Part shown: positions 1-64,000 of the stretch, piece after piece
Layout: the number at the start of each line of letters is the position of its first letter
How positions within the stretch are numbered: position 1 is the stretch's first letter
NCBI GenBank assembly: GCA_903843965.1
Contig: CAIMRY010000040.1
Span: forward strand, 1-64,000
Reading direction: 5' to 3'
Length of the DNA stretch: 64,000 nucleotides
Origin: an uncultured delta proteobacterium
Lineage (GTDB): Bacteria; Desulfobacterota; Desulfovibrionia; Desulfovibrionales; Desulfovibrionaceae
The notes under the pieces: generated by a model
Databases searched by the model: none
Told to the model about the DNA's origin: nothing
What the model saw: only the letters and a program-made list of their open reading frames with translations
Position numbers and translations under genes: made by a program

Positions 1-355
<355 letters not shown>

Positions 356-389
356 GGCGGCATGATGAACAACCTCTCCGTCGCCTGGG

Positions 390-421
390 GTCGCTCCCCG
401 CGCCACGCGCTGGGAGCGGTC
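390..421 (+). repeat. Degenerate terminal CRISPR repeat
   Basis: Positions 390-403 match the first 14 nt of the CRISPR repeat with one change (GTCGCTCCCCGCGC). The 3' half is eroded. It sits 34 nt after the last perfect repeat, which is exactly spacer length, so 356-389 is probably the oldest spacer. Decay of the leader-distal repeat is usual in CRISPR arrays and confirms the array orientation. Confidence 0.7.
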
Positions 422-500
422 CAAGACGGCAGGGACATGTACGCCGTGCGCATGGGCGCTCACCAGGGCCGCCACGATGGGCTCCGCGCAGTCGGGGCAA

Positions 501-524
501 GAAAAAGGCCACCCGAAGGTGGCC
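501..524 (-). terminator. Rho-independent terminator after hicB
   Basis: Read on the minus strand, the stem GGCCACC/GGTGGCC with a TTCG loop (524-507) is followed by TTTTTC (506-501). It lies 24 nt beyond the hicB stop and separates the hicAB operon from the CRISPR array. Confidence 0.85.
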
Positions 525-547
525 CGGTGTAGAGCAATCCTGGTGGC

Positions 548-934
548 TCACGCTCCCAGCGCGCGGCTGACCATGTAGCTTGACCGATTCTGCTTTGCAC
601 CTGCCGCCGCCTCGTCAATGCGCCGCAGGTCGGCCTCCCGCAGGGTGATGTTGACGCGCACGACTCGTCCTTCAGACTCCGGCGCGCGCACCACTATGAA
701 GGCCTGGGCATTTTCTGCGAAATCGTGGGTCTGAGCCTGCTCCAGGGGCATAGGGGCAGGAATGCTTTCGCCGTCCTCGACCATCCCAGCGATGTGCCCA
801 GCCAAGGCGTCCTGCGCCATGCGGCCCGCCTCATCCAGGGTCTTCCCTGCGGTGACGCATCCGGGGAAGTCGGGGAAGCTCACGCCGAAGTCGCTGTCTG
901 CGTCCTTATGGATGATGCCGATGTAGCTTGCCAC
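548..934 (-). CDS. hicB: HicB-family antitoxin
   Basis: A 128-aa antitoxin of the HicAB type II toxin-antitoxin class. Residues about 1-70 form the HicB partial RNase-H-like fold (IGIIHKDADSDFGVSFPDFPGC, the usual substrate-like start, then TLDEA). The C-terminal 45 residues (VVRVNITLREADLRRIDEAA...SSYMVSRAL) look like a ribbon-helix-helix DNA-binding domain. Such HicB proteins neutralise HicA and repress their own operon. It starts 13 nt after hicA, the usual toxin-first order. A perfect dyad in the operon promoter (1144-1166) is the likely operator. A terminator follows. Assignment is secure from sequence pattern; activity is inferred from the family. Confidence 0.93.
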   Translation of the reverse strand: MASYIGIIHKDADSDFGVSFPDFPGCVTAGKTLDEAGRMAQDALAGHIAGMVEDGESIPAPMPLEQAQTHDFAENAQAFIVVRAPESEGRVVRVNITLREADLRRIDEAAAGAKQNRSSYMVSRALGA

Positions 935-947
935 CTTCTCCTGCCTC

Positions 948-1136
948 CTACCTCAGTTTCAACCCGGCTTGATTCTCGATGCTCTTGAGTGTCCCCGTGG
1001 GCAAGCCCCTCTTGGGGTGCGGCACTGTCACTCGGCCCGGTTTCGTGGGGTGCTTGAACTGCACGTGCGAACCAACCTGAGCAACCTTGAACCAGCCGTC
1101 CGCCTTGAGCATCTTGATGAGTTCCGTGCTGTTCAC
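948..1136 (-). CDS. hicA: HicA-family mRNA interferase toxin
   Basis: A 62-aa HicA toxin, a small double-stranded-RNA-binding-fold ribonuclease that cleaves mRNA. The family pattern is complete: ELIKMLKADGW at the N terminus, the catalytic histidine in GSHVQFKHP, and TVPHPKRGLPTGTLKSIENQAGL at the C terminus. The start is GTG at 1136. The next in-frame Met would delete the conserved ELIKML segment. The predicted -10 box ends 6 nt before this GTG, so transcription should begin at or next to the start codon, giving a leaderless message with no Shine-Dalgarno sequence. It is first in the operon and is followed by hicB. Confidence 0.93.
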   Translation of the reverse strand: MNSTELIKMLKADGWFKVAQVGSHVQFKHPTKPGRVTVPHPKRGLPTGTLKSIENQAGLKLR

Positions 1137-1142
1137 GGAAAC

Positions 1143-1171
1143 TTAATACACATCCAGTGTGTATTAGTCAA
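1143..1171 (-). promoter_or_regulatory. hicAB promoter with embedded operator
   Basis: On the minus strand, TTGACT (1171-1166), a 17-nt spacer and TATTAA (1148-1143) form a good sigma70 promoter. A perfect 9-bp dyad, TAATACACA / TGTGTATTA with a 5-nt centre (1144-1166), fills the spacer and touches both boxes. It is the obvious site for autorepression by HicB. Confidence 0.8.
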
Positions 1172-1310
1172 GGACAGGAAATGCAAATGAAGGGCAAGCG
1201 TGGGCAATGAAAGGCATGTTGGCCGGGCATCTTCCCGATCACGTGTCCGCAAAAAATGGCAACGTGGTTTCGTACTACTTTTTATGCAGGAGGTTGGGAG
1301 GGCGGTTGGG

Positions 1311-1350
1311 AAAGAAAAAGGGCTTACAAGATGTTATCTCGTAAGCCCTT
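1311..1350 (-). terminator. Terminator of tRNA-fMet
   Basis: On the minus strand, 10-bp arms AAGGGCTTAC (1350-1341) and GTAAGCCCTT (1327-1318) are followed by a T-rich run (1317-1311). It lies 8 nt downstream of the tRNA 3' end. Confidence 0.85.
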
Positions 1351-1358
1351 GATCTTCT

Positions 1359-1435
<77 letters not shown>

Positions 1436-1471
1436 ACACTTCGACAAAACGGACGTCGCGTCGAGAAGGGG

Positions 1472-1500
1472 TTTGTATAGCCCCACACTCGCAGTGTCAA
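1472..1500 (-). promoter_or_regulatory. Promoter of tRNA-fMet
   Basis: Minus-strand TTGACA (1500-1495), a 17-nt spacer, then TACAAA (1477-1472); an overlapping TATACA is an alternative -10. The start point would be about 30 nt before the mature tRNA 5' end. Confidence 0.65.
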
Positions 1501-1541
1501 CGCTTATTTACAGCGGCCCGGAAATTTCCTATACCCCTGCC

Positions 1542-2267
1542 ATGCCAAACACCCTGCCCGCCTCCATTGTCGTCCCCGTGTTCAACGAGGAGCAAAACCT
1601 GCCCCGCCTGTTCGCCGAGATCGCCCAGGCCATGCGCCCCACTGCCCGCGCCTGGGAGATCGTCTTTGTGGACGACGGCAGCACGGACCAAAGCCTCGCC
1701 GTCCTGAAGGGCCTGGCCCAGGACAACCCCGAAGTCCGCTACCTCGCCTTCACGCGCAACCGCGGCCAGTCCGCAGCCTTCTGCGCCGGCTTCGACAACG
1801 CCTGCCACCCGGTGGTCGTCACCCTCGACGCCGACCTCCAGAACGACCCGGCCGACATCCCGGCCATGCTCGCCCTCTTTGACCAGGGCTATGACATGGC
1901 CATCGGCTGGCGCAGAAAGCGCCAGGACACGTTCAGCAAGCGCATCGCCTCGAAGATCGGCAACGCCATCAGAAACCGCCTGACCCGCGAGTCCGTACGC
2001 GACACCGGCTGCTCGCTCAAGGTCATGCGCCGCGACATGCTCCTGCGCGTGCCGCGCTTCAAGGGCATGCATCGCTACCTGCCCACGCTGATGAAGCTTG
2101 AGGGCGCGAGGGTGGCCGAGGCCCCGGTGAACCACCGCGAGCGCTTCAGCGGCGAATCCAAATACAGCAACTGGCAGCGCGCCCTGGTGGGCATACGCGA
2201 CCTCATTGGCGTGCGCTGGCTTCAGGACCGCCACTTCATGTACGAGATAGGCGAGAAGAATCGCTAG
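1542..2267 (+). CDS. Family 2 glycosyltransferase, DPM1-like
   Basis: A 241-aa soluble GT-A-fold glycosyltransferase of the dolichyl/polyprenyl-phosphate mannosyltransferase type. Motifs in order: SIVVPVFNEEQNLP at the N terminus, FVDDGSTD, the NRGQSAAF segment, the metal-binding DADLQNDP, and DTGCSLKVMRRD plus HYLP-like GMHRYLPTLMKLEGA near the acceptor site. There are no C-terminal membrane helices, so it probably acts at the inner face of the membrane on undecaprenyl phosphate. An open frame extends upstream through the tRNA gene, but ATG 1542 fits the family N terminus. No clear ribosome-binding site is visible. The stop overlaps the convergent response regulator by 4 nt. Confidence 0.85.
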   Translation: MPNTLPASIVVPVFNEEQNLPRLFAEIAQAMRPTARAWEIVFVDDGSTDQSLAVLKGLAQDNPEVRYLAFTRNRGQSAAFCAGFDNACHPVVVTLDADLQNDPADIPAMLALFDQGYDMAIGWRRKRQDTFSKRIASKIGNAIRNRLTRESVRDTGCSLKVMRRDMLLRVPRFKGMHRYLPTLMKLEGARVAEAPVNHRERFSGESKYSNWQRALVGIRDLIGVRWLQDRHFMYEIGEKNR

Positions 2268-2650
2268 CGCCGACCCGCGAGACTGCGCGCCAGGGCCTGG
2301 CGCACCTTGTCCTTGAGCTCGGAAAGGTCGACGGACTTGACCACGTAGTAGTCTGCGGCGATGGACTTCAGATCGTGCTGGAAGCTGTCGTAGGCGGTGC
2401 ACAGGATCACCGGCAGCCCGCTGTCCAGGCTGCGGATGGTCTGCAGGAGGTCCAGGCCGGACAGGTTGGGCCCCAGGCGGATGTCCAGGATGACCACCGC
2501 CGGGTTCTCCCGCGCCAGGACATCTTCAATGGGCTCCTCGCCGTCGGCGGTCGCCACCACGTAGCCCTCGCTCTCCAGCTCCATCTGGTAGAGCATGCGG
2601 ATGTGCTTCTCGTCGTCAACGACAAGGATCTTGGACTGGTTGTCGATCAT
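2264..2650 (-). CDS. Single-domain response regulator
   Basis: A 128-aa CheY/Spo0F-like receiver with no output domain. The acidic pair D12/D13, phospho-acceptor D56, T84 and K104 are all present. It should take a phosphate from a histidine kinase and act by protein contact. No kinase is adjacent. It is a single-gene unit with its own promoter (2690-2717) and a GAGGAG ribosome-binding site before ATG 2650. Confidence 0.9.
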   Translation of the reverse strand: MIDNQSKILVVDDEKHIRMLYQMELESEGYVVATADGEEPIEDVLARENPAVVILDIRLGPNLSGLDLLQTIRSLDSGLPVILCTAYDSFQHDLKSIAADYYVVKSVDLSELKDKVRQALARSLAGRR

Positions 2651-2689
2651 GCTGATGCTCCTCGCGGCTTGGCTCTTCCTAGTCTCTAA

Positions 2690-2717
2690 TGTATAGCCTG
2701 AATTCGACTGTGGTCAA
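2690..2717 (-). promoter_or_regulatory. Promoter of the response regulator gene
   Basis: Minus-strand TTGACC (2717-2712), a 16-nt spacer and TATACA (2695-2690), about 40 nt upstream of the ATG. Confidence 0.6.
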
Positions 2718-2828
2718 CAGAATTGTGCACCGCTATTGGCTTCAGCCCGCAACGGCGAGAATCCGGCCTTGACATCCCGGCCCGATATGCGCACCAGTGC
2801 CCCACCACGCCCCAAGGAGACCCGGACC

Positions 2829-3026
2829 ATGATCACCGTTTTTGTGGAGCCCGACAACGAGACCCTGACCTTCAAGCGCCATAACACGGTGCTCATGCTG
2901 CAGCGCCGCCTGGGCCTGCGCGTCAACGACGCGCTCATCATCCGCGGAGACCGCCTGCTGACCCCGGACAGCCGCCTGAACGACGGCGACGAGATACGCG
3001 TCCGCAAGGTCATGAGCACCGGCTAA
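2829..3026 (+). CDS. MoaD/ThiS-like sulfur carrier protein (TtuB-like)
   Basis: A 65-aa beta-grasp protein starting MITVFVEPDNETL and running through LQRRLGLRVNDALIIRGDRLLTPDSRLNDGDEIRV, the ubiquitin-like pattern of MoaD/ThiS/TtuB. It lies 22 nt upstream of a TtuA-type thiolase, so it probably delivers sulfur for tRNA 2-thiolation. The C terminus is unusual: it reads VMSTG instead of the expected GG. The terminal glycine needed for thiocarboxylation is present, but the penultimate one is not. ATG 2829 has GGAGA-type spacing upstream; an earlier in-frame start at 2736 lacks family sequence. Confidence 0.8.
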   Translation: MITVFVEPDNETLTFKRHNTVLMLQRRLGLRVNDALIIRGDRLLTPDSRLNDGDEIRVRKVMSTG

Positions 3027-3048
3027 TGGCACAGAACAGGAACACCCG

Positions 3049-3990
3049 ATGATATGCCGCAAATGCAAGGCCCCGGCCGAGGTCTCCCTGCCGAGCCACA
3101 ACACCGCCTTCTGCCGCGAGTGCTTCCAGATATATTTCACCCGCCAGGTGGAGAAGGCCATCCGCCACCACGCGCTCATCAAGTACGGCGAGCGCGTGCT
3201 CGTGGCCCTGTCCGGCGGCAAGGACAGCCTGACGCTCATGCTTGAGCTCTCGCGCCTGGAATACGACGTCACCGGCCTGCACGTGGACCTGGGCATCCCG
3301 GGCTCGTCCGCGCCCGCCCGGGCCAAGGTCGAAGGCTTCTGCGAGCGCCACGGCCTGAAGCTGCACGTGGTGGAACTGGCCAAGCTCGGCCTGCCCATCC
3401 CGGACGTGAAGCGCTACATCAACCGCCCGGTGTGCTCGGCCTGCGGCAAGATCAAGCGCCACTGGTTCAACCGCGTGGCCCTGGAGGGCGGCTTCCAGGT
3501 GCTGGCCACGGGCCACAACCTGGACGACGAGGTTGCGCGGCTCTTCGCCAACACCCTGCGCTGGGACGCGGGCTACCTGTCCGACCAGGGCCCCTGCCTG
3601 GAGGCCGAGAGCGGCTTCGCGCGCAAGATCAAGCCGCTGTACCGGCTGACGGAGTTCGAGACAGCCTGCTACGCCTTCATCAACGGCATCGAGATCCACT
3701 CCGCGCCCTGCCCGTACAGCTCCGGGGCCAGCTTCACCGGGCACAAGGAGCTCTGGGCCAAACTGGAATACACCAGCCCAGGCACCAAGATCGCCTTCTA
3801 CGACGGCTTCCTCTTGCGCGGGCGTCCGGCCTTTGCCCACATCGAGCAGCAGTCCGGCGCGCCCCTGGCCCCGTGCGAAACCTGCGGCTCGCCCACCAGC
3901 ACGGGCCTGTGCGGCGTGTGCCGCTTGGGCATCGCCGTGGCCGAGCGCCGCGCCGCTGACCCTGACCGCCAATCAGACCCTGACCGGTAG
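3049..3990 (+). CDS. TtuA/TtcA-type tRNA thiolase
   Basis: A 313-aa PP-loop ATPase of the TtuA (TIGR00269) group, which adenylates tRNA uridine and replaces oxygen with sulfur. It has an N-terminal zinc finger (MICRKC...CREC), the PP-loop SGGKDS near residue 54, an internal CSACG with the Fe-S/catalytic cysteines, a GHNLDDE motif and a C-terminal zinc finger (CETCG...CGVC). Both zinc fingers are typical of TtuA and distinguish it from TtcA. The last 12 residues (DPDRQSDPDR) are a short repeat outside the conserved fold. It is downstream of the MoaD-like carrier, which is the classical TtuA/TtuB pairing. Confidence 0.88.
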   Translation: MICRKCKAPAEVSLPSHNTAFCRECFQIYFTRQVEKAIRHHALIKYGERVLVALSGGKDSLTLMLELSRLEYDVTGLHVDLGIPGSSAPARAKVEGFCERHGLKLHVVELAKLGLPIPDVKRYINRPVCSACGKIKRHWFNRVALEGGFQVLATGHNLDDEVARLFANTLRWDAGYLSDQGPCLEAESGFARKIKPLYRLTEFETACYAFINGIEIHSAPCPYSSGASFTGHKELWAKLEYTSPGTKIAFYDGFLLRGRPAFAHIEQQSGAPLAPCETCGSPTSTGLCGVCRLGIAVAERRAADPDRQSDPDR

Positions 3991-4007
3991 TAGAGACGAG
4001 GCGGGCC

Positions 4008-5129
4008 TTGAGCGTGTCCGGCATTTCAAATGTCAGCGTCTGCCTGCCCTGCCGCAACGCGGCCACAACCCTCCCCGCTGCCCTGGACAGCCTGCTGGCC
4101 CAGACCCTCACGGACTTCGAGATCATCGCCGTTGACGATGGAAGCACGGACCTGACCTGGAACGTGCTTTGCGCCTACGCCCGGCGCGATGCCCGCCTCC
4201 GCCCCTTGCGCCAGCCGGAGGCCGGTCGGCATTACGGCGTGGCCCTGGCCTGGAACGCGGCCTGCGCCGCCAGCCGCGCACCGTACATCGCCCGCATGGA
4301 CGCCGACGACCTCAGCCTGCCGCGCCGCTTGGAACTCCAGGCCGCACTGCTCGACGCCGACCCGGCGCTTGGCCTGGTGTCCGGCCGGGTGCGCTTCGGC
4401 GGCTGCCGCAAAACGCGGGCAGGCTACGCCGCGCACGTCGACTGGCTAAACAGCCTGACCACGCCCGAGGACATCAGCGCGGGCCGCTTTGTGGACTCGC
4501 CCATCTGCAACCCCTCGGTCATGTTCCGGCGCGGGCTGGTGGACCGGTTCGGCGGCGCGCGGCCCAACACCCTCACGACGAACGGCCCTGCCGCAGGCCA
4601 GGCGGTCGGAGTGGCCCCGTTCCCCGAGGACTACGAGCAGTGGCTGCGCTGGCTGGAGGGCGGGGTGCGCATGGGCAAAGTTGCGGAGGAAGTGCTCGTC
4701 TGGAACGACCCGCCCACGCGGCTGACGCGCACCGCTGACGAGTACAGCGTGGAGGCCTTTGCGCGCGTCAAGGCGCAGTATCTCTGGCGCTGGCTTGCGC
4801 GGCGCAACCCCAAGCACCCGCGCGTGTGGGTCTGGGGCGCGGGCCGGGTGAGCAGACAGAAGCTGGCGCCGCTCATTGATATGGGCCTCGTCATCGAATC
4901 CTACATCGACATCGACGCCAACAAGATCGGACAGAGCGTGCACGGTGTGCCGGTGCTGCCGCGCACGGCCGTCCCGCCCTACTCCCCCTCCGACCCTTCC
5001 GACGCTTCCGGCCCCGCCACGCCCTTCATCCTGGCCAACGTGGCCTCACGCGGCGCGCGTGGTGAGATCACGGCGTGGCTGGAGAGCCTGGGGTATCAGA
5101 TGGGCGTGGGTGCGGTGGCCGTGGGGTGA
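4008..5129 (+). CDS. Family 2 glycosyltransferase with C-terminal Rossmann-like domain
   Basis: A 373-aa protein with two parts. Residues about 8-240 are a GT-A glycosyltransferase (SVCLPCRNAATTLP, VDDGSTD, ARMDADDLSLP). Residues about 270-373 begin RVWVWGAGRVSRQKLAPLI and continue YIDIDANKIGQSVHGVPVL, a nucleotide-binding-like fold seen behind some GT2 enzymes. The target is probably a surface glycan. The chosen TTG start has GAGG 6 nt upstream; a GTG at 4014 is an alternative. A diverged fragment of the same C terminus recurs at 5726-5806 beyond the TA module. Confidence 0.82.
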   Translation: MSVSGISNVSVCLPCRNAATTLPAALDSLLAQTLTDFEIIAVDDGSTDLTWNVLCAYARRDARLRPLRQPEAGRHYGVALAWNAACAASRAPYIARMDADDLSLPRRLELQAALLDADPALGLVSGRVRFGGCRKTRAGYAAHVDWLNSLTTPEDISAGRFVDSPICNPSVMFRRGLVDRFGGARPNTLTTNGPAAGQAVGVAPFPEDYEQWLRWLEGGVRMGKVAEEVLVWNDPPTRLTRTADEYSVEAFARVKAQYLWRWLARRNPKHPRVWVWGAGRVSRQKLAPLIDMGLVIESYIDIDANKIGQSVHGVPVLPRTAVPPYSPSDPSDASGPATPFILANVASRGARGEITAWLESLGYQMGVGAVAVG

Positions 5130-5156
5130 GGGGGGACTCTCCAACTCCCTCAAACC

Positions 5157-5197
5157 TTGACAGGCTGCGCGCCGCCCTGTAGTCAAATAGTGACTAC
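5157..5197 (+). promoter_or_regulatory. TA-module promoter and operator
   Basis: TTGACA at 5157-5162 is followed by a perfect 7-bp dyad GTAGTCA / TGACTAC with a 5-nt centre (5179-5197), placed where the -10 region should be. The ribosome-binding site GAGGAG follows directly at 5198. It is probably the autoregulatory site for the ribbon-helix-helix antitoxin. Confidence 0.6.
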
Positions 5198-5209
5198 GAG
5201 GAGAAACCC

Positions 5210-5452
5210 ATGACCCGAAGCACATCGATCCGCATGGACGAGGCCAAGCTCAGCCGACTGGACGCCCTGGCGCAGACTATGGGGCAGTCCCGTGGAAAAG
5301 CCCTCAACGCCGCTGTGGACCAGTACATCGAGTACCACGAATGGTTCCTGGCCGCAGTGGACAAGGGTATTGCGGACGCGGACCAGGGCCGCATGGCCGC
5401 CCCGGAGCAGGTTCGGGCGACCCTGGCGAAGTGGGGGCTAGACCTTGGCTGA
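5210..5452 (+). CDS. Ribbon-helix-helix antitoxin (ParD/CopG-like)
   Basis: An 80-aa antitoxin. The N-terminal 45 residues (TRSTSIRMDEAKLSRLDALAQTMGQSRGKALNAAVDQYIEY) fit a ribbon-helix-helix DNA-binding fold. The C-terminal half, ending in LAKWGLDLG, should wrap the toxin. It has a strong ribosome-binding site (GAGGAG), overlaps the toxin gene by 8 nt, and is preceded by a dyad operator. It most resembles RHH antitoxins paired with ParE/RelE toxins. Confidence 0.85.
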   Translation: MTRSTSIRMDEAKLSRLDALAQTMGQSRGKALNAAVDQYIEYHEWFLAAVDKGIADADQGRMAAPEQVRATLAKWGLDLG

Positions 5453-5720
5453 ATGGACCGTCTCGGCGTTGTCCGACCTTGACGTGACCTTGGAGCACAT
5501 TGCTCAGGACAACCCGGAGGCCGCCCGGATCATCGGCCAGCGCATCCTCGCCGCCGTGGCCCGGCTGGACCAGTTCCCGGAAATCGGCCGCGCCGGACGC
5601 AGGCAGGGCACGCGCGAGCTGGCCATCCCCCGCCTGCCCTACCTGCTCGTGTACCAGCTCCGTGAGCAGACCGTCGTGCTCTTGAGGGTGCTGCATTCTT
5701 CGCTGCTCTGGCCTGCGTGA
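5445..5720 (+). CDS. ParE/RelE-family toxin
   Basis: A 91-aa toxin with the ParE/RelE pattern: TVSALSDLDVTLEHIAQDNPEAARIIGQRILAAVARLDQFPEIGRAGRRQGTRELAIPRLPYLLVYQL. The phrase FPEIGRAGR...RELAI..YLLVY is diagnostic. It starts at TTG 5445 and overlaps the antitoxin, so translation is coupled. ParE members target gyrase and RelE members cleave mRNA; sequence inspection alone does not decide which applies here. Confidence 0.88.
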   Translation: MAEWTVSALSDLDVTLEHIAQDNPEAARIIGQRILAAVARLDQFPEIGRAGRRQGTRELAIPRLPYLLVYQLREQTVVLLRVLHSSLLWPA

Positions 5721-5725
5721 GGCCT

Positions 5726-5806
5726 ACGGGCGCGCGCGAGGAGATCACGGCCTGGCTTGCGGCGCTGGGGTATCAGGCCGGGGTGGCGTTTGCGGCGGTG
5801 GGGTGA
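5726..5806 (+). pseudogene. C-terminal remnant of a duplicated glycosyltransferase
   Basis: A 26-codon open segment ending in TGA (5804-5806) encodes TGAREEITAWLAALGYQAG and then VAFAAVG. The last residues of the GT2 protein at 4008-5129 read RGARGEITAWLESLGYQMG and then VGAVAVG. The rest of the gene is missing and the TA module lies between the two copies. The divergence shows it is the tail of an old paralogue, not a recent duplication. Confidence 0.75.
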
Positions 5807-5811
5807 GAGGG

Positions 5812-6633
5812 CTAAGCCGATATTTCAGGTGGTTGTAGTCCGAAGGCCGATAGCGCCATTTTGTCCTTAGCATATTCAGTCAGGCTATCACGGGACACAC
5901 CTTCAAAAATGGAATATTTTTCTGCCATTACCTTGATATGCGCCCACCCGTCGTCAAGCACGCAATTATGAATTATTGCAAATGATTCAAGCCATGATAG
6001 TCGAATTTTAATCATCGCGAAATAAAACCGCTTTTCATCTTCTTGCAAATCTGACGTCGCATAAACCATCTCGCACAATGCCGAAAAAGATCTAAAAAGA
6101 GGTTTTATCTCAACACTTTCGTTTGTTAGTTCAGCGTACTTGTGTTTGTACTCCAGAACAGCCTGCGCATATGCTATCATAAAATTATCGACAATAAGAC
6201 TCTGTGCACCATCTCCAGAGGAAGGTACAGGTACTCCAATTATTTTTTTCAGCTTTACGCAATACTGGTCTAAATCCAATCCGGCCTGAACACCCTTGGT
6301 TATCCTTTGAGCAATCTCAGAATGAATTTGCAAAACGTTAAAGAATGAACGCTCAAAAGACTGTTTCCATAACGCACGTCTTTGATCATCAAAACTATCT
6401 TGTTGCGCTAATAGACTTTTCCTTTGCAATAAAAATGCACAAGCTGCAGCAAGAAACGCCAACCCAGAAAACAAGGCCCCGGATGCTCCCAAGGCCTCTG
6501 CCAGTTTTGCTTCAGGCGACTGAGCCATGATCCGTTCCGCGACCCAATACCAAGCCCAATAAATGCCCCACAGCGAAAGGACAACGAAGAAAGCATTACG
6601 CAAGTATTTTAAGCAGTCACATTTCGCGAACAT
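5812..6633 (-). CDS. Putative phage abortive-infection membrane protein (putAbiC-like)
   Basis: A 273-aa protein. Two membrane helices lie near the N terminus (about residues 9-30 and 53-69), followed by a cytoplasmic helical domain. The segments ERSFFNVLQIHSEIA, FSALCEMVY and KRFYFAMIKIRLSWLESFAIIHNCV recall the putAbiC family of putative abortive-infection proteins. That match is from memory of the pattern and needs a profile search. The gene is clearly AT-richer than its neighbours and rich in AAA/AAT codons, which suggests horizontal acquisition. The ATG at 6633 follows a G-rich ribosome-binding site. A longer open frame upstream is antisense to the terminator and is rejected. Confidence 0.65.
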   Translation of the reverse strand: MFAKCDCLKYLRNAFFVVLSLWGIYWAWYWVAERIMAQSPEAKLAEALGASGALFSGLAFLAAACAFLLQRKSLLAQQDSFDDQRRALWKQSFERSFFNVLQIHSEIAQRITKGVQAGLDLDQYCVKLKKIIGVPVPSSGDGAQSLIVDNFMIAYAQAVLEYKHKYAELTNESVEIKPLFRSFSALCEMVYATSDLQEDEKRFYFAMIKIRLSWLESFAIIHNCVLDDGWAHIKVMAEKYSIFEGVSRDSLTEYAKDKMALSAFGLQPPEISA

Positions 6634-6713
6634 CCCCCCCCTTGCCGCCCGCACATGCGCCGACCATTGAGCCAACGTTATCAAGTCACTGCCACAGGCA
6701 CAAGCCACAAACG

Positions 6714-6755
6714 CAAAAACCGCCCGGCCTCCTTTCGGAAACCGGGCGGTTTTTG
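6714..6755. terminator. Bidirectional terminator
   Basis: Perfect 14-bp arms CAAAAACCGCCCGG (6714-6727) and CCGGGCGGTTTTTG (6742-6755) around a 14-nt loop. T-runs occur on both strands. It lies between the abortive-infection-like gene and higBA and can stop the higBA transcript. Confidence 0.92.
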
Positions 6756-6776
6756 CGCCAAATTCAGTGCATGGCT

Positions 6777-7088
6777 TCAGTCCACGCGCTCCGATATTCC
6801 CGGCAGCGCCTCGACCTTCTCCCAACCGCCAGGGGTGCGCTGGGCTTCCCACAGCTCCACGGCCTGCTGCAGGTTCAGCCACAGCCCCGGCGAGGTGCCA
6901 AAGGCCCGCGACAGCCGCAGCGCCATGTCCGGCGAAACCCCGGCGCGCTCGTTGACGATGCCCGACAAATGCTTGCGCGACACCCCCAGGCGCTCGGCCA
7001 GGGCCGTCACGCTCAAACTGAGCGGCTCCATGTAGTCCAGGCGGATGAGCGCGCCAGGATGTGTGGGCTTGCGGGTGCGGGTGCGCAT
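6777..7088 (-). CDS. higA: HigA-family antitoxin
   Basis: A 103-aa XRE-type antitoxin of the HigA/VapI class. It starts THPGALIRLDYMEPLSLSVTALAERLGVSRKHLSGIVNERAGVSPDMALRLSRAFGTSPGLWLNLQ, the standard HigA helix-turn-helix sequence. It lies 11 nt after the toxin gene, in the inverted toxin-first order typical of higBA. It should bind the dyad at 7384-7400 to repress the operon. A strong terminator follows. Confidence 0.93.
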   Translation of the reverse strand: MRTRTRKPTHPGALIRLDYMEPLSLSVTALAERLGVSRKHLSGIVNERAGVSPDMALRLSRAFGTSPGLWLNLQQAVELWEAQRTPGGWEKVEALPGISERVD

Positions 7089-7099
7089 GGTCTGCTCCT

Positions 7100-7378
7100 T
7101 CAGTGATAGTCCAAGTAGTCCACCACAAAGGCGTTGCCGTCCTCGAACCGGAAAATGACGCGCCAGTTGCCGGAAACCTTCACGGACCAGAAACCCTTCA
7201 GCTCGCCCTTGAGCGGATGCAGCGCCGAACCGGGATACCCCATGTCCTGGGCGTCTTCAGCAGCGTCCAACCGGTCCAGGATGCGGCCCAGCCTGTCCGC
7301 ATGCCTGGCCTGGATGCCACGGGTGGTCCCGTCGTAAAAGAAATCTTCCAGCCCCTTGTGGGCGAAGCTCTTGATCAT
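7100..7378 (-). CDS. higB: HigB-family toxin
   Basis: A 92-aa RelE-superfamily mRNA interferase of the HigB type (MIKSFAHKGLEDFFYDGTTRGIQARHADRLGRILDRLDAAEDAQDM, then LHPLKGELKGFWSVKVSGNWRVIFRF). The basic residues of the NWRVIFRF segment are the usual catalytic/ribosome-contact positions. The only good start is ATG 7378, yet the best promoter's -10 box ends just 2 nt before it. Either transcription starts very close to the -10 box or a different promoter is used. Confidence 0.92.
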   Translation of the reverse strand: MIKSFAHKGLEDFFYDGTTRGIQARHADRLGRILDRLDAAEDAQDMGYPGSALHPLKGELKGFWSVKVSGNWRVIFRFEDGNAFVVDYLDYH

Positions 7379-7380
7379 GG

Positions 7381-7409
7381 ATTGTAACCACTTCGGTTAC
7401 GAATGTCAA
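7381..7409 (-). promoter_or_regulatory. higBA promoter with embedded operator
   Basis: Minus-strand TTGACA (7409-7404), a 17-nt spacer and TACAAT (7386-7381). A dyad GTAACC / GGTTAC with a 5-nt centre lies at 7384-7400 inside the spacer, overlapping the -10 box. Confidence 0.7.
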
Positions 7410-7440
7410 TGGCGGGCCAAGCGCCCCCTGGATTCCTGCC

Positions 7441-8457
7441 CTAGCAAATTCTCGGCAGCTGCTCCCCTTCGAGCATGCCAAGCAGGCGCTTGCCGCCCAA
7501 GCCGGTCTTGAGCAGCACCCGGCCCAGCTGTCCGGGCTTATCAACGGCCGTCACCGTGCCGATGCGTTTGGCGTCCACACCCAGCGGGTTCGCGCGCATG
7601 AGCGTGAGCGCCGCCTCTGCCTGCGATTCAGGAAGAATGCAGATGAACTTGCCCTCGTTGGCCAGGTACAGCGGGTCCAGGCCGAGGAGCGAGCAGCCGC
7701 CCTTGACCTCCGGCCTGACCGGAATCGCGTCCTCGATGAGTTCGCAGGTGACATTCGAGGCGATGGCTATCTCGTTCAGCGTGGTCGCCAAGCCGCCGCG
7801 CGTGGGGTCGCGCAGCACGTGCACATCCGGCACGGTTTGCAGCAGGTCCACGATGATGTGGTTCAGGCTGGCGCAGTCGGACACAACCGGGGTCTCGAAG
7901 GACAGGCCCTGGCGCGTGGACAAAATGGCCAGGCCGTGGTCGCCCAGCGTGCCGCTGATGAGGATGGCGTCGCCAGGCCGGGCCAGGTCGCCCGCCGGGG
8001 CCGGGTCCACAAAGACCTCGCCGATGCCCGTGGTGTTGATGAAGATCTTGTCCGCCGCGCCCTTCTGCACCACCTTGGTGTCGCCGGTGACGATCCAGAC
8101 CCCGGCTTCGTTGGCGGCGCGGCCCATGGACTCCACGATGCGCGTGAGGTCAGCGATGGGCAGGCCCTCCTCCAAGATGAACCCGCAGGTGAGGTACTTT
8201 GGCTGCGCGCCCATCATGGCCACGTCGTTGACCGTGCCGTGCACGCTGAGCGCGCCGATGTCGCCGCCGGGGAAGAAGATCGGGTCGACCGTGAAGGTGT
8301 CGGTGCTGACCGCGATGCGCCCGCCCACGTTCAGCACCGCGCCGTCATTGAGACGCCGCAGCTCGGGGTTGTCGAAGTTCTTCAGGAACAGTTCGCCGAT
8401 GAAGCGCTGGGAAGCCTTGCCGCCGGAGCCGTAGTCAAGCAGTACCTTGTCGCTCAT
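7441..8457 (-). CDS. hypE: Hydrogenase maturation protein HypE
   Basis: A 338-aa AIR-synthase-like protein that dehydrates its own C-terminal thiocarboxamide to thiocyanate, making the CN ligands of the [NiFe] hydrogenase active site. It has LLDYGSGGKASQRFI at the N terminus, STDTFTVDPIFFPGGDIG, HGTVNDVAMMGA, the GDTKVV ATP-site segment and the required terminal PRIC cysteine. ATG 8457 matches the family start and lies 5 nt after hypD. The hypD-hypE pairing is the normal order; hypC is not in the window. Confidence 0.96.
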   Translation of the reverse strand: MSDKVLLDYGSGGKASQRFIGELFLKNFDNPELRRLNDGAVLNVGGRIAVSTDTFTVDPIFFPGGDIGALSVHGTVNDVAMMGAQPKYLTCGFILEEGLPIADLTRIVESMGRAANEAGVWIVTGDTKVVQKGAADKIFINTTGIGEVFVDPAPAGDLARPGDAILISGTLGDHGLAILSTRQGLSFETPVVSDCASLNHIIVDLLQTVPDVHVLRDPTRGGLATTLNEIAIASNVTCELIEDAIPVRPEVKGGCSLLGLDPLYLANEGKFICILPESQAEAALTLMRANPLGVDAKRIGTVTAVDKPGQLGRVLLKTGLGGKRLLGMLEGEQLPRIC

Positions 8458-8462
8458 GTGAT

Positions 8463-9557
8463 CTAGTCCACCTGGTATTTGAAGTAGGCCGCGCAGGAGC
8501 CCTCGGTGGAGACCATGCACGGGCCGACGGGTTTCGCCGGGGTGCAGGCACGTCCGAAGAGCGGGCAAAGGTTCGGGGCCAGTTTGCCCTTGAGCACGTC
8601 GCCGCACTTGCAGCCGGGCAGGGGCGGGCATTCGGTGATGGTGATGCCGAACTCGCGCTTGGCGTCAAAGGCGGCGTAGGCCTCGGCCAGCTCCAGGCCG
8701 GAGCCGGGGATGTTGCCGATGCCGCGCCACAGGGCGTCCGCCGGGGTGAAGACCTCGTCGAGAATGGCCTTGGCCTTGGCGTTGCCCTCGTCGCGCACCA
8801 CGCGGCGGTACAGGTTCACCACCTCGGCCTTGCCGTCGCGCTTGCACTCGGCCAGGAACAGCAGGGCCTGCAGGATGTCCAGGGGCTCGAACCCGGCGAT
8901 GGCTGCGGACTTGCCGTACTTCGACGCCACGGGCAGGTACGGCGCCAGGCCGATGATGGCCGAGACGTGGCCGGGCATGATGAAGGCGTCGATGTCGGTT
9001 TCAGGGTCCGACAGGAGCGCCTCCAGCGCCGGGGGCACGATCTTGTGGAAGGACAGGACGCGGTAGTTGGCGATGCCCTGGGCCTTGGCCATCTTGACGC
9101 TGGCGGCCACGCCTGGGGCGGTGGTCTCAAAGCCCACGCCCAGAAACACCACGGTGGCGTCCGGGTTGGCAACGGCGATTTTGAGCGCGTCGGGCGGGGA
9201 GTACACCACCTTGATGCGCGCGCCGTCGGCCTGTGCGGCCTTGAGGGTGCGGCTCTTGCTGCCGGGCACGCGCATGAGGTCACCGAAGGTGGCGATGATG
9301 ACCTTGGGATTCTCGGCCAGGTCGAGGAAGGCGTTGACCTCGGACTCGTGGGTCACGCAGACCGGGCAGCCCGGGCCGGAGAGGTGCACGATCTCCGGCG
9401 GCAGGATGGAGCGCAGGCCGCTGCGGAAAATGGCCACGGTGTGCGTGCCGCAGACCTCCATGAAGCGCAACGGCCCGGTCAGGGCGGCCTCCAGGCGCTT
9501 CAGCACGCTCTTGCACAGCTCAGGGTCGTGGAACTGGTCGAGAAGCTCAAGACTCAC
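8463..9557 (-). CDS. hypD: Hydrogenase maturation protein HypD
   Basis: A 364-aa Fe-S protein that, with HypC, forms the scaffold on which Fe(CN)2CO is assembled. Conserved motifs are CGTHT, GPGCPVCVTHESE, GVGFETTAP, MPGHVS and a C-terminal cysteine cluster for the [4Fe-4S] centre (CPPLPGCKCGDVL...CPLFGRACTPAKPVGPCMVSTEGSCAAYF). It starts with GTG 9557 and is cotranscribed with hypE. Confidence 0.96.
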   Translation of the reverse strand: MSLELLDQFHDPELCKSVLKRLEAALTGPLRFMEVCGTHTVAIFRSGLRSILPPEIVHLSGPGCPVCVTHESEVNAFLDLAENPKVIIATFGDLMRVPGSKSRTLKAAQADGARIKVVYSPPDALKIAVANPDATVVFLGVGFETTAPGVAASVKMAKAQGIANYRVLSFHKIVPPALEALLSDPETDIDAFIMPGHVSAIIGLAPYLPVASKYGKSAAIAGFEPLDILQALLFLAECKRDGKAEVVNLYRRVVRDEGNAKAKAILDEVFTPADALWRGIGNIPGSGLELAEAYAAFDAKREFGITITECPPLPGCKCGDVLKGKLAPNLCPLFGRACTPAKPVGPCMVSTEGSCAAYFKYQVD

Positions 9558-9683
9558 GGGCTACCTTCCTCGCGTCGATTTCCGGGGCGGCCCAAGCGGC
9601 CATGCTCCCCGGCCCGAAGGGCATACACTGCCCGCGCCTGCGAGTCCATGCCTGCCGCGCGTGGCGCGCGTGTCACTGCGGGG

Positions 9684-10208
9684 TTACGACTCAGAGGCGC
9701 GCTGCGCCACCTGAAAGGCGATGAGGTCCAGATCCGGCGGATTGAGCCCCAGCACGCCGAGCAGCGCGTGGATGTGCCCCCGGTGGAAGGTCTGGTGGTT
9801 GAAGAAATGCGCCAGGCAAAGGGCAAAGGGCTGGCTGCGCGGCTCGCCCTTGAGGTTCACATAGTGCAGCGCCTCAGCCAGCCGTTGCGGGTCGAGCGCC
9901 TCGCAGAAGCTGACAATGCGCGTGTCCTCGGCCACGCGTAGCGCGCGCAACGCCGCGAAATCCGTGAGCGCGACGTAGGTGTCCGGGGTCACCCGCTCGC
10001 CCACGCCGCTCAGGCGCTGGAGCCAGGCCTGGTCGGCCATGATGGTATGGTTGGCCAGGCCCAGGACGGAGCCGAAATTGACGCCGAAGCTCTGGCCGAG
10101 CTGCGCGGGCGTGAGCTTGGCCACCTCGGCGTAGAGCAGGCCGTTGGCCCAGGCGTTGGCGCGGGCCTGGATGGTGTAGGTGGCGGGGGTGGTGTGGGTG
10201 GGGGTCAT
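9684..10208 (-). CDS. DinB-family protein
   Basis: A 174-aa four-helix-bundle protein of the DinB/YfiT group. Its metal-site pattern is HTIMADQAWLQRL near residue 55 and FFNHQTFHRGHIHALLGVLG near residue 140. Members of this group include thiol S-transferases, and many have no known substrate. ATG 10208 is chosen because the upstream extension lacks family sequence. It lies 23 nt after the large membrane protein gene and may be cotranscribed with it. No substrate can be assigned. Confidence 0.8.
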   Translation of the reverse strand: MTPTHTTPATYTIQARANAWANGLLYAEVAKLTPAQLGQSFGVNFGSVLGLANHTIMADQAWLQRLSGVGERVTPDTYVALTDFAALRALRVAEDTRIVSFCEALDPQRLAEALHYVNLKGEPRSQPFALCLAHFFNHQTFHRGHIHALLGVLGLNPPDLDLIAFQVAQRASES

Positions 10209-10231
10209 GGGTGCCTCCGTGCTTGTCAGTT

Positions 10232-11941
10232 TTACAGCCAGGGCCTGATCCAGTTCCAGACGACATTGTGCAGCTGCTCCGGCCACTTCTGCAAGGCCCA
10301 CCAGAGGGCGAAGACCCAGACGGTGAGCACGGTTATGGCGAGGGTGGCGTTCAGCCAGCGCTGGACCGAGGTGGCCAAGCCTTTAAACTCAGCCTTGTCC
10401 TCATCAGTGTACTTTTCACGATATTGATCCGGGTGACTAAGCGCCCCATCGTATGGGGCACGAATCCAATACGCGCCGACCAACAGCCCGCTCAAGGAAA
10501 ACCACACGGCCCACAGCAAGAGGTAACGAAGCCCTATGGGCGGAGCAGAATAGTTGGTGCACAACTTCAAAAACTTATCGGGCAACGTCTCTTGCAACCC
10601 ATTTTGGAGAAAAGGCAGAAGAAGCCATACGCCTGCGCCAAAGAGCAGCCACACCAATAGTTTCTGCAAAGGCCATGAAGTACGACGAGCGGTCGTCCTG
10701 CGCATCGTTTCGTCTCGGTCCCAGACTATCGGACTGAGCACATAGGAGATTGGCCCCCAGAGCAGAGCGCTGGACTTGAGATTCCAGCGATAGAGGAACG
10801 CCGGGAAATATATTAACATAATCATGAAGAGATCAAAAATTAAATTCCGGAATAATGTGTCCTTCACAGCAAAAACATCGCTGCTTGTCAGATCAAGCAT
10901 ACCATTTAATGTGAAGACTGGAGAAACGCGCCCTGCTTGCGGTAGCAACTCCGGTAAATGTCGTGCATCGATACTCAGTATAGTTTCTTTCCAATTATTT
11001 TGTAGTTCAGAAAGTCCATCGCTCCAATACCTTAACGTTGAGGAAATGCGTATACAGAGTATCTTACAAAAAATTCCAATATATATTCCTGGATGAACCA
11101 TCGATCGATTGACGGCTCCTACGCCGACAGACGAGACCGCAAGGGCATATGCTATAGTTGTGCAAAACAAAAACCCAAAAAATATTTTTAAAATAGACCC
11201 TCCAAAGTATGCGAGTAGACCTGCAACAACAAACCCAATAACAAGCGAAACTAGGATATTTTTAGAATCATTTTTTGGGCGTGATCGATCGGAAGCAATT
11301 GCAAATGTTCCCACAGCAACGCCAATAAGAGCAATAGCAATATCGGCAACCTCAGAAACATATGTTGCAAGTACAACAACTGTAGCTCCTGCAATTGATC
11401 CAGCAACAATATAAGCGTGAGAACCAGTGCCAGAATTATTCACAGATAAAATCACAGAACCAACAACACAACCGAAGCTAATTGATGCAACAATGCTGGC
11501 GACTGATACCGAAAATGCGCCAAGCGCTGCGCTGCTAAAGAGAAGCATGAAACCAGTGTTGTCACCAATTAATACATGAGCAGGCCAATAACTTGCTACA
11601 AACGATACGCCAGCAGACACAACAAACACAGTAACCCACCCAAGACGTGAAAGAGATTTCCTGTTTGCGTAGACGGTTAACCGTGCCACTCCATCCTCAA
11701 TCGACGCAGGCGAACGCAGCAACAGCATGGGCGCGGCCATGAGGCCGACCAAAGTCATCCAAGGCCAGGGAGAAATACTGCTGAGCCACCAGAAGAAGGC
11801 CATAGCGCACGGAATTTCCACAACAGCAAGCAGCGAAATCTGCCGACGCTCAATGGACTCATCACTGCACCACCAGACCCAGCCCCTGTCACTTTTGGCA
11901 GGGGCGGCATCAGGTGGTGGCGTAATCGGCGTCTCGCTCAT
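10232..11941 (-). CDS. Polytopic membrane protein of unknown function
   Basis: A 569-aa protein with about 13-15 predicted membrane helices. A cytoplasmic N terminus (about 40 residues, proline-rich) is followed by a first block of hydrophobic segments (about residues 38-275). A soluble stretch comes next (about 290-360, with RYWSDGLSELQNNWKETILSI), then a second membrane block to the C terminus. I recognise no transporter motif. The middle of the gene (about 10800-11650) is markedly AT-rich compared with its flanks. That points to recent acquisition or a recombined segment. A ribosome-binding site (AGAGGAC) precedes ATG 11941. Confidence 0.6.
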   Translation of the reverse strand: MSETPITPPPDAAPAKSDRGWVWWCSDESIERRQISLLAVVEIPCAMAFFWWLSSISPWPWMTLVGLMAAPMLLLRSPASIEDGVARLTVYANRKSLSRLGWVTVFVVSAGVSFVASYWPAHVLIGDNTGFMLLFSSAALGAFSVSVASIVASISFGCVVGSVILSVNNSGTGSHAYIVAGSIAGATVVVLATYVSEVADIAIALIGVAVGTFAIASDRSRPKNDSKNILVSLVIGFVVAGLLAYFGGSILKIFFGFLFCTTIAYALAVSSVGVGAVNRSMVHPGIYIGIFCKILCIRISSTLRYWSDGLSELQNNWKETILSIDARHLPELLPQAGRVSPVFTLNGMLDLTSSDVFAVKDTLFRNLIFDLFMIMLIYFPAFLYRWNLKSSALLWGPISYVLSPIVWDRDETMRRTTARRTSWPLQKLLVWLLFGAGVWLLLPFLQNGLQETLPDKFLKLCTNYSAPPIGLRYLLLWAVWFSLSGLLVGAYWIRAPYDGALSHPDQYREKYTDEDKAEFKGLATSVQRWLNATLAITVLTVWVFALWWALQKWPEQLHNVVWNWIRPWL

Positions 11942-12012
11942 GCTGTCCTCTGGAAATGGTCAGTCCAAGCCGGTTTACTGGCCAATACAAGGCAACGAGT
12001 CGAACAGATCGC

Positions 12013-12048
12013 AAAAAAGGGCGGCAAGCTAAAAGCCCGCCGCCCTTC
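12013..12048 (-). terminator. Terminator of dsrC
   Basis: Minus-strand arms AAGGGCGGC (12048-12040) and GCCGCCCTT (12026-12018), then TTTTTGCG. It starts 24 nt after the dsrC stop. Confidence 0.9.
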
Positions 12049-12071
12049 AGGGACTCGATTCGGCGCGAGGA

Positions 12072-12389
12072 TTACACGCAGCCGGTGGGCTTGGGCAGGC
12101 CGGCCATTTTGCAGGCGCCCTTGCCGGGGCCGGACGGGAACAGCTCGTAGATTTCCTTGAGCTTGTAGCCGGTGACCTTGGACAGGATGCGCACCATGGG
12201 GGCGATGCCGTTCTTCTTGTAGTAGTCCTGCAGGAAGTCGATGACCTTCTGGTGGCTCTCGCTGATGACGGCGATGCCCTCGCTCTCCTTGACGTACTCG
12301 ACCCACTCAGGGTTCCAGTCCTCAAATTTCAACAGGAAGCCGTCCTCGTCCACCTCAAACTTGTTGCTCTTGTACTCAACAATAGCCAT
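12072..12389 (-). CDS. dsrC: Sulfur carrier DsrC (sulfite reductase gamma/TusE-like)
   Basis: A 105-aa DsrC. It is the co-substrate of dissimilatory sulfite reductase DsrAB, forming a trisulfide that is then reduced by the DsrMKJOP membrane complex. The C-terminal arm is complete: GPGKGACKMAGLPKPTGCV, with Cys93 and the penultimate Cys104. TusE proteins have only the latter, so this is true DsrC. It lies alone, away from dsrAB, as in other Desulfovibrio. It has a very strong ribosome-binding site (GGAGGAGG), its own terminator and a dyad upstream, fitting a highly expressed single gene. Confidence 0.96.
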   Translation of the reverse strand: MAIVEYKSNKFEVDEDGFLLKFEDWNPEWVEYVKESEGIAVISESHQKVIDFLQDYYKKNGIAPMVRILSKVTGYKLKEIYELFPSGPGKGACKMAGLPKPTGCV

Positions 12390-12414
12390 GCCAGAACCTC
12401 CTCCATCGAATTAT

Positions 12415-12431
12415 TTATGCGTCGCGCATAA
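12415..12431. promoter_or_regulatory. Dyad upstream of dsrC
   Basis: A perfect inverted repeat TTATGCG / CGCATAA with a 3-nt centre, 26 nt upstream of the dsrC start. It overlaps the probable -10 region (CATAAA on the minus strand, with a weak TTAAGT 17 nt before it). It could be a regulator-binding site; the cognate protein is unknown. Confidence 0.5.
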
Positions 12432-12508
12432 TGGCCACTTAACACCACTTGGCCGCAGTTGGCGGAACACGCCGCCGAACACGACCCTCAGTTTCCAACA
12501 GCCTCTGT

Positions 12509-12543
12509 AGCCCCTGCGCAATAAAACTTCAAGGGGCTTTTTC
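12509..12543 (+). terminator. Plus-strand terminator with no gene before it
   Basis: AGCCCCT (12509-12515) pairs with AGGGGCT (12532-12538) and is followed by TTTTTC. The only gene to the left is dsrC, which is transcribed the other way. It may end a small RNA from the 12430-12540 interval, which also holds two short hairpins, or it may be fortuitous. Confidence 0.45.
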
Positions 12544-12654
12544 GCCCCGACCCGCAGAGAAACAGGCCCGCGCGCGCTTTCTTTTTCCGCCCGGCCTTGC
12601 TACTCATGGGCAGGCCGCCGCGCAGGCGCGGCCGAGAAGAGCAGCGGAAGCCAG

Positions 12655-13365
12655 GTGCGCATGAACAGAACGACCCCGAACATCCCCATGGCCCCCATGT
12701 GGCCCGACCTGGCCCCGCCGCCCAGGCTGCCGAGCAGCCATCCGGGCGGCCAGCCGGGCCAACAGTCCGGCCGCCTTCCGGGCGCAATCCTGGGCCGGGC
12801 CTGGCGCGTGCCGGGCGAAGCCCAGTGCGTGGCCTGGTGGGACCGCTTCGAGATGCCCGAGCACATCCGCGCCCACAGCCGGGGCGTGGCCCAGGTGGCC
12901 TGCTTCCTGGCCGAGGCCGGGCACAGGCGCGGCCTCGACGTGGACGTGAGCACGGTCCTGGCCTCGGCCCTGTTGCACGACCTGGCCAAGATCTACTGCA
13001 TCAAGCACGGCGGCAACCACAGCCAGCTCGGCGGGGCCTGGGCCATGGCCCTCACCGGCAACCCGCTGCTGGCCCAGGGCGTCATCCACCACGTCTACTG
13101 GCCCTTCGCCGTGGACCTGGAACGCTTTTTCACGCCGCTGGCCGTGCTCTACGCCGACAAACGCGTGTCCCACGACCGCATCGTGCACATCGAGGACCGC
13201 TTCGAGGACCTCCTGGTCCGCTACGGCAAGACCCCGGAGATTTGCGAGCGCATCCACACCACCAACCGCCAGGCCAAGGACATCGAAGACGCCTTCAGCC
13301 GGCTTCTGGAGATCGACCTCAATGGGCATGCATTTGACCACGGGCAGGCGGCTGACAAAGCGTAA
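12655..13365 (+). CDS. HD-domain phosphohydrolase
   Basis: A 236-aa protein whose residues about 65-200 are an HD metal-dependent phosphohydrolase domain: EHIRAHSRGVAQVACFLAEAGH, then ASALLHDLAKIYC with the HD pair, GNHSQLGG, and HHVYWPF. This arrangement resembles the HDIG/YqeK-type small HD proteins. The first about 50 residues are proline/glycine-rich and unlike the family, so the true start may be further in. GTG 12655 is a guess. The substrate is unknown. It leads the LPS-related genes waaA and kdsB, but it is not known to belong to that pathway. Confidence 0.75.
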   Translation: MRMNRTTPNIPMAPMWPDLAPPPRLPSSHPGGQPGQQSGRLPGAILGRAWRVPGEAQCVAWWDRFEMPEHIRAHSRGVAQVACFLAEAGHRRGLDVDVSTVLASALLHDLAKIYCIKHGGNHSQLGGAWAMALTGNPLLAQGVIHHVYWPFAVDLERFFTPLAVLYADKRVSHDRIVHIEDRFEDLLVRYGKTPEICERIHTTNRQAKDIEDAFSRLLEIDLNGHAFDHGQAADKA

Positions 13366-13413
13366 GGCGGCCCTGGCCGCGCACATGGGCCTGGACCTCC
13401 GCCGCACGGGCCT

Positions 13414-13485
13414 GGCGTCCGGGTTGGCGTCCGGGTTGGCGTCCGGGCTGGCGTCCGGGCTGGCGTCCGGGTTGGCGTCCAGATC
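13414..13485 (+). repeat. 12-bp minisatellite between the HD gene and waaA
   Basis: Six tandem 12-bp units of GGCGTCCGGGTT or GGCGTCCGGGCT, the last one degenerate. They lie in the 176-nt gap before waaA. Similar 12-bp expansions occur inside waaA, mnmE and other genes of this window. Confidence 0.9.
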
Positions 13486-13541
13486 GGCGCGCCTGGGCCG
13501 GCTGTTCCGCGCCCGGCAGGCCGGGGAATAGGGGCGGCCAG

Positions 13542-15050
13542 GTGCAGGACAACCACCCGACCCCTGGGCGGGCCGCCGCGCCCGCACACAAACCTGTTGT
13601 CGAGCGGACCGCCGGGCCGCTGCCCCTGGCCGTGCGCCTGGTGCTCGGGCTGTACGGCCTGGCCTGGCGCGCGCTTTTGCCCGGCCTCAAGCGCAATGGC
13701 CGCCTGGCCGAGGGCTGGGCGGAGCGCACCCTGGCCGCTGGCCCGCTCCCGCGCGCCGATCTGCTCCTCCATGCGGCCTCCGGCGGCGAGGCCTATCTGG
13801 CCTGGGAGCTGCTGCGCCACCTGCCTGCGGCCCTGGCCGCCAACCAAGACGCCAACGACACCGCCAACGGGGCCGCCAGCGGGCCGGAACGCGCCGCGCC
13901 CCTGCGCGTGCCCCTGCGCGTGCCCCTCCGTGTGCCCCTTCGTGTGCTCGTCACCAGCTTCACCAGCCAGGGCCTGGGCGTGCTTGAGCAGGCCGCCGCC
14001 GACCTTGCGCCGGGCGTCACGCTCCTGCCCGCCTATTTCCCCTTTGACCTGCCGGGGCGCATGACCACGGTCCTGGACGCGGTGCGGCCCAGGGCCGTGG
14101 TCCTGCTGGAGACGGAGCTCTGGCCGGGCATTCTGGCCGCCTGCCGGGTGCGGTGCGTGCCCGCCCTGGTGCTCAACGGCCGCATGACGGAAAAGAGCCT
14201 GCGCGGCTACTCCTACCTGCCCTGGCTCTGGCGCGCGCTGGCCCCGGCGCGGGTGCTGGCCGTGTCCGACGCGGACGCCGGGCGCTTCGGCCAGGTCTTC
14301 GGGCCTGACTGCGTGGGCCGCATGCCGAACATCAAGTTCGACCGCCTGCGCTTCGATTCCGAGCCAGGGCCAAACTCAGGGCCAGACTCAGGGACAGATT
14401 CAGGGCCAGCCCCAGAGACAGAAGCGGCCCGGCCCGCCTTCGCCCGGCTCCTGCCCGCAGGCTCGCCCTTCGTCATCCTGGGCTCGGTGCGCAAGGAGGA
14501 GGAGGCGGATGTGCTCAAGATCATCCAGGGCCTGGGCCAGGCCCGGCCCAGGGCGGCCATCGGCCTGTTCCCGCGCCACATGCGCCGGGTCTGCATCTGG
14601 GAGCGCCTGCTCGGCGAGGCCGGGGTCGGCTTTGTCCTGCGCAGCGAGAACAAACGGGCCGAGCCGGGCCAGGTGGTTCTGTGGGACGTGTTCGGCGAGC
14701 TTTCCCAGGCCTTTTCCCTGGCCTGCGCCGCATTCATCGGCGGCAGCCTGGCCGACCTGGGCGGCCAGAACTTCCTGGAGCCGCTGGCCCACGGCGTCAC
14801 TGCGGTCACGGGCCCGTCGTGGAGCAATTTCGCCTGGGTGGGCCGGGAGATCTTCGACTCCGGCCTAGTGCGCCTGGCCCCGGACTGGCAGGGCGTGCTG
14901 GCCGAACTGAGCGGCCTGGCCGACCAGACGCAGGACTCGGCACCGGACCAGGCGGAGGTCCGGGCCAGGGCCCAGGCCTACGCCAGTTCCCACCGGGGCG
15001 GCGCGGCAGCCGCCTGCCAGATGGTTGCCGAATGCCTCATTAATGCGTAA
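13542..15050 (+). CDS. waaA: 3-deoxy-D-manno-octulosonic acid transferase (WaaA/KdtA)
   Basis: A 502-aa inner-membrane enzyme that adds Kdo from CMP-Kdo to lipid IVA. It has the WaaA signatures: an N-terminal hydrophobic anchor, HAASGGEAYLAWELL, TSFTSQGLGV, PFDLPG, LLETELWPGILAACR, LNGRMTEKSLRGY, NIKFD, FPRHMRRV, and GGSLADLGGQNFLEPLAHG. It is longer than usual (about 420 aa). Some of the excess comes from two in-frame 12-bp repeat expansions: LRVP x4 at 13899-13946 and a G-P-D/N-S run at 14367-14414. It starts with GTG and abuts kdsB. Confidence 0.94.
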   Translation: MQDNHPTPGRAAAPAHKPVVERTAGPLPLAVRLVLGLYGLAWRALLPGLKRNGRLAEGWAERTLAAGPLPRADLLLHAASGGEAYLAWELLRHLPAALAANQDANDTANGAASGPERAAPLRVPLRVPLRVPLRVLVTSFTSQGLGVLEQAAADLAPGVTLLPAYFPFDLPGRMTTVLDAVRPRAVVLLETELWPGILAACRVRCVPALVLNGRMTEKSLRGYSYLPWLWRALAPARVLAVSDADAGRFGQVFGPDCVGRMPNIKFDRLRFDSEPGPNSGPDSGTDSGPAPETEAARPAFARLLPAGSPFVILGSVRKEEEADVLKIIQGLGQARPRAAIGLFPRHMRRVCIWERLLGEAGVGFVLRSENKRAEPGQVVLWDVFGELSQAFSLACAAFIGGSLADLGGQNFLEPLAHGVTAVTGPSWSNFAWVGREIFDSGLVRLAPDWQGVLAELSGLADQTQDSAPDQAEVRARAQAYASSHRGGAAAACQMVAECLINA

Positions 15051-15860
15051 ATGAACAGCGGAGCCGCGAAGCCGATGTCCACATTGCCACCATGTTTCGG
15101 AATCATCCCGGCGCGCTACGAGTCCTCGCGCTTCCCCGGCAAGCCCCTGGCCGACATCCTGGGCAAGCCCATGTTCGTCCGGGTCTATGAGCGCGCCCGG
15201 GCCTGCCCCCTGTTTGCGCAGGTGGTGCTGGCCACGGACGATGAGCGCATCATGGACGCGGCCAAGGCCTGGAAGGTCCCGGCGCTCATGACCTCGCGCA
15301 TGCACGCCAGCGGCACGGACCGGGTGCTGGAGGCGGCCAGGCTCATTGGCGCAGGCCCGGACGCCGTGGTGGTGAACATCCAGGGTGACGAGCCGCTGCT
15401 TGAGCCGGACATGCTCGCCGAGCTGCTGGCCCCCTTTTCCGGGCCGGAGGGCGCACAGGTGCAGGCCACGACTTTGGCCTCGCCCCTGGCCCGCAGCGAG
15501 GCCGCAAGCCCGGACCGGGTCAAGGTGGTGCTGGACTCAAGCGGCCGGGCGCTGTATTTCTCGCGGGCGCTGATCCCCTACGACCGCGACGGAAACGGGC
15601 GTGACGGAAACGGCAAGGGCGTCAAGGCCGTGGGCCCGCTTTTGCACATCGGCCTGTACGCATTTCGCATGGCCACCCTGGAGCGCTTTGCGGCGCTGCC
15701 GCCGGGGGCCCTGGAGCAGACGGAAAAACTGGAGCAACTGCGCCTTCTGGAAAACGCCATCCCCCTGCACGTGGCCATCACCCGCCACAGCTGCCACGGG
15801 GTGGACCGGCCAGAAGACCTGAAGCACATTGTCAACATACTGCTGGAGCAAGAGAAATGA
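15051..15860 (+). CDS. kdsB: 3-deoxy-manno-octulosonate cytidylyltransferase (KdsB)
   Basis: A 269-aa enzyme making CMP-Kdo from CTP and Kdo, the donor used by WaaA encoded immediately upstream. Motifs are [47 protein letters not shown] and IGLYAFR. ATG 15051 directly follows the waaA stop. ATG 15075 is closer to the conserved core and may be the real start. A 15-bp duplication ([11 protein letters not shown], near 15586-15616) lengthens a surface loop. Its stop overlaps carA by 4 nt. Confidence 0.95.
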
Positions 15861-16978
15861 AAGCGATTCTGGCCCTTGAAGATGGCGCCTGGTTCGAGGG
15901 AACCTCCTTCACCGGCCCCGGCGAGTCCGGCGGCGAGGCCATCTTCAACACCGGCATGACCGGCTACCAGGAAATCCTGACCGACCCCTCCTACGTGGGC
16001 CAGATGGTCTGCATGACCTACCCGCTCATCGGCAACTACGGGGTCAACCCCAAGGACGCGGAGTCGCACAAGATCGGCGCGGAGGCCCTCATCGTCAAGG
16101 AATGCTGCAAGGAGCCCAGCAACTGGCAGGCCACCCAGTCCCTGCCGGACTACCTCATGGCCGCCGGGGTCATGGGCATCGAGGGCATCGACACCCGCGC
16201 CCTGACCCGCCATTTGCGCATCCACGGGGCCATGCGCGGCCTCATCTCCACCAGCGAGCTCGACCCGGCCAGGCTCTCGGCCCGGGCCAAGGCCCTGCCC
16301 AGCATGGAGGGCCTGAACCTGGCCGACGCCGTGAGCGCCAAGATGCCCTACCGCTGGACCGGCGCCACCACGCAGGACGTGGACCTGAAGACCTTTGCCT
16401 GGACCGGCAGCGGCCCGAAGCTCGTGGTCTACGACTTCGGCGTGAAGTGGAACATCCTGCGCTTATTGGCCGGGCAGGGGTTCGACCTGCTGGTCGTGCC
16501 CTCGGACTGCACCCACCAGCAGGTGGCGCAGCTCAAGCCCGACGCCGTGTTTTTATCAAACGGCCCCGGCGACCCGGCCGTGGTGACCAACGCCATCGAG
16601 GCCACCAGGGTCTTTGCCGACAAATACCCGGTGGCGGGCATCTGCCTGGGACACCAGATCATGGGCCTGGCCCTGGGCGGCAAGACGTTCAAGCTCAAGT
16701 TCGGCCACCACGGCTGCAACAACCCGGTGCTGGACGTGGAGTCCGGCAGGATCGAGATATCCTCCCAGAACCACGGCTTCTGCGTGGACATCGACCACCT
16801 GCCGGAACTCAAGATCACGCACAGGAACCTGAACGACCAGACCCTGGAAGGCTTCGCCCACCGCGAAAAGCCGCTCATCGCCATCCAGTTCCATCCCGAG
16901 GCCGCGCCAGGCCCGCACGACAGCGCCTGTTTCTTCCAGCGCTTCCGCGAACTGGTGCGCTCATCCACAGGCAAGTAA
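15857..16978 (+). CDS. carA: Carbamoyl-phosphate synthase small subunit
   Basis: A 373-aa glutaminase subunit that feeds ammonia to CarB for carbamoyl phosphate, used in pyrimidine and arginine synthesis. The N-terminal CarA domain has [30 protein letters not shown] and [15 protein letters not shown]. The C-terminal class I amidotransferase domain has LSNGPGDP, the nucleophile Cys263 in GICLGHQ, and [10 protein letters not shown]. It overlaps kdsB at ATGA. carB is not in the window. Confidence 0.97.
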
Positions 16979-17017
16979 GGGAGCACGCACGCCCCCGCCA
17001 ACGTTGAGGAGCAGAGC

Positions 17018-17824
17018 ATGTCCGGGGAACTCACCAAAGCGCGCCAGAAGCTGTCGAGCATCAACTCCAGCCTCAAGATGGGCAAGTACATGACTGCGGC
17101 CCAGGCCCTCAACGACGCCATCGTCCTGCGGTTGAGCGCCCAGGTCATGAAGAGCGAACGCGACGAGTTCGCCCAGAAGCTCTCCGACGCAGTTTATTAC
17201 ATGAACAACAACAAAGAGCTGCGCAAGGTCTTTCCCCTGGAGTTGAGCTACGTCCCGGGCGAAGAAAAGAAGCTCCTGGAGCAGATCTTCGAGATGCGCA
17301 AGCTCCTCCAGGAGGACGTGAACGAGAACGCCCAGAAGGACCTTGCGGCCCTGGAGAGCAGCAGGGCGACCGAACTGGACCGGGGCTCGGAACTCCTGGA
17401 AGGGAATCAGTTCGACCTGGCCAAGCAGGTCTTCGACGCCCTGGTCGCCGAGTACGCGGGCGACGCCGAGCTCAAGGCCGACGTGGCCGAACGCTACCAG
17501 CGGGTGGGCCTGAACGAGAACGCCGTGGGCTACCTGAGCACGGCCATCAAGGAATCGCCCAACTCCCTGCACCTGTACAACCGCATCGGCATCGTGCTGC
17601 GCAAGATGCAGGACTTCCAGAGCGCCGAGAACTATTACCTCAAGGCCCTGGAGCTGACCCAGGCCGACGAGTACCTCTACTTCAACCTGGGGCGGCTGTA
17701 CTTCGACTGGCAGCGCTGGGACAAGACGGCCGAGGCCGCGCTAAGCGCCCTGGGCCTGAATCCGGGCTTCCAGGAGGCCAGGAAGCTGCTGGCCTACGCC
17801 CAGAAAAAGCTGACCGGGGCGTAG
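17018..17824 (+). CDS. TPR-repeat protein
   Basis: A 268-aa soluble protein. The first 120 residues are charged and helical (KARQKLSSINSSLKMGKYMTAAQALNDA...EEKKLLEQIFEMRKLLQEDV). Three to four tetratricopeptide repeats fill residues about 130-260 (GSELLEGNQFDLAKQVFDALV, ERYQRVGLNENAVGYLSTAI, LYNRIGIVLRKMQDFQSAENYYLKAL, YFNLGRLYFDWQRWDKTAEAAL). There is no signal peptide. It lies 39 nt after carA and 37 nt before the FAD protein, so it probably belongs to the same transcript. A protein-protein adaptor role is likely. Confidence 0.8.
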   Translation: MSGELTKARQKLSSINSSLKMGKYMTAAQALNDAIVLRLSAQVMKSERDEFAQKLSDAVYYMNNNKELRKVFPLELSYVPGEEKKLLEQIFEMRKLLQEDVNENAQKDLAALESSRATELDRGSELLEGNQFDLAKQVFDALVAEYAGDAELKADVAERYQRVGLNENAVGYLSTAIKESPNSLHLYNRIGIVLRKMQDFQSAENYYLKALELTQADEYLYFNLGRLYFDWQRWDKTAEAALSALGLNPGFQEARKLLAYAQKKLTGA

Positions 17825-17861
17825 GAACCGCCCGCGCCGTCTGAACGGCGAGGAGGCCCCC

Positions 17862-19319
17862 GTGCGCCACGCCCGACCCAAGCCCACCATCCTTGAGACC
17901 GACATCCTCGTGCTCGGCGCTGGCCTGGCTGGCCTGCGCGCGGCCCTGGCCGCCAGGGAGTCCGCTCCGGGCCTGCGCGTGGCCCTGATCAGCCCGCGCG
18001 CGCGGCCCTCTGGCTCGTCCTTTGCCAACCGCAACAACGCCCTGGGCATGCAGGCCCCCACCCCGGACCAGGCCGACGCCTTTGTGGCCGAGATCCTGCG
18101 CCTGGCCGCGCCCGGCCTGGCGCTGCCGCAGCTTGCCCGGGCCCTGGCCCAGGACGCCCCGGCCTGCCTGGACTTCCTGCTCGGCCTCGGCCTTGGCTTC
18201 CGCCGCGAACCGTCCGGCAACCTTCAGTTGTTTCCAGGATGTTTCAGCAGCGCCCCACGGGCCGTTGTTTTCGACGGCCTGGCCAGCGCCCACGGGGCCC
18301 TCATGGCCCGTGCGCGGTCCCTCGGCGTGGAGATGCTTTACGGCTTCGAGGCCTTGGCCCTGGCGCAAAAGGAACCCGGCGCGCGGGTTAACGGCGCGCT
18401 GCTCTGCGCCCTGCGCAGGAACGGGGGCGCCAGGCAGACCCTGGCCGTGCGCGCGCGCTGCGTGGTGGCGGCCCTGGGCGGCCCGGCCCCGCTCTTCGCC
18501 CGGCGCATCTGCGGCCCTGGCGGATCGGGCCTGGGCTATGGCCTGCTGGCCAGCGCCGGGGCCCGGCTGGCGAACACGGAGTTCCTGCAATGGTTCTGGG
18601 TGGAGGCCAAAAGCCTGGCCTTCGTGAATCCGGGCGAGCTGGTCTGGCCGCCTCAACTGCAGCATTTGGCGCAGGCCCGGCTGACGCACTGCCCCATGGC
18701 CAACGGCCCGGATATCGCCGATGTGGCCCTGGACCTGGACCTGCTTGCGCGGCTGGGGCCGGGCGGTGTGGTCCACGCCGAGCACCGGGAGCGCGGCCCG
18801 CTATACTTGGCGCTGGCCGCCCACGCGGGCAACGGCGGCGCGCTCATCGGCCTCCAGGGCCGCACCAGCGTGCCCGGCCTTTTCGCCTGCGGGGAATGCG
18901 CCACAGGCATGCACGGGGCCAATCGCCTGGGCGGGGGCATGGTGCTCTCGGCCCTGGTCTTTGGCGCGCGCGCGGGCCGGGCTGCGGCCCAGGAGGCGAA
19001 CCAGGAAGCGGCCGGGTTGGAGCCCGGCGGCAGAAAGGACAACGCCGCGCCGGACGAGGGCATTGCAGGGTTGGACATGGCGGAAGCTCACCGGGGGAGC
19101 GCCGAGATGCTGCGCTGGCTCCGGTCGGGCATGCAGCGCTACGGCCCGCCGCAGGCCGTCCTAGAGGCAACAAGACAGCAGGTCAGAAGTCAGGCCCTGC
19201 AGGACTTTGTGGCCAGGCTGCGGAACATCGCGGAACAAACCCGGCCCGGCGCCGGACAGCGGGAACGCCTGCTGGCCCGTTCAGCCCTGGCCGTGCTGGA
19301 CCCGGAAGAACCGGCGTAG
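17862..19319 (+). CDS. FAD-binding protein of the fumarate reductase/NadB superfamily
   Basis: A 485-aa flavoprotein. It has an N-terminal dinucleotide fold (DILVLGAGLAGLRAALAA) and a C-terminal FAD-closing motif, VPGLFACGECATGMHGANRLGGGMVLSALVFGARAG, as in the flavoproteins of succinate dehydrogenase/fumarate reductase and L-aspartate oxidase. Between them the usual substrate-domain motifs are weak; where an HT-x-AAxGG-type segment is expected it reads SFANRNNALGMQAP. It is therefore an uncharacterised paralogue, not a confident NadB. nadD lies convergent 6 nt away, but on the other strand. GTG 17862 has GAGGAG upstream. Confidence 0.75.
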   Translation: MRHARPKPTILETDILVLGAGLAGLRAALAARESAPGLRVALISPRARPSGSSFANRNNALGMQAPTPDQADAFVAEILRLAAPGLALPQLARALAQDAPACLDFLLGLGLGFRREPSGNLQLFPGCFSSAPRAVVFDGLASAHGALMARARSLGVEMLYGFEALALAQKEPGARVNGALLCALRRNGGARQTLAVRARCVVAALGGPAPLFARRICGPGGSGLGYGLLASAGARLANTEFLQWFWVEAKSLAFVNPGELVWPPQLQHLAQARLTHCPMANGPDIADVALDLDLLARLGPGGVVHAEHRERGPLYLALAAHAGNGGALIGLQGRTSVPGLFACGECATGMHGANRLGGGMVLSALVFGARAGRAAAQEANQEAAGLEPGGRKDNAAPDEGIAGLDMAEAHRGSAEMLRWLRSGMQRYGPPQAVLEATRQQVRSQALQDFVARLRNIAEQTRPGAGQRERLLARSALAVLDPEEPA

Positions 19320-19325
19320 CCTCCG

Positions 19326-19994
19326 CTAAAGTTCGGCCCGGTGGCCCCAGGCCAGCTCATAGGCCGCGCCGCCGCGCTCCAGGACCTCCTCGGCCACGGA
19401 CGGCACGAGCATGGCCAGGCAGCGGCGTTCGCGCCAGCGCTTGCGGATGTCCGTGGCGGAAACCTCCAGCACCGGCATGCCCACGGTGATCAGCCTGGTG
19501 CCGGAGGCGAAAAGCATCCGGCCAAAGCCCGTGCGCTCCGTTCCGGGCCAGGTCTCCTCGGCAAAGGCGGCCAGGCTCTGGCCGTCCACGCCCTGGCGCA
19601 GCACCACCACAAGGGAGCACAGGTGCGGAATCTCCAGCCCCCGGTGCCACTTGGGCAGGGCCATGAAGGACTCGCTGCCCATGATGAAGTGCAGGTCGTC
19701 GCCGGGCATCTTCGCGCGCAGGGCGGTCAGGGTGTCCACGCTGTAGGAGGGGCCGGGCCGCGTGCCCTCGATGCCGCTGGCCGAAAGCCGGGGCACGCCG
19801 CGCACGGCCAGCTCCACCAGCCGCAGACGGTGGGCGAAGGGCAGCATGCCCTCGGCAGGCTTGTGCGGGGGTTCGCCCGCAGGCATGAGCAGCACGCGCT
19901 CCAGGCCCACGGCCTCTCTCGCCTCCACGGCCATGCGCATGTGTCCGGCGTGGATGGGGTTAAAACTGCCCCCAAGGATTCCAATCTTGGCCAT
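19326..19994 (-). CDS. nadD: Nicotinate-nucleotide adenylyltransferase
   Basis: A 222-aa enzyme that adenylates nicotinate mononucleotide to deamido-NAD. It has GILGGSFNPIHAGHMRMA (GGSFxPxHxGH), the GEPPHKP loop, SYSVDTL, IMGSESF and the C-terminal VSATDIRKR (ISSTxIR variant). ATG 19994 gives the family start; the upstream extension is not conserved. It follows proA by 90 nt, the common proA-nadD operon order. Confidence 0.95.
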   Translation of the reverse strand: MAKIGILGGSFNPIHAGHMRMAVEAREAVGLERVLLMPAGEPPHKPAEGMLPFAHRLRLVELAVRGVPRLSASGIEGTRPGPSYSVDTLTALRAKMPGDDLHFIMGSESFMALPKWHRGLEIPHLCSLVVVLRQGVDGQSLAAFAEETWPGTERTGFGRMLFASGTRLITVGMPVLEVSATDIRKRWRERRCLAMLVPSVAEEVLERGGAAYELAWGHRAEL

Positions 19995-20084
19995 GATGCG
20001 TGTCTGTCCTTTGTCTGTCTGCCCGCTCTGCACGCTTGGGCGCCACAGGCCGAGCTGGGGCCGGGGCGCGAGACCTCAATGAAT

Positions 20085-21356
20085 CTATTGCCGTATCTGG
20101 CCCTGGCCCAGAACCACGAACTTGGCGCTGGTGAGTTCGCGCACGCCCATGGGGCCGTAGGCATGAAGCTTGGTGGTGGAGATGCCCACCTCGGCCCCCA
20201 GGCCCAGCTCCCCACCGTCGTTCAGCCGCGTGCTCGCGTTCACCGCGACCATGCTGGCGTCAGCCTCGCGGGTGAAGCGCAGGGCGTTGGCGTAGTTCTC
20301 GGTCAGGATGGCCTCGGTGTGGTTGGAGCCGTACTGGGCGATGTGCTCCAGGGCCTCGTCCAGGTCGGCCACAACCTTCACGGCCAGGGTCAGGTTCAGG
20401 AACTCACAGCCCCAGTCGGCCTGGGTGGCGGCCTTGGCCTTTACGCCCGCGATGGGCTCCATGAGCGCCAGCGAGGCTGGGCAGCAGCGGAACTCGACGC
20501 CCGCCTCGCCCAGCTTTTTGGCCACCTGGGGCAAAAGCTTCCCGGCCACGGCCTGGTGCGCCAGCACGCATTCGAGCGCGTTGCAGGTGCCGGGGCGCTG
20601 GACCTTGCCGTTGTGGATGATGACCACGGCGCGCGCCAGGTCGGCGCTCTCGTCCACAAAGGTGTGGCACACGCCCTTGTAGTGCTTGAGCACGGGCATG
20701 GAGGCCTGCTCCACCACAGCGCGGATCAGCCCCTCGCCCCCGCGCGGGATGACCACGTCGATGAATTCGTCGAGCTTGAGCAATGCGCTCACGGCCTCGC
20801 GGTCCGTGGTCGGCGGCACCTGCACGCAGCCCCTAGGCAGCCCGGCGGTCTCCAGGGCTTGGTGAATGAGCGCGGTCAGGGCCTCGATGGAGTGAAAAGC
20901 CTCGCTGCCGCCGCGCAGGATGGCCGCATTGCCGCTTTTGATGCACAGCACGGCGGCGTCCACTGCGGCGTTGGGCCGGGACTCGAAGATCATGGCCACC
21001 ACGCCCAGCGGCACGCGCATTCGGCCCACGAGCATGCCGTTGGGCCGCTTCTTCATGCCCTCGATCTCGCCCACGGGGTCGCTCATGGCCGCCACCTCGC
21101 GGCAGCCCTGGACCATGGAGTCCAGAACGCCCTGGCTGATGGTCAGGCGGTCGAGCTTGGCGCTGTCCAAGCCGTTTTTCTGCGCGGCGTCCAGGTCCTT
21201 CCTGTTGGCGGCGAAGACGGCTGCGGCGTTCTGTTCCAGCAGCCCGGCCAGGTTCAGCAGGGCCTGCTGCCGGACGCCGCCCTCGGCGCTCGCCAGCTTG
21301 CGCGAGGCGGCCTTGGCGTCCTTGGCGAGGGTGCGCATCTGCGCGGCGATGGTCAT
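20085..21356 (-). CDS. proA: Gamma-glutamyl phosphate reductase
   Basis: A 423-aa NADPH-dependent aldehyde-dehydrogenase-fold enzyme that makes glutamate-5-semialdehyde in proline synthesis. Signatures: PLGVVAMIFESRPN, GGSEAFHSI, DVVIPRGG, the catalytic cysteine in VQRPGTCNALECVLAH, and STRLNDGGELGLGAEVGISTTKLHAYGPMG. ATG 21356 fits the family. A possible promoter is TTGACT-N17-TAGCAA on the minus strand, about 21497-21470. It is followed by nadD. Confidence 0.96.
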   Translation of the reverse strand: MTIAAQMRTLAKDAKAASRKLASAEGGVRQQALLNLAGLLEQNAAAVFAANRKDLDAAQKNGLDSAKLDRLTISQGVLDSMVQGCREVAAMSDPVGEIEGMKKRPNGMLVGRMRVPLGVVAMIFESRPNAAVDAAVLCIKSGNAAILRGGSEAFHSIEALTALIHQALETAGLPRGCVQVPPTTDREAVSALLKLDEFIDVVIPRGGEGLIRAVVEQASMPVLKHYKGVCHTFVDESADLARAVVIIHNGKVQRPGTCNALECVLAHQAVAGKLLPQVAKKLGEAGVEFRCCPASLALMEPIAGVKAKAATQADWGCEFLNLTLAVKVVADLDEALEHIAQYGSNHTEAILTENYANALRFTREADASMVAVNASTRLNDGGELGLGAEVGISTTKLHAYGPMGVRELTSAKFVVLGQGQIRQ

Positions 21357-21605
21357 GGCCTGACTCCTTGCTTGCCTGGGCAACCAGACGTTGACGTCAC
21401 ATTTCTTGTGGCGGGAATTTCGCCAGGCCCTGACCTGACCAATTCCCTCCCTATGTTCCAACCTTTTTTGCTACCCCCGCAGGGCCCCCAAGTCAATCTT
21501 GTCAGGAATGCCTCTCCGCTGGCACCAGCCCGGCCCCACAACCTACTGATTTACCAATTTATTGGAATGCAACACAAAAAATGTCGCCGGGGGGTATCTT
21601 CCCCT

Positions 21606-21634
21606 TTGACCTGTTTGACATTTTTGCGTAAACA
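21606..21634 (+). promoter_or_regulatory. Promoter upstream of the YfgM-like gene and iorAB
   Basis: TTGACC (21606-21611), a 17-nt spacer and TAAACA (21629-21634). It sits in an AT-rich island within the 352-nt gap 21357-21708, which otherwise holds only the putative proA promoter. The predicted start is about 68 nt before ATG 21709. Confidence 0.55.
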
Positions 21635-21708
21635 TTTTCCGCCCGGACGCGGATGCGCACCAAAGGACTTTGAACGCAAGCGAACACGCCTGTAAGGAGT
21701 TTCCCCGC

Positions 21709-22404
21709 ATGGATGAGAAGAAAAACCAGGACCCGGCGCAGCAGGCCCTCACCCCCGGCGTCATCGAGCAGTTGGAGCAGATGAAGAACACCGCGCCCGA
21801 CGACACGGCGCAACGCCTCCTCGACTTCCTGGTGGACAACCTGAAGTCCATCGCCCTGGGCTGCGGCGTGCTGGTTCTGGCCGTGGGCATCTATGCCGGG
21901 GTGAGCCACTGGCGCACCAGCCAGGCAGGCAAGGCCGCCGATGCCCTGGGCGTCATCCTGATCCAGAAGACCGAGCCCAAGGCCCGCGTGGACGCGCTGG
22001 AGGCCTTCCTCAAGGACGCGCCCGGACCCCTGCGGCCCACGGTGCTTTTGGAGCTGGCCGCCAGCGCCATGGTCAGCAAACAGTACGCCAAGGCGAGCAC
22101 GGCCTGGGCCGAGCTTGAGGGCTCGTCCTCCCCGGACATGAAGGTCATCGCCGGCATCGGCCACGCCAAGAGCCTGCTCCTGGAGGGCAAGGCCCCGGAG
22201 GCCCTGACCCTGCTCAAGGCGCTGAAGGCCAACTCGCCCCAGTCCTACGCCATGCCCGTCACCCGGCAGCTGGCCGTGGCGGCGGAGCAGGCCGGAGACG
22301 CCAAGACCGCCCTGGAGGCCTACACCGAGCTGGCCACCAAGGCCGACGGCCCCGGCAAGCCCTACTTCGAGTTCAAGGCCAACCAGCTCAAGGCGAAGAG
22401 TTAG
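21709..22404 (+). CDS. YfgM-like TPR membrane protein
   Basis: A 231-aa protein with a charged cytoplasmic N terminus (MDEKKNQDPAQQ), one membrane helix at about residues 46-66 (SIALGCGVLVLAVGIYAGV) and a TPR-containing exported part. This is the layout of YfgM, an ancillary SecYEG/periplasmic chaperone partner. ATG 21709 follows AAGGAG. It lies 14 nt before iorA and is probably cotranscribed with it. The family assignment rests on architecture and the YAGVSHWRTSQAGKAADAL-type juxtamembrane segment. Confidence 0.75.
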   Translation: MDEKKNQDPAQQALTPGVIEQLEQMKNTAPDDTAQRLLDFLVDNLKSIALGCGVLVLAVGIYAGVSHWRTSQAGKAADALGVILIQKTEPKARVDALEAFLKDAPGPLRPTVLLELAASAMVSKQYAKASTAWAELEGSSSPDMKVIAGIGHAKSLLLEGKAPEALTLLKALKANSPQSYAMPVTRQLAVAAEQAGDAKTALEAYTELATKADGPGKPYFEFKANQLKAKS

Positions 22405-22418
22405 AAGGACACCCCCCC

Positions 22419-24323
22419 ATGGCAAGCCCGCTCATCTCCGGCACCCCCGGCCAGACGCACCTGCTCCTCGGCAACGAGGCCATCGTGCGCGGGGCCGTCG
22501 AGGCCGGCATCCAGTTCATCAGCTGCTATCCCGGCACGCCCTCCTCCGAGGTGCCGGACACCTTCTTCCGCCTCGCCCCGGAGGGCGCGTACACCTTCGA
22601 ATACTCCGTGAACGAGAAGGTGGCCCTGGAGATCGGCGGCGGCGCAACCCTGGCCGGGGCCCTGACCCTGGTGACCATGAAGCACGTGGGCGTCAACGTG
22701 GCCGCCGATCCGCTTCTGACCCTGGCCTACACCGGCGCGCCCGGAGGCCTGGTGCTCTTAAGCGCGGACGATCCGGGCTGCCATTCCAGCCAGAACGAGC
22801 AGGACAACCGCATCTACGCCCGCCTGGCCGGGCTGCCCTGCCTGGAGCCCGCCACAGCCCAGGAGGCCAAGGACATGACTGCGGCCGCGCTTGCGCTCTC
22901 GCGCGAGCTGGGCGCCCCGGTGCTCTTGCGCACCACCACCCGCGTGAACCACCTGCGCGGCCCGGTGACCCTGGCCGAGCCCTTGGTGCTGCCCGCGCCG
23001 GTCGGCTTCCAAAAAAACGCCTCGCGCTTCGTGCCCATCCCGGCCTTTGCACGGCCCATGCACCTGCGCCTGCTGGCCCTGCTGGAAACCCTGCGCGACC
23101 GGGCCGACAGCTCGCCCTTCAACACCATCTCCGGCGCGGGCACGGTTGGCGTGGTGGCCTCGGGCATCAGCCGGGCCTACCTGGCCGACGCGCTGCAGGA
23201 GAACAGCCTGGAGGGCCAGGTCAAGGTCCTGGACCTGGGCTTCACCTATCCGCTGCCGGAAAAGCTCATCGAAATTTTCATGACCGGCCTGTCGACCCTG
23301 CTCGTGCTGGAAGAGCTGGAGCCGGTGCTGGAGACCGAGATCCGCGCCCTGGCCCAAAAGCTCGGCCTTTCGCTGACCATCATCGGCAAGATGCCCGGCG
23401 GCAAGACGCCCGGCCACCTGCCGCGTTTTGGCGAGTTCAGCGTGGGTCTGGTGTCCGCAGCCCTGCGCAGCGTGCTGGGCCTGCCCGCCAAGACCGTCGC
23501 GGCCTGCCAGGCCGACACCACCGACGCCAACGTCTGCGGCCCCCTGGCCAACAGGCCGCCCAACCTCTGCGCCGGGTGCCCGCACCGCGCCACCTACCTG
23601 GCCGTGCGCAAGGTCTACGGCGACGCGGCCATCTACTCCTCGGACATCGGCTGCTACACGCTGGGCATCCTGCCGCCGCTTCGGGCCGCAGACTTTCTCT
23701 TGTGCATGGGCTCCAGCATCTCCGCCGGGTCCGGCGTGGCCAAGGCCTCCTCTCATCTGAAGAACCAGGACGTCATCGCCTTCATCGGCGACTCCACCTT
23801 CTTCCACTCCGGCATCACCGGCCTGGTCAACGCCCTGTTCAACCGGCACAACCTGCTGGTCTGCATCCTGGACAACCGCACCACGGCCATGACCGGGCAC
23901 CAGCCCAACCCCGGCGTGGACAAAACCAACCAGGGCGACAACCCCGTGCGCGTGGACATCGAGAAGCTGGTGGCGGGGCTCGGCATCGAGCACTTCCGCA
24001 AGGTCAACCCGCTGAACCACAAGGCCACGCTCAAGGCCATCGAGGAATTAAAAGGGCTCACCGGCGTGCGCGTGCTCCTGGCCGAGGAGCCCTGCCCGCT
24101 CTTCGCCCGGCGCGCCTACGGCAAGAAGCAGACCCAGGTGGCCTACGTGGCCGAATCCTGCGGCGAAAAGGGCGACTGCGGCGACTGCCTGGACATCCTG
24201 GCCTGCCCGGCCTTCTACAAGGACGGCGGCAAGGTCGCCATCGACCCGCTGCTCTGCTCCGGCTGCATGCTCTGCCTGCAGCTCTGCCCGAACATCAAGG
24301 CCCGCAAGGGGGACACGAAATGA
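22419..24323 (+). CDS. iorA: Indolepyruvate ferredoxin oxidoreductase, alpha subunit
   Basis: A 634-aa thiamine-diphosphate and Fe-S subunit of IOR. With IorB it oxidatively decarboxylates arylpyruvates to aryl-CoA and reduces ferredoxin. The N-terminal pyrimidine domain has GNEAIVRGAVEAGIQFISCYPGTPSSE. The ThDP pyrophosphate domain has GCPHRATYLA, SDIGCYTLG and GDSTFFHSGITGLVNALFN. The C terminus carries cysteines for [4Fe-4S] clusters (CGDCLDILACP and CSGCMLCLQLCPNIKA). Its stop overlaps iorB at ATGA. Confidence 0.95.
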   Translation: MASPLISGTPGQTHLLLGNEAIVRGAVEAGIQFISCYPGTPSSEVPDTFFRLAPEGAYTFEYSVNEKVALEIGGGATLAGALTLVTMKHVGVNVAADPLLTLAYTGAPGGLVLLSADDPGCHSSQNEQDNRIYARLAGLPCLEPATAQEAKDMTAAALALSRELGAPVLLRTTTRVNHLRGPVTLAEPLVLPAPVGFQKNASRFVPIPAFARPMHLRLLALLETLRDRADSSPFNTISGAGTVGVVASGISRAYLADALQENSLEGQVKVLDLGFTYPLPEKLIEIFMTGLSTLLVLEELEPVLETEIRALAQKLGLSLTIIGKMPGGKTPGHLPRFGEFSVGLVSAALRSVLGLPAKTVAACQADTTDANVCGPLANRPPNLCAGCPHRATYLAVRKVYGDAAIYSSDIGCYTLGILPPLRAADFLLCMGSSISAGSGVAKASSHLKNQDVIAFIGDSTFFHSGITGLVNALFNRHNLLVCILDNRTTAMTGHQPNPGVDKTNQGDNPVRVDIEKLVAGLGIEHFRKVNPLNHKATLKAIEELKGLTGVRVLLAEEPCPLFARRAYGKKQTQVAYVAESCGEKGDCGDCLDILACPAFYKDGGKVAIDPLLCSGCMLCLQLCPNIKARKGDTK

Positions 24324-24919
24324 GCGCCCTTCCGCAGACCCGCCTGCGCATCTTCATGACCGGCGTGGGCGGACAGGGCACCCTCACGGCCACCACGCTG
24401 CTGGCCCGCACAGCCCTGGCCGCAGGCCTGCCCGTGACCTCCGGGGAGATCCACGGCATGGCCCAGCGCGGCGGCGTGGTCGAGTCGACCCTGCTCATCG
24501 GCTGCAAGAGCCCCAAGATCGGCCCGGGCGAGGCCGACATCCTGCTCGGCTTCGAGCCGCTGGAGACCCTGCGCGCGCTCAGCTACCTGAAACCCGGCGG
24601 GCTGGTGCTCTCCAGCACCGAGTACCTGCCGCCGCTGTCCGTGGCCTGCGGACGCGAGGCCAGCCCGGACATCGAGGCCATCAAGGCCAAGGTGGCCGCC
24701 TGCGCGGGCCAGGCCCGCTTTTTGCCCTGCCGCAGCCTGGGCCTGCAGGCCGGGGCGGTGCAGAGCGGCAACATCGCCCTGCTCGGCGCGCTGTGCGCCA
24801 TGGGCGCCCTGCCCTTCGGGCTGGACGTTCTGGCCGACACCGTGCGCGCCACCATGAAGCCCACGGTGGCCGAGGTGAACATCAAGGCCATGGAACTGGG
24901 AGCCGCGTACCCGGCCTAG
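24320..24919 (+). CDS. iorB: Indolepyruvate ferredoxin oxidoreductase, beta subunit
   Basis: A 199-aa gamma/beta-type subunit of 2-oxoacid:ferredoxin oxidoreductases. The hallmark is the N-terminal GVGGQGTLTATTLLARTALAAGL, then EIHGMAQRGGVV and the C-terminal PTVAEVNIKAMELG. Start ATG 24320 overlaps the iorA stop, so the two are translationally coupled. A larger open frame on this strand from 23576 is out of frame with iorA and is only a shadow upstream of 24320. Confidence 0.95.
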   Translation: MSALPQTRLRIFMTGVGGQGTLTATTLLARTALAAGLPVTSGEIHGMAQRGGVVESTLLIGCKSPKIGPGEADILLGFEPLETLRALSYLKPGGLVLSSTEYLPPLSVACGREASPDIEAIKAKVAACAGQARFLPCRSLGLQAGAVQSGNIALLGALCAMGALPFGLDVLADTVRATMKPTVAEVNIKAMELGAAYPA

Positions 24920-24947
24920 GGCCGCGCGCGTCGTTTTAGGATACCCG

Positions 24948-26519
<1,572 letters not shown>

Positions 26520-26819
26520 CCCGCCTTCCTGGCCGTCGAGGCGCGTCGCCCCAAAGTCGGGCAGGAGCCGGGACCCGGCTGTCGGCCCTGTCGCCTGCTT
26601 TTCCTGGCCGTTCCCCCGTGCCTCGGCCGATGCGCCGTGACCGCTGCTCCTGTCGCGGAGCCCCCTGGAAGTTCGTCCGCCAGCGGCGCTGGGGCTAGGT
26701 CCATGCCGGACCAGGACCGCTGCTCCGCCGCCCCGCCCGCTTGATTGACGCTGCGCGCCAGGCCAACTACAAGGGCCGCATGGTCAAGAAAGCCCCACTC
26801 AACGCCAGGACGGCCCGGC
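26520..26819 (+). other. Intergenic region without recognisable features
   Basis: About 300 nt between the sigma54 activator and the phosphatase gene. The open frames here are GC-driven and lack a ribosome-binding site or any family resemblance. I see no terminator or operator. Confidence 0.5.
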
Positions 26820-27563
26820 ATGTCCGCTTTTGACGCGCCGCCGCCCGACGCCGCGGCCAACGCGTCCGATGCGCCCGAAGCGCCGCCAGCGCCGCGCGCG
26901 CCGTACATCGTCCGGCGCATCTTCGCCGTGGGCGACATCCACGGCTGCCATGCCAAGCTGGCGCGGCTGCTGGACGCCCTGCCCCTGAACCAGGACGGGG
27001 ACCAACTGGTGTTCCTCGGGGACTACATCAACCGTGGCCCGGACTCGCGCCTGGTGCTGGACCTGCTGCTCACGCTTGCGGAGCAGCGGCCAGAGACGGT
27101 GTTCCTCCAGGGCAACCACGAAGAGACCCTGCTGCACTACGCCCGCACCGGCGACATGGACCTCTTGCCCCTGCTGCGCTCCATGGGCGTGGAAGCCACC
27201 CTCAAGAGCTATGGCGACGCCCAGCCGGACGCACTGCGCGACCTGAGCTTCCTGCCGCCCGAACATGTCGATTTCTTGTTGCGGCTGGAGCCGCACTACC
27301 GCGCCGGGGGCTACCTCTTCGTGCACGCGGGCGTGAATCCTGCGGGCGAACTGGCCCCGGACTGCCCCGGCGGGGAGTCGCTCACCGTGCGCGGCATGTT
27401 TCTGGCCTGCGCGCCCGGCGGGCCGGAGGTGGTGGTCTTCGGCCACACGGCCTTTGACACGCCCCTTTGGGCGCCGGGCAAGATCGGGATCGACACCGGG
27501 GCCTGGCAGGGCAATTTGCTGACCGCAGTGGAGCTGCCCGCCCTGGTGTTCCACCACGCGTGA
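26820..27563 (+). CDS. PPP-family metallophosphoesterase
   Basis: A 247-aa serine/threonine-phosphatase-like or Ap4A-hydrolase-like enzyme with a two-metal site. Motifs in order: AVGDIHGCHAKL (GDxHG), FLGDYINRGPDSRLVLDLL, FLQGNHEETLL (GNHE), LFVHAGVNP and VFGHTAFDTPL. The second motif reads GDYINRG where GDYxDRG is usual, an Asp to Asn change next to the metal-binding Asp. ATG 26820 is chosen because the upstream reading frame is low-complexity; the first 25 residues (proline/alanine-rich) are a linker-like tail. It faces the large minus-strand operon. Confidence 0.85.
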   Translation: MSAFDAPPPDAAANASDAPEAPPAPRAPYIVRRIFAVGDIHGCHAKLARLLDALPLNQDGDQLVFLGDYINRGPDSRLVLDLLLTLAEQRPETVFLQGNHEETLLHYARTGDMDLLPLLRSMGVEATLKSYGDAQPDALRDLSFLPPEHVDFLLRLEPHYRAGGYLFVHAGVNPAGELAPDCPGGESLTVRGMFLACAPGGPEVVVFGHTAFDTPLWAPGKIGIDTGAWQGNLLTAVELPALVFHHA

Positions 27564-27741
27564 CGCCGCGCCCCGGTTTTCAGCCGGGATGTTTTCCGCC
27601 AACAGGAACGCCGCCTGGGAGCGCTGACTCTGCGCTGGTTTCCGCCCGTCCGGCGGTGGCTCGTCGATCATCTTCGGGGGCGGGGCACGGCTCCGGCAAT
27701 CGACCTGAGGACATCAGGCCCAGCACATCAGGCCGAGTGCG

Positions 27742-30360
27742 TCAGGCCTGTTCGGGCGCAGCGGCCAAGGCCGCCGTCAGCCCCTCCAGGGCATAGTCGC
27801 CCTCCAGGAAGGCGCGGGCCACGCGGCCCGGCATCTCGTCGTCGACCATGGCCGCGTCCAGCAGCCGGGTGAAGCCGAGCAGCCTGCCGAGCATGACCAG
27901 CCGCTCCTGGGCCTCGGCCTGGGTGGGCTCGGCCAGGGTGCCCGTGACCATGTCGCCCCGGCGGTCGGTGAAGAACCCAAAGGCCTTCAATATCTCGGAC
28001 ACGGCCCGGACGCGCCGCTCGCGCTGCTCCCTGGCCGTGCCGCCGCCCTTGAAGCGAAAGCGCACGTAGTTCTCGCGCCGCTCCGCCCCGCAGACCGCGT
28101 CGATCATGGCGAAATGGAACTCCACCCGGGCGTTGACGTTCAGGTAGTCCCGGGCCACCAGGGCGTAGTTGAAGTTGCCCACGGGCCGGGCGCTGCGTCC
28201 GTCGAGCAACGCGCGCGACAACACCCCGCCGACGCTGCCCACGGGCGGGGCCTCGCGCCAGCGCAGGCCGGGGGTGGCCATGCCCTGGCACAGGGAGAGC
28301 AGCGGCAGGGAGCGCACGTCGGCCAGCTGGATGTCGCGGCGGGAATGCTGTGCGGCCAGCCCGCCGCCGAAGTCGATGACCAGAAACGGGATGGGGCTTT
28401 CGTTCAGCCGCCGCAGCAGCACCCCGGCCTCCTCCAGCACCGCGTCCCCGGCGTCGAACATGGCCAGAACGGCCATCTCGTGGACATAGCGCACCAGGTC
28501 GTGGGCGCTCTTGCACTCCACGGGCGAAAAGGTCGGGCCGTAGGCGTCGGTCAGGTTCAGGGGCACCAGCAGGCCGTGCAGCGCGGCCAGGTCCGGCGGC
28601 AGCGGGGCCGACCCCCTGGACGCGGCGCGGCGGCGGCACTCCCTGGTCCCGCCCTCGTCGGCGCAGGACCAGGCCTCTTCCGGGGCCTCCAGCACCTCGC
28701 CCCGGTCGGCGTCCAGGATGATCCACTGACCGCCGCGCAGGCGCTCCATGGCCCCGGACATGCCGGTGAGCATGGGCAGGCCCAGCTCCCGCGCCACGCA
28801 GGACAGGTGGTCCGCCGGGTTGCCCAGCTCCACCACCACTCCGTCATACTCCGGCAGCACCTGGGCCGCCTCGACCATGCTGTGGCGCAGAACGAGAATG
28901 CGCAGGCCCTGCGGGGCGTGGGCCGGGTCGGCCTCGTGGGCCGAGCGGGCCGGGTGGGCCTGGCCCACGGCGCGGCCGGGCGAGGCTGTGACCCCGGACT
29001 CCAGCAGCACGGCCCCGCGCCCCAGCCGCACCGACGACCTGGAGCGTCCGGCCAGGCGCACTGGCCGGGCCTGGAGGATGCGGAAATGATCATCCGGGGT
29101 CATGGCCCACTCAATGTCCTGGGGCTGCCCGGCCAGGCTCTCGATCATGCGCGCGTAGCGCAGCAGGCGGCGCAGCTCGTCAACGGACAGGGCCGGGAGC
29201 CCGCGCTCGGCCACGGGCACCGCCACGCGGCGCACCCCGCCGTCCGGCTGGACCTCGTCGCGGAAGGCCTTATCCGCGATCTCGGAGGGCATTGCGGCCT
29301 CGTCCCCCTCGCCGGGGTCGCGCAGGGGGTGGAACACGTCCACCGGGGCGTCGCCGCCCACGGCCCCGGTGCCCAGGCCGTGCACGGCGGTGAGCAGCAT
29401 GCGCCCGTTCTCCGGGGCTGCCGGGTCCACGGTGAAGAGCACCCCGGCGCAGCGTGCCGGAACCATGACCTGGCAGAGCACGGCCATGTCGAAATCCACC
29501 AGCGGCAGCCCGGCCTGGCGGCGGTAGCTGGTGGGGCTGGGGCCGAAGTTGCCCGCCACCACCTCGCGGAAGGCCGCCAGCAGGCCCTCGGCCGTGGTCA
29601 CGTTGAGTTCAGTGTGGAACTGCCCGGCAAAGGAATGCTCAGCCTTGTCCTCCACCAGGGCGCTGCTGCGCACAGACACGGCCAGGCTCTTGCCCAGGCG
29701 CTCCCAGGCGGCCACCAGCTCTGCGGCCAGATCGTCCGGCACGGGCGCGGCCAGGATGTCGCGGCGGATCTCCTGGGTGGCGCTGTCCACACTTTTGCCC
29801 AGCTCCACGGCCCCCAGGCTGCGCCGTATTTTGGCCTCCAGCCCGGAGGCGGACAAAAACCGGCGGCAGGCCCTGGTGGTGGCCACAAAGCCGTCGGGCA
29901 CGGGCAGGCCGGAGCGCCGTAGCTGGGCCAGGGTGGCGGCCTTGCCGCCGCAGAAGCGGCGCTGGTCCGCGTCCACCTCGGCCAGGGCCAGGCACAGGGG
30001 CGCGTGGTCCTCGCGCGGGGCGATGGCCGCCAGGGACCGGCGCACGGCCTGGGCCAGACGCTCCTGGCGGTCGTACAGGCCCATGTGGCGGCCCCCGGTG
30101 ATGCGGTTCAGGCCGTCCACGAGGTCAAAGGCCGTGTCCATGAGCCTGGCCGCAGCCTCGGAGACCTCGCCGCCGTCCCGGTTGGCCAGGGCGCGCTCCA
30201 CGTCGGCCAGGCGCTCCAGGGCCTGTTCATTGTCGGCCAGCAGGATGCGGAAGGCGTGGTAGCGGGCCTTGAGATGGCCCAGGGCCTCGGCTGCGCGGGC
30301 AGTGCGCAGGTCGCGCCAGGAGGCCAGCGCCCTGTTGAACCAGCTGGTCAAGAAATTCAT
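27742..30360 (-). CDS. PEP-synthase-like ATP-grasp/phosphohistidine protein C
   Basis: An 872-aa member of the dikinase superfamily, last gene of the operon. Residues about 1-125 are helical. The PPDK/PpsA-type ATP-grasp region covers about 130-435: GGKAATLAQLRRSGLPVPDGF, SVRSSALVEDKAEHSFAGQ near 227, and QDIEWAMTPDDHFRILQARP near 412. A swivel domain follows with ADHLSCVARELGLP, His518 at the phospho-acceptor position. The PEP/pyruvate TIM barrel of PpsA is missing. Residues about 590-872 are a domain I do not recognise (LNLTDAYGPTFSP, C, HD, HE, then VEFHFAMIDAV and YVRFRFKGG) that is shared with the two upstream paralogues. Both ATP site and His look intact, so autophosphorylation is plausible. 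The acceptor is unknown. It overlaps the preceding gene by 4 nt. Confidence 0.85.
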   Translation of the reverse strand: MNFLTSWFNRALASWRDLRTARAAEALGHLKARYHAFRILLADNEQALERLADVERALANRDGGEVSEAAARLMDTAFDLVDGLNRITGGRHMGLYDRQERLAQAVRRSLAAIAPREDHAPLCLALAEVDADQRRFCGGKAATLAQLRRSGLPVPDGFVATTRACRRFLSASGLEAKIRRSLGAVELGKSVDSATQEIRRDILAAPVPDDLAAELVAAWERLGKSLAVSVRSSALVEDKAEHSFAGQFHTELNVTTAEGLLAAFREVVAGNFGPSPTSYRRQAGLPLVDFDMAVLCQVMVPARCAGVLFTVDPAAPENGRMLLTAVHGLGTGAVGGDAPVDVFHPLRDPGEGDEAAMPSEIADKAFRDEVQPDGGVRRVAVPVAERGLPALSVDELRRLLRYARMIESLAGQPQDIEWAMTPDDHFRILQARPVRLAGRSRSSVRLGRGAVLLESGVTASPGRAVGQAHPARSAHEADPAHAPQGLRILVLRHSMVEAAQVLPEYDGVVVELGNPADHLSCVARELGLPMLTGMSGAMERLRGGQWIILDADRGEVLEAPEEAWSCADEGGTRECRRRAASRGSAPLPPDLAALHGLLVPLNLTDAYGPTFSPVECKSAHDLVRYVHEMAVLAMFDAGDAVLEEAGVLLRRLNESPIPFLVIDFGGGLAAQHSRRDIQLADVRSLPLLSLCQGMATPGLRWREAPPVGSVGGVLSRALLDGRSARPVGNFNYALVARDYLNVNARVEFHFAMIDAVCGAERRENYVRFRFKGGGTAREQRERRVRAVSEILKAFGFFTDRRGDMVTGTLAEPTQAEAQERLVMLGRLLGFTRLLDAAMVDDEMPGRVARAFLEGDYALEGLTAALAAAPEQA

Positions 30361-32885
30361 GTGCCGCCCCCCTTCCCGCCTGGGCCGGGCATTGGCCCGC
30401 TGGCCGCGTCCTGTTCGGGCAGGCCCAGGAAGGTCCCGGCCTGGCTGGCCACGGCCTGATCCGTGCCCAGGTCCGTGTCGAGCTGGCGGGTGAAGGCGGT
30501 GAGCTCGCCCAGGCGCGCCAGCACGGCCTCCATGTCCGGCCTGTCGGCCACCTTGAACTTGCCCACCACCAGGTCCTGGTTCACCACCACCTGAAAGCCC
30601 AGGCCCTCCAGGATGATGCGGATGAGCTTGGCCCGGCGCTCACGGCGGTGTTCGTCGGCCAGTCCGCCCACAAAGCGGAAGTAGATGGAGTTCTGGTTCG
30701 GATTGTCGCCCAGGTGCGCGTCGACCACGCTGAAGTGGTAGCCCAGCCGCAGGCTCAGGTTCATGTAGCCCCTGGCCACGATGGCCAGGTTCTGCCCGGC
30801 TGCGCCCGTGGGGTCGTTCAACAGCTCGAAGGTCTTGCGCAGGCCGCCCAGGACATCGCCCGCGCTCAAGGAGGCCGCGTCCGTGCGCCAGGCGTCCCTG
30901 CTGCACAGGCCGCGCAGGAAGGCCCGCAGCGGCAGGCACTCCAGCTGCTCCACCGCGATCTCGCGCCCGGCCTGTTCGGCCACGCCCTCGCCCAAGCCTT
31001 CGCCGATGTCCAGCACGCGGATGTCCATGGGCACGTTGAGCCGGAGCCGCCGGGCGTCAGCCCCGCTCAGGCCGGGCTGGCGGGCGTGGATCTCGGCCAG
31101 CTCCTCCACGGCCTTTTCATGGGCGAAGTGGATGAGGTCGTGGAAGGTGCGGCAGCCCGCCGGGGTGAAGTCCGCCGCGTCCGGGTCGATCAGGTTGAGC
31201 GGCTGGATGAGCCGCAGGATGCGCCGCAGCATGGCGTATTCCGGGTCGCCGGGGTCCAGCTCCGGGCCGAAGGCGCGCAGGCGCAGCAGCGGCTCCAGCA
31301 CGCCCTGGTAGACCGCGCCGCCCTGGGCGTCGGCCGTGGCGTCCACGGTGACATCGGACCCGGCGGGCAAAAGCGTGAGCGCGTCGTGCAGGCCGAACAG
31401 GGCCGGGACGCGGTATTCGCGGGCGATGGTGGCCAGGTGGCCCACGGTGGTGCCCACCTCCGTGACCAGGGCGCTGGCCCGGCGCAGCACCGGGCTCAAG
31501 GCCGGCGCGGCCACGTGGGCCACGGCCACCGCGCCCAGGGGAAAGTCCTCGGGGTTGTCGCCCGGGCGCACGTGCACCACGCGCCCGGCCCCCACCCCGG
31601 CCTGGGCCACATTGCCGCCGTGGGCCAGCGGCACCGCCCCGGCCAGAAGCTCGTCCAATTCCTGCGGGTCCTGCTCGCTCCGGGCCAGGGGCCGCGTGGA
31701 CGTGAGCAGGAGCCGCCCGCGCGGGGTCAAGAGCCAGCCCAGCTCCTGGGGCGCGTTGAGCACGCGCTCCACGGCCATGCAGGCCTCGGCCAGGTCGCCC
31801 AGGGTCTTGCTGGACAAAAGCGCGGTGCCGCGCAGCAGTCCGTTTCTCAAAAGCGAAAGCGGCGGGCCGCCGTCCGGGTGCTCGAAGCGGCTGGGCTTGG
31901 CCAGAATCTCGGAGCGCAGGGCCCGGAAGGGATAGCTGCGGCGCACCAGGTGGCGCTCCACGGCTGCGGCCTGGCCCAGGTCCGCGCCGGTGGCCGCGCA
32001 GTCCTTTGCGCAGTCCTTTGCGTGGGCCCTTGCGCCAGGCGTTCCAGGTTGGGACACGCTGACGGACAGGGCGTCGCGCCGGGACGCGGTGTGGTCCAGG
32101 GTGCGCACCAGCCCGCAGAGCACCGGCTCCGGTGCCTCGCGCACGCTGACGGACAGGGCCGCCGCCTCCGGGAAGCCAGCCCCGGCGCGGGCCAGGTGCC
32201 GCTCCAGGGCGATGCGGATGACCAGTGGCAGGTCGTCCAGGTGCCGGGCCAGGGCCAAGGGCTCGCGCACGCCGTCATCCGCTCCGATCTGGTGCACGGC
32301 CACGGCCAGCGGGCAGGCCCGGCCGCAGCGGCGGCGCAGGGCCGCAGCCTCGCGCTGCAGGCTCTCCTTCAGCTCCGGGGGGCAGGTCGGCTGCGCCAAA
32401 AGCTGGCTCACGCCCATGGCCGTGAGGGCGAAGCCGTCCTGCACGGGCAGGCCGAAGCGGTGCTTGAGCTCGGCCAGGCAGGCCACGCCCGCGCCCACGG
32501 CCTGCTCGGTCTCCCAGCCGATGTCGGTGAAGGACAGGACCGGCGGCAGGTTGGCCGGGTCCGGCCCGTCGGCGAGGATGTCGTCGAGCAGGGTGCGCAG
32601 GGCCTGGTAGCGGTCGAAAAGCTCCACGTAGCGGTCGCCGGTGAGGTTGTTCAGGCGGTAGACCGTGCGCTGGACGAGCAGGCCCAGGTCGCGCACGGAC
32701 TTCTCCAGATAGGCGCGGTCGAAGATGTACTCGCCGCCCAGGGCGCGCTCCAGGGAGGCCATGAGCTCCAGGGCGTCGGTGTTGTGCTCCAGAATCAGGC
32801 GGAAGTTGTGGAACAGGGAGCGCATGGCCACGGATCGGGACTGCTTCGGGCGGTCTTGGCCGGGTCTGGAGAAGAGCTTGCCCAT
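30357..32885 (-). CDS. PEP-synthase-like protein B, degenerate ATP-grasp
   Basis: An 842-aa paralogue of its two operon neighbours. The N-terminal helical region (about 20-120, ILEHNTDALELMASLERALGGEYIFDRAYLEKSVRDL) closely matches protein A. The ATP-grasp domain is eroded: the SFAGQ segment is absent and the ILQARP motif reads LLLTSTRP. The swivel domain keeps TTVGHLATIAREYRVPALF with His483. The shared C-terminal domain is complete (LNLIDPDAADFTPAGCRTFHDLIHFAHEKAVEEL near 560, NSIYFRFVGG). It may be a pseudokinase-like subunit that accepts phosphate from A or C. A 12-bp repeat (AKDC x2) occurs near 31999-32022. ATG 32885 is chosen; longer frames upstream cross a 250-nt non-conserved gap. 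Confidence 0.83.
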   Translation of the reverse strand: MGKLFSRPGQDRPKQSRSVAMRSLFHNFRLILEHNTDALELMASLERALGGEYIFDRAYLEKSVRDLGLLVQRTVYRLNNLTGDRYVELFDRYQALRTLLDDILADGPDPANLPPVLSFTDIGWETEQAVGAGVACLAELKHRFGLPVQDGFALTAMGVSQLLAQPTCPPELKESLQREAAALRRRCGRACPLAVAVHQIGADDGVREPLALARHLDDLPLVIRIALERHLARAGAGFPEAAALSVSVREAPEPVLCGLVRTLDHTASRRDALSVSVSQPGTPGARAHAKDCAKDCAATGADLGQAAAVERHLVRRSYPFRALRSEILAKPSRFEHPDGGPPLSLLRNGLLRGTALLSSKTLGDLAEACMAVERVLNAPQELGWLLTPRGRLLLTSTRPLARSEQDPQELDELLAGAVPLAHGGNVAQAGVGAGRVVHVRPGDNPEDFPLGAVAVAHVAAPALSPVLRRASALVTEVGTTVGHLATIAREYRVPALFGLHDALTLLPAGSDVTVDATADAQGGAVYQGVLEPLLRLRAFGPELDPGDPEYAMLRRILRLIQPLNLIDPDAADFTPAGCRTFHDLIHFAHEKAVEELAEIHARQPGLSGADARRLRLNVPMDIRVLDIGEGLGEGVAEQAGREIAVEQLECLPLRAFLRGLCSRDAWRTDAASLSAGDVLGGLRKTFELLNDPTGAAGQNLAIVARGYMNLSLRLGYHFSVVDAHLGDNPNQNSIYFRFVGGLADEHRRERRAKLIRIILEGLGFQVVVNQDLVVGKFKVADRPDMEAVLARLGELTAFTRQLDTDLGTDQAVASQAGTFLGLPEQDAASGPMPGPGGKGGGT

Positions 32886-33135
32886 GCGATCCCTTGCGGC
32901 GGCCCGTGCGGCGGGTCCTTCGCCATTTCGTTTTGAAACATGCTGCCGGAGCGTTCCGGCGACAGTTCCGGTTCTGCCTGCGCTGTTGCTGTGTGCGGCG
33001 GGCGGCGCGGCGTCTTTTACGCACGGCTTTATCCGGTGTCGCGCCGGTGGCAGCCTCGCCGATGGCAGTCGTCGGCGTCGCGTCCGCCTGTCTTCACGCC
33101 CGGAAGAGAGGCGCTTGCCCGACCGCAGCCCTGCC
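32886..33135 (-). promoter_or_regulatory. Gap in the operon with a near-palindromic element
   Basis: A 250-nt interval between the lone receiver gene and protein B; the other gene junctions in this operon overlap or lie within 8 nt. Positions 32946-32959 read CCGGAGCGTTCCGG. Its reverse complement contains the 13-mer CGGAACGCTCCGG, which is also found at 38493-38505 upstream of the operon. No promoter is evident, so it may be an internal regulatory or processing region. Confidence 0.4.
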
Positions 33136-33558
33136 TCAGCCCGCCCGCAGGCCCTTGTCCAGGCGCTGCTTGTCCTCGATGCGGCGCACCGTGTCCAGGA
33201 TGTCCGAGAGCTTGAAGGGCTTGGCCACAAAGTCGAACGCGCCCTTGCGGAAGGACTCCTTGGCCGTGTCCAGCGTGGCGAAGCCGGTGATGACCACCAC
33301 CCCGGTCTCCGGCGAGAGCTCCTTGACCCGGGTCAGGAAGTGCATGCCGTCCACGCCCTCCATCTTGAGGTCGGTGATGACGATGTCGAAGCGTGTTCCT
33401 TCGACGCGGGCGAGCGCGCTGGCGCTGTCGGTGAAGGTCTCCACCTCGTAGCCGGCCTTCTGGAAGGCGGGCTTGAGCCGCTTGCAGACGATGGGCTCGT
33501 CGTCCAGGATGAGAATTCTGGTCTTGGCCGGGCTGGCCGGCCTCGTGTCCTCAGTCAT
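33136..33558 (-). CDS. Single-domain response regulator within the PEP-synthase-like operon
   Basis: A 140-aa receiver (RILILDDEPIVCKRLKPAFQKAGYEVETFTD...FDIVITDLKMEGVDGMHFL...VVVITGFATLDTAKESFRKGAFDFVAKPF). The residues D19/D20, phospho-acceptor D63, the T of ITG and the K of AKPF are present. It overlaps protein A by 8 nt (ATG 33558 inside the end of the upstream gene). It has no output domain. Its sequence resembles the receiver of the divergent sigma54 regulator (EPIVCKRL versus ETVVCRRL), so both may use the same kinase. It probably links kinase signalling to the dikinase-like proteins. Confidence 0.9.
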   Translation of the reverse strand: MTEDTRPASPAKTRILILDDEPIVCKRLKPAFQKAGYEVETFTDSASALARVEGTRFDIVITDLKMEGVDGMHFLTRVKELSPETGVVVITGFATLDTAKESFRKGAFDFVAKPFKLSDILDTVRRIEDKQRLDKGLRAG

Positions 33559-36172
33559 TGCGCACCTCCAGAAGGGGCGTGATGCGTTGCAGGAATTCCT
33601 CGGCGTGGCGGTTGATGTCCTCATCGCAGTGCAGGCACACGTCCAGCTGCCGAGTATAGCCGATGAGCCCGCCCAGGACCAGCATCTTCTCCCGCATGCG
33701 CAGCGGCGGGAGCTTCTTGATGCGGCCCACCACAAGGTCGCCGTGGACCTCCACGCGGAAGTCCAGGCGCTCCAGGATCAGGGCGATGCAGCGGGCCCGG
33801 CGGGAGCGGCGCATGAAGTCCGTGACCCCGCCGAGGAAGCGGAAATAGATGTAGTTGTCGTTCACCCGCTCGCCGATGTAGGCGTCGATGATGTTGAAGT
33901 GGTAGCCCAGGCGCAGGTGCAGGTTCATGTACTCGTGGGAGACAACGGCCAGGTTGCGGCCGATGTTTCCGGGCGCGGCCGAGGCCGAGCTGAAGGTCCT
34001 GGTGAAGCTCGACATGAAGCTGCCCAGGTCCACGCTCACAGGGTCGGTGGACCACATGCCGGACTGGGTCAGGCCGTCGAGCATGGCGGCCAGCGGCACA
34101 GAGCCCAGGGAATCCTGGGTCACGCTCATGCTTCCCCGCGCAGGCACGGGCCCCTGCTCCAGGTCGATGACCATGAGCCCGAGGGGCTGCTCCGAGTCCA
34201 GGCGCCTGGGCGTGCCCCCGCTGCGGTGCCAGTGGCGCTCGCTCACGTTGATGAGCTCCTCCACGGCCTTTTCGTGGATCCAGCGGGTGATGTCGTGGAA
34301 GGTGCGGCAGGCCGAGGCCTTGAACTGCTCGCTGTGCGGGTCCACCAGGTTCAAGGGCGCGATGCGCTTCAAGAGCCGCCGCAGCAGCCGGTACTCGGCG
34401 GATTCCTCGAAGGACTCCTCGCTGGTCAGCTCAAAGCGGCACAGCTCCGGCACGGCCCCGCGGAACACCGTGTTCTGGGTGGTGTCGAGCGTGATCTCGT
34501 CGCCGGTGTTGAGCAGGCTGGTGGCCACGCCGGTGTTGACCACGGCGGGCACGCGGTATTCCCGGGCCAGGGTCGACATGTGCCCCGTGGCCGAGCCCAC
34601 GTCGGTGATGATGCCCTGGGCCGCGCGCATGACGCGCGAATAGCGCGGGGAGGTGTGCTGCGTGACCAGGATGGCCCCGTTGGGAAAGCGCGCCAGGTCG
34701 TCATCGGTGCGCACCACAAAGACCTTGCCCACGGCCACGCCATGCTGCACCACGGTGCCCTTGCCGGAAAAGATGACCTCGGCGTTGCGCGTGGCGGCGA
34801 CCACGCTCATGGACGGGTCCGCGCAGGCCTGGTCCAGGCGCGGGCGCATGTTCAGCGGGCGGGCCTGCAGGATGAACAGGGTGTCCTCGGCGTCAAAGGC
34901 CCACTCCACGTCCTGGGGCCGCTTGTAGTAGCGCTCGATGGTCATGGCCGTCTGGGCCAGGCGCTGGATGCGCGCGGGCGAGAGGCAGGGCGCGTCCTGC
35001 CGGTCGGGCTCCACGTCCTGAAGCCCGGTGCCGCCGCCGGGCAGGCTCACCAGGCGCACCGGCTTGTGCGCCACCTCGAAGGAGCGCACGGCCAGGGCCT
35101 CGCTGCGGTCGATGAAATAGGTGTCGGTCTCGGCCGTGCCGTCCACCACGGGCGCGCCCAGGCCCCAGGTGGCGGAGATGACCATGGCCTCCTCCTCGCG
35201 CGCCAGGGGCGCGTAGGTGTAGAGCGCGCCGCTGACCTCGGCCTTGACCATGGCCTGGCAGCCCACGGCCATGGCCGTCTCGTTCTCCTTGTAGCCGCGG
35301 TGCAGGCGGTAGCGCCAGACCTCCGGCGAGTAGGCCCCGGCCAGCACGCGCTTGTATGCGGCCAGCACCTTGCCCGACGGCACGCCGAGCACGCTCTCGT
35401 ACTGCCCGGCGAAGCTGAACTCCGAGTCCTCGCCCCAGGCGCTGCTGCGCACGGCGTAGAGGATGCCCCTGCCGTGGCGGGCGGCCAGCACGTCGAGCAT
35501 GGCCGCAATCTGCTGGGCCACGGGCCGGGGCACCTCGCCCTCCAGGATGCGGGTCCTGATCTCCTGCGACAGCTCGTCCAGGCCCTGCTCCGCCGCCGCC
35601 TCGCCCGCCGCCGCCCCACCCGCAGCCGCCAGGCGGGCAAGGCCCTCCTCGACCCGGCGCGTCACGTCGTTGTGCGCCATGAAGTCGAAGAAGGCCTTGC
35701 TGGTGATGACGAAGCCGTCCGGCGTAGCAAGCCCCAGGAAGTTGCGCACGTCGCCCAGGTGGGCCAGCTTGTTGCCGGCCTCCTCGCTCACGTCGCGGTT
35801 CAGCTCCTCCAGGGGCATGGTCAGGCTGGCATTGGGAAACGAATGCCGCCCGGCCAGCTCCTCCTCAATCTGATGCTGGATGCTCTCAAAGGCCAGGAAC
35901 AGGTCCACGTTCTTGCGCTGGGTCAGCACCGAGAGGTCCGAGATCAGCTTGAACACCAGGTCGCCCAGGCGCTCGCAGGCCGCAACGATGTACTGGCCGT
36001 CGAAGACGTATTCCCCGCCAAGCTTGTCGCCCATGTCGGCCATGAGCTCCAGGATGGCGTTGTTGCGCTCCAGGATGATCTCGAACTTCTTGAACTGCAC
36101 GGCAAAGGGAACCGGCGGCTTTTTCGGCCGCCAGAAGGCGAACAGATCCCTGATGCCGCTTTGGCTGAACAT
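33551..36172 (-). CDS. PEP-synthase-like ATP-grasp/phosphohistidine protein A
   Basis: An 873-aa protein, first of three paralogues. Residues about 25-135 are helical (FEIILERNNAILELMADMGDKLGGEYVFDGQYIV). ATP-grasp region about 140-435: GDVRNFLGLATPDGFVITSKAF, AVRSSAWGEDSEFSFAGQYES near 250, and QDVEWAFDAEDTLFILQARP near 417. The swivel domain has TDVGSATGHMSTLAREYRVPAVV, His531. Residues about 590-873 replace the PEP/pyruvate barrel with the shared unknown domain (APLNLVDPHSEQF, CRTFHD, HEKAVEEL, GYHFNIIDAYIGE, NYIYFRFLGG). Catalytic residues for ATP-to-His transfer appear intact. Known relatives (PpsA, PPDK, rifampicin phosphotransferase) phosphorylate a small molecule. Its acceptor cannot be read from the sequence. 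Confidence 0.87.
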   Translation of the reverse strand: MFSQSGIRDLFAFWRPKKPPVPFAVQFKKFEIILERNNAILELMADMGDKLGGEYVFDGQYIVAACERLGDLVFKLISDLSVLTQRKNVDLFLAFESIQHQIEEELAGRHSFPNASLTMPLEELNRDVSEEAGNKLAHLGDVRNFLGLATPDGFVITSKAFFDFMAHNDVTRRVEEGLARLAAAGGAAAGEAAAEQGLDELSQEIRTRILEGEVPRPVAQQIAAMLDVLAARHGRGILYAVRSSAWGEDSEFSFAGQYESVLGVPSGKVLAAYKRVLAGAYSPEVWRYRLHRGYKENETAMAVGCQAMVKAEVSGALYTYAPLAREEEAMVISATWGLGAPVVDGTAETDTYFIDRSEALAVRSFEVAHKPVRLVSLPGGGTGLQDVEPDRQDAPCLSPARIQRLAQTAMTIERYYKRPQDVEWAFDAEDTLFILQARPLNMRPRLDQACADPSMSVVAATRNAEVIFSGKGTVVQHGVAVGKVFVVRTDDDLARFPNGAILVTQHTSPRYSRVMRAAQGIITDVGSATGHMSTLAREYRVPAVVNTGVATSLLNTGDEITLDTTQNTVFRGAVPELCRFELTSEESFEESAEYRLLRRLLKRIAPLNLVDPHSEQFKASACRTFHDITRWIHEKAVEELINVSERHWHRSGGTPRRLDSEQPLGLMVIDLEQGPVPARGSMSVTQDSLGSVPLAAMLDGLTQSGMWSTDPVSVDLGSFMSSFTRTFSSASAAPGNIGRNLAVVSHEYMNLHLRLGYHFNIIDAYIGERVNDNYIYFRFLGGVTDFMRRSRRARCIALILERLDFRVEVHGDLVVGRIKKLPPLRMREKMLVLGGLIGYTRQLDVCLHCDEDINRHAEEFLQRITPLLEVRND

Positions 36173-36180
36173 GCCGGCTC

Positions 36181-36954
36181 CTAGTGTGCTCCCTTGCTCT
36201 GGAACACCAGCCCGATGGCCAGGCCGCTCAACAATGCCACGATAGTGGCCAGGATGCCATAGATCAGCGAATGGTTGAAGGCCACATCGGCCAGGGCCGC
36301 CGGAACGCCCACCAGCTCCACCTGCACGTTGCTGCTGCCGCTGGCGGCGAGCTTGCCGTCCTTCAGGGCCAGCACCTCAACCGTGTACGCGCCTGGGGCC
36401 AGCTTCGAGGGCACGGGCATGACCGCGCGGAAGTCCTGGCTGGCGCCCTCGGCCGGGCTCAGGGTCACGGCGGCCTTGACCTCGCGGTACAGGCCTTCCT
36501 CGCGCCGCAGCTTGATCAGCTCCTGGCGGTTGACCGGGGTGTCCTTTTCCGCCGGGGCGATGGCCACGTCCTGGGCCACGCGCTCCAGGCGGTACGGGGC
36601 CGCCGCCGCGCCGATCTCGTCCAGCGGGCGGGAGGCCGCGACCAGATACACCGAGGGCACGTTCTCAATGGTCAGGGAGCCCAGGTTCATCCACAACAGA
36701 CCCAGGGCCTTGCCCTTTTCCTTCATGTGCAGTTCCGAGCGCGCGCCCACGAAGCGCACCACGACATCGCTGCCAGCCGGGGCCTTGCCCGTGACAGTCA
36801 GCTGCGTGCCGTCATAGGTTGCGCCGATGCGCACCGAGGCCGGGCTCACGGCGAAGTCCAGACCCGCAGGCGCAGGCTCCGCCGCGAACAAGGCAGCAGG
36901 ACAGGACAGGAGAATGGCGAACAGGGTGATGAGGCAGAGTTTGATGCCGCGCAT
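36181..36954 (-). CDS. TIGR02186-like membrane-anchored periplasmic protein
   Basis: A 257-aa protein with a Sec signal peptide (LCLITLFAILLSCPAALFA), a beta-rich periplasmic part (VSPASVRIGATYDGTQLTVTGKAPAGSDVVVRFVG, the immunoglobulin-like opening typical of the TIGR02186 group), and one C-terminal membrane helix (about residues 228-250). From memory, this family tends to lie next to TauE/SafE permeases, as it does here (2-nt gap). It probably works with the TauE-like protein as an extracytoplasmic partner or sensor. It is followed 8 nt later by PEP-synthase-like protein A. Confidence 0.75.
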   Translation of the reverse strand: MRGIKLCLITLFAILLSCPAALFAAEPAPAGLDFAVSPASVRIGATYDGTQLTVTGKAPAGSDVVVRFVGARSELHMKEKGKALGLLWMNLGSLTIENVPSVYLVAASRPLDEIGAAAAPYRLERVAQDVAIAPAEKDTPVNRQELIKLRREEGLYREVKAAVTLSPAEGASQDFRAVMPVPSKLAPGAYTVEVLALKDGKLAASGSSNVQVELVGVPAALADVAFNHSLIYGILATIVALLSGLAIGLVFQSKGAH

Positions 36955-36956
36955 GA

Positions 36957-37916
36957 CTAGTGTCCTCCCATGTAGGCCAGCAGAACGCTCGGCTGTGCCA
37001 GCAGGCCGTAAAGCATCTTGCCCATGACCACCAGCACCAGGGTCGCCAGCAGGATCTTCAGCTGGTCGCCGTGCAGGCGCTTGCCGATCTTGGCCCCCAC
37101 CTGCGCGCCGAAGGACGAGCCCAGGAGCAGGATCAGCGCCAGGACGAAGTCCACGGTGTGGTTCTCCACGGACTGCATGATGGTCACGTTGATGCAGGTG
37201 AACAAGATCTGGAACAGGCTGGTGCCCACCACCACATGCATGGGCATGCGCAGCAGGTAGACCATGACCGGGACCATGATGAAGCCGCCGCCCACGCCCA
37301 TGATGGCCGCGAGCACGCCGACCAGCACGCCCAGCACCAGGGGCATGAGCACGGACAGGCGGATGCCGGAGCGCGGGAAGTCCATCTGCCAGGGCATGGC
37401 CTTGATGCAGCGCGCGTAGGCCGATTCCTTTTTGGGCTTGGCCGGTTCGGCGCTTTCCGCCTGGGGCTTGGCCGGCTTCTTGTTCTTGCGCAGGGCCTGC
37501 AGGCTCTCCAGGAACATGTAGCCGCCGACAAAGCCGAGCATGAGCACGTAGGTGATGTTGATCAAGAAGTCCGCGTTGCCCATGGCCCGCAATATCTTGA
37601 TGACCTGGACGCCGAGCGTGCCGCCGAGAACGCCGCCCACCAGCAGCAGCAGGCCCATCTTGAAGTCCACATTGCCCATTTTGAAATGCGCCAATGTGCC
37701 GGAGGTGGACGCCCCCACGATCTGGTTGGAGTCCGACGCCGCAGCCACGGTGGGCGGAATGCCCATCATGATCAAGAGCGGCGTCATCAAAAAGCCCCCG
37801 CCGACACCGAAGATGCCGGAAAGCAGGCCGACCGCAACGCCCAGGCCCAGGACTGCGACCACGTTGACGCTGTTGCCAGCGATGGGAAGGTAGAGATGCA
37901 GCGGTATGGCCATCAA
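36957..37916 (-). CDS. TauE/SafE-family permease
   Basis: A 319-aa inner-membrane protein of the TauE/SafE (sulfite exporter) family with about 8 helices in two repeated halves. The halves carry the family signatures LSGIFGVGGGFLMTPLLIMMGIPP and LAAIMGVGGGFIMVPVMVYLLRMP. A charged cytoplasmic loop of about 50 residues (KNKKPAKPQAESAEPAKPKKES) separates them. Members move sulfite, sulfoacetate or other organosulfur anions. In a sulfate reducer a sulfur oxyanion is a plausible but unproven substrate. It directly abuts usp and the TIGR02186-like gene. Confidence 0.88.
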   Translation of the reverse strand: MMAIPLHLYLPIAGNSVNVVAVLGLGVAVGLLSGIFGVGGGFLMTPLLIMMGIPPTVAAASDSNQIVGASTSGTLAHFKMGNVDFKMGLLLLVGGVLGGTLGVQVIKILRAMGNADFLINITYVLMLGFVGGYMFLESLQALRKNKKPAKPQAESAEPAKPKKESAYARCIKAMPWQMDFPRSGIRLSVLMPLVLGVLVGVLAAIMGVGGGFIMVPVMVYLLRMPMHVVVGTSLFQILFTCINVTIMQSVENHTVDFVLALILLLGSSFGAQVGAKIGKRLHGDQLKILLATLVLVVMGKMLYGLLAQPSVLLAYMGGH

Positions 37917-38360
37917 TTACCCCTTGTGCGTCTGAAGGTTCACGTTCTTTTTCGGGGAAACCACTTCCACTCGGCAGGAGACGCGGTGGCGTATCCTCTG
38001 CAACCAGGACGACTCCGCATCCTGGGACCGGCCGTCCCCACGACCGTCCCCGTCCATGGCCTCGACCACCAGCAAGGTGGTCCTGTCATGCTCCACAAAA
38101 CGGATCACCTCTTCCTCGAAGCCCCCCTCGGCCACGAAGTGCTGGATGCGCACGCCTTCTGATTTGGCGGCCTCGATGCGCAGCTCCAGGCGGTTCTTCA
38201 CTGCGTCTTCCTGACGAGGGGCAGCTGCGCCCGCCTGCTGGGGCGGCACAACCCGCAGCACGGAAACCCGCGCGTCGATGCGCCCAGCCAGGGCAATGGA
38301 CCGGGACAAGGCCTCCCAGCCCCCGTGCGTGCCGTCCATGCAGACAAGAATCCGTTCCAT
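37917..38360 (-). CDS. Universal stress protein family
   Basis: A 147-aa UspA-fold protein (MERILVCMDGTHGGWEALSRSIALAGRIDARVSVLRVV...VKNRLELRIEAAKSEGVRIQHFVAEGGFEEEVIRFVEHDRTTLLVVEAM). The usual ATP-binding G-x2-G-x9-G-S/T pattern near the C terminus is replaced by a glycine/aspartate-rich insert (GDGRGDGRSQDAESS), so nucleotide binding is doubtful. It is the first gene of the operon, about 20 nt after the predicted sigma54 transcription start, with GGGGAG as ribosome-binding site. Confidence 0.85.
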   Translation of the reverse strand: MERILVCMDGTHGGWEALSRSIALAGRIDARVSVLRVVPPQQAGAAAPRQEDAVKNRLELRIEAAKSEGVRIQHFVAEGGFEEEVIRFVEHDRTTLLVVEAMDGDGRGDGRSQDAESSWLQRIRHRVSCRVEVVSPKKNVNLQTHKG

Positions 38361-38391
38361 GTGTCTCCCCTGCTCGAATACTCCCCCCTAA

Positions 38392-38407
38392 AGCAACGGC
38401 GGTGCCA
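38392..38407 (-). promoter_or_regulatory. Sigma54 (-24/-12) promoter of the usp-tauE-dikinase operon
   Basis: On the minus strand the sequence is TGGCAC (38407-38402), 5 nt, then TTGCT (38396-38392), matching the sigma54 consensus TGGCAC-N5-TTGCW at every defined position. The predicted start is near 38381, about 20 nt before the usp ATG. A sigma54-dependent response regulator is encoded in the divergent operon. Confidence 0.88.
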
Positions 38408-38482
38408 GTGCATGCAACACGCTAGAATACTGCAATATATATTCACAGCCTGAGCGTTTCCACGCATTTTCACGCCCCCCCT

Positions 38483-38505
38483 CGTTCCACATCGGAACGC
38501 TCCGG
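38483..38505. promoter_or_regulatory. Candidate enhancer site for the sigma54 regulator
   Basis: An inverted repeat CGTTCC / GGAACG with a 5-nt centre (38483-38499) overlaps CGGAACGCTCCGG (38493-38505). It is centred about 110 nt upstream of the predicted sigma54 start, the usual distance for an activator site. The 13-mer recurs in inverse orientation at 32946-32959 inside the operon. It also lies upstream of the kinase gene and could serve both directions. Confidence 0.45.
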
Positions 38506-38657
38506 GAGCCCTTCTCCAGGCCTTGTGTCGATTTGAAACAGGCGTATACACGGTGCAGGCCGGAGGCGGCTGTTTCCGGCCCGCGCCCGTGGAACGATGC
38601 TTGCTCAAAGCCCGGCAGGCGCGGCGATGGGCGCGCCGCAACCCGAGCAGGAGAGCC

Positions 38658-40151
38658 ATGACCATGACCGGACGCGCGCCTTCGCAGAGCCCCGCCTTTC
38701 CCTCCCGGGAAGGCACGCTGTTGAACTTCTTCCGCTCCATCAAGGGCAAGATGTTTCTGGTCTTCGCCCTGACCTTTCTTTCGGCCGGGCTGTTGACCGT
38801 GCTCAACCTCTTCACCATGGACACGGTGAAGGGTCGGCTTTTGATGGGCGAACGCTACGAGTTCCTCCTGGAGAACATCCTGGAGGTGCGCCGCTTCGAG
38901 AAAAACTTCCTGCTCTACGGCGACGGCGCAAGCATCGAGGAGGGCAACACCTACCTGGCCCGGGTGGACGAGCTGGTGGCCGAGCTGGCCCCGGACATCG
39001 CCGCCGTGGCCGGGCCGAAGGACTTCAAGTCCTTTGAGGGCGTGCTGCTGGCCTACGAGGCCTCGGTGCGCTCCTTTGCCGCAGGCAGCAGCCCCAACCG
39101 CCTGGAACGCGAGGAGGTGCGCGCGCGCGGCAAGGTCCTGGTGGACTTCGCCCAGAAGATCATCCAGACCAAGCGCGCGCGCATCCACAGCACGCTGGAG
39201 CGGGCCTCGGTGCTGCCCTTCGCCTACCTGGCCGTGTTCCTGCTGCTCATGGTCGTCATCATCAAGCTCATCTCGCGCGGGATGCTGCGCCCGCTGGACG
39301 TCATCCGCGTGACCACGGAGCGCGTGGCCAGGGGCGACTTCAGCCCCATCCCGCCGGACCCCGGCCAGATGGGCGAGATCGCCGGGCTCATGGGCGCCTT
39401 CAACCGCATGGCCCACGAGCTGGAGGCCAACCAGGAGGACCTGCTCCAGGCCCGCAAGATCGCCGCCCTGGGCACCTTCACTGCGGGCATCGCCCATGAG
39501 CTGAACAACCCGCTGAACAACATCTCCCTCACGGCCGAGGCCTTCATGGAGGTCCACGGCGACGAGTTGGACGAGGACGGCACGGAGATGCTCGCCGACA
39601 TCACCACCCAGGCCGAGCGCGCCAGCGAGATCGTGAAGAACCTGCTGGACTTCTCGCGCACCGAGCACCCGACCTTCGTCAGCCTGGCCCCGGAGGACAT
39701 CGTGCGCAGCACCGTGGCCCTGGTGCGCAACCAGGTCATGCTCTCCGGGGTGCGCCTGGAGGTCAACGTGCCGGACCACCTGCCCGCAGTCCTGGGCGAC
39801 CTGCGCACCCTGCAGCAGGTGTTCATGAACCTGCTGGTCAACGCCATGCAGGCCACCCCGCCCGAGGGCGTCATCACCCTCCTGGCCGGAACCGACCGCA
39901 GCGGTGACTTTGTCCGCTTCGAGGTGCGCGACACCGGCTCCGGCATCCCGCCCGAGGCGTTGCAGCACATCTTCGAGCCGTTTTTCACCACAAAAGAAGT
40001 GGGCCGGGGCACGGGCCTGGGCCTGGCCGTGACCTACGCCATCATCAAGCGGCACGGCGGCCGCATCGACGTGAAAAGCGAACCGGGCCAGGGCACCGTG
40101 TTCAGCGTGTTTTTGCCGCAGGCCAGGGTCGATGCATACACCGATGCGTAA
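38658..40151 (+). CDS. Membrane sensor histidine kinase
   Basis: A 497-aa two-component kinase. A first membrane helix (about 32-52, MFLVFALTFLSAGLLTVLNLF), a periplasmic helical sensor of about 130 residues (including EVRRFEKNFLLYGD, typical of methyl-accepting-like helical-bundle sensors), a second helix (about 189-210), HAMP, then HisKA with His280 in AGIAHELNNPLN, N box NLLVNAMQA, G1 DTGSGIPP, F box FEPFFTTK and G2 GRGTGLGLAV. ATG 38658 follows AGGAG; the longer upstream frame crosses the regulatory region. It is followed 45 nt later by its sigma54 response regulator. The stop lies in a 12-bp tandem repeat. Confidence 0.92.
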   Translation: MTMTGRAPSQSPAFPSREGTLLNFFRSIKGKMFLVFALTFLSAGLLTVLNLFTMDTVKGRLLMGERYEFLLENILEVRRFEKNFLLYGDGASIEEGNTYLARVDELVAELAPDIAAVAGPKDFKSFEGVLLAYEASVRSFAAGSSPNRLEREEVRARGKVLVDFAQKIIQTKRARIHSTLERASVLPFAYLAVFLLLMVVIIKLISRGMLRPLDVIRVTTERVARGDFSPIPPDPGQMGEIAGLMGAFNRMAHELEANQEDLLQARKIAALGTFTAGIAHELNNPLNNISLTAEAFMEVHGDELDEDGTEMLADITTQAERASEIVKNLLDFSRTEHPTFVSLAPEDIVRSTVALVRNQVMLSGVRLEVNVPDHLPAVLGDLRTLQQVFMNLLVNAMQATPPEGVITLLAGTDRSGDFVRFEVRDTGSGIPPEALQHIFEPFFTTKEVGRGTGLGLAVTYAIIKRHGGRIDVKSEPGQGTVFSVFLPQARVDAYTDA

Positions 40152-40167
40152 ACCGATGCATAAACCC
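40132..40167 (+). repeat. 12-bp tandem repeat over the kinase stop codon
   Basis: Three units of a 12-bp repeat (CGATGCATACAC, CGATGCGTAAAC, CGATGCATAAAC) span the last codons and stop of the kinase gene. The stop TAA (40149-40151) was created by single changes in the second unit, so loss or gain of a unit would alter the C terminus. Confidence 0.75.
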
Positions 40168-40196
40168 GGGGGCGCGCTGCCAGGGGGGACGCAGGC

Positions 40197-41543
40197 ATGA
40201 AGCAGGCCAGAATCGCGGTGGTGGACGACGAGACGGTGGTCTGCCGCCGCTTGAGCCAGATGCTGGCCCGCGACGGGCACGACGTGGAGGCCTTCACCAC
40301 CGCGCGCGCCTTTCTGGAGCGCATGCACGAGCGGCCCTTTGACGTGGTCTTTCTGGACCTGCGCCTGCCGGACATGGACGGCCTGGAGGTGCTGCCCAAG
40401 ATCAAGACCCTGCGCAGCGAGACCGAGGTCATCATCGTCACCGGGCACGGCGCCATCGACACGGCCATCGAGGCCATCAAGGAGGGCGCATACCACTACG
40501 TGAACAAACCGGTGAAGCTGGCCGAGATCCGCGTGCTGGCCAAGGGCGCGCTGGAGAAGGTCTCCATGCGCCTGGAGAACCTGCGCCTGCGCGAGGCGCT
40601 GAAGGGCGGCGGCGGGCTCTCGGCCTTCATCGGCACCAGCCCGGCCCTGCAACAGGTCTTCTCGCTCATCCGCAAGGTTGCGCCCGTGGACTGCAACGTG
40701 CTCATCCAGGGCGCCAGCGGCACGGGCAAGGCTCTGGCCGCGCGGGCCATCCACCAGTCCAGCCCCAGGGCTGAGCGGCCTTTGGTCAGCTTCAACTGCG
40801 GCGGCTTCACCGAGGAGCTCATCGGCAGCGAGCTCTTCGGGCACGAGCGCGGGGCCTTCACCGGGGCCACGGCCACCAAGATCGGCCTGTTCGAGTCCGC
40901 CGGAGGCGGCACGGTGTTCCTGGACGAAATCGGCGAGATGCCGCTGTCCATGCAGGTCAAGCTGCTGCACGTGATCCAGGAGAAGCGCATCCTGCGGGTG
41001 GGCGGCGTGCGCCCCATCGACCTGGACATCCGCATCATCGCCGCCACCAACAAGGACCTGAAGCACGAGGTGGCCCAGGGCGCCTTCCGCGAGGACCTCT
41101 ACTTCCGCCTCAACGTGGTCAGCATCACCCTGCCGCCCCTGTGCGACCACCGCGAGGACATCCCGCTTCTGGCCCGGCACTTCCTGGAGAAGTACGGCCT
41201 GGCCTTCCGCAAGGCCGTGGCCGCCATCCATCCCCTGGCCATGCAGATCCTGAACAACTACAGCTACCCCGGCAATGTGCGCGAGCTGGAGAACATCATC
41301 GAGCGCGCCGTGGCCCTGGCCGAAGGCGACCAGATCAGGCCTCAGGACCTGCCCCAGGACCTGCAGGAGCTGGAGTTCGACACCATGGAGGGCGAGGGCT
41401 TGCTCACCCTGGAGGAGCTGGAGAAGCGCTACATCGCCCGGGTGCTGGAAAAGACGCGCTTCAACAAGGGCCTCACGGCCCAGATTCTGGACGTGCCCCG
41501 GACCACCCTCTGGCGCAAGCTCAAGAGCTACGGGCTGGAATAG
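40197..41543 (+). CDS. Sigma54-dependent response regulator (NtrC-type)
   Basis: A 448-aa regulator: receiver (D10/D11, phospho-acceptor D54, K in NKPVKL), AAA+ domain with Walker [22 protein letters not shown] (sigma54 contact loop), FLDEIGEMP, and a C-terminal Fis-type helix-turn-helix ([25 protein letters not shown]). The residue after GTGK is Ala where Glu is usual. It pairs with the kinase just upstream. The divergent operon has a sigma54 promoter, so this protein is the obvious activator of usp-tauE and the PEP-synthase-like genes. Confidence 0.93.
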
Positions 41544-42153
41544 CCCTGCGGGCCGGGGCGCTGGACGAGAGCGTTTCCCCATCCGGAGCGCCAGCTTTTC
41601 AGGCGAACGCGCCGCCACGCGCGGATGGCGCTCCCGCTGACGGCAGGCCCCGGCGCTTCTGCACCGTTTGCCTCTCCACAGCCTGCACGCTGACCGGACC
41701 GTCGCGACTCAAGATGCGCACCGCCTTCCGGCGCACCCCCGGTCACCACTCGGCCCCCCTCTCCGCACCGCCGCTGCAATAATTCCCCAGGATTTTGGGG
41801 TCGACGTTTCGCCCAGGGTGCTGCGGTCCGCCACGCACCACCCGCGCCGGTCATTCCGCTTATGCGCCTGACTGCGCACCGTCCAGGCCGCGCGACTGAG
41901 GAGCCCTTTCCGCCCCGCCCGGCAACGCGGCGGACGGCCCGCCTGCCCCGGTTCCGGCGACCGGAAAAACATTCTGCGCCAGCCCCCAAACCGCCTGCCC
42001 GCCGTCGGCAACGGGTGGCTGCGGCTTTCCCGCACCCCCATGCAGACGTTCAACAATCAAACCGGAATCAAGCGCACCTGAGGCCTAATGATGTTCCGTT
42101 TTCAGCCGACAAGAAGGTCTGACCATCAACCCCCGGACCAAGGAAGGTTCCCC
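41544..42153 (+). other. Intergenic region without recognisable features
   Basis: About 610 nt after the sigma54 regulator. Open frames on both strands are short and GC-driven. A TTCCGG/CCGGAA hairpin near 41955 has no T-run in the correct place. I see no RNA gene or convincing operator. Confidence 0.4.
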
Positions 42154-42348
42154 ATGTCACCGACCATGAATCACACGCTGGCCCTGCTGTTTCCCTCCGA
42201 TGAACTTTTCGCGCAGTATTGCGCAGATTATGCCGTGACCCTGACCACCAACTGGGTTGCAAGCGAGGGCGACGGGCTGCCGCTTGAGGCCACGCTGGAG
42301 GCCTGCCAGCTTCAGGCTGTGCGCCGCGCCGAGCTGCCGCTCCCGTAA
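42154..42348 (+). CDS. Small protein of unknown function
   Basis: A possible 64-aa protein (MSPTMNHTLALLFPSDELFAQYCADYAVTLTTNW...). The support is a good ribosome-binding site (AAGGAAGG) 7 nt before ATG 42154 and an amino-acid composition less arginine/proline-rich than the surrounding shadow frames. I recognise no family. It has no membrane helix or signal peptide and may be soluble. It lies alone between the sigma54 regulator and a BON-domain gene of opposite strand. Confidence 0.45.
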   Translation: MSPTMNHTLALLFPSDELFAQYCADYAVTLTTNWVASEGDGLPLEATLEACQLQAVRRAELPLP

Positions 42349-42489
42349 GCCGGATTTGAGCCCAGGCTGCGTGCCCCGGGGCTGGCTCTGGAGCCTGCTC
42401 GGGCCTGCCGCAAAGCAATCCGGCCATGCCAACGCTCTTCCGCCTGACAACCGCCCGGCGCGCCCGGCGCGCAGGCGCGCGGCAGGGAA

Positions 42490-42792
42490 CTAGCTCCCCG
42501 AGCGTATCGAGATGCGGTTCTCCACAGACTGCACGCCCTGAATCCCGCCGACAATCTCCACCGCGCGCCGCACCTGCGCGTATTCGTGCGTGAACCCGCC
42601 GAGAATCACCACACCATCAAAGGTTTTGACATCCACCTGGACGTTGCTGAGCTGGAATTCCCTGGCCAGCGCCGCATTGACGGCCCTGGTGAGCGCGAGG
42701 TCGCCAGCCTTCGCTGGCGCACGGCTGCGTGCAATTATAATCGCCAGCACCACCAGGACGATGAACAGAATGAAGGCTGTTTGCGCGTTCAT
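42490..42792 (-). CDS. BON-domain membrane-anchored protein
   Basis: A 100-aa protein with an N-terminal membrane anchor (TAFILFIVLVVLAIIIA) and a single BON domain (DLALTRAVNAALAREFQLSNVQVDVKTFDGVVILGGFTHEYAQVRRAVEIVGGIQGVQSVENRI). The alternation dVxtxxGxVxLxGxV...A..iagxixGVxxVxN is the BON hallmark. BON domains are thought to bind phospholipid or interact with envelope proteins. ATG 42792 is preferred over an upstream frame. Exact function unknown. Confidence 0.8.
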   Translation of the reverse strand: MNAQTAFILFIVLVVLAIIIARSRAPAKAGDLALTRAVNAALAREFQLSNVQVDVKTFDGVVILGGFTHEYAQVRRAVEIVGGIQGVQSVENRISIRSGS

Positions 42793-42900
42793 GTTTTCCC
42801 GCCAGCTGTGTTTGCAGTATGCACCGGCACTGACCGCATCCTTATCCTTGGCGCGGGGTTCCCGGCGTGAAAGCGCGCGCCCCAAGCGTGGGGCCCGGCC

Positions 42901-42992
42901 GATGCAGACTGTGGAGAATGGCCAGGAACGCCTGGGGAAAGCCTATCTTTACAGTTTACGAAAGCCAACGTGTACGCGAAAGTGTACACAAT
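42901..42992 (+). repeat. Relic attachment site and left arm, like the element's left end
   Basis: These 92 nt align with 45061-45152, the left end of the integrated element, at roughly three quarters of positions. Both start GATGCAGA followed by GAGAATGGCC and end with two GTGTACRC motifs (here 42970-42977 and 42982-42989). It also resembles the end of mnmE. It is probably the left end of an older, related insertion. Confidence 0.6.
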
Positions 42993-43264
42993 AGGATGAG
43001 GCTGCCCATATATTCGTCCATCAAAACCTCCCGACCATTCCAATTCTTTCCACTTCTAGAATTGCCCGGCGCCTCTCACGCACCGGCGCGCACCCGCGCG
43101 TACTGTTGTCTGAAAGTCCCTATTCTTGGTGCGGAATCCGCCTGATTCACCTTGTAGCCTTGCCCTGTTTACGTTTGACCGGAGTAATTTTCGGGGTCCT
43201 CCACCCGCGCCAAACGGAGTGGCGGTCGACGGAATGCACCGGGGGGACGCTACGGGCGAAGGAT

Positions 43265-44710
43265 TCAGCCGGGCTTTCGCAGGACCAGGGCCAACCCTTG
43301 CACGGGCTGGTCATCGCGGTATTCGTGCACGCCTTCCACGCTGGCGCAGACCTCGAAACCCGCCTGGGCCGCGCGCGCCAACACATTCTCGCGCCCGTGC
43401 CGGTAATAGGCTGCGGGGCTCAGGTCATACCCCCCGCCGTCCTGTGGAAAAACAGTAAACGCAAGGAGCCCGCCGGGCTTGAGCGCCCCAGAGGCGGCAG
43501 CCAGCACCGGGCCAAGCTCGCCGAGGTAGATGAACACCGCAGCGGCCAGGATCAGGTCGTACTCGGCCCGGAACCCAGCCAGGTGCTCGACCACCTCGGC
43601 CTCGTCCAGGCGGTCGTAAAGCCCAGTGGCCTTGGCCAGCTTCAGCATGGCCGGGGAAAAGTCCATCCCGTCCAGGCGGCGGGCCAGAGGCCGCAACAGG
43701 GGGCCGCACAGGCCGCTGCCGCATCCGGCGTCAAGAACCGCGTCGAACACGGTGAGGCCCGGCCCCTCGTCGAGCACCCCGTCCAGGGCCCGGGACAGCA
43801 ATTCCGGCCCCGGATAGCCGCGCCCGGATGCCTTCCTGCTCCCGCTCCACAGCCTGGCCTGCCCCTCGTACAGGCCGCGCACCCAGGCCAGGGGAGCGCG
43901 CACCGGAGTGGCGGCCTCGCCCAGAAGCACCAGTTGCGCCACCGCCCCGTAGGAGTCCTCGGGGTCAAGCTCCAGGCAGCGCCGAAAGTTCGCTGCTGCG
44001 TCAGGGACGTCGTTTCGGGCCACGCACGCGCGCCCGCAGAGAAACGCCCGCCAGGCGGACTCAGGCTCAAGCCGCCCCGCCGCCTCAAGCTCCCGAACCG
44101 CCTCGGCCAGCCGCCCGGCATCGATCAAGAGCTCGGCCAGCTCCAGCCGGGCCAGGCAGTACTCCGGCTCCAGCTCCACTGCCTTGGCGCAGGCCGCCGC
44201 AGCCTCCTCCCCCCGGCCCAGGGACTTGAGCGCCCAGGTGGTGTGCAGCAACACGCTCGGGTCGTCCGGCGCCAGGGCCAGGGCCTGGGCAAACCACGCC
44301 AAAGCGTTCTCCGGGCGGCCCAGGTCGAACTCAAGCAATCCCAGGGCCTGCCGAGGCCCGGCAAGGGCAGGGCCGCACTCCGCCGCGCGCGCGAAACTCA
44401 AGGCGGCTTCCTCAGTGAGGCCCTGGGCCAGCAAGGCCCGGCCAAGGTCCAGATGGGCTTCTGGCAAGTAGGGCCGCACGGCAAGGGCCCTGCCGATGAG
44501 CTCCGCCCCGGCCTCGGCATCACCGGCCTCCAGGGCGCACACACCCAGCAGGTGCAAGGCGCCGCCATGCTCCGGCTGAAGCGCGAGGATTTCCCGGCAG
44601 AAGGCCTCCGCCCGCTGGTCCAGGCCCTGCTCGTGGAGCGAGAGGGCAACGCGGTGCAGCCTTTCGATCATGTCCGGGCTGCTCTGGGCCGCTTCTTGAC
44701 CATGTTTCAT
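43265..44710 (-). CDS. TPR-repeat class I methyltransferase
   Basis: A 481-aa protein. Residues about 10-265 are six or so tetratricopeptide repeats (EILALQPEHGGALHLLGVCALEAGDAEAGAELI, PEAHLDLGRALLAQGLTEEAALSFARA and so on). Residues about 310-480 are a SAM-dependent methyltransferase: motif I VLDAGCGSGLCGPLL, then LDGMDFSPAMLKLA, DLILAAAVFIYLGEL, and LKPGGLLAFTVF. ATG 44710 follows GGAGG. The fusion is seen in many environmental bacteria with unknown substrates. It sits between the relic attachment site (42901) and the left end of the element (45046), so it could be cargo of an older insertion, although its base composition resembles the chromosome. Confidence 0.85.
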   Translation of the reverse strand: MKHGQEAAQSSPDMIERLHRVALSLHEQGLDQRAEAFCREILALQPEHGGALHLLGVCALEAGDAEAGAELIGRALAVRPYLPEAHLDLGRALLAQGLTEEAALSFARAAECGPALAGPRQALGLLEFDLGRPENALAWFAQALALAPDDPSVLLHTTWALKSLGRGEEAAAACAKAVELEPEYCLARLELAELLIDAGRLAEAVRELEAAGRLEPESAWRAFLCGRACVARNDVPDAAANFRRCLELDPEDSYGAVAQLVLLGEAATPVRAPLAWVRGLYEGQARLWSGSRKASGRGYPGPELLSRALDGVLDEGPGLTVFDAVLDAGCGSGLCGPLLRPLARRLDGMDFSPAMLKLAKATGLYDRLDEAEVVEHLAGFRAEYDLILAAAVFIYLGELGPVLAAASGALKPGGLLAFTVFPQDGGGYDLSPAAYYRHGRENVLARAAQAGFEVCASVEGVHEYRDDQPVQGLALVLRKPG

Positions 44711-44941
44711 CTGGCCTCCGGAAGTATGCTGCGGGCAGCCGGACGGGGGGCTCACGGCACTGGTGGCGCGCGTCCCTTGGTGTGGCAGTGGATGTGCCTA
44801 CTGCATCTTGGTTTCAATTTTCCTGCAAGGCAAGTGGTAATCACGAGGGGCCCGCGTCATTTACAAGTCCGTCAGGCTCACCATCTCGCCGCTCATTTTG
44901 AGCGCGATTTCCAGATAGTCGTTCACCACCACACAAACAAG

Positions 44942-44965
44942 AAAGCCCCCTTTCGGGGCCTTTAC
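44942..44965 (-). terminator. Terminator at the left edge of the integrated element
   Basis: Minus-strand stem AAGGCCCC / GGGGGCTT with a GAAA tetraloop, followed by TCTTGTTT. It is placed to stop leftward transcription leaving the element. It lies in the 465-nt gap 44711-45175, which otherwise contains only attachment sequences. Confidence 0.7.
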
Positions 44966-45045
44966 ACCTGGCCAGAGGCGGAAAGCCGGAAAATTCCCAC
45001 TTCGAATGGCCCACGTTGGGGTCAAGGCCAGCACGGCCTTGGACA

Positions 45046-45148
45046 GCCTTGGAGGCTAGCGATGCAGAAAGTAGAGAATGGCCGGGAGCACACGGGATAA
45101 GCCGATCTTGCAGTTGACGAAAGTAAAAGTGTACGCAAAAGTGTACAC
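45046..45148 (+). repeat. Left attachment site and integrase arm sites
   Basis: GCCTTGGAGGCTAG (45046-45059) and CGATGCAGAA (45060-45069) both recur at the right end (55967-55980 and 55990-55999). GTGTACGC and GTGTACAC (45129-45136, 45141-45148) lie 12 nt apart. The same motif occurs beside the integrase gene (55810-55817, 55861-55868), fitting arm-type integrase binding sites. Confidence 0.7.
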
Positions 45149-45175
45149 ATTCGGGCGGGGCGCGCCTGCCACCAG

Positions 45176-45523
45176 CTACCCCTTGAAGGCCGCTTCCTCG
45201 TCGCGGTCCACCAGTTCAAGGAACGCCTCAAGCGTGTTGACGCTGGGGCAAGGCCAGTAGCGGTGCCACTTCAAATCCGCGCGCATCCAATAGACCTTCC
45301 ATTCGTTAGAGCCCTTGACATACGTGGCCTTGGCGAAGCCGAGGGAAGAATACTCGCTTGGGTTGTTCCACCTGGGCCGCGTCTCCAAAAGCTCCACACT
45401 CTGGCCGGTGATGCTGAAATCCCAGCGCAGCTTGGCCCGGATGTGCGGCCCAGGCCCGCACGTGGCGCAGAACTCTTTCAGCAGCTTCTCGCACCGCTTG
45501 AGCTCAAATTCGCTGAAGGCCAT
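45176..45523 (-). CDS. DUF3024 protein
   Basis: A 115-aa protein whose sequence matches the DUF3024 pattern: IRAKLRWDFSITGQSVELLETRPRWNNPSEYSSLGFAKATYVKGSNEWKVYWMRADLKWHRYWPCP. The PRW...KxxYVKxxxxWKVYWxRxDLKWHxY string is characteristic. Function unknown; members often occur in mobile or defence regions. ATG 45523 is taken, though ATG 45550 is possible. It is the last gene before the left end of the element. Confidence 0.8.
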   Translation of the reverse strand: MAFSEFELKRCEKLLKEFCATCGPGPHIRAKLRWDFSITGQSVELLETRPRWNNPSEYSSLGFAKATYVKGSNEWKVYWMRADLKWHRYWPCPSVNTLEAFLELVDRDEEAAFKG

Positions 45524-45689
45524 AGGCTGTCCTGGGTTCCACCCGTTCACAAGTCATTGCCGCTGTCCCGGCCCCTACGCCAACCGGTACGCCCCCTTCC
45601 CCCCATTCACACAGACCCACCGTTAATGCTTGGATAAAATCATATCAAAAAGCCCAGCCTGAGCGGGGTTGACTTATGGGCGGCGACTT

Positions 45690-46538
45690 CTACTTGTCCC
45701 CGATCTCTGTTTTCTTCTTTTCTCGCTCAATCTGCTTAATGCTCTTCTCGGGGTTCGGGAGAGCTTCAGGCATTGTCCCGCCCAATTCCTTGATGGTTTG
45801 GCGGACCTTCTTCCCAACTTCAAAATGCGTTTGATTGGCCGCCACCTTGCCTTGAACGTTGTCACGGCGCAGCTTCTCTTCCGTCTGAGTGGCGCGGAAC
45901 AGATTTGCCGCCAGCTCTGTACTCCCCATGTGGTCAAGTATTTGGTGGCTCTTCTTCAGCCCTTTCTTGTGGTGAATGTCTTTGGCTCCCAGTCCCCCGT
46001 AGAGCCCCTTGTACCCGTGGTCCTGGAAAATGGCATAGTCCACACCAGCCTCTACGCCTGCGACTTTTGCAGCGGCGGACAGCGCCTTGTTATGCTCTTT
46101 CATCTCGCCGCGAAACATGAGACGCCTTGCATCTTCGGATAGCCCAGAAAAGCCCTTGTCCTCTGCAATCTCTTGGCGTCTCGTTTGAATTGCGAAATAG
46201 GTTTGCCCATTGGCGATGACGGGCTTTGAGGGGTCGCCATTTTGCACGATGAGGTAGCAAGCATACCGAGATAGCAGGTAATCCTTTATGCCACGTTGCG
46301 CACCAGAACCAAGGTCGACCATTTTGATGGTCTCGTCAAAATGGTTACTCGAATTATGCCCAGAGGCTGCGCACGCGAGCTTTCCCTTCTCGATAACCTG
46401 AGTAAAGTTTCTCCAGTTCGGATAGTCAAGCAAGGGAGCCAGTTCACGGGCAAACCAAAACTCATTCCCGTTTTCATCCACCTTGCGGATGCTTTCAAAC
46501 GTCAGGTGGTGCGCGCTAATGATCTCGTCTGGGCTCAT
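45690..46538 (-). CDS. DinD-like (BRO-N) DNA-damage-inducible protein
   Basis: A 282-aa protein with an N-terminal BRO-like domain (FWFARELAPLLDYPNWRNFTQVIEKGK...GAQRGIKDYLLSRYACYLIVQNGDPSKPVIANGQTYFAIQTRRQE) and the DinD C-terminal region (DARRLMFRGEMKEHNKALSAAAKVAGVEA...GYKGLYGGLGAKDIHHKKGLKKSHQILDHMGSTELAANLFRATQTEEKL). E. coli DinD inhibits RecA filament functions. On a mobile element it may modulate host recombination or the SOS response. A single-gene spacing of about 50 nt separates it from the restriction enzyme gene. A LexA site was not identified. Confidence 0.9.
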   Translation of the reverse strand: MSPDEIISAHHLTFESIRKVDENGNEFWFARELAPLLDYPNWRNFTQVIEKGKLACAASGHNSSNHFDETIKMVDLGSGAQRGIKDYLLSRYACYLIVQNGDPSKPVIANGQTYFAIQTRRQEIAEDKGFSGLSEDARRLMFRGEMKEHNKALSAAAKVAGVEAGVDYAIFQDHGYKGLYGGLGAKDIHHKKGLKKSHQILDHMGSTELAANLFRATQTEEKLRRDNVQGKVAANQTHFEVGKKVRQTIKELGGTMPEALPNPEKSIKQIEREKKKTEIGDK

Positions 46539-46589
46539 ACTCTACCCCTCACAGTTTTGATCTCAAGAAATCGCCGCGACAGCACGAAC

Positions 46590-49500
46590 CTACGCCAACC
46601 GGTACTCCCCGCCCTCCCCCACTCTTACAAACCCCTGCGCCGCCAGCGTCTCCAGAATCTCCTGCACCTTCGCGCGTGGTGCCCTTGCATAGACCTGGGC
46701 CACCTGTTCCGCCGTGGCGGGCTCGCCAAAGGACGCCAGGGCCGAGCGCACGGCCTGGAACTGTTCCGGCAGGGTTGCGGGCCAGATGCGCGGCACGGCC
46801 TTGCCCACACGCTTGGACGGGCGCTTGGCGGGCGCGCCCTTCTTTTTGGGCTTGGCGGGGTACTCCAGGCCCAGCTTGGCCTGTTTGACCGGCCTGGCCT
46901 TGGCTCGGCACTGGTACTCGGGCCGCAGCCAGTGGATGATGCCGTCTTTCTCTTCTGCCGCGCGCTTGTGATTCAGATCCACCAACCGGGCCAGGATGTC
47001 CGCCTCGGGCAGGTCCGCAGGCCAGCCGTAGGCCTGGGCAACCGCCGCGTCCAGCTCGTCATGGAACTGGCGAAGCGTGGTAACAAGCCCCTTGTCGTTG
47101 ATTTCGCGCTCTTTGGCCGTCAGCTCCCGCCCGGCGCGCAGGGCCTCCAGCACGTTGTACATGCCCGTCAGCGTCAGGTCCGGGTGCAGGGCCTGCCGGT
47201 CCTTGCGGTGCTTGTCCAGGCGCTCGCCCAGGTCGCGGATGCGCTCTTTCAGGTCCGGGGTGGGGTCGGGGAAGGGGAAGGGGTCAAAGCATACGGTCTT
47301 GCTGTATACGGGGTCATTGCCCACCCCAAGATTGCCGCCAGCGGCCAGCGCCCATGCAACATGGATGCGGCTGGACAAAATGCCCAGGTGGTATGCGTCG
47401 GCAGAGGCAACGGCTATGAGCTTATCATCGGGCAGGATTTCTTCAGGTTCAAAGGTGAAGAAACGGTGTCTGGCAACCTGCCCCGTCACGATATATCGGG
47501 GGAGGTCCGCAAGCGCTGGCCGGAAGGTTGCCCGAGGCTCCGCAAAAATCCACCAGATGTTCCGATGCCCGTCCCGGCGCTTTTGGTCTCGCTCTGGCTT
47601 AACGCGCTCAAGTAGCCATTGGTAGACTTCCGGGAAACTGCGCCTTGCCTCTTCTTCCGTCAGCCCGAAAAGGTCTATGGCCCAAACGCCGCGCGGAATG
47701 TCCGTGATGTCCCGGCCATTGCGGTAGGGGCGGATATACTTTTCAAGGCCAGGGATGCGGCCCAGGCCAAGGGTCTTGGCTTCAGCTTCCGATACGAGGA
47801 AGCCCTTGCCAACGGGAATGACGCCTCTACAGGCCATGCCATCGTTTGCGTTCAACGGAACGGCTCCAACAACATCAGCCCCGACAGTCAAATCCGCATG
47901 GATGCGCCCAACCGCCTCCTCCAGCGTCACGTGCTGCTCCGGTCCGTCCGTGGCCTTCTCCGCCGTCACCTTGGCCAGGGTGCCGTCAAAGGTCCCGGCC
48001 ATGCCAACGGTCATGGCGATGCGCACGGCGGCACCGTCCGAGGCGTCAACCCAAGGGTGGTCCGGCACGGCAAAAACCAGGGACAGCGGGGGCGCGGCCT
48101 CCAACTGCGTGGCCACAATGCGCCGGTTGAACACCTGCGTCAGGCTGTTGGTCGTAATGAGCCCAAAGCGGCGGGCCTTGCCGCTGCGCGTCAGCTCTGC
48201 GGCCTTGTGCCACCAGTACATGACGAAATCGCAGGATTCCGGCAGGGCCGGGTAGGCCTTGCCCAGCGCGTCCACATAGCCGCTGCCCAGGGCCGTGCGG
48301 CGCACCTTGTTGCCGATGAACGGCGGGTTGCCTACGATGAAATCCGCGTCCGGCCACTCCGCAGGCCGGGGCTTCTCGTACAGCAGCTCCTCCACCTGCG
48401 CGGCCTCGTCCGGCACCTCGCGGCCCGTCACCGGGTCCAGCTTCATGGTGTGGCCGTCCCAGCGCGTTTTGACCCTGCCGTGGCCGTCGGTGGCCGTGCG
48501 CACGCCGTCGTAGTCCAGCACGGCGTCCCGGAATTCGATGTTGCTGAAGGTGCGGATGATGGGCTCGGGCGGCTCCTCCATCCGGCCATGCGTGCGGAAA
48601 AACCACTGCCAGTAGCCGATCCACAGCACCATCTCCGCAATGTGCGCGGCGCGCGGGTTCAGCTCCAGGCCCAGGAACTGGTGCGGGTCCACGTCGGTCA
48701 GCTTGGGCTGATACGCGCCGTAGGTCTTGGCCTCGGCCACGACCTCGCTTTCCAGGCGCTTCATGTGCTCCAGGGTGACGTACAGGAAGTTGCCGGAGCC
48801 GCAGGCCGGGTCGAGCACGCGCACGGCGCGCAGGCGGTCCAGAAAGCCCAGAATCTCGGCCTGGGCCTCGGGCATCCGGTCCTGGTCGGCCAGCAGCTTT
48901 GCGGCGGACTGCGCGTTGTGCCAGTCCTCGCGCAGGGGGTAGATGACCGTGGGCAGCACCAGGCGCTCCACATAGGCGCGGGGCGTGTAGTGCGCGCCCA
49001 GCTTGTGGCGGTCGCGCGGGCTCAGGGCGCGCTCCAAAAGCGTGCCGAAAATGGCGGGCTCCACCTCTTTCCAATCGGCCTTCGCCGCCGCCAGCAGAAT
49101 GGCGACCTGCGCGCCGGACAGGGGCAGCACCTCAGGATAGGCGAAGATGTTGCCGTTGAAGCGGCGAAGGCGTTCGCCCAGCCTGGCGGAATGTTTCCCC
49201 GCGTTCATGGCGGTCCAGAGGTCTTGCACCATGCTTGGAAAAGCGTCTGGCGATTCGGCGGCCCGGCTCAGGATGTCCTGGAAGCAGTTGGCCGGGAGCA
49301 GGCCCACATCCTCGGCAAACATGGTGAACAGGCAGCGGATGAGGAAGGCCGCGACCTTGGCCGGGGTGTGGCCGTCGGTGTCCAGGCTCTTGGCCAGCTG
49401 GGCCAGGTAGCCCGCGATCTCCGTGGTGACGCGCGCGGCCCGGCGTGAGGGGTCGAGCGACAGCGGTTCGGTCCAGAGGGTCTGGAAGAGCGCCTGCACT

Positions 49501-50060
49501 TCTGCTTTGGCGAGGTCCGCCAGGGGGATGCGCCGGTTGCCCTGGTCCGGGAACGGGATGTAGATGCCGCCGGTACAGGAGAATTCGGCGTAGATGTCGA
49601 AGCAGTGGCCCACGTCGGCCACGATGATGAACGGCGGGCGGCCCTCGGCCACGGGCAGGGCGCGCACGTACTGTTCGGCCTGGCGCTTGGCGCGGGCCAT
49701 GGTGTCTTCCCAGGCGCGGGAGCCGCGCTTGACGGCGCTGGATTTGGTGAGGCCCGCAATGGGGATGGTGAGCTGCGTTTTGGCGGCTATGTCCTGACCC
49801 TGTTTGGACTCCAGCACGAAGCAGCCGCGCTTGTACAGGTCCAGGCGCTTCAGCTCGGACTTGCCGTCGCCCAGGGGCAGGTACACCTTGCGCTCGAAGC
49901 AGTAGGCGTTGGTCTCGTTGTCGGGGGTGGCCGGGTCCGGCGGGGGGAAGTTGAAGAGCGCGCACAGCTCGCTCAGGAAAAGCTGGGAGTTGGCCAGCTC
50001 ATTGCCGCCAGCTTTTGACCAGCGGGCGATGAAGGCGGCAACGGCGTTGGCATCAGGCAT
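46590..50060 (-). CDS. MmeI-like type IIL restriction-modification enzyme
   Basis: A 1156-aa single-chain restriction and methylation enzyme. The N-terminal nuclease has D74 and E84-x-K86 (KRLDLYKRGCFVLESKQ), the PD-(D/E)xK pattern of MmeI relatives. A helical spacer covers about 200-360. The N6-adenine methyltransferase has GAHYTPRAYVERLVLP, motif I VLDPACGSGNFLYV and motif IV FIVGNPPFIGNKVR (NPPF). A target-recognition region follows (about 680-920). It is longer than MmeI (about 920 aa): the extra C terminus ends in a winged-helix-like module (FGEPATAEQVAQVYARAPRAKVQEILETLAAQGFVRV). It is probably a self-contained defence gene; the recognition site cannot be predicted. Confidence 0.88.
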   Translation of the reverse strand: MPDANAVAAFIARWSKAGGNELANSQLFLSELCALFNFPPPDPATPDNETNAYCFERKVYLPLGDGKSELKRLDLYKRGCFVLESKQGQDIAAKTQLTIPIAGLTKSSAVKRGSRAWEDTMARAKRQAEQYVRALPVAEGRPPFIIVADVGHCFDIYAEFSCTGGIYIPFPDQGNRRIPLADLAKAEVQALFQTLWTEPLSLDPSRRAARVTTEIAGYLAQLAKSLDTDGHTPAKVAAFLIRCLFTMFAEDVGLLPANCFQDILSRAAESPDAFPSMVQDLWTAMNAGKHSARLGERLRRFNGNIFAYPEVLPLSGAQVAILLAAAKADWKEVEPAIFGTLLERALSPRDRHKLGAHYTPRAYVERLVLPTVIYPLREDWHNAQSAAKLLADQDRMPEAQAEILGFLDRLRAVRVLDPACGSGNFLYVTLEHMKRLESEVVAEAKTYGAYQPKLTDVDPHQFLGLELNPRAAHIAEMVLWIGYWQWFFRTHGRMEEPPEPIIRTFSNIEFRDAVLDYDGVRTATDGHGRVKTRWDGHTMKLDPVTGREVPDEAAQVEELLYEKPRPAEWPDADFIVGNPPFIGNKVRRTALGSGYVDALGKAYPALPESCDFVMYWWHKAAELTRSGKARRFGLITTNSLTQVFNRRIVATQLEAAPPLSLVFAVPDHPWVDASDGAAVRIAMTVGMAGTFDGTLAKVTAEKATDGPEQHVTLEEAVGRIHADLTVGADVVGAVPLNANDGMACRGVIPVGKGFLVSEAEAKTLGLGRIPGLEKYIRPYRNGRDITDIPRGVWAIDLFGLTEEEARRSFPEVYQWLLERVKPERDQKRRDGHRNIWWIFAEPRATFRPALADLPRYIVTGQVARHRFFTFEPEEILPDDKLIAVASADAYHLGILSSRIHVAWALAAGGNLGVGNDPVYSKTVCFDPFPFPDPTPDLKERIRDLGERLDKHRKDRQALHPDLTLTGMYNVLEALRAGRELTAKEREINDKGLVTTLRQFHDELDAAVAQAYGWPADLPEADILARLVDLNHKRAAEEKDGIIHWLRPEYQCRAKARPVKQAKLGLEYPAKPKKKGAPAKRPSKRVGKAVPRIWPATLPEQFQAVRSALASFGEPATAEQVAQVYARAPRAKVQEILETLAAQGFVRVGEGGEYRLA

Positions 50061-50143
50061 GGCGGCGGCAACTCCCCTCGTTGCCGGGACGTTACAGAAA
50101 ACCGCGTGGGCTGGCTAGGGGGAAGTGGAGGAAGCGGAGACGG

Positions 50144-50476
50144 TTAGAGGAAGGCCTTCCAGGGCATGTCCAGGGCCTTGCCCAGGCGCTTGGCCATTTC
50201 CTTGCCAATGGGCCTGAGCCCGCGCTCCATCTCCGAGATATTGGACACATGCACGCCAATGGCAACGGCAAGCACGGCCTGGGTCATGCCGCGCAAGCCC
50301 CGCGCGCCGCGCAGCACGGTGCCGGGCGTGGAATGCGGGAACACCGAATCCGCCGGGATGTTCGGTTCGGCGGCCTCGGCAATGGCGCGGGCCACGGCGT
50401 CGCCGCGCTCCTGCGGCACCACGGCCATGATCTCCACCATGCCGTCAGTACGGGGCGTTCTCGTGAGTTCCAACAT
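50144..50476 (-). CDS. XRE-type antitoxin
   Basis: A 110-aa protein with a C-terminal Cro/C1-type helix-turn-helix (LRGARGLRGMTQAVLAVAIGVHVSNISEMERGLRPIGKEMAKRLGKALDM) and an N-terminal part (about 1-55, VEIMAVVPQERGDAVARAIAEA) that probably contacts the toxin. It overlaps the RelE-like toxin gene by 32 nt, in the toxin-first order of HigBA-type modules. It is likely to repress the operon through the dyad at 50743-50759. It separates the restriction enzyme gene from the replication region of the element. Confidence 0.85.
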   Translation of the reverse strand: MLELTRTPRTDGMVEIMAVVPQERGDAVARAIAEAAEPNIPADSVFPHSTPGTVLRGARGLRGMTQAVLAVAIGVHVSNISEMERGLRPIGKEMAKRLGKALDMPWKAFL

Positions 50477-50732
50477 ATGTCACCTCCACTAGTTGCACGG
50501 AACGTTCCCGGACCTGCCAGACAGCCACATACGTCGGCCTGCCCTTGTTCAGGTGGCAGTGGTACACGTCCCCGGCCCTGTTCTTGAGCTTGCCGAAGTG
50601 CGGCATGGTTGGCTGGAGCGGTCCGCCGTATTCAATGGCCTTGCGCAGGGCGTCCAGCCGCTCGGCAATGCGCCGGGGCAGGCTTCGTGTCTGTTTGGCC
50701 GCCTTGGCCGTAAACTCCACTGTCCACTGCAT
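50445..50732 (-). CDS. RelE/HigB-like toxin of the integrative element
   Basis: A 95-aa RelE-superfamily protein (MQWTVEFTAKAAKQTRSLPRRIAERLDALRKAIEYGGPLQPTMPHFGKLKNRAGDVYHCHLNKGRPTYVAVWQVRERSVQLVEVTYVGTHENAPY). The VEFTAKAAKQTRSLP start and HCHLNKGRPTYVAVWQV core strand match ribosome-dependent mRNA interferases. ATG 50732 is preferred to ATG 50741 because the latter lies inside the -10 box. With this start the mRNA would be leaderless, as for hicA. It overlaps the antitoxin gene. Confidence 0.88.
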   Translation of the reverse strand: MQWTVEFTAKAAKQTRSLPRRIAERLDALRKAIEYGGPLQPTMPHFGKLKNRAGDVYHCHLNKGRPTYVAVWQVRERSVQLVEVTYVGTHENAPY

Positions 50733-50738
50733 GGGGTG

Positions 50739-50767
50739 CATATAGCCAGAAATTGGTTATGCGTCAA
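50739..50767 (-). promoter_or_regulatory. Promoter and operator of the element's TA module
   Basis: Minus-strand TTGACG (50767-50762), a 17-nt spacer and TATATG (50744-50739). The dyad TAGCCA / TGGTTA (one mismatch) with a 5-nt centre, 50743-50759, lies between the boxes. The -10 box ends 6 nt before ATG 50732. Confidence 0.65.
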
Positions 50768-51450
50768 GGCGGTACGCCACGTCCCTACTTTTTCCCTCAG
50801 TTTTGGCAGAGCGTGTAAACGAGAGTCCAACCGGTCCAGAGGCAAGAGGTCCAAACTTTTTGCCCCCCCACCCCCAGGTATGGCTTCTCCGGCCCGTCCT
50901 CGCGTAAGCGGGAAGTCTGCAAAAAATCAAATGAAATCATGTAACAGATCGTGCCTGGACATCAATATTCTACCCGGCGGCTAGGTTTGGCGGAACGTCG
51001 CTCCCTGGTCCTGGTGTGGGGCAGTTCGGAAGGGCGTCCATTTCCTTCCGGGCTGGCCGATTCTTCAGCCGGAATTGGGTCGTCCCACAAAGTGACAGGT
51101 GCGGACGTTTGCGGACATCTGTGCCGGAAATGCGACGTTCGTAGGTTTTGTAACCCTTTTTCATTTGGCCATTCCGTGATGAAGTATGAAGGCGGCCAAA
51201 GCTGTCCGGCGTGATGTCTGGGAAGGCATGTCCTGTCTATGTCCGTGAGGGTCTGTTGCCGCGCGCTGTCAAGCGGACGGGGCGAAGGCCGGGCACGGGG
51301 GCCTCGTGTCTCTGGTGCCAATGTTTGAGGCGGTGTGAAGAGTCGAAGAGTGAACCGGAAATGCGCCCCGCCAACAACGGTCCGGGCTCCGGAGAGGGCC
51401 AAAGTCGACCAGAATTCCCTGGTCTGCACCCGCGCTTGGGTGAAACCCTG
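50768..51450. other. Non-coding region between the TA module and the iteron cluster
   Basis: About 680 nt with no convincing gene. Open frames on both strands lack ribosome-binding sites and family resemblance. The composition is mixed, with AT-richer patches near 50920-50970 and 51140-51190. A regulatory RNA or replication-control region is possible but not shown. Confidence 0.4.
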
Positions 51451-51528
51451 TTCGCATAATTCGCAGTATTCGCAGAATCACCCGCCTGCCCAGCTGGCGA
51501 ATTGTGCGAATTGTGCGAATACTGCGAG
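51451..51528. repeat. Inverted clusters of 9-bp iterons, candidate replication origin
   Basis: Three direct units TTCGCA-N3 start at 51451, 51460 and 51469. Facing them are four units with period 9 (GGCGAA 51496, TGCGAA 51505, TGCGAA 51514, TGCGAG 51523), the same hexamer on the other strand. The inner 14-mer TCGCAGTATTCGCA (51461-51474) reappears inverted at 51514-51527. The cluster lies 60 nt beyond the end of the Toprim/DUF3987 gene. Iterons near such a gene are typical of P4-like origins. Confidence 0.6.
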
Positions 51529-51587
51529 TAGAAGTTCCAAAGGAGTTATATTCTCGGATGTCAGGCGATTCCACTTGGCGGACAGGT

Positions 51588-54014
51588 TCATGGCGCACCC
51601 CGGAAGGCCAGGGGGTTGACGCTGTAGACAGGTGAGGGGGAGCGGCCAGCCTTGCCAGGGTCACGCGCTGGCACCTGGGCCGGGAATATGTACGCCCGCT
51701 CTTCCAAGATGGTGAGCCCGGCCCGCACCTGTTCCATTTTCGGATAGCGGCCCTTCACCTTCTCGAAGGCGTCCCGCGCCTGGAATGCGTCAATGCGCCT
51801 GTCCACAATCCAGGCCAGGATATGCTTTGCGCATCCAATGTCCGGGTCCGCCCCCATGAGGGCGAAGGCGGCTTTGGCGTGTCCAATGAGGACCGCCGCC
51901 AGCCCGAGCGCCTGTTGCATGGTGCCCAGGCCGATAGGGTGCAGGTGCGGGGCCTCATGCTCCACCAGATGCAGAAGACCAGCCAGCCGGATTGCAGCGC
52001 CATGCAGTTTGCCGCCCCAATCGGCTATCAACTCAAGTTCTCCGCCACGGCCCAAGGTCGCTTCCACGTCACGGTGGAAGTTTACCCATTCAATGTACGC
52101 ATCCGGCGCAAGTTGCAAAAGGTAGGACGTGGGCTTGCCATCTGAGCCCAGCGCCCACGGCAGGAACAAAAGTCCGCGCACCTTGGCCGCGTATCGGGTT
52201 TGAACTGTTTGGGGAATGGGCAACGGTTCCACCTTTCGCTTGCCCACGCGGCTCCGGGGCAACAGGAACAGAAAGCGCCCCAAGAGGCCACGACCACGGA
52301 AACTCGGCTTGTCAGCCAAGCCCCGCACAACTTCCGGCTGTGGTGAAAGGCAGATGGTCAAGACCGGGTCATGGAGCACGATTGGCGGCCCGCTTTTGCG
52401 GTCAACATGAACGGCCTCCCCGGACCAGCATTTCAGCACGGCGTCCAGGTTAGGCACTCCCTTGGAATAGCGCCCCGCCAGGATGTCGAACAGGCCGCCC
52501 TCTGCCTCTATGATGCCCGCCCGCTCTTGCTGGCGTTCCATGAATGCCGGGATTGCCTCCGGTGTCACGTCGTCAATCAGCAGCCGGGGTGCGGCTGGCA
52601 CTTCGGGCAACTCCGCTTCAAGCGCCTTGACCTCATCTATGAGCTTCCGGCGGTCCTCCGGCGTCTTGGCGTTGCCAGCCTTGGCCCGCTTGGCTTCAAT
52701 GGCCTTTTCCAGCGTCTTGCGTTCGCTTAGAGTGTTGCGGATGTTCTCCCGCGCCTCTTCCTGCTCCTCTGTCTCCCAATCAATCAGCGGGCGCTTGCAG
52801 GCTTCCGCCGTGGCGCTCTTGCGTTCGCCAGGGGGCAGAGCCGCCAGGGCATAGATGTTGACGGGCTCCGTGTAGTCCGGGCGCACCTGGACCTTGAATT
52901 TGCGCTGCCCGGCCACGGCCACACAGGACAGGGCATTGATAAGCACCAGCTCAAAGGGCACTTGCAGGCCCTCGGCTACTGCCTCGCAAAATTCCCCCAG
53001 GATTGGAGGCAGCAAGGCGGGATCAACGTCTGGCACGTTCGGCGTATCAAAGCTCACGGGCTGTATGGGGGCCTCTGCCACGGCCACAGGCTTGGATGCT
53101 CCGGCCAGTTGCCCCCGCACCACGTCCAGGCCCTCGGCCTGGTGCAGATCGTTGAAGTCGGTCCGGGCCTTGCCCTGCGCGTCCAGCGGTTCCTTGAAGC
53201 TCGGCAAGGCCAAGGATGCGCCCACGGCCAGTGCCGCCGCAGTCGCCTTGTTCACGCCGGGGTTGCCGTCCGTGGCGTGGTCATCATCGGCGCACAGCAC
53301 AAGCTCCCGCTCCGGGTACTTCTGCCGGGCATAGGCCGCCACGTGCTCTAAGTTCCCGGTGTAGAAGGCGCAGAGGACCGTTTGCCCCGCGGCTTCTCGG
53401 ATGCTCAGGCCTGTTGCCAGGCCCTCGGCAATGTAGAGTGGTCCAACGGCACCCTTGATAGCGAAGTATCCGCCCCTGGTGCGCCCGCCAGGGAGGAACA
53501 GCTTGCCGCCGTCCTCTGCGATGAATTGCAGGGACATGGGCTTGCCATCGTCAGGCGAGAGCACGGGCACAACCAGCCGACCGTCCATGCCGATATTGAG
53601 GCCGGGGCAGGGCTTCACGCCCTTGCGCTCAAGGTAGGGGTGCGTGGTGCAGTCCGTTGCACCGGCCAGGATGCGCCGGGCCTTGTCTGCGGTCTCGGCA
53701 TGGCGCTTGTCCTCTTCGGCTTCACGGGCGCGGCGGTCCGCCTTGATACGGGCCTGTAGCGCCTTGCGCTCGGCTGGGCTCAGGGTGCGCTCTTCCTTGG
53801 CGGTCCAGGTGTCCGTCTCTCCGGTGCGCCAGTTCTGCCACCAGCCGGAAGCGGGCGGGTCCAGGTGCAGGACGTAGGCTCCATCTTTGGCGCTTGGTTT
53901 GCCGTCCACCGGGCACCGGTGCAACTGGCCGTCTGCGATGATTTCGCCGGGGTGCAGGCCCGCCGATTCGATGACGGTACGGAACGTGTTGATTAGGTCC
54001 GTCATTACGGCCAC
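51588..54014 (-). CDS. Toprim/DUF3987 primase-helicase-like replication protein
   Basis: An 808-aa protein. The N-terminal part has zinc-ribbon-like and primase features (GEIIADGQLHRCPVDGKPSAKDGAYVLHLD, WWQNWRTGE). A Toprim domain follows at about 190-270 (GPLYIAEGLATGLSI with the catalytic Glu; LVLCADDDHATDGNPGVNKA with the DxD). The C-terminal 480 residues are DUF3987-like (DVDPALLPPILGEFCEAVAEGLQVPFELVLINALSCVAVAGQRKFKVQV, LAALPPGERKSATAEACKRPL). Such proteins are encoded in P4-like elements and probably start element replication. GTG 54014 directly follows the alpA stop; ATG 54005 is an alternative. Confidence 0.88.
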   Translation of the reverse strand: MAVMTDLINTFRTVIESAGLHPGEIIADGQLHRCPVDGKPSAKDGAYVLHLDPPASGWWQNWRTGETDTWTAKEERTLSPAERKALQARIKADRRAREAEEDKRHAETADKARRILAGATDCTTHPYLERKGVKPCPGLNIGMDGRLVVPVLSPDDGKPMSLQFIAEDGGKLFLPGGRTRGGYFAIKGAVGPLYIAEGLATGLSIREAAGQTVLCAFYTGNLEHVAAYARQKYPERELVLCADDDHATDGNPGVNKATAAALAVGASLALPSFKEPLDAQGKARTDFNDLHQAEGLDVVRGQLAGASKPVAVAEAPIQPVSFDTPNVPDVDPALLPPILGEFCEAVAEGLQVPFELVLINALSCVAVAGQRKFKVQVRPDYTEPVNIYALAALPPGERKSATAEACKRPLIDWETEEQEEARENIRNTLSERKTLEKAIEAKRAKAGNAKTPEDRRKLIDEVKALEAELPEVPAAPRLLIDDVTPEAIPAFMERQQERAGIIEAEGGLFDILAGRYSKGVPNLDAVLKCWSGEAVHVDRKSGPPIVLHDPVLTICLSPQPEVVRGLADKPSFRGRGLLGRFLFLLPRSRVGKRKVEPLPIPQTVQTRYAAKVRGLLFLPWALGSDGKPTSYLLQLAPDAYIEWVNFHRDVEATLGRGGELELIADWGGKLHGAAIRLAGLLHLVEHEAPHLHPIGLGTMQQALGLAAVLIGHAKAAFALMGADPDIGCAKHILAWIVDRRIDAFQARDAFEKVKGRYPKMEQVRAGLTILEERAYIFPAQVPARDPGKAGRSPSPVYSVNPLAFRGAP

Positions 54015-54254
54015 CTAATCAATGCCACCGCTCTTTGCCTTTCCCAGTCGCTCAAGCAAATCCGCGATATCAGCGGCCCGCCACGCGGTCATACGAGGTC
54101 CGAGTTTCACGGGTTGGGGGAAGTCGCCAGAGCGGACACGGCTCCACCATGTAGAGCGGGAGACGGGAACGATGGAGAGGACTTGAGGCAGGCGTAAAAA
54201 GCTCGCGGCAGAGAGGGTGTCGGGAACGGAACGGTGTGCAGTTTCTTTGGGCAT
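54015..54254 (-). CDS. AlpA-family excisionase/regulator
   Basis: A 79-aa MerR-like winged-helix protein (SFLRLPQVLSIVPVSRSTWWSRVRSGDFPQPVKLGPRMTAWRAADIADLLERLGKA). The LRLPQVL...VSRSTWW..V.sGdFPxPvKLGPRmtAWR.ad string is the AlpA signature. AlpA proteins activate integrase genes or act as directionality factors. Its stop abuts the replication protein gene. A 30-bp imperfect palindrome lies upstream between it and the integrase. Confidence 0.92.
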   Translation of the reverse strand: MPKETAHRSVPDTLSAASFLRLPQVLSIVPVSRSTWWSRVRSGDFPQPVKLGPRMTAWRAADIADLLERLGKAKSGGID

Positions 54255-54390
54255 GGGCGGTAACTCCTTAGCTAGGGAGGTCCGCCATTCGCCAGTATCG
54301 GCAAGGTTGTGGATTCTCCCGGTTTAAGAAACCGCTCATGTGCATCAAGAACGTCCACCAAAGATTAATGAAGGTCAATAGGCTACGGGC

Positions 54391-54420
54391 AAGTTCGGTG
54401 CCGCTAGCGGTACCAAACTT
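54391..54420. promoter_or_regulatory. 30-bp imperfect palindrome between integrase and alpA
   Basis: Outer arms AAGTT/AACTT, then GGT/ACC, then the self-complementary core CCGCTAGCGG: 13 of 15 positions pair. It lies in the 319-nt gap 54255-54573, where no gene is seen. It is a candidate operator (for example for AlpA) or a hairpin ending a transcript. Confidence 0.45.
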
Positions 54421-54573
54421 CCCGATGTGCAAGATTGAGATGCAGGCCCCATGGTTCGCAACAAACAATAACAGCGTGTAATTGCACACTAAGGCCATAG
54501 GACTCAGCGATATTCTCCGGCAGTCGCCTTGAACAACGGCGCAGTCCCGGACCACCACGGCCAGGGCTTCGCG

Positions 54574-55809
54574 TCACTCTTCGCTGGCAGCCCGCTTGAA
54601 GTTGCCCAGAATCAGCTTGCCCTCGGCAATCAGGCTGTCCACGTAGTTGGCCCAGAATTGCAGCATGTCCCGGCGCTGGTCGGCATACTGCGCCCGGTTG
54701 TACACGCCCCGGACTCCGCCAATGGTATGGTTCATGGCCTTTTCCACCACGTCGGACGGCCAGCCGTTTTCGTGCAACAGGGTGGACGCCGTGCGCCGCA
54801 GATCGTGGATGGTGAAAGAGGGCATGTCCAGGCCCAGCGTGGCCTGTTGCATCGCCTTATTTATGGCGTTGTGCGCAAAGGGCTTGGTGAGCACCCCGCG
54901 CCCTGGCATAACAAGTTCGCTCCCGCCCGCCAGTTGCTTCAATTCTTCAAACAGTTCCTTGGCCTGAGTGGACAGGTAGACGATATGGGGCTTGCCCGTC
55001 TTGGAATTCTCGACGGGAATGCACCATTCGCCAGCCTCGAAGTCCACATGCTCCCAACGGGCCAAGAGCAGTTCAGACTTGCGCACCATCGTAATCAGCA
55101 AAAGATGAAGCGCCAGCTTGAATTGGCGGCGGATGTTGGACTGATTGACCGTGCGCAGGAACACGCGGATTTCTTGCGGTGAAAGGGTCCGCTCCCGCGC
55201 CCTGGCCTTGAAAACATGGCGCATGGGCAGGGCCAGCACGGGGTTGATCTTCACCAGCCCGAAGGTCGAGGCGTAATCGAACAGGCGCTTGAGCAGGCCC
55301 CGGATTTCTGCGGCGGCGGCATCGTGGCCGTGGTCTTTTTTGCGCCAGATGATGCCCCGCACGTCCTCTGTCGTGACATTCCGAATCGGCTTGCCGCCGA
55401 TGACGGGGCAGATATCCTTGTCCAGGTAGCTGCGCAGGCAACGGGGGTCTTTGCGGTCCTTTGCCACCATCTCCGCAAAGTACCGCTCCCCGAACTCGGC
55501 AACCGTGGTCATGTCCGCAAGCGCAACCTTGGCGAGCTGCTTTTGCTGGGCCGGGGATTCGCCAGCGGCGACAAGGGCAGCGAGTTTGCCATGCTCCACC
55601 CTAGCGTCCGCCAAGGTCATGTGCGGATAGTATCCAAAGATACGGCGTTCAGCCTTCCCATTCAGGCGGTATCTGTAGCACCAGCGTTTACGTCCACCTG
55701 GGGTCACTTCGATTGAAAGCCCTGACCTGTTGTCGGAAACGGCGTACAGCTTTGACTTCGGCTTGAGGTTCAACAAAAGCCTTTCGGTCAGTATGGTTAC
55801 GACCTCCAT
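54574..55809 (-). CDS. Tyrosine recombinase/integrase with DUF4102 arm-binding domain
   Basis: A 411-aa P4-type integrase. The N terminus is a DUF4102 arm-binding domain (LTERLLLNLKPKSKLYAVSDNRSGLSIEVTPGGRKRWCYRYRLNGKAERRIFGYYPHMTLADAR). Next comes a SAM-like core-binding domain (about 100-190). The catalytic residues are R243 (MVRKSELLLARW), K273, H335-x-x-R338 (IHDLRRT), H361 and the nucleophile Y370 (GVYNRAQY). ATG 55809 is preferred over a longer frame. It points away from mnmE, 180 nt from the right attachment site, with GTGTACAC arm motifs between. Confidence 0.96.
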   Translation of the reverse strand: MEVVTILTERLLLNLKPKSKLYAVSDNRSGLSIEVTPGGRKRWCYRYRLNGKAERRIFGYYPHMTLADARVEHGKLAALVAAGESPAQQKQLAKVALADMTTVAEFGERYFAEMVAKDRKDPRCLRSYLDKDICPVIGGKPIRNVTTEDVRGIIWRKKDHGHDAAAAEIRGLLKRLFDYASTFGLVKINPVLALPMRHVFKARARERTLSPQEIRVFLRTVNQSNIRRQFKLALHLLLITMVRKSELLLARWEHVDFEAGEWCIPVENSKTGKPHIVYLSTQAKELFEELKQLAGGSELVMPGRGVLTKPFAHNAINKAMQQATLGLDMPSFTIHDLRRTASTLLHENGWPSDVVEKAMNHTIGGVRGVYNRAQYADQRRDMLQFWANYVDSLIAEGKLILGNFKRAASEE

Positions 55810-55966
55810 GTGTACACAATTTCTTAGCCAGGGTCCATCATGACGCTTTGTGTACAAATTGTGTACACACTTTGGCCTGGCTTGTAAAGTTCAGCATCGG
55901 ACGATACTGGACTAAAAACTGAGTAATCACATGGGCTTTAGATGATGATTCGGACTGTTTCGCACG

Positions 55967-55999
55967 GCCTTGGAGGCTAGATTATTTCCCGATGCAGAA
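55967..55999 (+). repeat. Right attachment site at the mnmE 3' end
   Basis: GCCTTGGAGGCTAG (55967-55980) and CGATGCAGAA (55990-55999) repeat the left site. Here 9 nt separate the two blocks, while at the left they are adjacent. The second block encodes the conserved FCI of the MnmE C terminus. Confidence 0.7.
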
Positions 56000-57502
56000 G
56001 CGGGAGAAAATGCCATTCAGCACCTCGTCCGGGGCGATCTCTCCGGTGAGCTCGGACAGCAGGCGGCAGGCCGCCTCCAGACGCACGCCCAGGATGTCGT
56101 AGGGCAGCCCGGCCCCGGCGTCGTCGGCCAGGGCCAGCAGCTCCGCCCTGGCCCGGCGCAGCACGTCGGCCTGGCGCGCATTGGGCGCGACCACATCCAC
56201 GTCCGGCTCGGCCCGGGCGCCTGCCCGGTCGCCTGCCCGGTCGCCTGTCTGTTCATTGAGCAGCAGTACGCGCAGATCTGCGCACAGCTCCTCCAGCCCC
56301 TCCCCGGTCCTGGCCGAAACCCGCGCCCAGGCCAGCCCCAGGCCGCGCAGGGCGTCCTCGGTCCCGCCGCCGTGCTCCGCGCAGGCCCCAAGGTCGCACT
56401 TGTTCAGCAGCACCAGGGTGCGCCCGGGCGCCAGGCCGTCCAGCGCCGCCCGGTCGACGGAATGCAGGGGCTGGGCCGCGTCGAGAACATAGAGCACGGC
56501 CTCGGCCCGGTCCATGAACTCGCGGCTCAGGTCCTGGCCCTGGGCCTCCACCGGGTCGACAACATTGGCAACGTCGGCAACGTCAACGGAGTCAGCGGCG
56601 TCCAGGCCGTCCAGGGCTTCCCCCTCCATGAGGCCGCGCGGGCCGCGCAGCCCGGCGGTGTCCACCAGGCGCACCAGCAGGCCGGAGAGGTCCAGCTGCT
56701 CCTCCAGGTAGTCGCGCGTGGTGCCCGGCGTGGCCGATACTATGGCCCGCCTGCGGCCCACCAGGGCGTTGAGCAGGCTCGACTTGCCCGCGTTGACGCG
56801 CCCGGCCAGCACGGCCAGCACGCCCTCGCGCCAGGCCCGCGCCCGGTCCACGCCAGCCAGCAGGCGCTCCACGTCCTCTGCGGCGCGCAGGGTCTCCTGG
56901 CGCAGCAGCGGCAGGGGCAGGCATTCGGTGTCCTCATCCGGGAAGTCCACGGCCAGGCAGAGCTGCGCGCGCAGGGACTCCAGGGCCTGGCGCAGGGTGC
57001 TGATGCGGCTGGAAAGCGCGCCGGAGAGCTTGAGCTGGGCCAGGTGCAAGGCAGCGCGGGTGGGCGCGGCAATGGCTTCGGCCACGGCCTCGGCCTGGGT
57101 CAGGTCGAGCTTGCCGTGGCGGAAGGCCCGCAGGGTGAATTCGCCGGGCCGGGCCAGCCGCGCCCCGCGCGCCAGCAGCTCGTCCAGCACGGCGCGCAGC
57201 ACGGCCGGGCCGCCGTGGCAGGAAAGCTCCACCACGTCCTCCCCGGTGAAGGAGCCGGGGCCGGGCATGAAGGCGGCCAGCACCTCGTCCAGCACGCGGC
57301 CAGCGGCGTCGACCAGGCTGCCGTGGTGCAGGCGGCGGGGCAAAAACCCCGTGAAGCCGGGGTGGGCCGAGCGGAACAGGGCGCTGGCCAGGGGCAGGGC
57401 CGCAGGGCCGCTCAGGCGGATGATGCCCACCGCGCCCGTGCCCGGGGCCGTGGCGATGGCCGTGATCGTGTCCTGCACGCTGCCGGAAAGGGGGGTGCTC
57501 AC
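55982..57502 (-). CDS. mnmE: tRNA modification GTPase MnmE (TrmE)
   Basis: A 506-aa GTPase that with MnmG places the carboxymethylaminomethyl group on wobble uridine 34. The N-terminal folate-binding domain starts DTITAIATAPGTGAVGIIRLSG. The G domain has GRVNAGKSSLLN (G1), TTRDYLEE (G2), DTAGLRGPRG (G3) and NKCD (G4). The C terminus is the catalytic FCIGK. It is about 50 residues longer than usual, partly from repeat-derived insertions (ADSVDVADVANVVD and GDRAGDRAGARA). GTG 57502 gives the family start. An integrative element is inserted at its 3' end without breaking it. Confidence 0.96.
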   Translation of the reverse strand: MSTPLSGSVQDTITAIATAPGTGAVGIIRLSGPAALPLASALFRSAHPGFTGFLPRRLHHGSLVDAAGRVLDEVLAAFMPGPGSFTGEDVVELSCHGGPAVLRAVLDELLARGARLARPGEFTLRAFRHGKLDLTQAEAVAEAIAAPTRAALHLAQLKLSGALSSRISTLRQALESLRAQLCLAVDFPDEDTECLPLPLLRQETLRAAEDVERLLAGVDRARAWREGVLAVLAGRVNAGKSSLLNALVGRRRAIVSATPGTTRDYLEEQLDLSGLLVRLVDTAGLRGPRGLMEGEALDGLDAADSVDVADVANVVDPVEAQGQDLSREFMDRAEAVLYVLDAAQPLHSVDRAALDGLAPGRTLVLLNKCDLGACAEHGGGTEDALRGLGLAWARVSARTGEGLEELCADLRVLLLNEQTGDRAGDRAGARAEPDVDVVAPNARQADVLRRARAELLALADDAGAGLPYDILGVRLEAACRLLSELTGEIAPDEVLNGIFSRFCIGK

Positions 57503-57593
57503 GCGGGGCCTCCAAAGACGCCGCCGGGGCGGGAACGCGTGCGCTCCCTGCCCCGGCGGCGGTGTCGGGTCGCGGGTCGGATCTGGGCCGGGG

Positions 57594-58991
57594 CTATTCC
57601 ACAGAGCTGTCGGTGTACTCCTGGTAGGCCTGCTCCGTCTGGTCCTGCTCGGAGGGGCCGTCCTCAAGAAGCTCGCCGTTTTTGCCCTTGCGCTTGGTCA
57701 TGATGAGCACGCGCTTCATGGAGCCCTCGCCCTTGCTGCGGGTGAAGACGTGCTCGTCCTCCTGCAGGGTCAGGTGCACCACGCGGCGGTGGTACGAGCT
57801 CATGGGCCGGGTGCTCTGGGTGCGGCCCGTGCTCATGACCTTGTCCGCCAGGTGCCGGGCGATCTGCCGCAGCCGCTCGTCCTGATTTTCGCGGTAGTCC
57901 CCGGCGTCGATCTGCACGCGCACCGAGGCGTCCATGCGCTTGCTGACGAGCCGGTTCACCAGATATTGGATGGAGGCCAGGGTCTGTCCCTCGCGCCCGA
58001 TGAGCAGGCCGGAATTCTCCGGGTCCTCGATGCTCACGGTGACCCGGTCGGGGAGCAGGGTCACATGGACCACGGCGTTCTCCACCAGGGGCAGCAGCAG
58101 CTTCTGGGTCACCTCGCGGACAACCTGCTCCAGCAACGCCTGGTCCAGGTGGCCGATGCCCTGGGGCGCGCCGTTGTCGTCCTCGCTGCCCAGGTCGCCG
58201 GGCTGGGCGTCGCGGCGCGGAGGCCGGGCCTCGGCGGAGTCGCGGCGGGGGCGGTCACGGTCGCGGTCGCGGCCACGGCCACGGCCGGAGTCGGAGCGGG
58301 ACTCGCCCGAGCGGTTGGAGTCGCGGTTGGGGTCGCGGCCTCCGGGGACGCGGTTGCCGTCGCGGTCAGGCGGGGCGGGCCGGACTTCCGGGATGCGGTT
58401 GCCGTTGGGCTCGGAACGGTCGTCAACAAGGCGGTTGCCCTCGCGCTCGGGGCGGGCTTCGGACGGGCGGTTGCCCTCGCGCCCGGGCTGGTCCGAGGGC
58501 TGGCGCTCGCCCCGGCCACGGCCGCGGCCGCGGCGGCCGCGCTCGCTGCGGCGGGGCTCCTGGCCCTCGCCTGCGCCAGTCTGACTTGAGGGCTGGCCTG
58601 AGGGCTGACCAACGGGCTGGCCGGACTGCACGGGCGCGGACCGGGCCTCAGGCTCGCGGCGCGCCGGGCGGTCGTCCTGACGCGGGCGGTCGTCCTGACG
58701 CGGACGGTCGTCCTGGCGCGGACGGTCTTCGCGGCGGGGCCTTTCGGCCTGGCGCTCGGACCTGGGCTCAACGGCGGGCTGCTCGTCGTGCTCGCTGACG
58801 ATGGACTTGTAGCTGCCGCGCGGCTTGGCGCGCACGGTGGCCTTCTTGACGCCCACCAGGCCGAAGATGCCCGAGGAGCCGCCGGACAGGATCTCGATCT
58901 CCAGCTTGTCGCGCTTCACATCATAGTGTTTGCATGCGGCCTCAATGGCCTCGTCCAGGTTTTTGCCCTGGAATTCTTTGGCATCGCTCAC
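57594..58991 (-). CDS. khpB: RNA-binding protein KhpB (Jag/EloR)
   Basis: A 465-aa Jag-type protein. Jag_N at residues about 1-55 (KEFQGKNLDEAIEAACKHYDVKRDKLEIEIL..GIFGLVGVKKA). A KH domain lies at about 315-375 (VSIEDPENSGLLIGREGQTLASIQYLVNRLV) and an R3H domain after it (MSSYHRRVVHLTLQEDEHVFTRSKGEG). Between them is a highly charged linker of about 220 residues with RQDDRP x3 and RGRGRGRG/DRDRDRDR stretches, much longer than in most homologues. It belongs to the conserved rpmH-rnpA-yidC-khpB-mnmE cluster. The GTG start fits the Jag_N sequence. Confidence 0.94.
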   Translation of the reverse strand: MSDAKEFQGKNLDEAIEAACKHYDVKRDKLEIEILSGGSSGIFGLVGVKKATVRAKPRGSYKSIVSEHDEQPAVEPRSERQAERPRREDRPRQDDRPRQDDRPRQDDRPARREPEARSAPVQSGQPVGQPSGQPSSQTGAGEGQEPRRSERGRRGRGRGRGERQPSDQPGREGNRPSEARPEREGNRLVDDRSEPNGNRIPEVRPAPPDRDGNRVPGGRDPNRDSNRSGESRSDSGRGRGRDRDRDRPRRDSAEARPPRRDAQPGDLGSEDDNGAPQGIGHLDQALLEQVVREVTQKLLLPLVENAVVHVTLLPDRVTVSIEDPENSGLLIGREGQTLASIQYLVNRLVSKRMDASVRVQIDAGDYRENQDERLRQIARHLADKVMSTGRTQSTRPMSSYHRRVVHLTLQEDEHVFTRSKGEGSMKRVLIMTKRKGKNGELLEDGPSEQDQTEQAYQEYTDSSVE

Positions 58992-59028
58992 GATTGTCCT
59001 CCCAGCAGGTCGTTCTTGGCCGCCATGC

Positions 59029-60660
59029 TCAAGCCTTGCGCATCATCCACCACTGCTGGCCGATGGAGAGGACGTTGTTCACCAGCCAGTAGACGACCAG
59101 GCCCGCCGGGAAGTTCAGGAACATGAAGGTGAAGACCACAGGCATGAGCAGCATGATCTTGGCCTGCATCGGGTCGCCTCCGCTGGGCGTCATCTTCTGC
59201 TGGATGAACATGGTGGCCCCCATGATCAGGGGGGTGACGTAGTAGGGGTCCTTCACCGACAGGTCGGCCAGCCAGACAAGGTTGGTGAACGGCACGTGGC
59301 TGATGAACGCGGCGTGCCGCAGTTCGATGGAGCCGAGCAGGGCCTTGTACAGTCCGAAAAACACGGGAATCTGCACGACCATGGGCAGACAGCCCCCGGC
59401 CGGATTCACCTTGTAGGTCTTGTAGAGCGCCATGACTTCCTGGTTCATGCGCTCCTTGTCGTCGGCGTACTTTTCGCGCAGCTTGGTCAGCATGGGCTGC
59501 AGCCGCTTCATCTGGTCCATGGACTTGTAGCTCTTCTGCGACAGGGGCCAGAAGATGAGCTTGATGAGCACAGTCAACAGGATGATGGCCACGCCGTAGT
59601 TGTGCACGTACAGGTAGAACCAGTTCAGGAGCTTCAAAAGCGGCACGGCGATGAGGTGGAACCAGCCGAAGTCCACGGCGTCGGACAGCTTGTTGGGCAT
59701 GCCGGCCAGGATGGCGCGGTCGGCCGGGCCCACATAGTAGGAGCACTTGAAGGTCTGGGTCTGGCCGGGGGCGATGCTGGCCGCCTGGGACACGGCCATG
59801 TTGAACACCTCGGACTTGTACAGGCCGTTGAGCTGGGCATCGGCCGCGCCGGGCAGGATGGCGAAGATGAAGTAGTTGCTCTCGATGGCGCCCCAGTGGA
59901 TGCTGCCGTGCTCCTTGGAGTCGATGCCCTTCTTCTCCAGGTCGCTTAAGCTGGTCATTTCCTCGAACCCGGTCTTGGCCGCGCCGTAGGCGATGCGCGT
60001 GGGATTGTACTTGTTGTTGTCGCTGGGCGAGAGGCTCTCGGACGCGGCGGTGAAGGCCACCTGGCCGGTGACGGCCGCAGCGCCGGGGTTGGTCACCAGC
60101 AGCTCCTCGGTGATCAGGTAGGAGTCGGCGCTTACGGTCAGGCGGCGCTCCAGGCGCAGGCCGCCCGCCTCGCCGGTGAAGGTCAGGGTCTTCTTCTCCC
60201 CGGCCTTGAGGTCCATGTCCTGGCCGTCGGAGGTCCAGTTGGGGCTGTTCCAGGTGTGGATCTCCTGGCCGGTGGGCTTGAGCACCACGCCAAGGGCCAT
60301 GCGGTCGCGGGCCTTGTCGCCGACCATGTCGATGGGCGCGGACTCCGGGTCCAGGGTCTGGTGGAAGCGCAACAGGTCAAAACGCTCCAGCACGCCGCCC
60401 TGGCTGCTGAAGCGGGCGAGGAACAGCGGGGTCTTGACGGAAATCTTGCGCGCCTGGCTGGCGGGCGGGGTGACGGCTGCGGGCTCGGCGGCCGTGGCCG
60501 GGGCGCTTGCGCCGGGCTCAAGCTTGGCGGCGGTCTGGTTTGCGGTCTGGGCCGCAGGGGCGGGCGGGGCCACGGGCTCGGCGGGCGGGAAGAGGTAGCT
60601 CCAGCCGAAGAGGACCACAAGCGAAAGGGCTAGTGCGATGATCAGGCGTTTTGTGTCCAT
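59029..60660 (-). CDS. yidC: Membrane protein insertase YidC
   Basis: A 543-aa insertase. An N-terminal membrane helix (RLIIALALSLVVLFGWSYLF) is followed by an alanine/proline-rich stretch and the large periplasmic beta-sandwich domain. The conserved five-helix core comes last (YNYGVAIILLTVLIKLIFWPLSQKSYKSMDQMKRLQPMLTKLREKYADDKERMNQEVMALYKTYKVNPAGGCLPMVVQIPVFFGLYKAL). The hydrophilic-groove Arg region VLIKL and the C-terminal MFLNFPAGLVVYWLVNN are present. ATG 60660 is chosen. It lies 4 nt after yidD. Confidence 0.97.
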   Translation of the reverse strand: MDTKRLIIALALSLVVLFGWSYLFPPAEPVAPPAPAAQTANQTAAKLEPGASAPATAAEPAAVTPPASQARKISVKTPLFLARFSSQGGVLERFDLLRFHQTLDPESAPIDMVGDKARDRMALGVVLKPTGQEIHTWNSPNWTSDGQDMDLKAGEKKTLTFTGEAGGLRLERRLTVSADSYLITEELLVTNPGAAAVTGQVAFTAASESLSPSDNNKYNPTRIAYGAAKTGFEEMTSLSDLEKKGIDSKEHGSIHWGAIESNYFIFAILPGAADAQLNGLYKSEVFNMAVSQAASIAPGQTQTFKCSYYVGPADRAILAGMPNKLSDAVDFGWFHLIAVPLLKLLNWFYLYVHNYGVAIILLTVLIKLIFWPLSQKSYKSMDQMKRLQPMLTKLREKYADDKERMNQEVMALYKTYKVNPAGGCLPMVVQIPVFFGLYKALLGSIELRHAAFISHVPFTNLVWLADLSVKDPYYVTPLIMGATMFIQQKMTPSGGDPMQAKIMLLMPVVFTFMFLNFPAGLVVYWLVNNVLSIGQQWWMMRKA

Positions 60661-60664
60661 GGTG

Positions 60665-60949
60665 TCAACTCGCGTGGGGGTCGGGGATGTTGTGGACGAT
60701 GGGCCGGGGGACGGGATCAACCCCGCCCCGGCACAGGGGCTGGCAGCGCAAAAGACGCCACGCAGCCAGCAGGCTGCCCTTGGCCGGACCGTGGATCAGC
60801 ACGGCTTGCCGGGCATATTCAGAGCAGGAGGGCTCAAAGCGGCAGGAGCCCGCGAACAGGGGGGAGAGAAGCCTCTGGTACAGCCAGATGAGCGCCAGCA
60901 ACAGGGAGCGCGCCGATTCGCGCAACAGGAAGCGCAGGTCTATGCGCAT
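60665..60949 (-). CDS. yidD: Membrane protein insertion efficiency factor YidD
   Basis: A 94-aa Yid[63 protein letters not shown]. The LYQ..lSP..g.sCRf.PsCSeYA...i..hG..kG..la..RllRC.P...GG.DPVP pattern is complete. Its ATG overlaps the rnpA stop by one base (TGATG). It helps insertion of membrane proteins near YidC. Confidence 0.96.
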
Positions 60950-61338
60950 CAGGGCCTCTCGTGGGGCGCCGCCCCTGCGGTCTCCCGCAGCACACGGGAG
61001 AGCACAGGGGGGAACTCCTGTTCCACCAGGGCCAGATCGACGGTCTTCGGGTCCAGATTGCGTTTCGGGACAACGACGATGTCCAGGGGCCTGTCGATCT
61101 CTTCCTGGTGCAGCCTGAAAAACTCGCGCAACACGCGCCGAATGCGGTTGCGCCGCGCCGCCCGTCCGACCTTCCGGCTCACGGTGAGCCCAAGCCTGAG
61201 GCCCTCGCCCGCTTCCGCGCGGGGAAGAACAAAGAGGACGAAATGCCGGGTAAAAAACTTCCGGCCCTGCTCGTAACAGGCCGTGAACCGGGAGCTTGCG
61301 AGCAGGCGGCGGCTTTTGGGCCAGCCTAGAGGGCTAAT
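60949..61338 (-). CDS. rnpA: Ribonuclease P protein component
   Basis: The RnpA protein subunit of RNase P, which matures tRNA 5' ends: [36 protein letters not shown], then the RNR motif [20 protein letters not shown]. The start is abnormal. There is no ATG, GTG or TTG in frame between the rpmH promoter and the conserved PKSRRLL. The nearest TTG (61515) is upstream of the predicted transcription start. The best candidate is AUU at 61338, inside the last codons of rpmH, with AAGGGG 8 nt before it; this gives 129 aa. The frame stays open through the whole of rpmH, recalling the nested rpmH/rnpA of Thermus. The stop end is certain and the start is not. Confidence 0.85.
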
Positions 61339-61463
61339 CTCTTGCGCCCCTTCTGGCGGCGGCGGCGGATCATGGCCTGGCCGCCCTTGGTGCGGGAACG
61401 GACGAGGAAGCCGTGGGTGCGCTTCCTTCTGATCTTGCTGGGCTGATACGTACGCTTGCTCAT
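61326..61463 (-). CDS. rpmH: 50S ribosomal protein L34
   Basis: A 45-aa protein: [20 protein letters not shown], then [20 protein letters not shown] and KRLAL. This is the full L34 sequence pattern. AGGAG lies 8 nt upstream of ATG 61463. Its 3' end overlaps the probable start of rnpA. A sigma70 promoter lies at 61518-61546. Confidence 0.98.
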
Positions 61464-61517
61464 ATGTGTTCTCCTGGGAGTGTCGGTCGTATTTTCTCCG
61501 CCAACGCGGAACCAAGC

Positions 61518-61546
61518 CCTATAGCCGGGTCGACGGCGCTCGTCAA
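61518..61546 (-). promoter_or_regulatory. Promoter of the rpmH-rnpA-yidD-yidC operon
   Basis: Minus-strand TTGACG (61546-61541), a 17-nt spacer and TATAGG (61523-61518). The predicted start is about 61511, some 48 nt before the rpmH ATG. That would exclude the upstream TTG as an rnpA start. Confidence 0.65.
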
Positions 61547-61627
61547 GCCCCCGGTGGGCAACCCGGTCAAGGCGGGGGCGCGAGTTGTCCCTTTTCGCCG
61601 CCGCTTGGTTCTGGTACCCTCTAACGC

Positions 61628-62380
61628 ATGACGAAGCAAGCCTTCCTTTCTCCCCACCGCAGCTATCGCGAAGCCATCACCCCGCAGCACGGCGAGGTGA
61701 CCTTCCAGGTGGTCGTGGAGCAGACCGACCTCTTCGTCACCGCCGAGAGCGACCTCGCGCAGCCCATGCTCGACCTGGTGCGCAGCCTGCGCGGCGAGCT
61801 CAAGAGCTTCATGCTGCTGACTCCGGGCTTTCGCGAAAGCCTGCGCCCGGTGCCAGCAAAGGACAGCGCCCCCCTGGTGGCCAGGGAGATGGCCAAAGCC
61901 GCCGACCTGGTGAACGTGGGCCCCATGGCCGCCGTGGCCGGAACCTTCGCCCAACTGGTGGCCGACCATTTCCGGCCCCAGAGCCCCAACCTCATCGTGG
62001 AGAACGGCGGCGACATCTACATCCACTCCACCCGGGAGCGCGTGGTGGCCCTGCTGGGCGATCCGGTAAGCGGCGCACGCCTGGGCCTGCGCCTGAAAAA
62101 GAACGACTTCCCGGTCAGTCTGTGCGCCTCTTCGGCGACCATCGGGCCGTCGCTTTCGCTGGGCCAGGGCGAGCTGGTGGTGGTGCGCTCGCGCAGCGGG
62201 GCCTTTGCCGACGCTGCGGCCACGGCCCTGGCCAACTTGATCGACAGCGGCGACGACCTGGACCTGGTGCTCAAGACCGCGCGCAAAATGGCCCCCCTGG
62301 GCCTGGAGGGCGTATTCGCCCAGGCCGGGGGCAAGCTTGCGGTGTGGGGCAAGATGGAGCTGGTGGCCCTGGAGGGCTAG
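61628..62380 (+). CDS. UPF0280 (ApbE-like) family protein
   Basis: A 250-aa protein with the UPF0280 pattern: [50 protein letters not shown] and [17 protein letters not shown]. The VGPMAAVAG...VENGGDI string resembles the FMN/FAD-binding core of ApbE flavin transferases (AKG...INxGGDI), and the family is related to them. Its substrate is unknown. ATG 61628 is divergent from rpmH. It overlaps the convergent Crp-like gene by 4 nt. Confidence 0.88.
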
Positions 62381-63069
62381 CTCTGGGGCTCCTCGGTCTT
62401 GGCGCTGTTCAGCACCACGTGCAGCAGCTGCGGGGTCAGGATGCGCAGCACGCGCCGCCCGCTGGTGGCCGGGCCGCTGGCCCCGCTGGAGTCGATCAGG
62501 ACATGGCCCTTGGTCGCCAGCCCCTGGAAATAGCCCTCGATGGTCAGCGGGCTGCAGACGAAGGTGTCCGACAACTGCCGCACGGCCTGATCGTAGCCGA
62601 TCTCGGTGACGCCGTTGGACTCGAAGAGATCCAGGACGCGCACGATGCCCAGGGGCACGTTGGGCGCGCGCAGGGCCTTCTTGGTGGTGTTTTTGAGCCG
62701 CATGACCATGGTGTTCAGCATGGCCGCGATGGCGGGCGGGCTGGAGTCGATGTAGCCTTGCAGGTCGTCGCGGTTGAGCACCACGAGCTTGCAGTCCTCC
62801 AGGGCGATGGCCGTGGCCGTGCGGCCATGGTCCTCCAGGAACACGGCCATTTCCCCGAACATGGCCACGGGCTGGAGCACCGCGAAGACCTTCTTGCGGC
62901 CGTCCACGGAGCCGGAGATCTCGACCTTGCCGTCCACCAGCAGATAGGCCTCGTCGCCCCTGCTGCCCTCGGTGAAGATGACGTTGTGCTTGAGCACGCT
63001 GCGTTGCAGGAACGAGCCCTGGCTCACGCGCTTCATGACGACTGTGTTCTGGTTGCCGGGCAGGGGCAT
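62377..63069 (-). CDS. Crp/Fnr-family regulator
   Basis: A 230-aa protein. The N-terminal cyclic-nucleotide-binding fold covers about residues 15-130 (HNVIFTEGSRGDEAYLLVDGKVEISGSVDGRKKVFAVLQPVAMFGEMAVFLEDHGRTATAIALEDCKLVVLNRDDL). The phosphate-binding cassette region reads FGEMAVFLEDHGRTATA. A dimerisation helix and a winged-helix output domain follow (ITEIGYDQAVRQLSDTFVCSPLTIEGYFQGLATKGHVLI). The recognition helix is less canonical than in CRP, so specific DNA binding is likely but not certain. It lies 3 nt after the membrane-anchored protein gene. Confidence 0.85.
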   Translation of the reverse strand: MPLPGNQNTVVMKRVSQGSFLQRSVLKHNVIFTEGSRGDEAYLLVDGKVEISGSVDGRKKVFAVLQPVAMFGEMAVFLEDHGRTATAIALEDCKLVVLNRDDLQGYIDSSPPAIAAMLNTMVMRLKNTTKKALRAPNVPLGIVRVLDLFESNGVTEIGYDQAVRQLSDTFVCSPLTIEGYFQGLATKGHVLIDSSGASGPATSGRRVLRILTPQLLHVVLNSAKTEEPQS

Positions 63070-63072
63070 GGG

Positions 63073-63615
63073 TCACCTCGTGATTGCGTCCTCGCTGGCG
63101 AAAAACGTCTGCCTGCCGCCCGCAACGTCTCGGCTCTCGGTCAGGACAACCCGATAGCCGAAGGTCACGAACAGGGCCCTTGTGCCCCACTGCTCCGGGC
63201 GCAGGGAGAACTCAAAGGGCACGCCCTCGTCGGCGCTGGCCGCGCGGGGCAGAAAGCTGCGCGAATCCTGGGCGATCACGCGGCCCTCGGAATCGCTCAA
63301 GTAGACGGTCAGGACCAGGGACTCGACCCACTTGGCCCAGTCCGGCGCCTTGCCGGTGTCCAGATAGGCCCAGCCGCTGACCCCGGCCACATCGCCGCCA
63401 ACGGGCTTGATCTGATAGTCGAAGCGCATGAACTTCACGATCAGGGAGCGGGGCTCCTCCAGCGACCAGGCGTCGCGGCGCAGGTGGCCCACGGTCTGCG
63501 GGGCCGGGGCGCAGGTCCAGAGCAGCAACACCGCCAGGGCCAGAACAGCCAGGGGCAGGAGCCCCCGAAGCCTTGACCCCGCAGTCGTCACGGCTGGTCG
63601 GAATTTCTGTTCCAT
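63073..63615 (-). CDS. Membrane-anchored protein of unknown function
   Basis: A 180-aa protein with an N-terminal hydrophobic segment (LLPLAVLALAVLLLWTCAP). LWTC is a weak lipobox, so it may be a lipoprotein or signal-anchored. The rest is beta-rich (IVKFMRFDYQIKPVGGDVAGVSGWAYLDTGK, LVLTVYLSDSEGRVIAQDSRSFLP, WGTRALFVTFGYRVVL). I recognise no family. ATG 63615 is taken; a GTG 9 nt upstream is possible. It leads the Crp-like gene by 3 nt, so the two may act together. Confidence 0.65.
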   Translation of the reverse strand: MEQKFRPAVTTAGSRLRGLLPLAVLALAVLLLWTCAPAPQTVGHLRRDAWSLEEPRSLIVKFMRFDYQIKPVGGDVAGVSGWAYLDTGKAPDWAKWVESLVLTVYLSDSEGRVIAQDSRSFLPRAASADEGVPFEFSLRPEQWGTRALFVTFGYRVVLTESRDVAGGRQTFFASEDAITR

Positions 63616-63676
63616 ACCTTTCACTGTAGCACCATCGTCTGAAAATGCAAAGCCCTTCCAGAACCTTGGGCCTGCC

Positions 63677-64000
63677 TCAGCCTTTGGGCCGCTCCCTGCC
63701 GGGGGTCGAAAGCTGGGTCCACTTGCCCAGCAGGTCCGCCCAGAGGGCCGCCAGCCCGGCTGCGGACACGGCCTCCATGTCCGCCGGGGAAAACCGGCCC
63801 TCCAGCTTGAGCTTGTTGCCCATGACCTGGCCGATGGCCGCCGGGCCCTTGGCCTTGGCCAGGCTGGAGTGCTGCACGTGGGCCACGGCCACATCGCCGC
63901 AGTACACGGCCCCGCGCCCGGCCACGGCGGAGCGCAGGTCGCGCTCCAGGTCGTCGAACTGGGTGGGCGAAAAGGCGATGTCAAAGCCGCCCAGCTCGGC
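63677..64000 (-). CDS. Partial protein of unknown function (5' end outside window)
   Basis: The last 107 codons of a minus-strand gene that continues beyond the right edge (AELGGFDIAFSPTQFDDLERDLRSAVAGRGAVYCGDVAVAHVQHSSLAKAKGPAAIGQVMGNKLKLEGRFSPADMEAVSAAGLAALWADLLGKWTQL...). The frame is open to position 64000 and the composition is normal. No family is recognised from this fragment. It ends about 60 nt before the membrane-anchored protein gene and could be cotranscribed. Confidence 0.6.
   Translation of the reverse strand, partial: AELGGFDIAFSPTQFDDLERDLRSAVAGRGAVYCGDVAVAHVQHSSLAKAKGPAAIGQVMGNKLKLEGRFSPADMEAVSAAGLAALWADLLGKWTQLSTPGRERPKG

Follow-up and report, generated by a model that had tools for sequence, protein, structure and literature searches.

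Systems described previously

Among the closest described systems is the Desulfovibrio ‘nitrate cluster’ (DVU0251-DVU0245 / Dde_0597-0605), the phenotype of which is already known from published work (PMC4001038). Transposon mutants in DVU0251 (TauE), DVU0250, DVU0247 (receiver) and DVU0246 (dikinase-like) grew equally with or without 100 mM nitrate, those in the TauE, receiver and dikinase-like genes all being nitrate resistant (PMC4001038). A mutant in the kinase gene (a pseudogene in DvH) showed little or no effect by itself, the two species gave contrary results for the phosphatase gene, as did pooled and single assays for DVU0250; the listed genes of the cluster do not include a sigma-54 regulator (PMC4001038). 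Judging from synteny and gene sizes, DVU0246 is most likely a member of the protein family presented here and, since the cluster is already known to decide nitrate resistance, the role of the dikinase-like proteins is open to test. Since nitrate is dosed in petroleum production against souring by sulfate reducers (PMC4001038), knowledge of how the permease is gated would also be of practical use.

A second locus of D. vulgaris, DVU0539-DVU0545, has molybdate phenotypes (PMC10102598, PMC4641369), and for operons encoding TSUP or PSE transporters in this species, control by sigma-54 regulators has been mapped or predicted (PMC4641369). For the operon studied here, a link to sulfur-anion transport or to energy sensing was originally suggested as a possibility. 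Neither link is borne out: the published sister cluster concerns nitrate, with thiosulfate entering through unpublished hints only (PMC4001038), and the present analysis yielded no evidence for energy sensing.

Organisation of the operon

The window (the whole stretch of 64,000 nucleotides analysed) contains a minus-strand operon whose first gene encodes a universal stress protein (usp, 37917..38360; PF00582, 41.7 bits). Next come a TauE/SafE-family permease with about nine hydrophobic segments by hydropathy (36957..37916, minus strand, start codon probably the ATG at 37913; PF01925, 172.5 bits against a cut-off of 32.6) and an Alph_Pro_TM protein (36181..36954, minus strand; PF09608, 168.3 bits against a cut-off of 24.5). 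Hydropathy gives the latter a hydrophobic N terminus, a middle region and a hydrophobic segment at the C terminus, and its score against the TIGR02186 hypothetical equivalog, 89 bits, lies below the cut-off of 255. They are followed by three dikinase-like proteins, all encoded on the minus strand: A (873 aa, 33551..36172), B (842 aa, 30357..32885, its start falling inside a longer open frame) and C (872 aa, 27742..30360, overlapping B by 4 nt). Between A and B lies a lone receiver of 140 aa (33136..33558, minus strand; PF00072, 100.2 bits) with residues D19, D20, D63, T91 and K113, whose gene shares 8 nt with the end of A. The ORF list confirmed the predicted sizes and positions of the three paralogues. 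It also agreed with the placing of usp, tauE, the TIGR02186-like (PF09608) gene and the lone receiver in one unit, the genes being co-oriented and either overlapping or separated by 0 to 8 nt, apart from the 250 nt between receiver and B. No operon gene matched a biosynthetic family in Pfam, and none of the nine proteins scanned matched a PTS family.

Beyond what was originally described, the unit continues past 38360, up to 41543, with a divergent sensor histidine kinase (HAMP, HisKA, HATPase; 38523..40151, plus strand, start probably 38658) and a sigma-54-dependent response regulator (40197..41543, plus strand; receiver, AAA+ and Fis HTH by Pfam). A sigma-54 promoter-like site, TGGCACCGCCGTTGCT, lies 5' of usp (38392..38407, minus strand) and a second such site, with one mismatch, 5' of the kinase start at 38658 (38590..38605, plus strand). 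Sigma-54 sites across the window are no more frequent than expected by chance (12 found, 15.8 expected), so the claim of sigma-54 control for the operon rests on the position of its site and on the presence of one 5' of the first gene in 36 of 63 related loci, as against 0.5% of shuffles (single bases shuffled).

With a promoter-like site and a regulator adjacent to it, and given the sigma-54 regulators of D. vulgaris assigned to TSUP or PSE transporter operons (PMC4641369), the operon might be thought to act through transcription only, its proteins tuning the kinase and regulator and the sister-cluster phenotype reflecting reduced TauE expression. We regard this as highly unlikely. The nitrate cluster lists no sigma-54 regulator, and in sister clusters the TauE gene lies upstream of those for the receiver and dikinase-like protein, so that insertions in the latter should be non-polar on TauE.

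ATP-grasp and swivel domains

Both PPDK_N and PEP-utilizers (PF00391) score over the Pfam cut-off in A and C. In A, the PPDK_N ATP-grasp covers residues 130-445 (34838..35785, minus strand; PF01326, 242.7 bits, and structure model), and the PEP-utilizers swivel (34478..34687, minus strand; 71.6 bits) contains His531, encoded by the codon at 34580-34582. The modelled ATP-grasp of A superimposes on that of PpsA (2ols) with a Z-score of 39.1 and an rmsd of 1.8 over 308 residues. All six ATP-grasp catalytic residues are present in both A and C, which thus retain the residues for phosphoryl loading. The histidine of the HxxxxARE motif is found at the predicted positions in all three proteins (His531 in A, His483 in B, His518 in C). 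The original prediction of a PpsA-type ATP-grasp holds for A and C (6/6 residues) and fails for B: there PEP-utilizers is again over the cut-off, with the PPDK_N match spanning only 51 residues and lying below it, and K135, R242, E423 and Q436 of A are replaced by G, A, G and S, respectively. On these substitutions B is predicted to be unable to use ATP through its own degenerate ATP-grasp, retaining the swivel His and the C-terminal domain alone.

A C-terminal domain in place of the barrel

The three proteins share a C-terminal domain (CTD) of around 280 residues, with 40% identity between A and B and 30% between A and C. It occupies residues 580-873 of A (33554..34435, minus strand; from conserved residues and the model), 30360..31295 of B and 27745..28668 of C (both minus strand), the last two recognised with E-values of 5.1e-150 and 1.5e-137 by a profile built including B and C themselves. 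As predicted, it is unlike PpsA_C. Neither A, B and C nor the five other CTD proteins of this genome (0/8) match PEP-utilizers_C (PF02896) at E<=1, while in the same search the true PEP synthase of the genome scores 162 bits; nor does the PF02896 barrel figure among the profile matches of 70 CTDs. We found no meaningful match for the domain, either in Pfam or among PDB sequences. Strands and helices do not alternate in its model (pLDDT 77) as they would in a barrel, and the model reaches at best a Z-score of 5.6 against the PDB (3agb, rmsd 4.9, 132 aligned) and an E-value of 0.058 with Foldseek. Fold assignments from such low-scoring matches (chlorophyll catabolite reductase, T4 MotA and others) were rejected. 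Near-invariant positions are C622, H626, D627, H633, H758, R792, D812, R841 and D844 (A numbering); G781, G782, R792, D812 and D844 are present in all 97 family members. By sequence, then, the CTD is a domain that replaces the PEP/pyruvate barrel and for which our search of open-licence papers found no prior description.

In Pfam and NCBIfam the N-terminal half of these proteins is labelled PEP synthase or dikinase, as would be expected if they were simply PEP synthases or pyruvate phosphate dikinases whose barrel had diverged. The C terminus, a CTD and no barrel, contradicts the library names, and whole-protein scores fall far under the equivalog cut-offs: 306 bits against 598 (NF005057) and 292 against 740 (TIGR01418) for A, with lower values for B and C. 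Together with the control search and the model, this leaves such an identity barely conceivable, and it was rejected for A, B and C for want of a barrel.

The wider family

Of 148 genomes sampled from across the phylum, 60 have the CTD, and a single genome has as many as 12 matches. A four-domain make-up was seen in 94 of 97 CTD ORFs. Among the 97 members aligned, the swivel His is present in 96, the other having a gap, and 88 have at least five of the six ATP-grasp residues; the remaining nine comprise seven proteins of the B type, the C6 copy and an ORF truncated where its stretch ends. This genome has five further members besides A, B and C, in one of which (C6) Pfam did not find the swivel domain. 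Matches to the NCBI ‘GPMC system’ were weak and generic, and we found no paper on it; within the open-licence literature searched, neither the domain nor the family nor the cassette was found described, and to that extent all three count as undescribed.

In a quick tree (119 rows, midpoint root; A sampled one in three, B and C one in two, with the window's three proteins and 70 paralogues added), B and C each fall on one side of a branch with support 100, with B closest to A and C placed among other lineages. The A group excludes two rows that their best BLAST hits had labelled A, the second copies of loci L118 and L130. These placements reject a recent tandem triplication and indicate that A, B and C are old paralogues.

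Two-component genes were found by BLAST within 4 kb of 58 of 71 other family members, against 4 of 20 random windows (Fisher p 6e-7), the remaining 13 having none detected in counts that overlook divergent receivers; TauE lies within 4 kb of 18/71, against 0/20 (Fisher p 0.01). A lone receiver is adjacent to 24 of 64 surveyed paralogues and to none of 67 control genes. The same test gave none for the genome's five other members, though Pfam reveals one beside the C42 member, which BLAST had missed.

Conservation of the cassette

The closest loci hardly vary in their core order of TauE, Alph_Pro_TM, A and lone receiver. Among the best 80 of 516 confirmed loci, a choice biased toward close relatives of A, TauE lies upstream of A in 62 of the 63 with room, Alph_Pro_TM directly before A in 69 of 71 testable loci and the lone receiver after A in 69 of 72, with all five receiver residues intact in 73/73. 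In the same 80, usp is found in 37 (some truncated) and an own histidine kinase in 52. The prediction that the three genes occur together in relatives is true of part of this set: with labels assigned by best BLAST hit, B and C are found together in 15 of 43 loci with room and singly in none, while in 28 of the 43 A occurs without either. The overall picture originally proposed, of dikinase-like proteins that bear a new C-terminal domain and are linked to a TauE anion-type permease and a receiver, is nonetheless supported.

The constancy of the receiver beside A (69/72 of these best loci, with D, T and K invariant), and its recurrence along with two-component genes near the paralogues, would suit an alternative kinase for response regulators, in which the swivel phospho-His passes its phosphoryl to the Asp of the lone receiver and so provides an input to two-component signalling, not to the permease. 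We consider this unlikely: not one CTD-receiver fusion was seen among 290 CTD ORFs (copies included), 36 of the 64 surveyed paralogues have no adjacent receiver, the cassette often has a histidine kinase of its own (52 of the best 80) and the CTD would be left without a clear role.

Proposed mechanism

The reading that we favour, and to which we would give close to an even chance, is that A and C are ATP-driven phospho-His proteins which, with B, the receiver and the TauE partner, switch the TauE permease under the kinase/sigma-54 system. Its observed basis is the domain make-up, the catalytic residues kept or lost, the absence of a barrel by profile, the conserved cassette and the sigma-54 promoter-like sites, to which the published genetics of the paralogous nitrate cluster add one phenotype common to mutants in TauE, receiver and dikinase-like gene. 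Counting against it are the 36 of 64 surveyed paralogues with no adjacent receiver, the 13 of 71 with no two-component gene detected by BLAST within 4 kb, the C6 member in which Pfam did not find a swivel, the lack of CTD-receiver fusions among 290 CTD ORFs and the 28 of 43 cassettes that have A without B and C. The PpsA-type ATP-grasp of A and C would load a phosphoryl group onto the swivel His, which would thereby be phosphorylated. The loaded swivel would then serve the CTD, as the replacement for the PEP/pyruvate barrel; the CTD would be, or hold, the phosphoryl acceptor. B would be a partner incapable of loading itself, with swivel and CTD remaining, and would be fed in trans. A, B, C and the lone receiver would act in one pathway with the TauE-type permease and its membrane-anchored partner, and phosphoryl transfer would alter TauE activity and so switch the permease. 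The kinase/sigma-54 system would stand above this pathway and probably control the operon as well.

A more specific form, put forward tentatively, is a PTS-like but ATP-charged relay running from the swivel His, fed by A and C (B in trans), through the CTD to control of TauE, with the receiver joining it to two-component signalling. If this is true, sulfate reducers and their kin would possess in such a relay a general module for the control of transport. The favoured reading would bring the published nitrate cluster and, by analogy, the molybdate cluster and the transporter operons under sigma-54 control within a single testable hypothesis: that anion permeases are switched by soluble phospho-His proteins and lone receivers.

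Comparison with known systems

PpsA (2ols), like A, has the ATP-grasp followed by the swivel His; the family differs in an additional helical N-terminal region, in the CTD that stands in place of the PEP/pyruvate barrel and, in B, in the loss of ATP-grasp residues. Rifampin phosphotransferase (Rph) is a dikinase-type phosphotransferase without a PEP barrel, its domains running ATP-grasp, substrate domain, swivel, an order for Rph that the ranges of its alignments with our proteins bear out. The ATP-grasp of A superimposes well on Rph structures (5hv1, 5hv3, 5fbs; for 5hv3, Z 37.9, rmsd 2.4 over 317), although A scores only 216 bits against the rifampin phosphotransferase model, cut-off 999.

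Rph, with PigC/RedH ligases, is among the best profile and fold matches of A besides PpsA, and the near-invariant His, Asp and Arg of the CTD resemble an active site. The CTD might on that account bind a metabolite and take the phosphoryl from the swivel, as Rph does with its own substrate domain, making a small-molecule kinase that yields either a signal or the cargo of the permease, with the receiver doing nothing but gating the enzyme. We think this possible but doubtful. In A the order is ATP-grasp, swivel (496-565 of 873), CTD, whereas in Rph the substrate domain precedes a C-terminal swivel; B-type members retain CTD and swivel without a working ATP-grasp, and the operon genes include no biosynthetic family match. 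The N-terminal half of PTS Enzyme I (1zym) has a comparable phosphohistidine on a swivel domain, the match having a Z-score of 16.6 and an rmsd of 1.9 over 116 residues. In Enzyme I the phosphoryl comes from PEP; in A it would be supplied through the ATP-grasp.

The window cassette shares with the nitrate cluster a TauE permease, a histidine kinase, a lone receiver and a PPDK/PEP-utiliser protein (CTD-family by synteny). The cluster has in addition PtxB and a dual-specificity phosphatase, neither of which was found by Pfam among the window's nine proteins; conversely, Usp, Alph_Pro_TM, the second and third dikinase-like genes and the sigma-54 regulator of the window are absent from its listed genes. 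The ordered set TauE, hypothetical, PtxB, kinase, receiver, dikinase-like, phosphatase that would mark an ortholog is not found in the window cassette. Among 15 nitrate-cluster-type stretches examined, 11 have the order TauE, PtxB, kinase, receiver, CTD-family protein, nine of them with the phosphatase too and two (L238, L244) complete except for it; TauE was not found in L236, L237 stops short of the dikinase-like gene, and in L241 and L247 the simple gene finder called almost no genes. The C42 paralogue of this genome lies with PtxB, kinase, receiver and phosphatase genes, TauE not being found nearby. The TauE proteins of nitrate-type clusters are 26-30% identical to that of the window and in the tree their dikinase-like proteins cluster separately from A, B and C, marking the nitrate cluster, on sequence grounds, as a paralogous sister to the window cassette. 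By analogy, its genetics may carry over to the window cassette.

DVU0539-DVU0545 resembles the window in having a divergent kinase/sigma-54 regulator pair opposite Usp and an anion-exporter-type permease, but there the permease is of the PSE family and a dikinase-like gene is absent, where the window has TauE and the dikinase-like genes (PMC10102598, PMC4641369).

Organisation of the operon

The operon lies on the minus strand (38360 down to 27742) and encodes, in order, Usp, TauE, an Alph_Pro_TM protein, the dikinase-like protein A (873 aa), a lone receiver (140 aa) and the A paralogues B (842 aa) and C (872 aa). Adjacent genes overlap or are separated by 0 to 8 nt, the one exception being the receiver-B interval which, at 250 nt (32886-33135), is the largest gap. 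Pfam identifies two genes divergent from the operon, one for a sensor kinase and one for a sigma-54 response regulator, and a sigma-54-type site, TGGCAC-N5-TTGC, is found directly upstream of usp. The plus-strand gene convergent to C (26820-27563) presumably encodes a protein-phosphatase-like product, given its GDxHG and GDxxxRG motifs, while 22419-26519 (+) contains what we take, from the translations, to be a gene pair resembling indolepyruvate:ferredoxin oxidoreductase, with a sigma-54 activator after it. The source assembly consists of 46 contigs (3.56 Mb), the window being part of contig C40.

Domain structure of the dikinase-like proteins

A, B and C share a C-terminal domain (CTD) of about 280 residues. 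The original prediction held this to be unlike the barrel of PpsA, and profile searches bear that out: PF02896, the PEP barrel, is absent from all eight CTD proteins of this genome, whereas the genuine PEP synthase on contig C41, encoded beside a pyruvate-carboxylase-like gene and serving as control, scores 162 bits. Searches of Pfam and the PDB assigned the CTD to no known family or clear fold. With 70 aligned CTDs, Pfam yielded no meaningful match (13 scattered families, best E 0.008, each in at most three members); the CTD profile found nothing in the PDB (a single chain at E 0.74); and the predicted model of the CTD alone (pLDDT 77) gave no clear match to PDB structures (best VIA Z 5.6, best Foldseek E 0.058). 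Among 97 family members, G781, G782, R792, D812 and D844 (numbering of A) are present in every one, D627 and H633 in 96 each (one gap), H626 and H758 in 95 each, C622 in 92, N773 in 91 and R841 in 90. This near-invariance gives the polar residues, on sequence grounds, the look of an active or ligand site.

In the structure that AlphaFold predicts for A (pLDDT 85, pTM 0.79), the ATP-grasp part superimposes on PpsA (2ols; Z 39.1, rmsd 1.8 over 308 residues), and the swivel part matches the carrier domains of Enzyme I and PPDK. ATP-grasp regions had been proposed for all three paralogues. This holds for A and C, which match both PPDK_N and PEP-utilizers in Pfam, but needs correcting for B, since B lacks the equivalents of K135, R242, E423 and Q436 of A and its PPDK_N match is only a 51-residue stub under the Pfam cut-off. 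The swivel His is retained in B, with a clear swivel match (48.8 bits). At least five of six ATP-grasp residues occur in 88 of the 97 members, a set drawn from relatives and from the paralogues in this genome; the other nine are seven B-type proteins, the contig C6 copy and one ORF clipped by the end of its stretch. The tree shows the three paralogues to be old lineages, with B closest to A.

Distribution and conservation of the cassette

CTD matches were found in 49 of 59 genomes in the search of relatives; a phylum-wide sample of 148 genomes gave 60 with matches, at most 12 per genome. A few loci sit in records titled as other phyla (Myxococcota, Latescibacterota, Abyssobacteria). N-terminal helices, ATP-grasp, swivel and CTD occur together in 94 of 97 CTD ORFs, the remainder being one B-type protein (no ATP-grasp match), the C6 copy (no swivel match) and the clipped ORF.

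Conservation of the gene cassette was assessed by BLAST in the best 80 of 516 confirmed loci, many of whose contigs end inside the cassette. A was present in 80, the receiver in 79, Alph_Pro_TM in 75, TauE in 70, the kinase in 52, the sigma-54 regulator in 44, Usp in 37, B in 22 and C in 20. Where, among these 80, A was long and room sufficient, the receiver followed A in 69 of 72, Alph_Pro_TM preceded it in 69 of 71 and TauE was in place in 62 of 63; 15 of 43 loci with room had both B and C, and none had just one of the two. The phosphorylation residues of the receiver are invariant (73/73 in the same set). Allowing one mismatch, a sigma-54-type site precedes the first gene in 36 of 63 loci (23 perfect), compared with 0.5% of shuffled stretches. 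The presence of dikinase-type proteins in a conserved transport-and-signalling cassette is real, conserved and under-described.

Family members outside the cassette

Within 4 kb of 71 CTD genes outside the cassette (five from this genome, 66 from relatives), two-component genes were found in 58 cases and TauE in 18, against 4 and 0, respectively, of 20 random windows. A lone receiver adjoins 24 of 64 testable CTD genes of relatives but 0 of 67 control genes; of the other 40, four have a different receiver type (controls, 5/67) and 36 none. The adjacency test found a lone receiver beside none of this genome's five other members, whereas Pfam reveals one beside the member on contig C42. The receiver, nearly constant in the cassette, is thus strongly linked there and partially across the family.

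Individual neighbourhoods vary. On contig C29 of this genome (L147:8063-15038) a CTD gene lies beside a divergent TauE and an 830-aa sigma-54 activator whose approximately 460 N-terminal residues have no Pfam match, resembling DVU0151 as described, a regulator of the sigma-54 class that controls a transport operon and has a long N terminus of unknown nature (PMC4641369). On C6, also of this genome (L150:5932-15042), a receiver, TauE and two proteins of 252 and 217 aa, neither matched by Pfam, accompany the CTD protein that has no swivel match and half of the ATP-grasp; a phage head-tail connector gene lies nearby. At L236:3976-12758 a PtxB-kinase-receiver set is flanked on both sides by CTD genes, the upstream one merely 26% identical to the C42 member.

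The sister nitrate cluster

TauE, PtxB, kinase, receiver and a CTD-family dikinase-like protein occur in that order in 11 of 15 family stretches, nine of which also have the phosphatase (L239, L240, L242, L243, L245, L246, L248, L249 and L250); an opposite-strand gene separates TauE from PtxB in L238, L242, L245 and L250. The C42 paralogue has the same set (PtxB, kinase, receiver, dikinase-like protein, phosphatase), TauE not being found in its stretch. Korte et al. (2014, PMC4001038) describe DVU0251-DVU0245, the 'nitrate cluster', as TauE, hypothetical, PtxB, kinase, receiver (360 bp), pyruvate-phosphate-dikinase-like protein and dual-specificity phosphatase; by synteny, DVU0246 is probably a CTD-family member. 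There, transposon mutants of DVU0251, DVU0250, DVU0247 and DVU0246 grew equally with and without 100 mM nitrate, which inhibited the control and the DVU0245 mutant, and a leaky thiosulfate transporter was suggested. With TauE upstream, and no resistance in the D. vulgaris DVU0245 mutant, the DVU0246 mutant is not readily accounted for by polarity; in our own inference, the dikinase-like protein itself seems to be needed for nitrate sensitivity. Against a tidy picture count the nitrate resistance of Dde_0605 (phosphatase) mutants in D. alaskensis pools, contradictory results for DVU0250 and little or no effect of the kinase mutant alone (PMC4001038). The nitrate-cluster phenotype would form part of the biology of the CTD family.

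Proposed mechanism and comparison with known systems

In the best supported mechanism, the swivel His of A and C would be charged from ATP and the charged swivel would serve the CTD; together with the receiver, this would switch the TauE permease, and B would have its phosphoryl supplied in trans. The component genes, their residues and conservation, the promoter-like sites and the common mutant phenotype of a sister cluster are observations; phosphorylation, acceptor, transport effect and carry-over from the sister cluster to the cassette are what we infer here. The nitrate resistance of the sister cluster is already published, with neither the CTD nor its family mentioned in the sections consulted. 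Among other operons, DVU0539-0545, with molybdate phenotypes in a 2023 deep-sequencing study of D. vulgaris (PMC10102598), resembles the window operon in having a divergent kinase/regulator against Usp and permease, but its anion-exporter-type permease belongs to another family. Sigma-54 regulators have been mapped or predicted for operons with such transporters (PMC4641369, PMC3333781).
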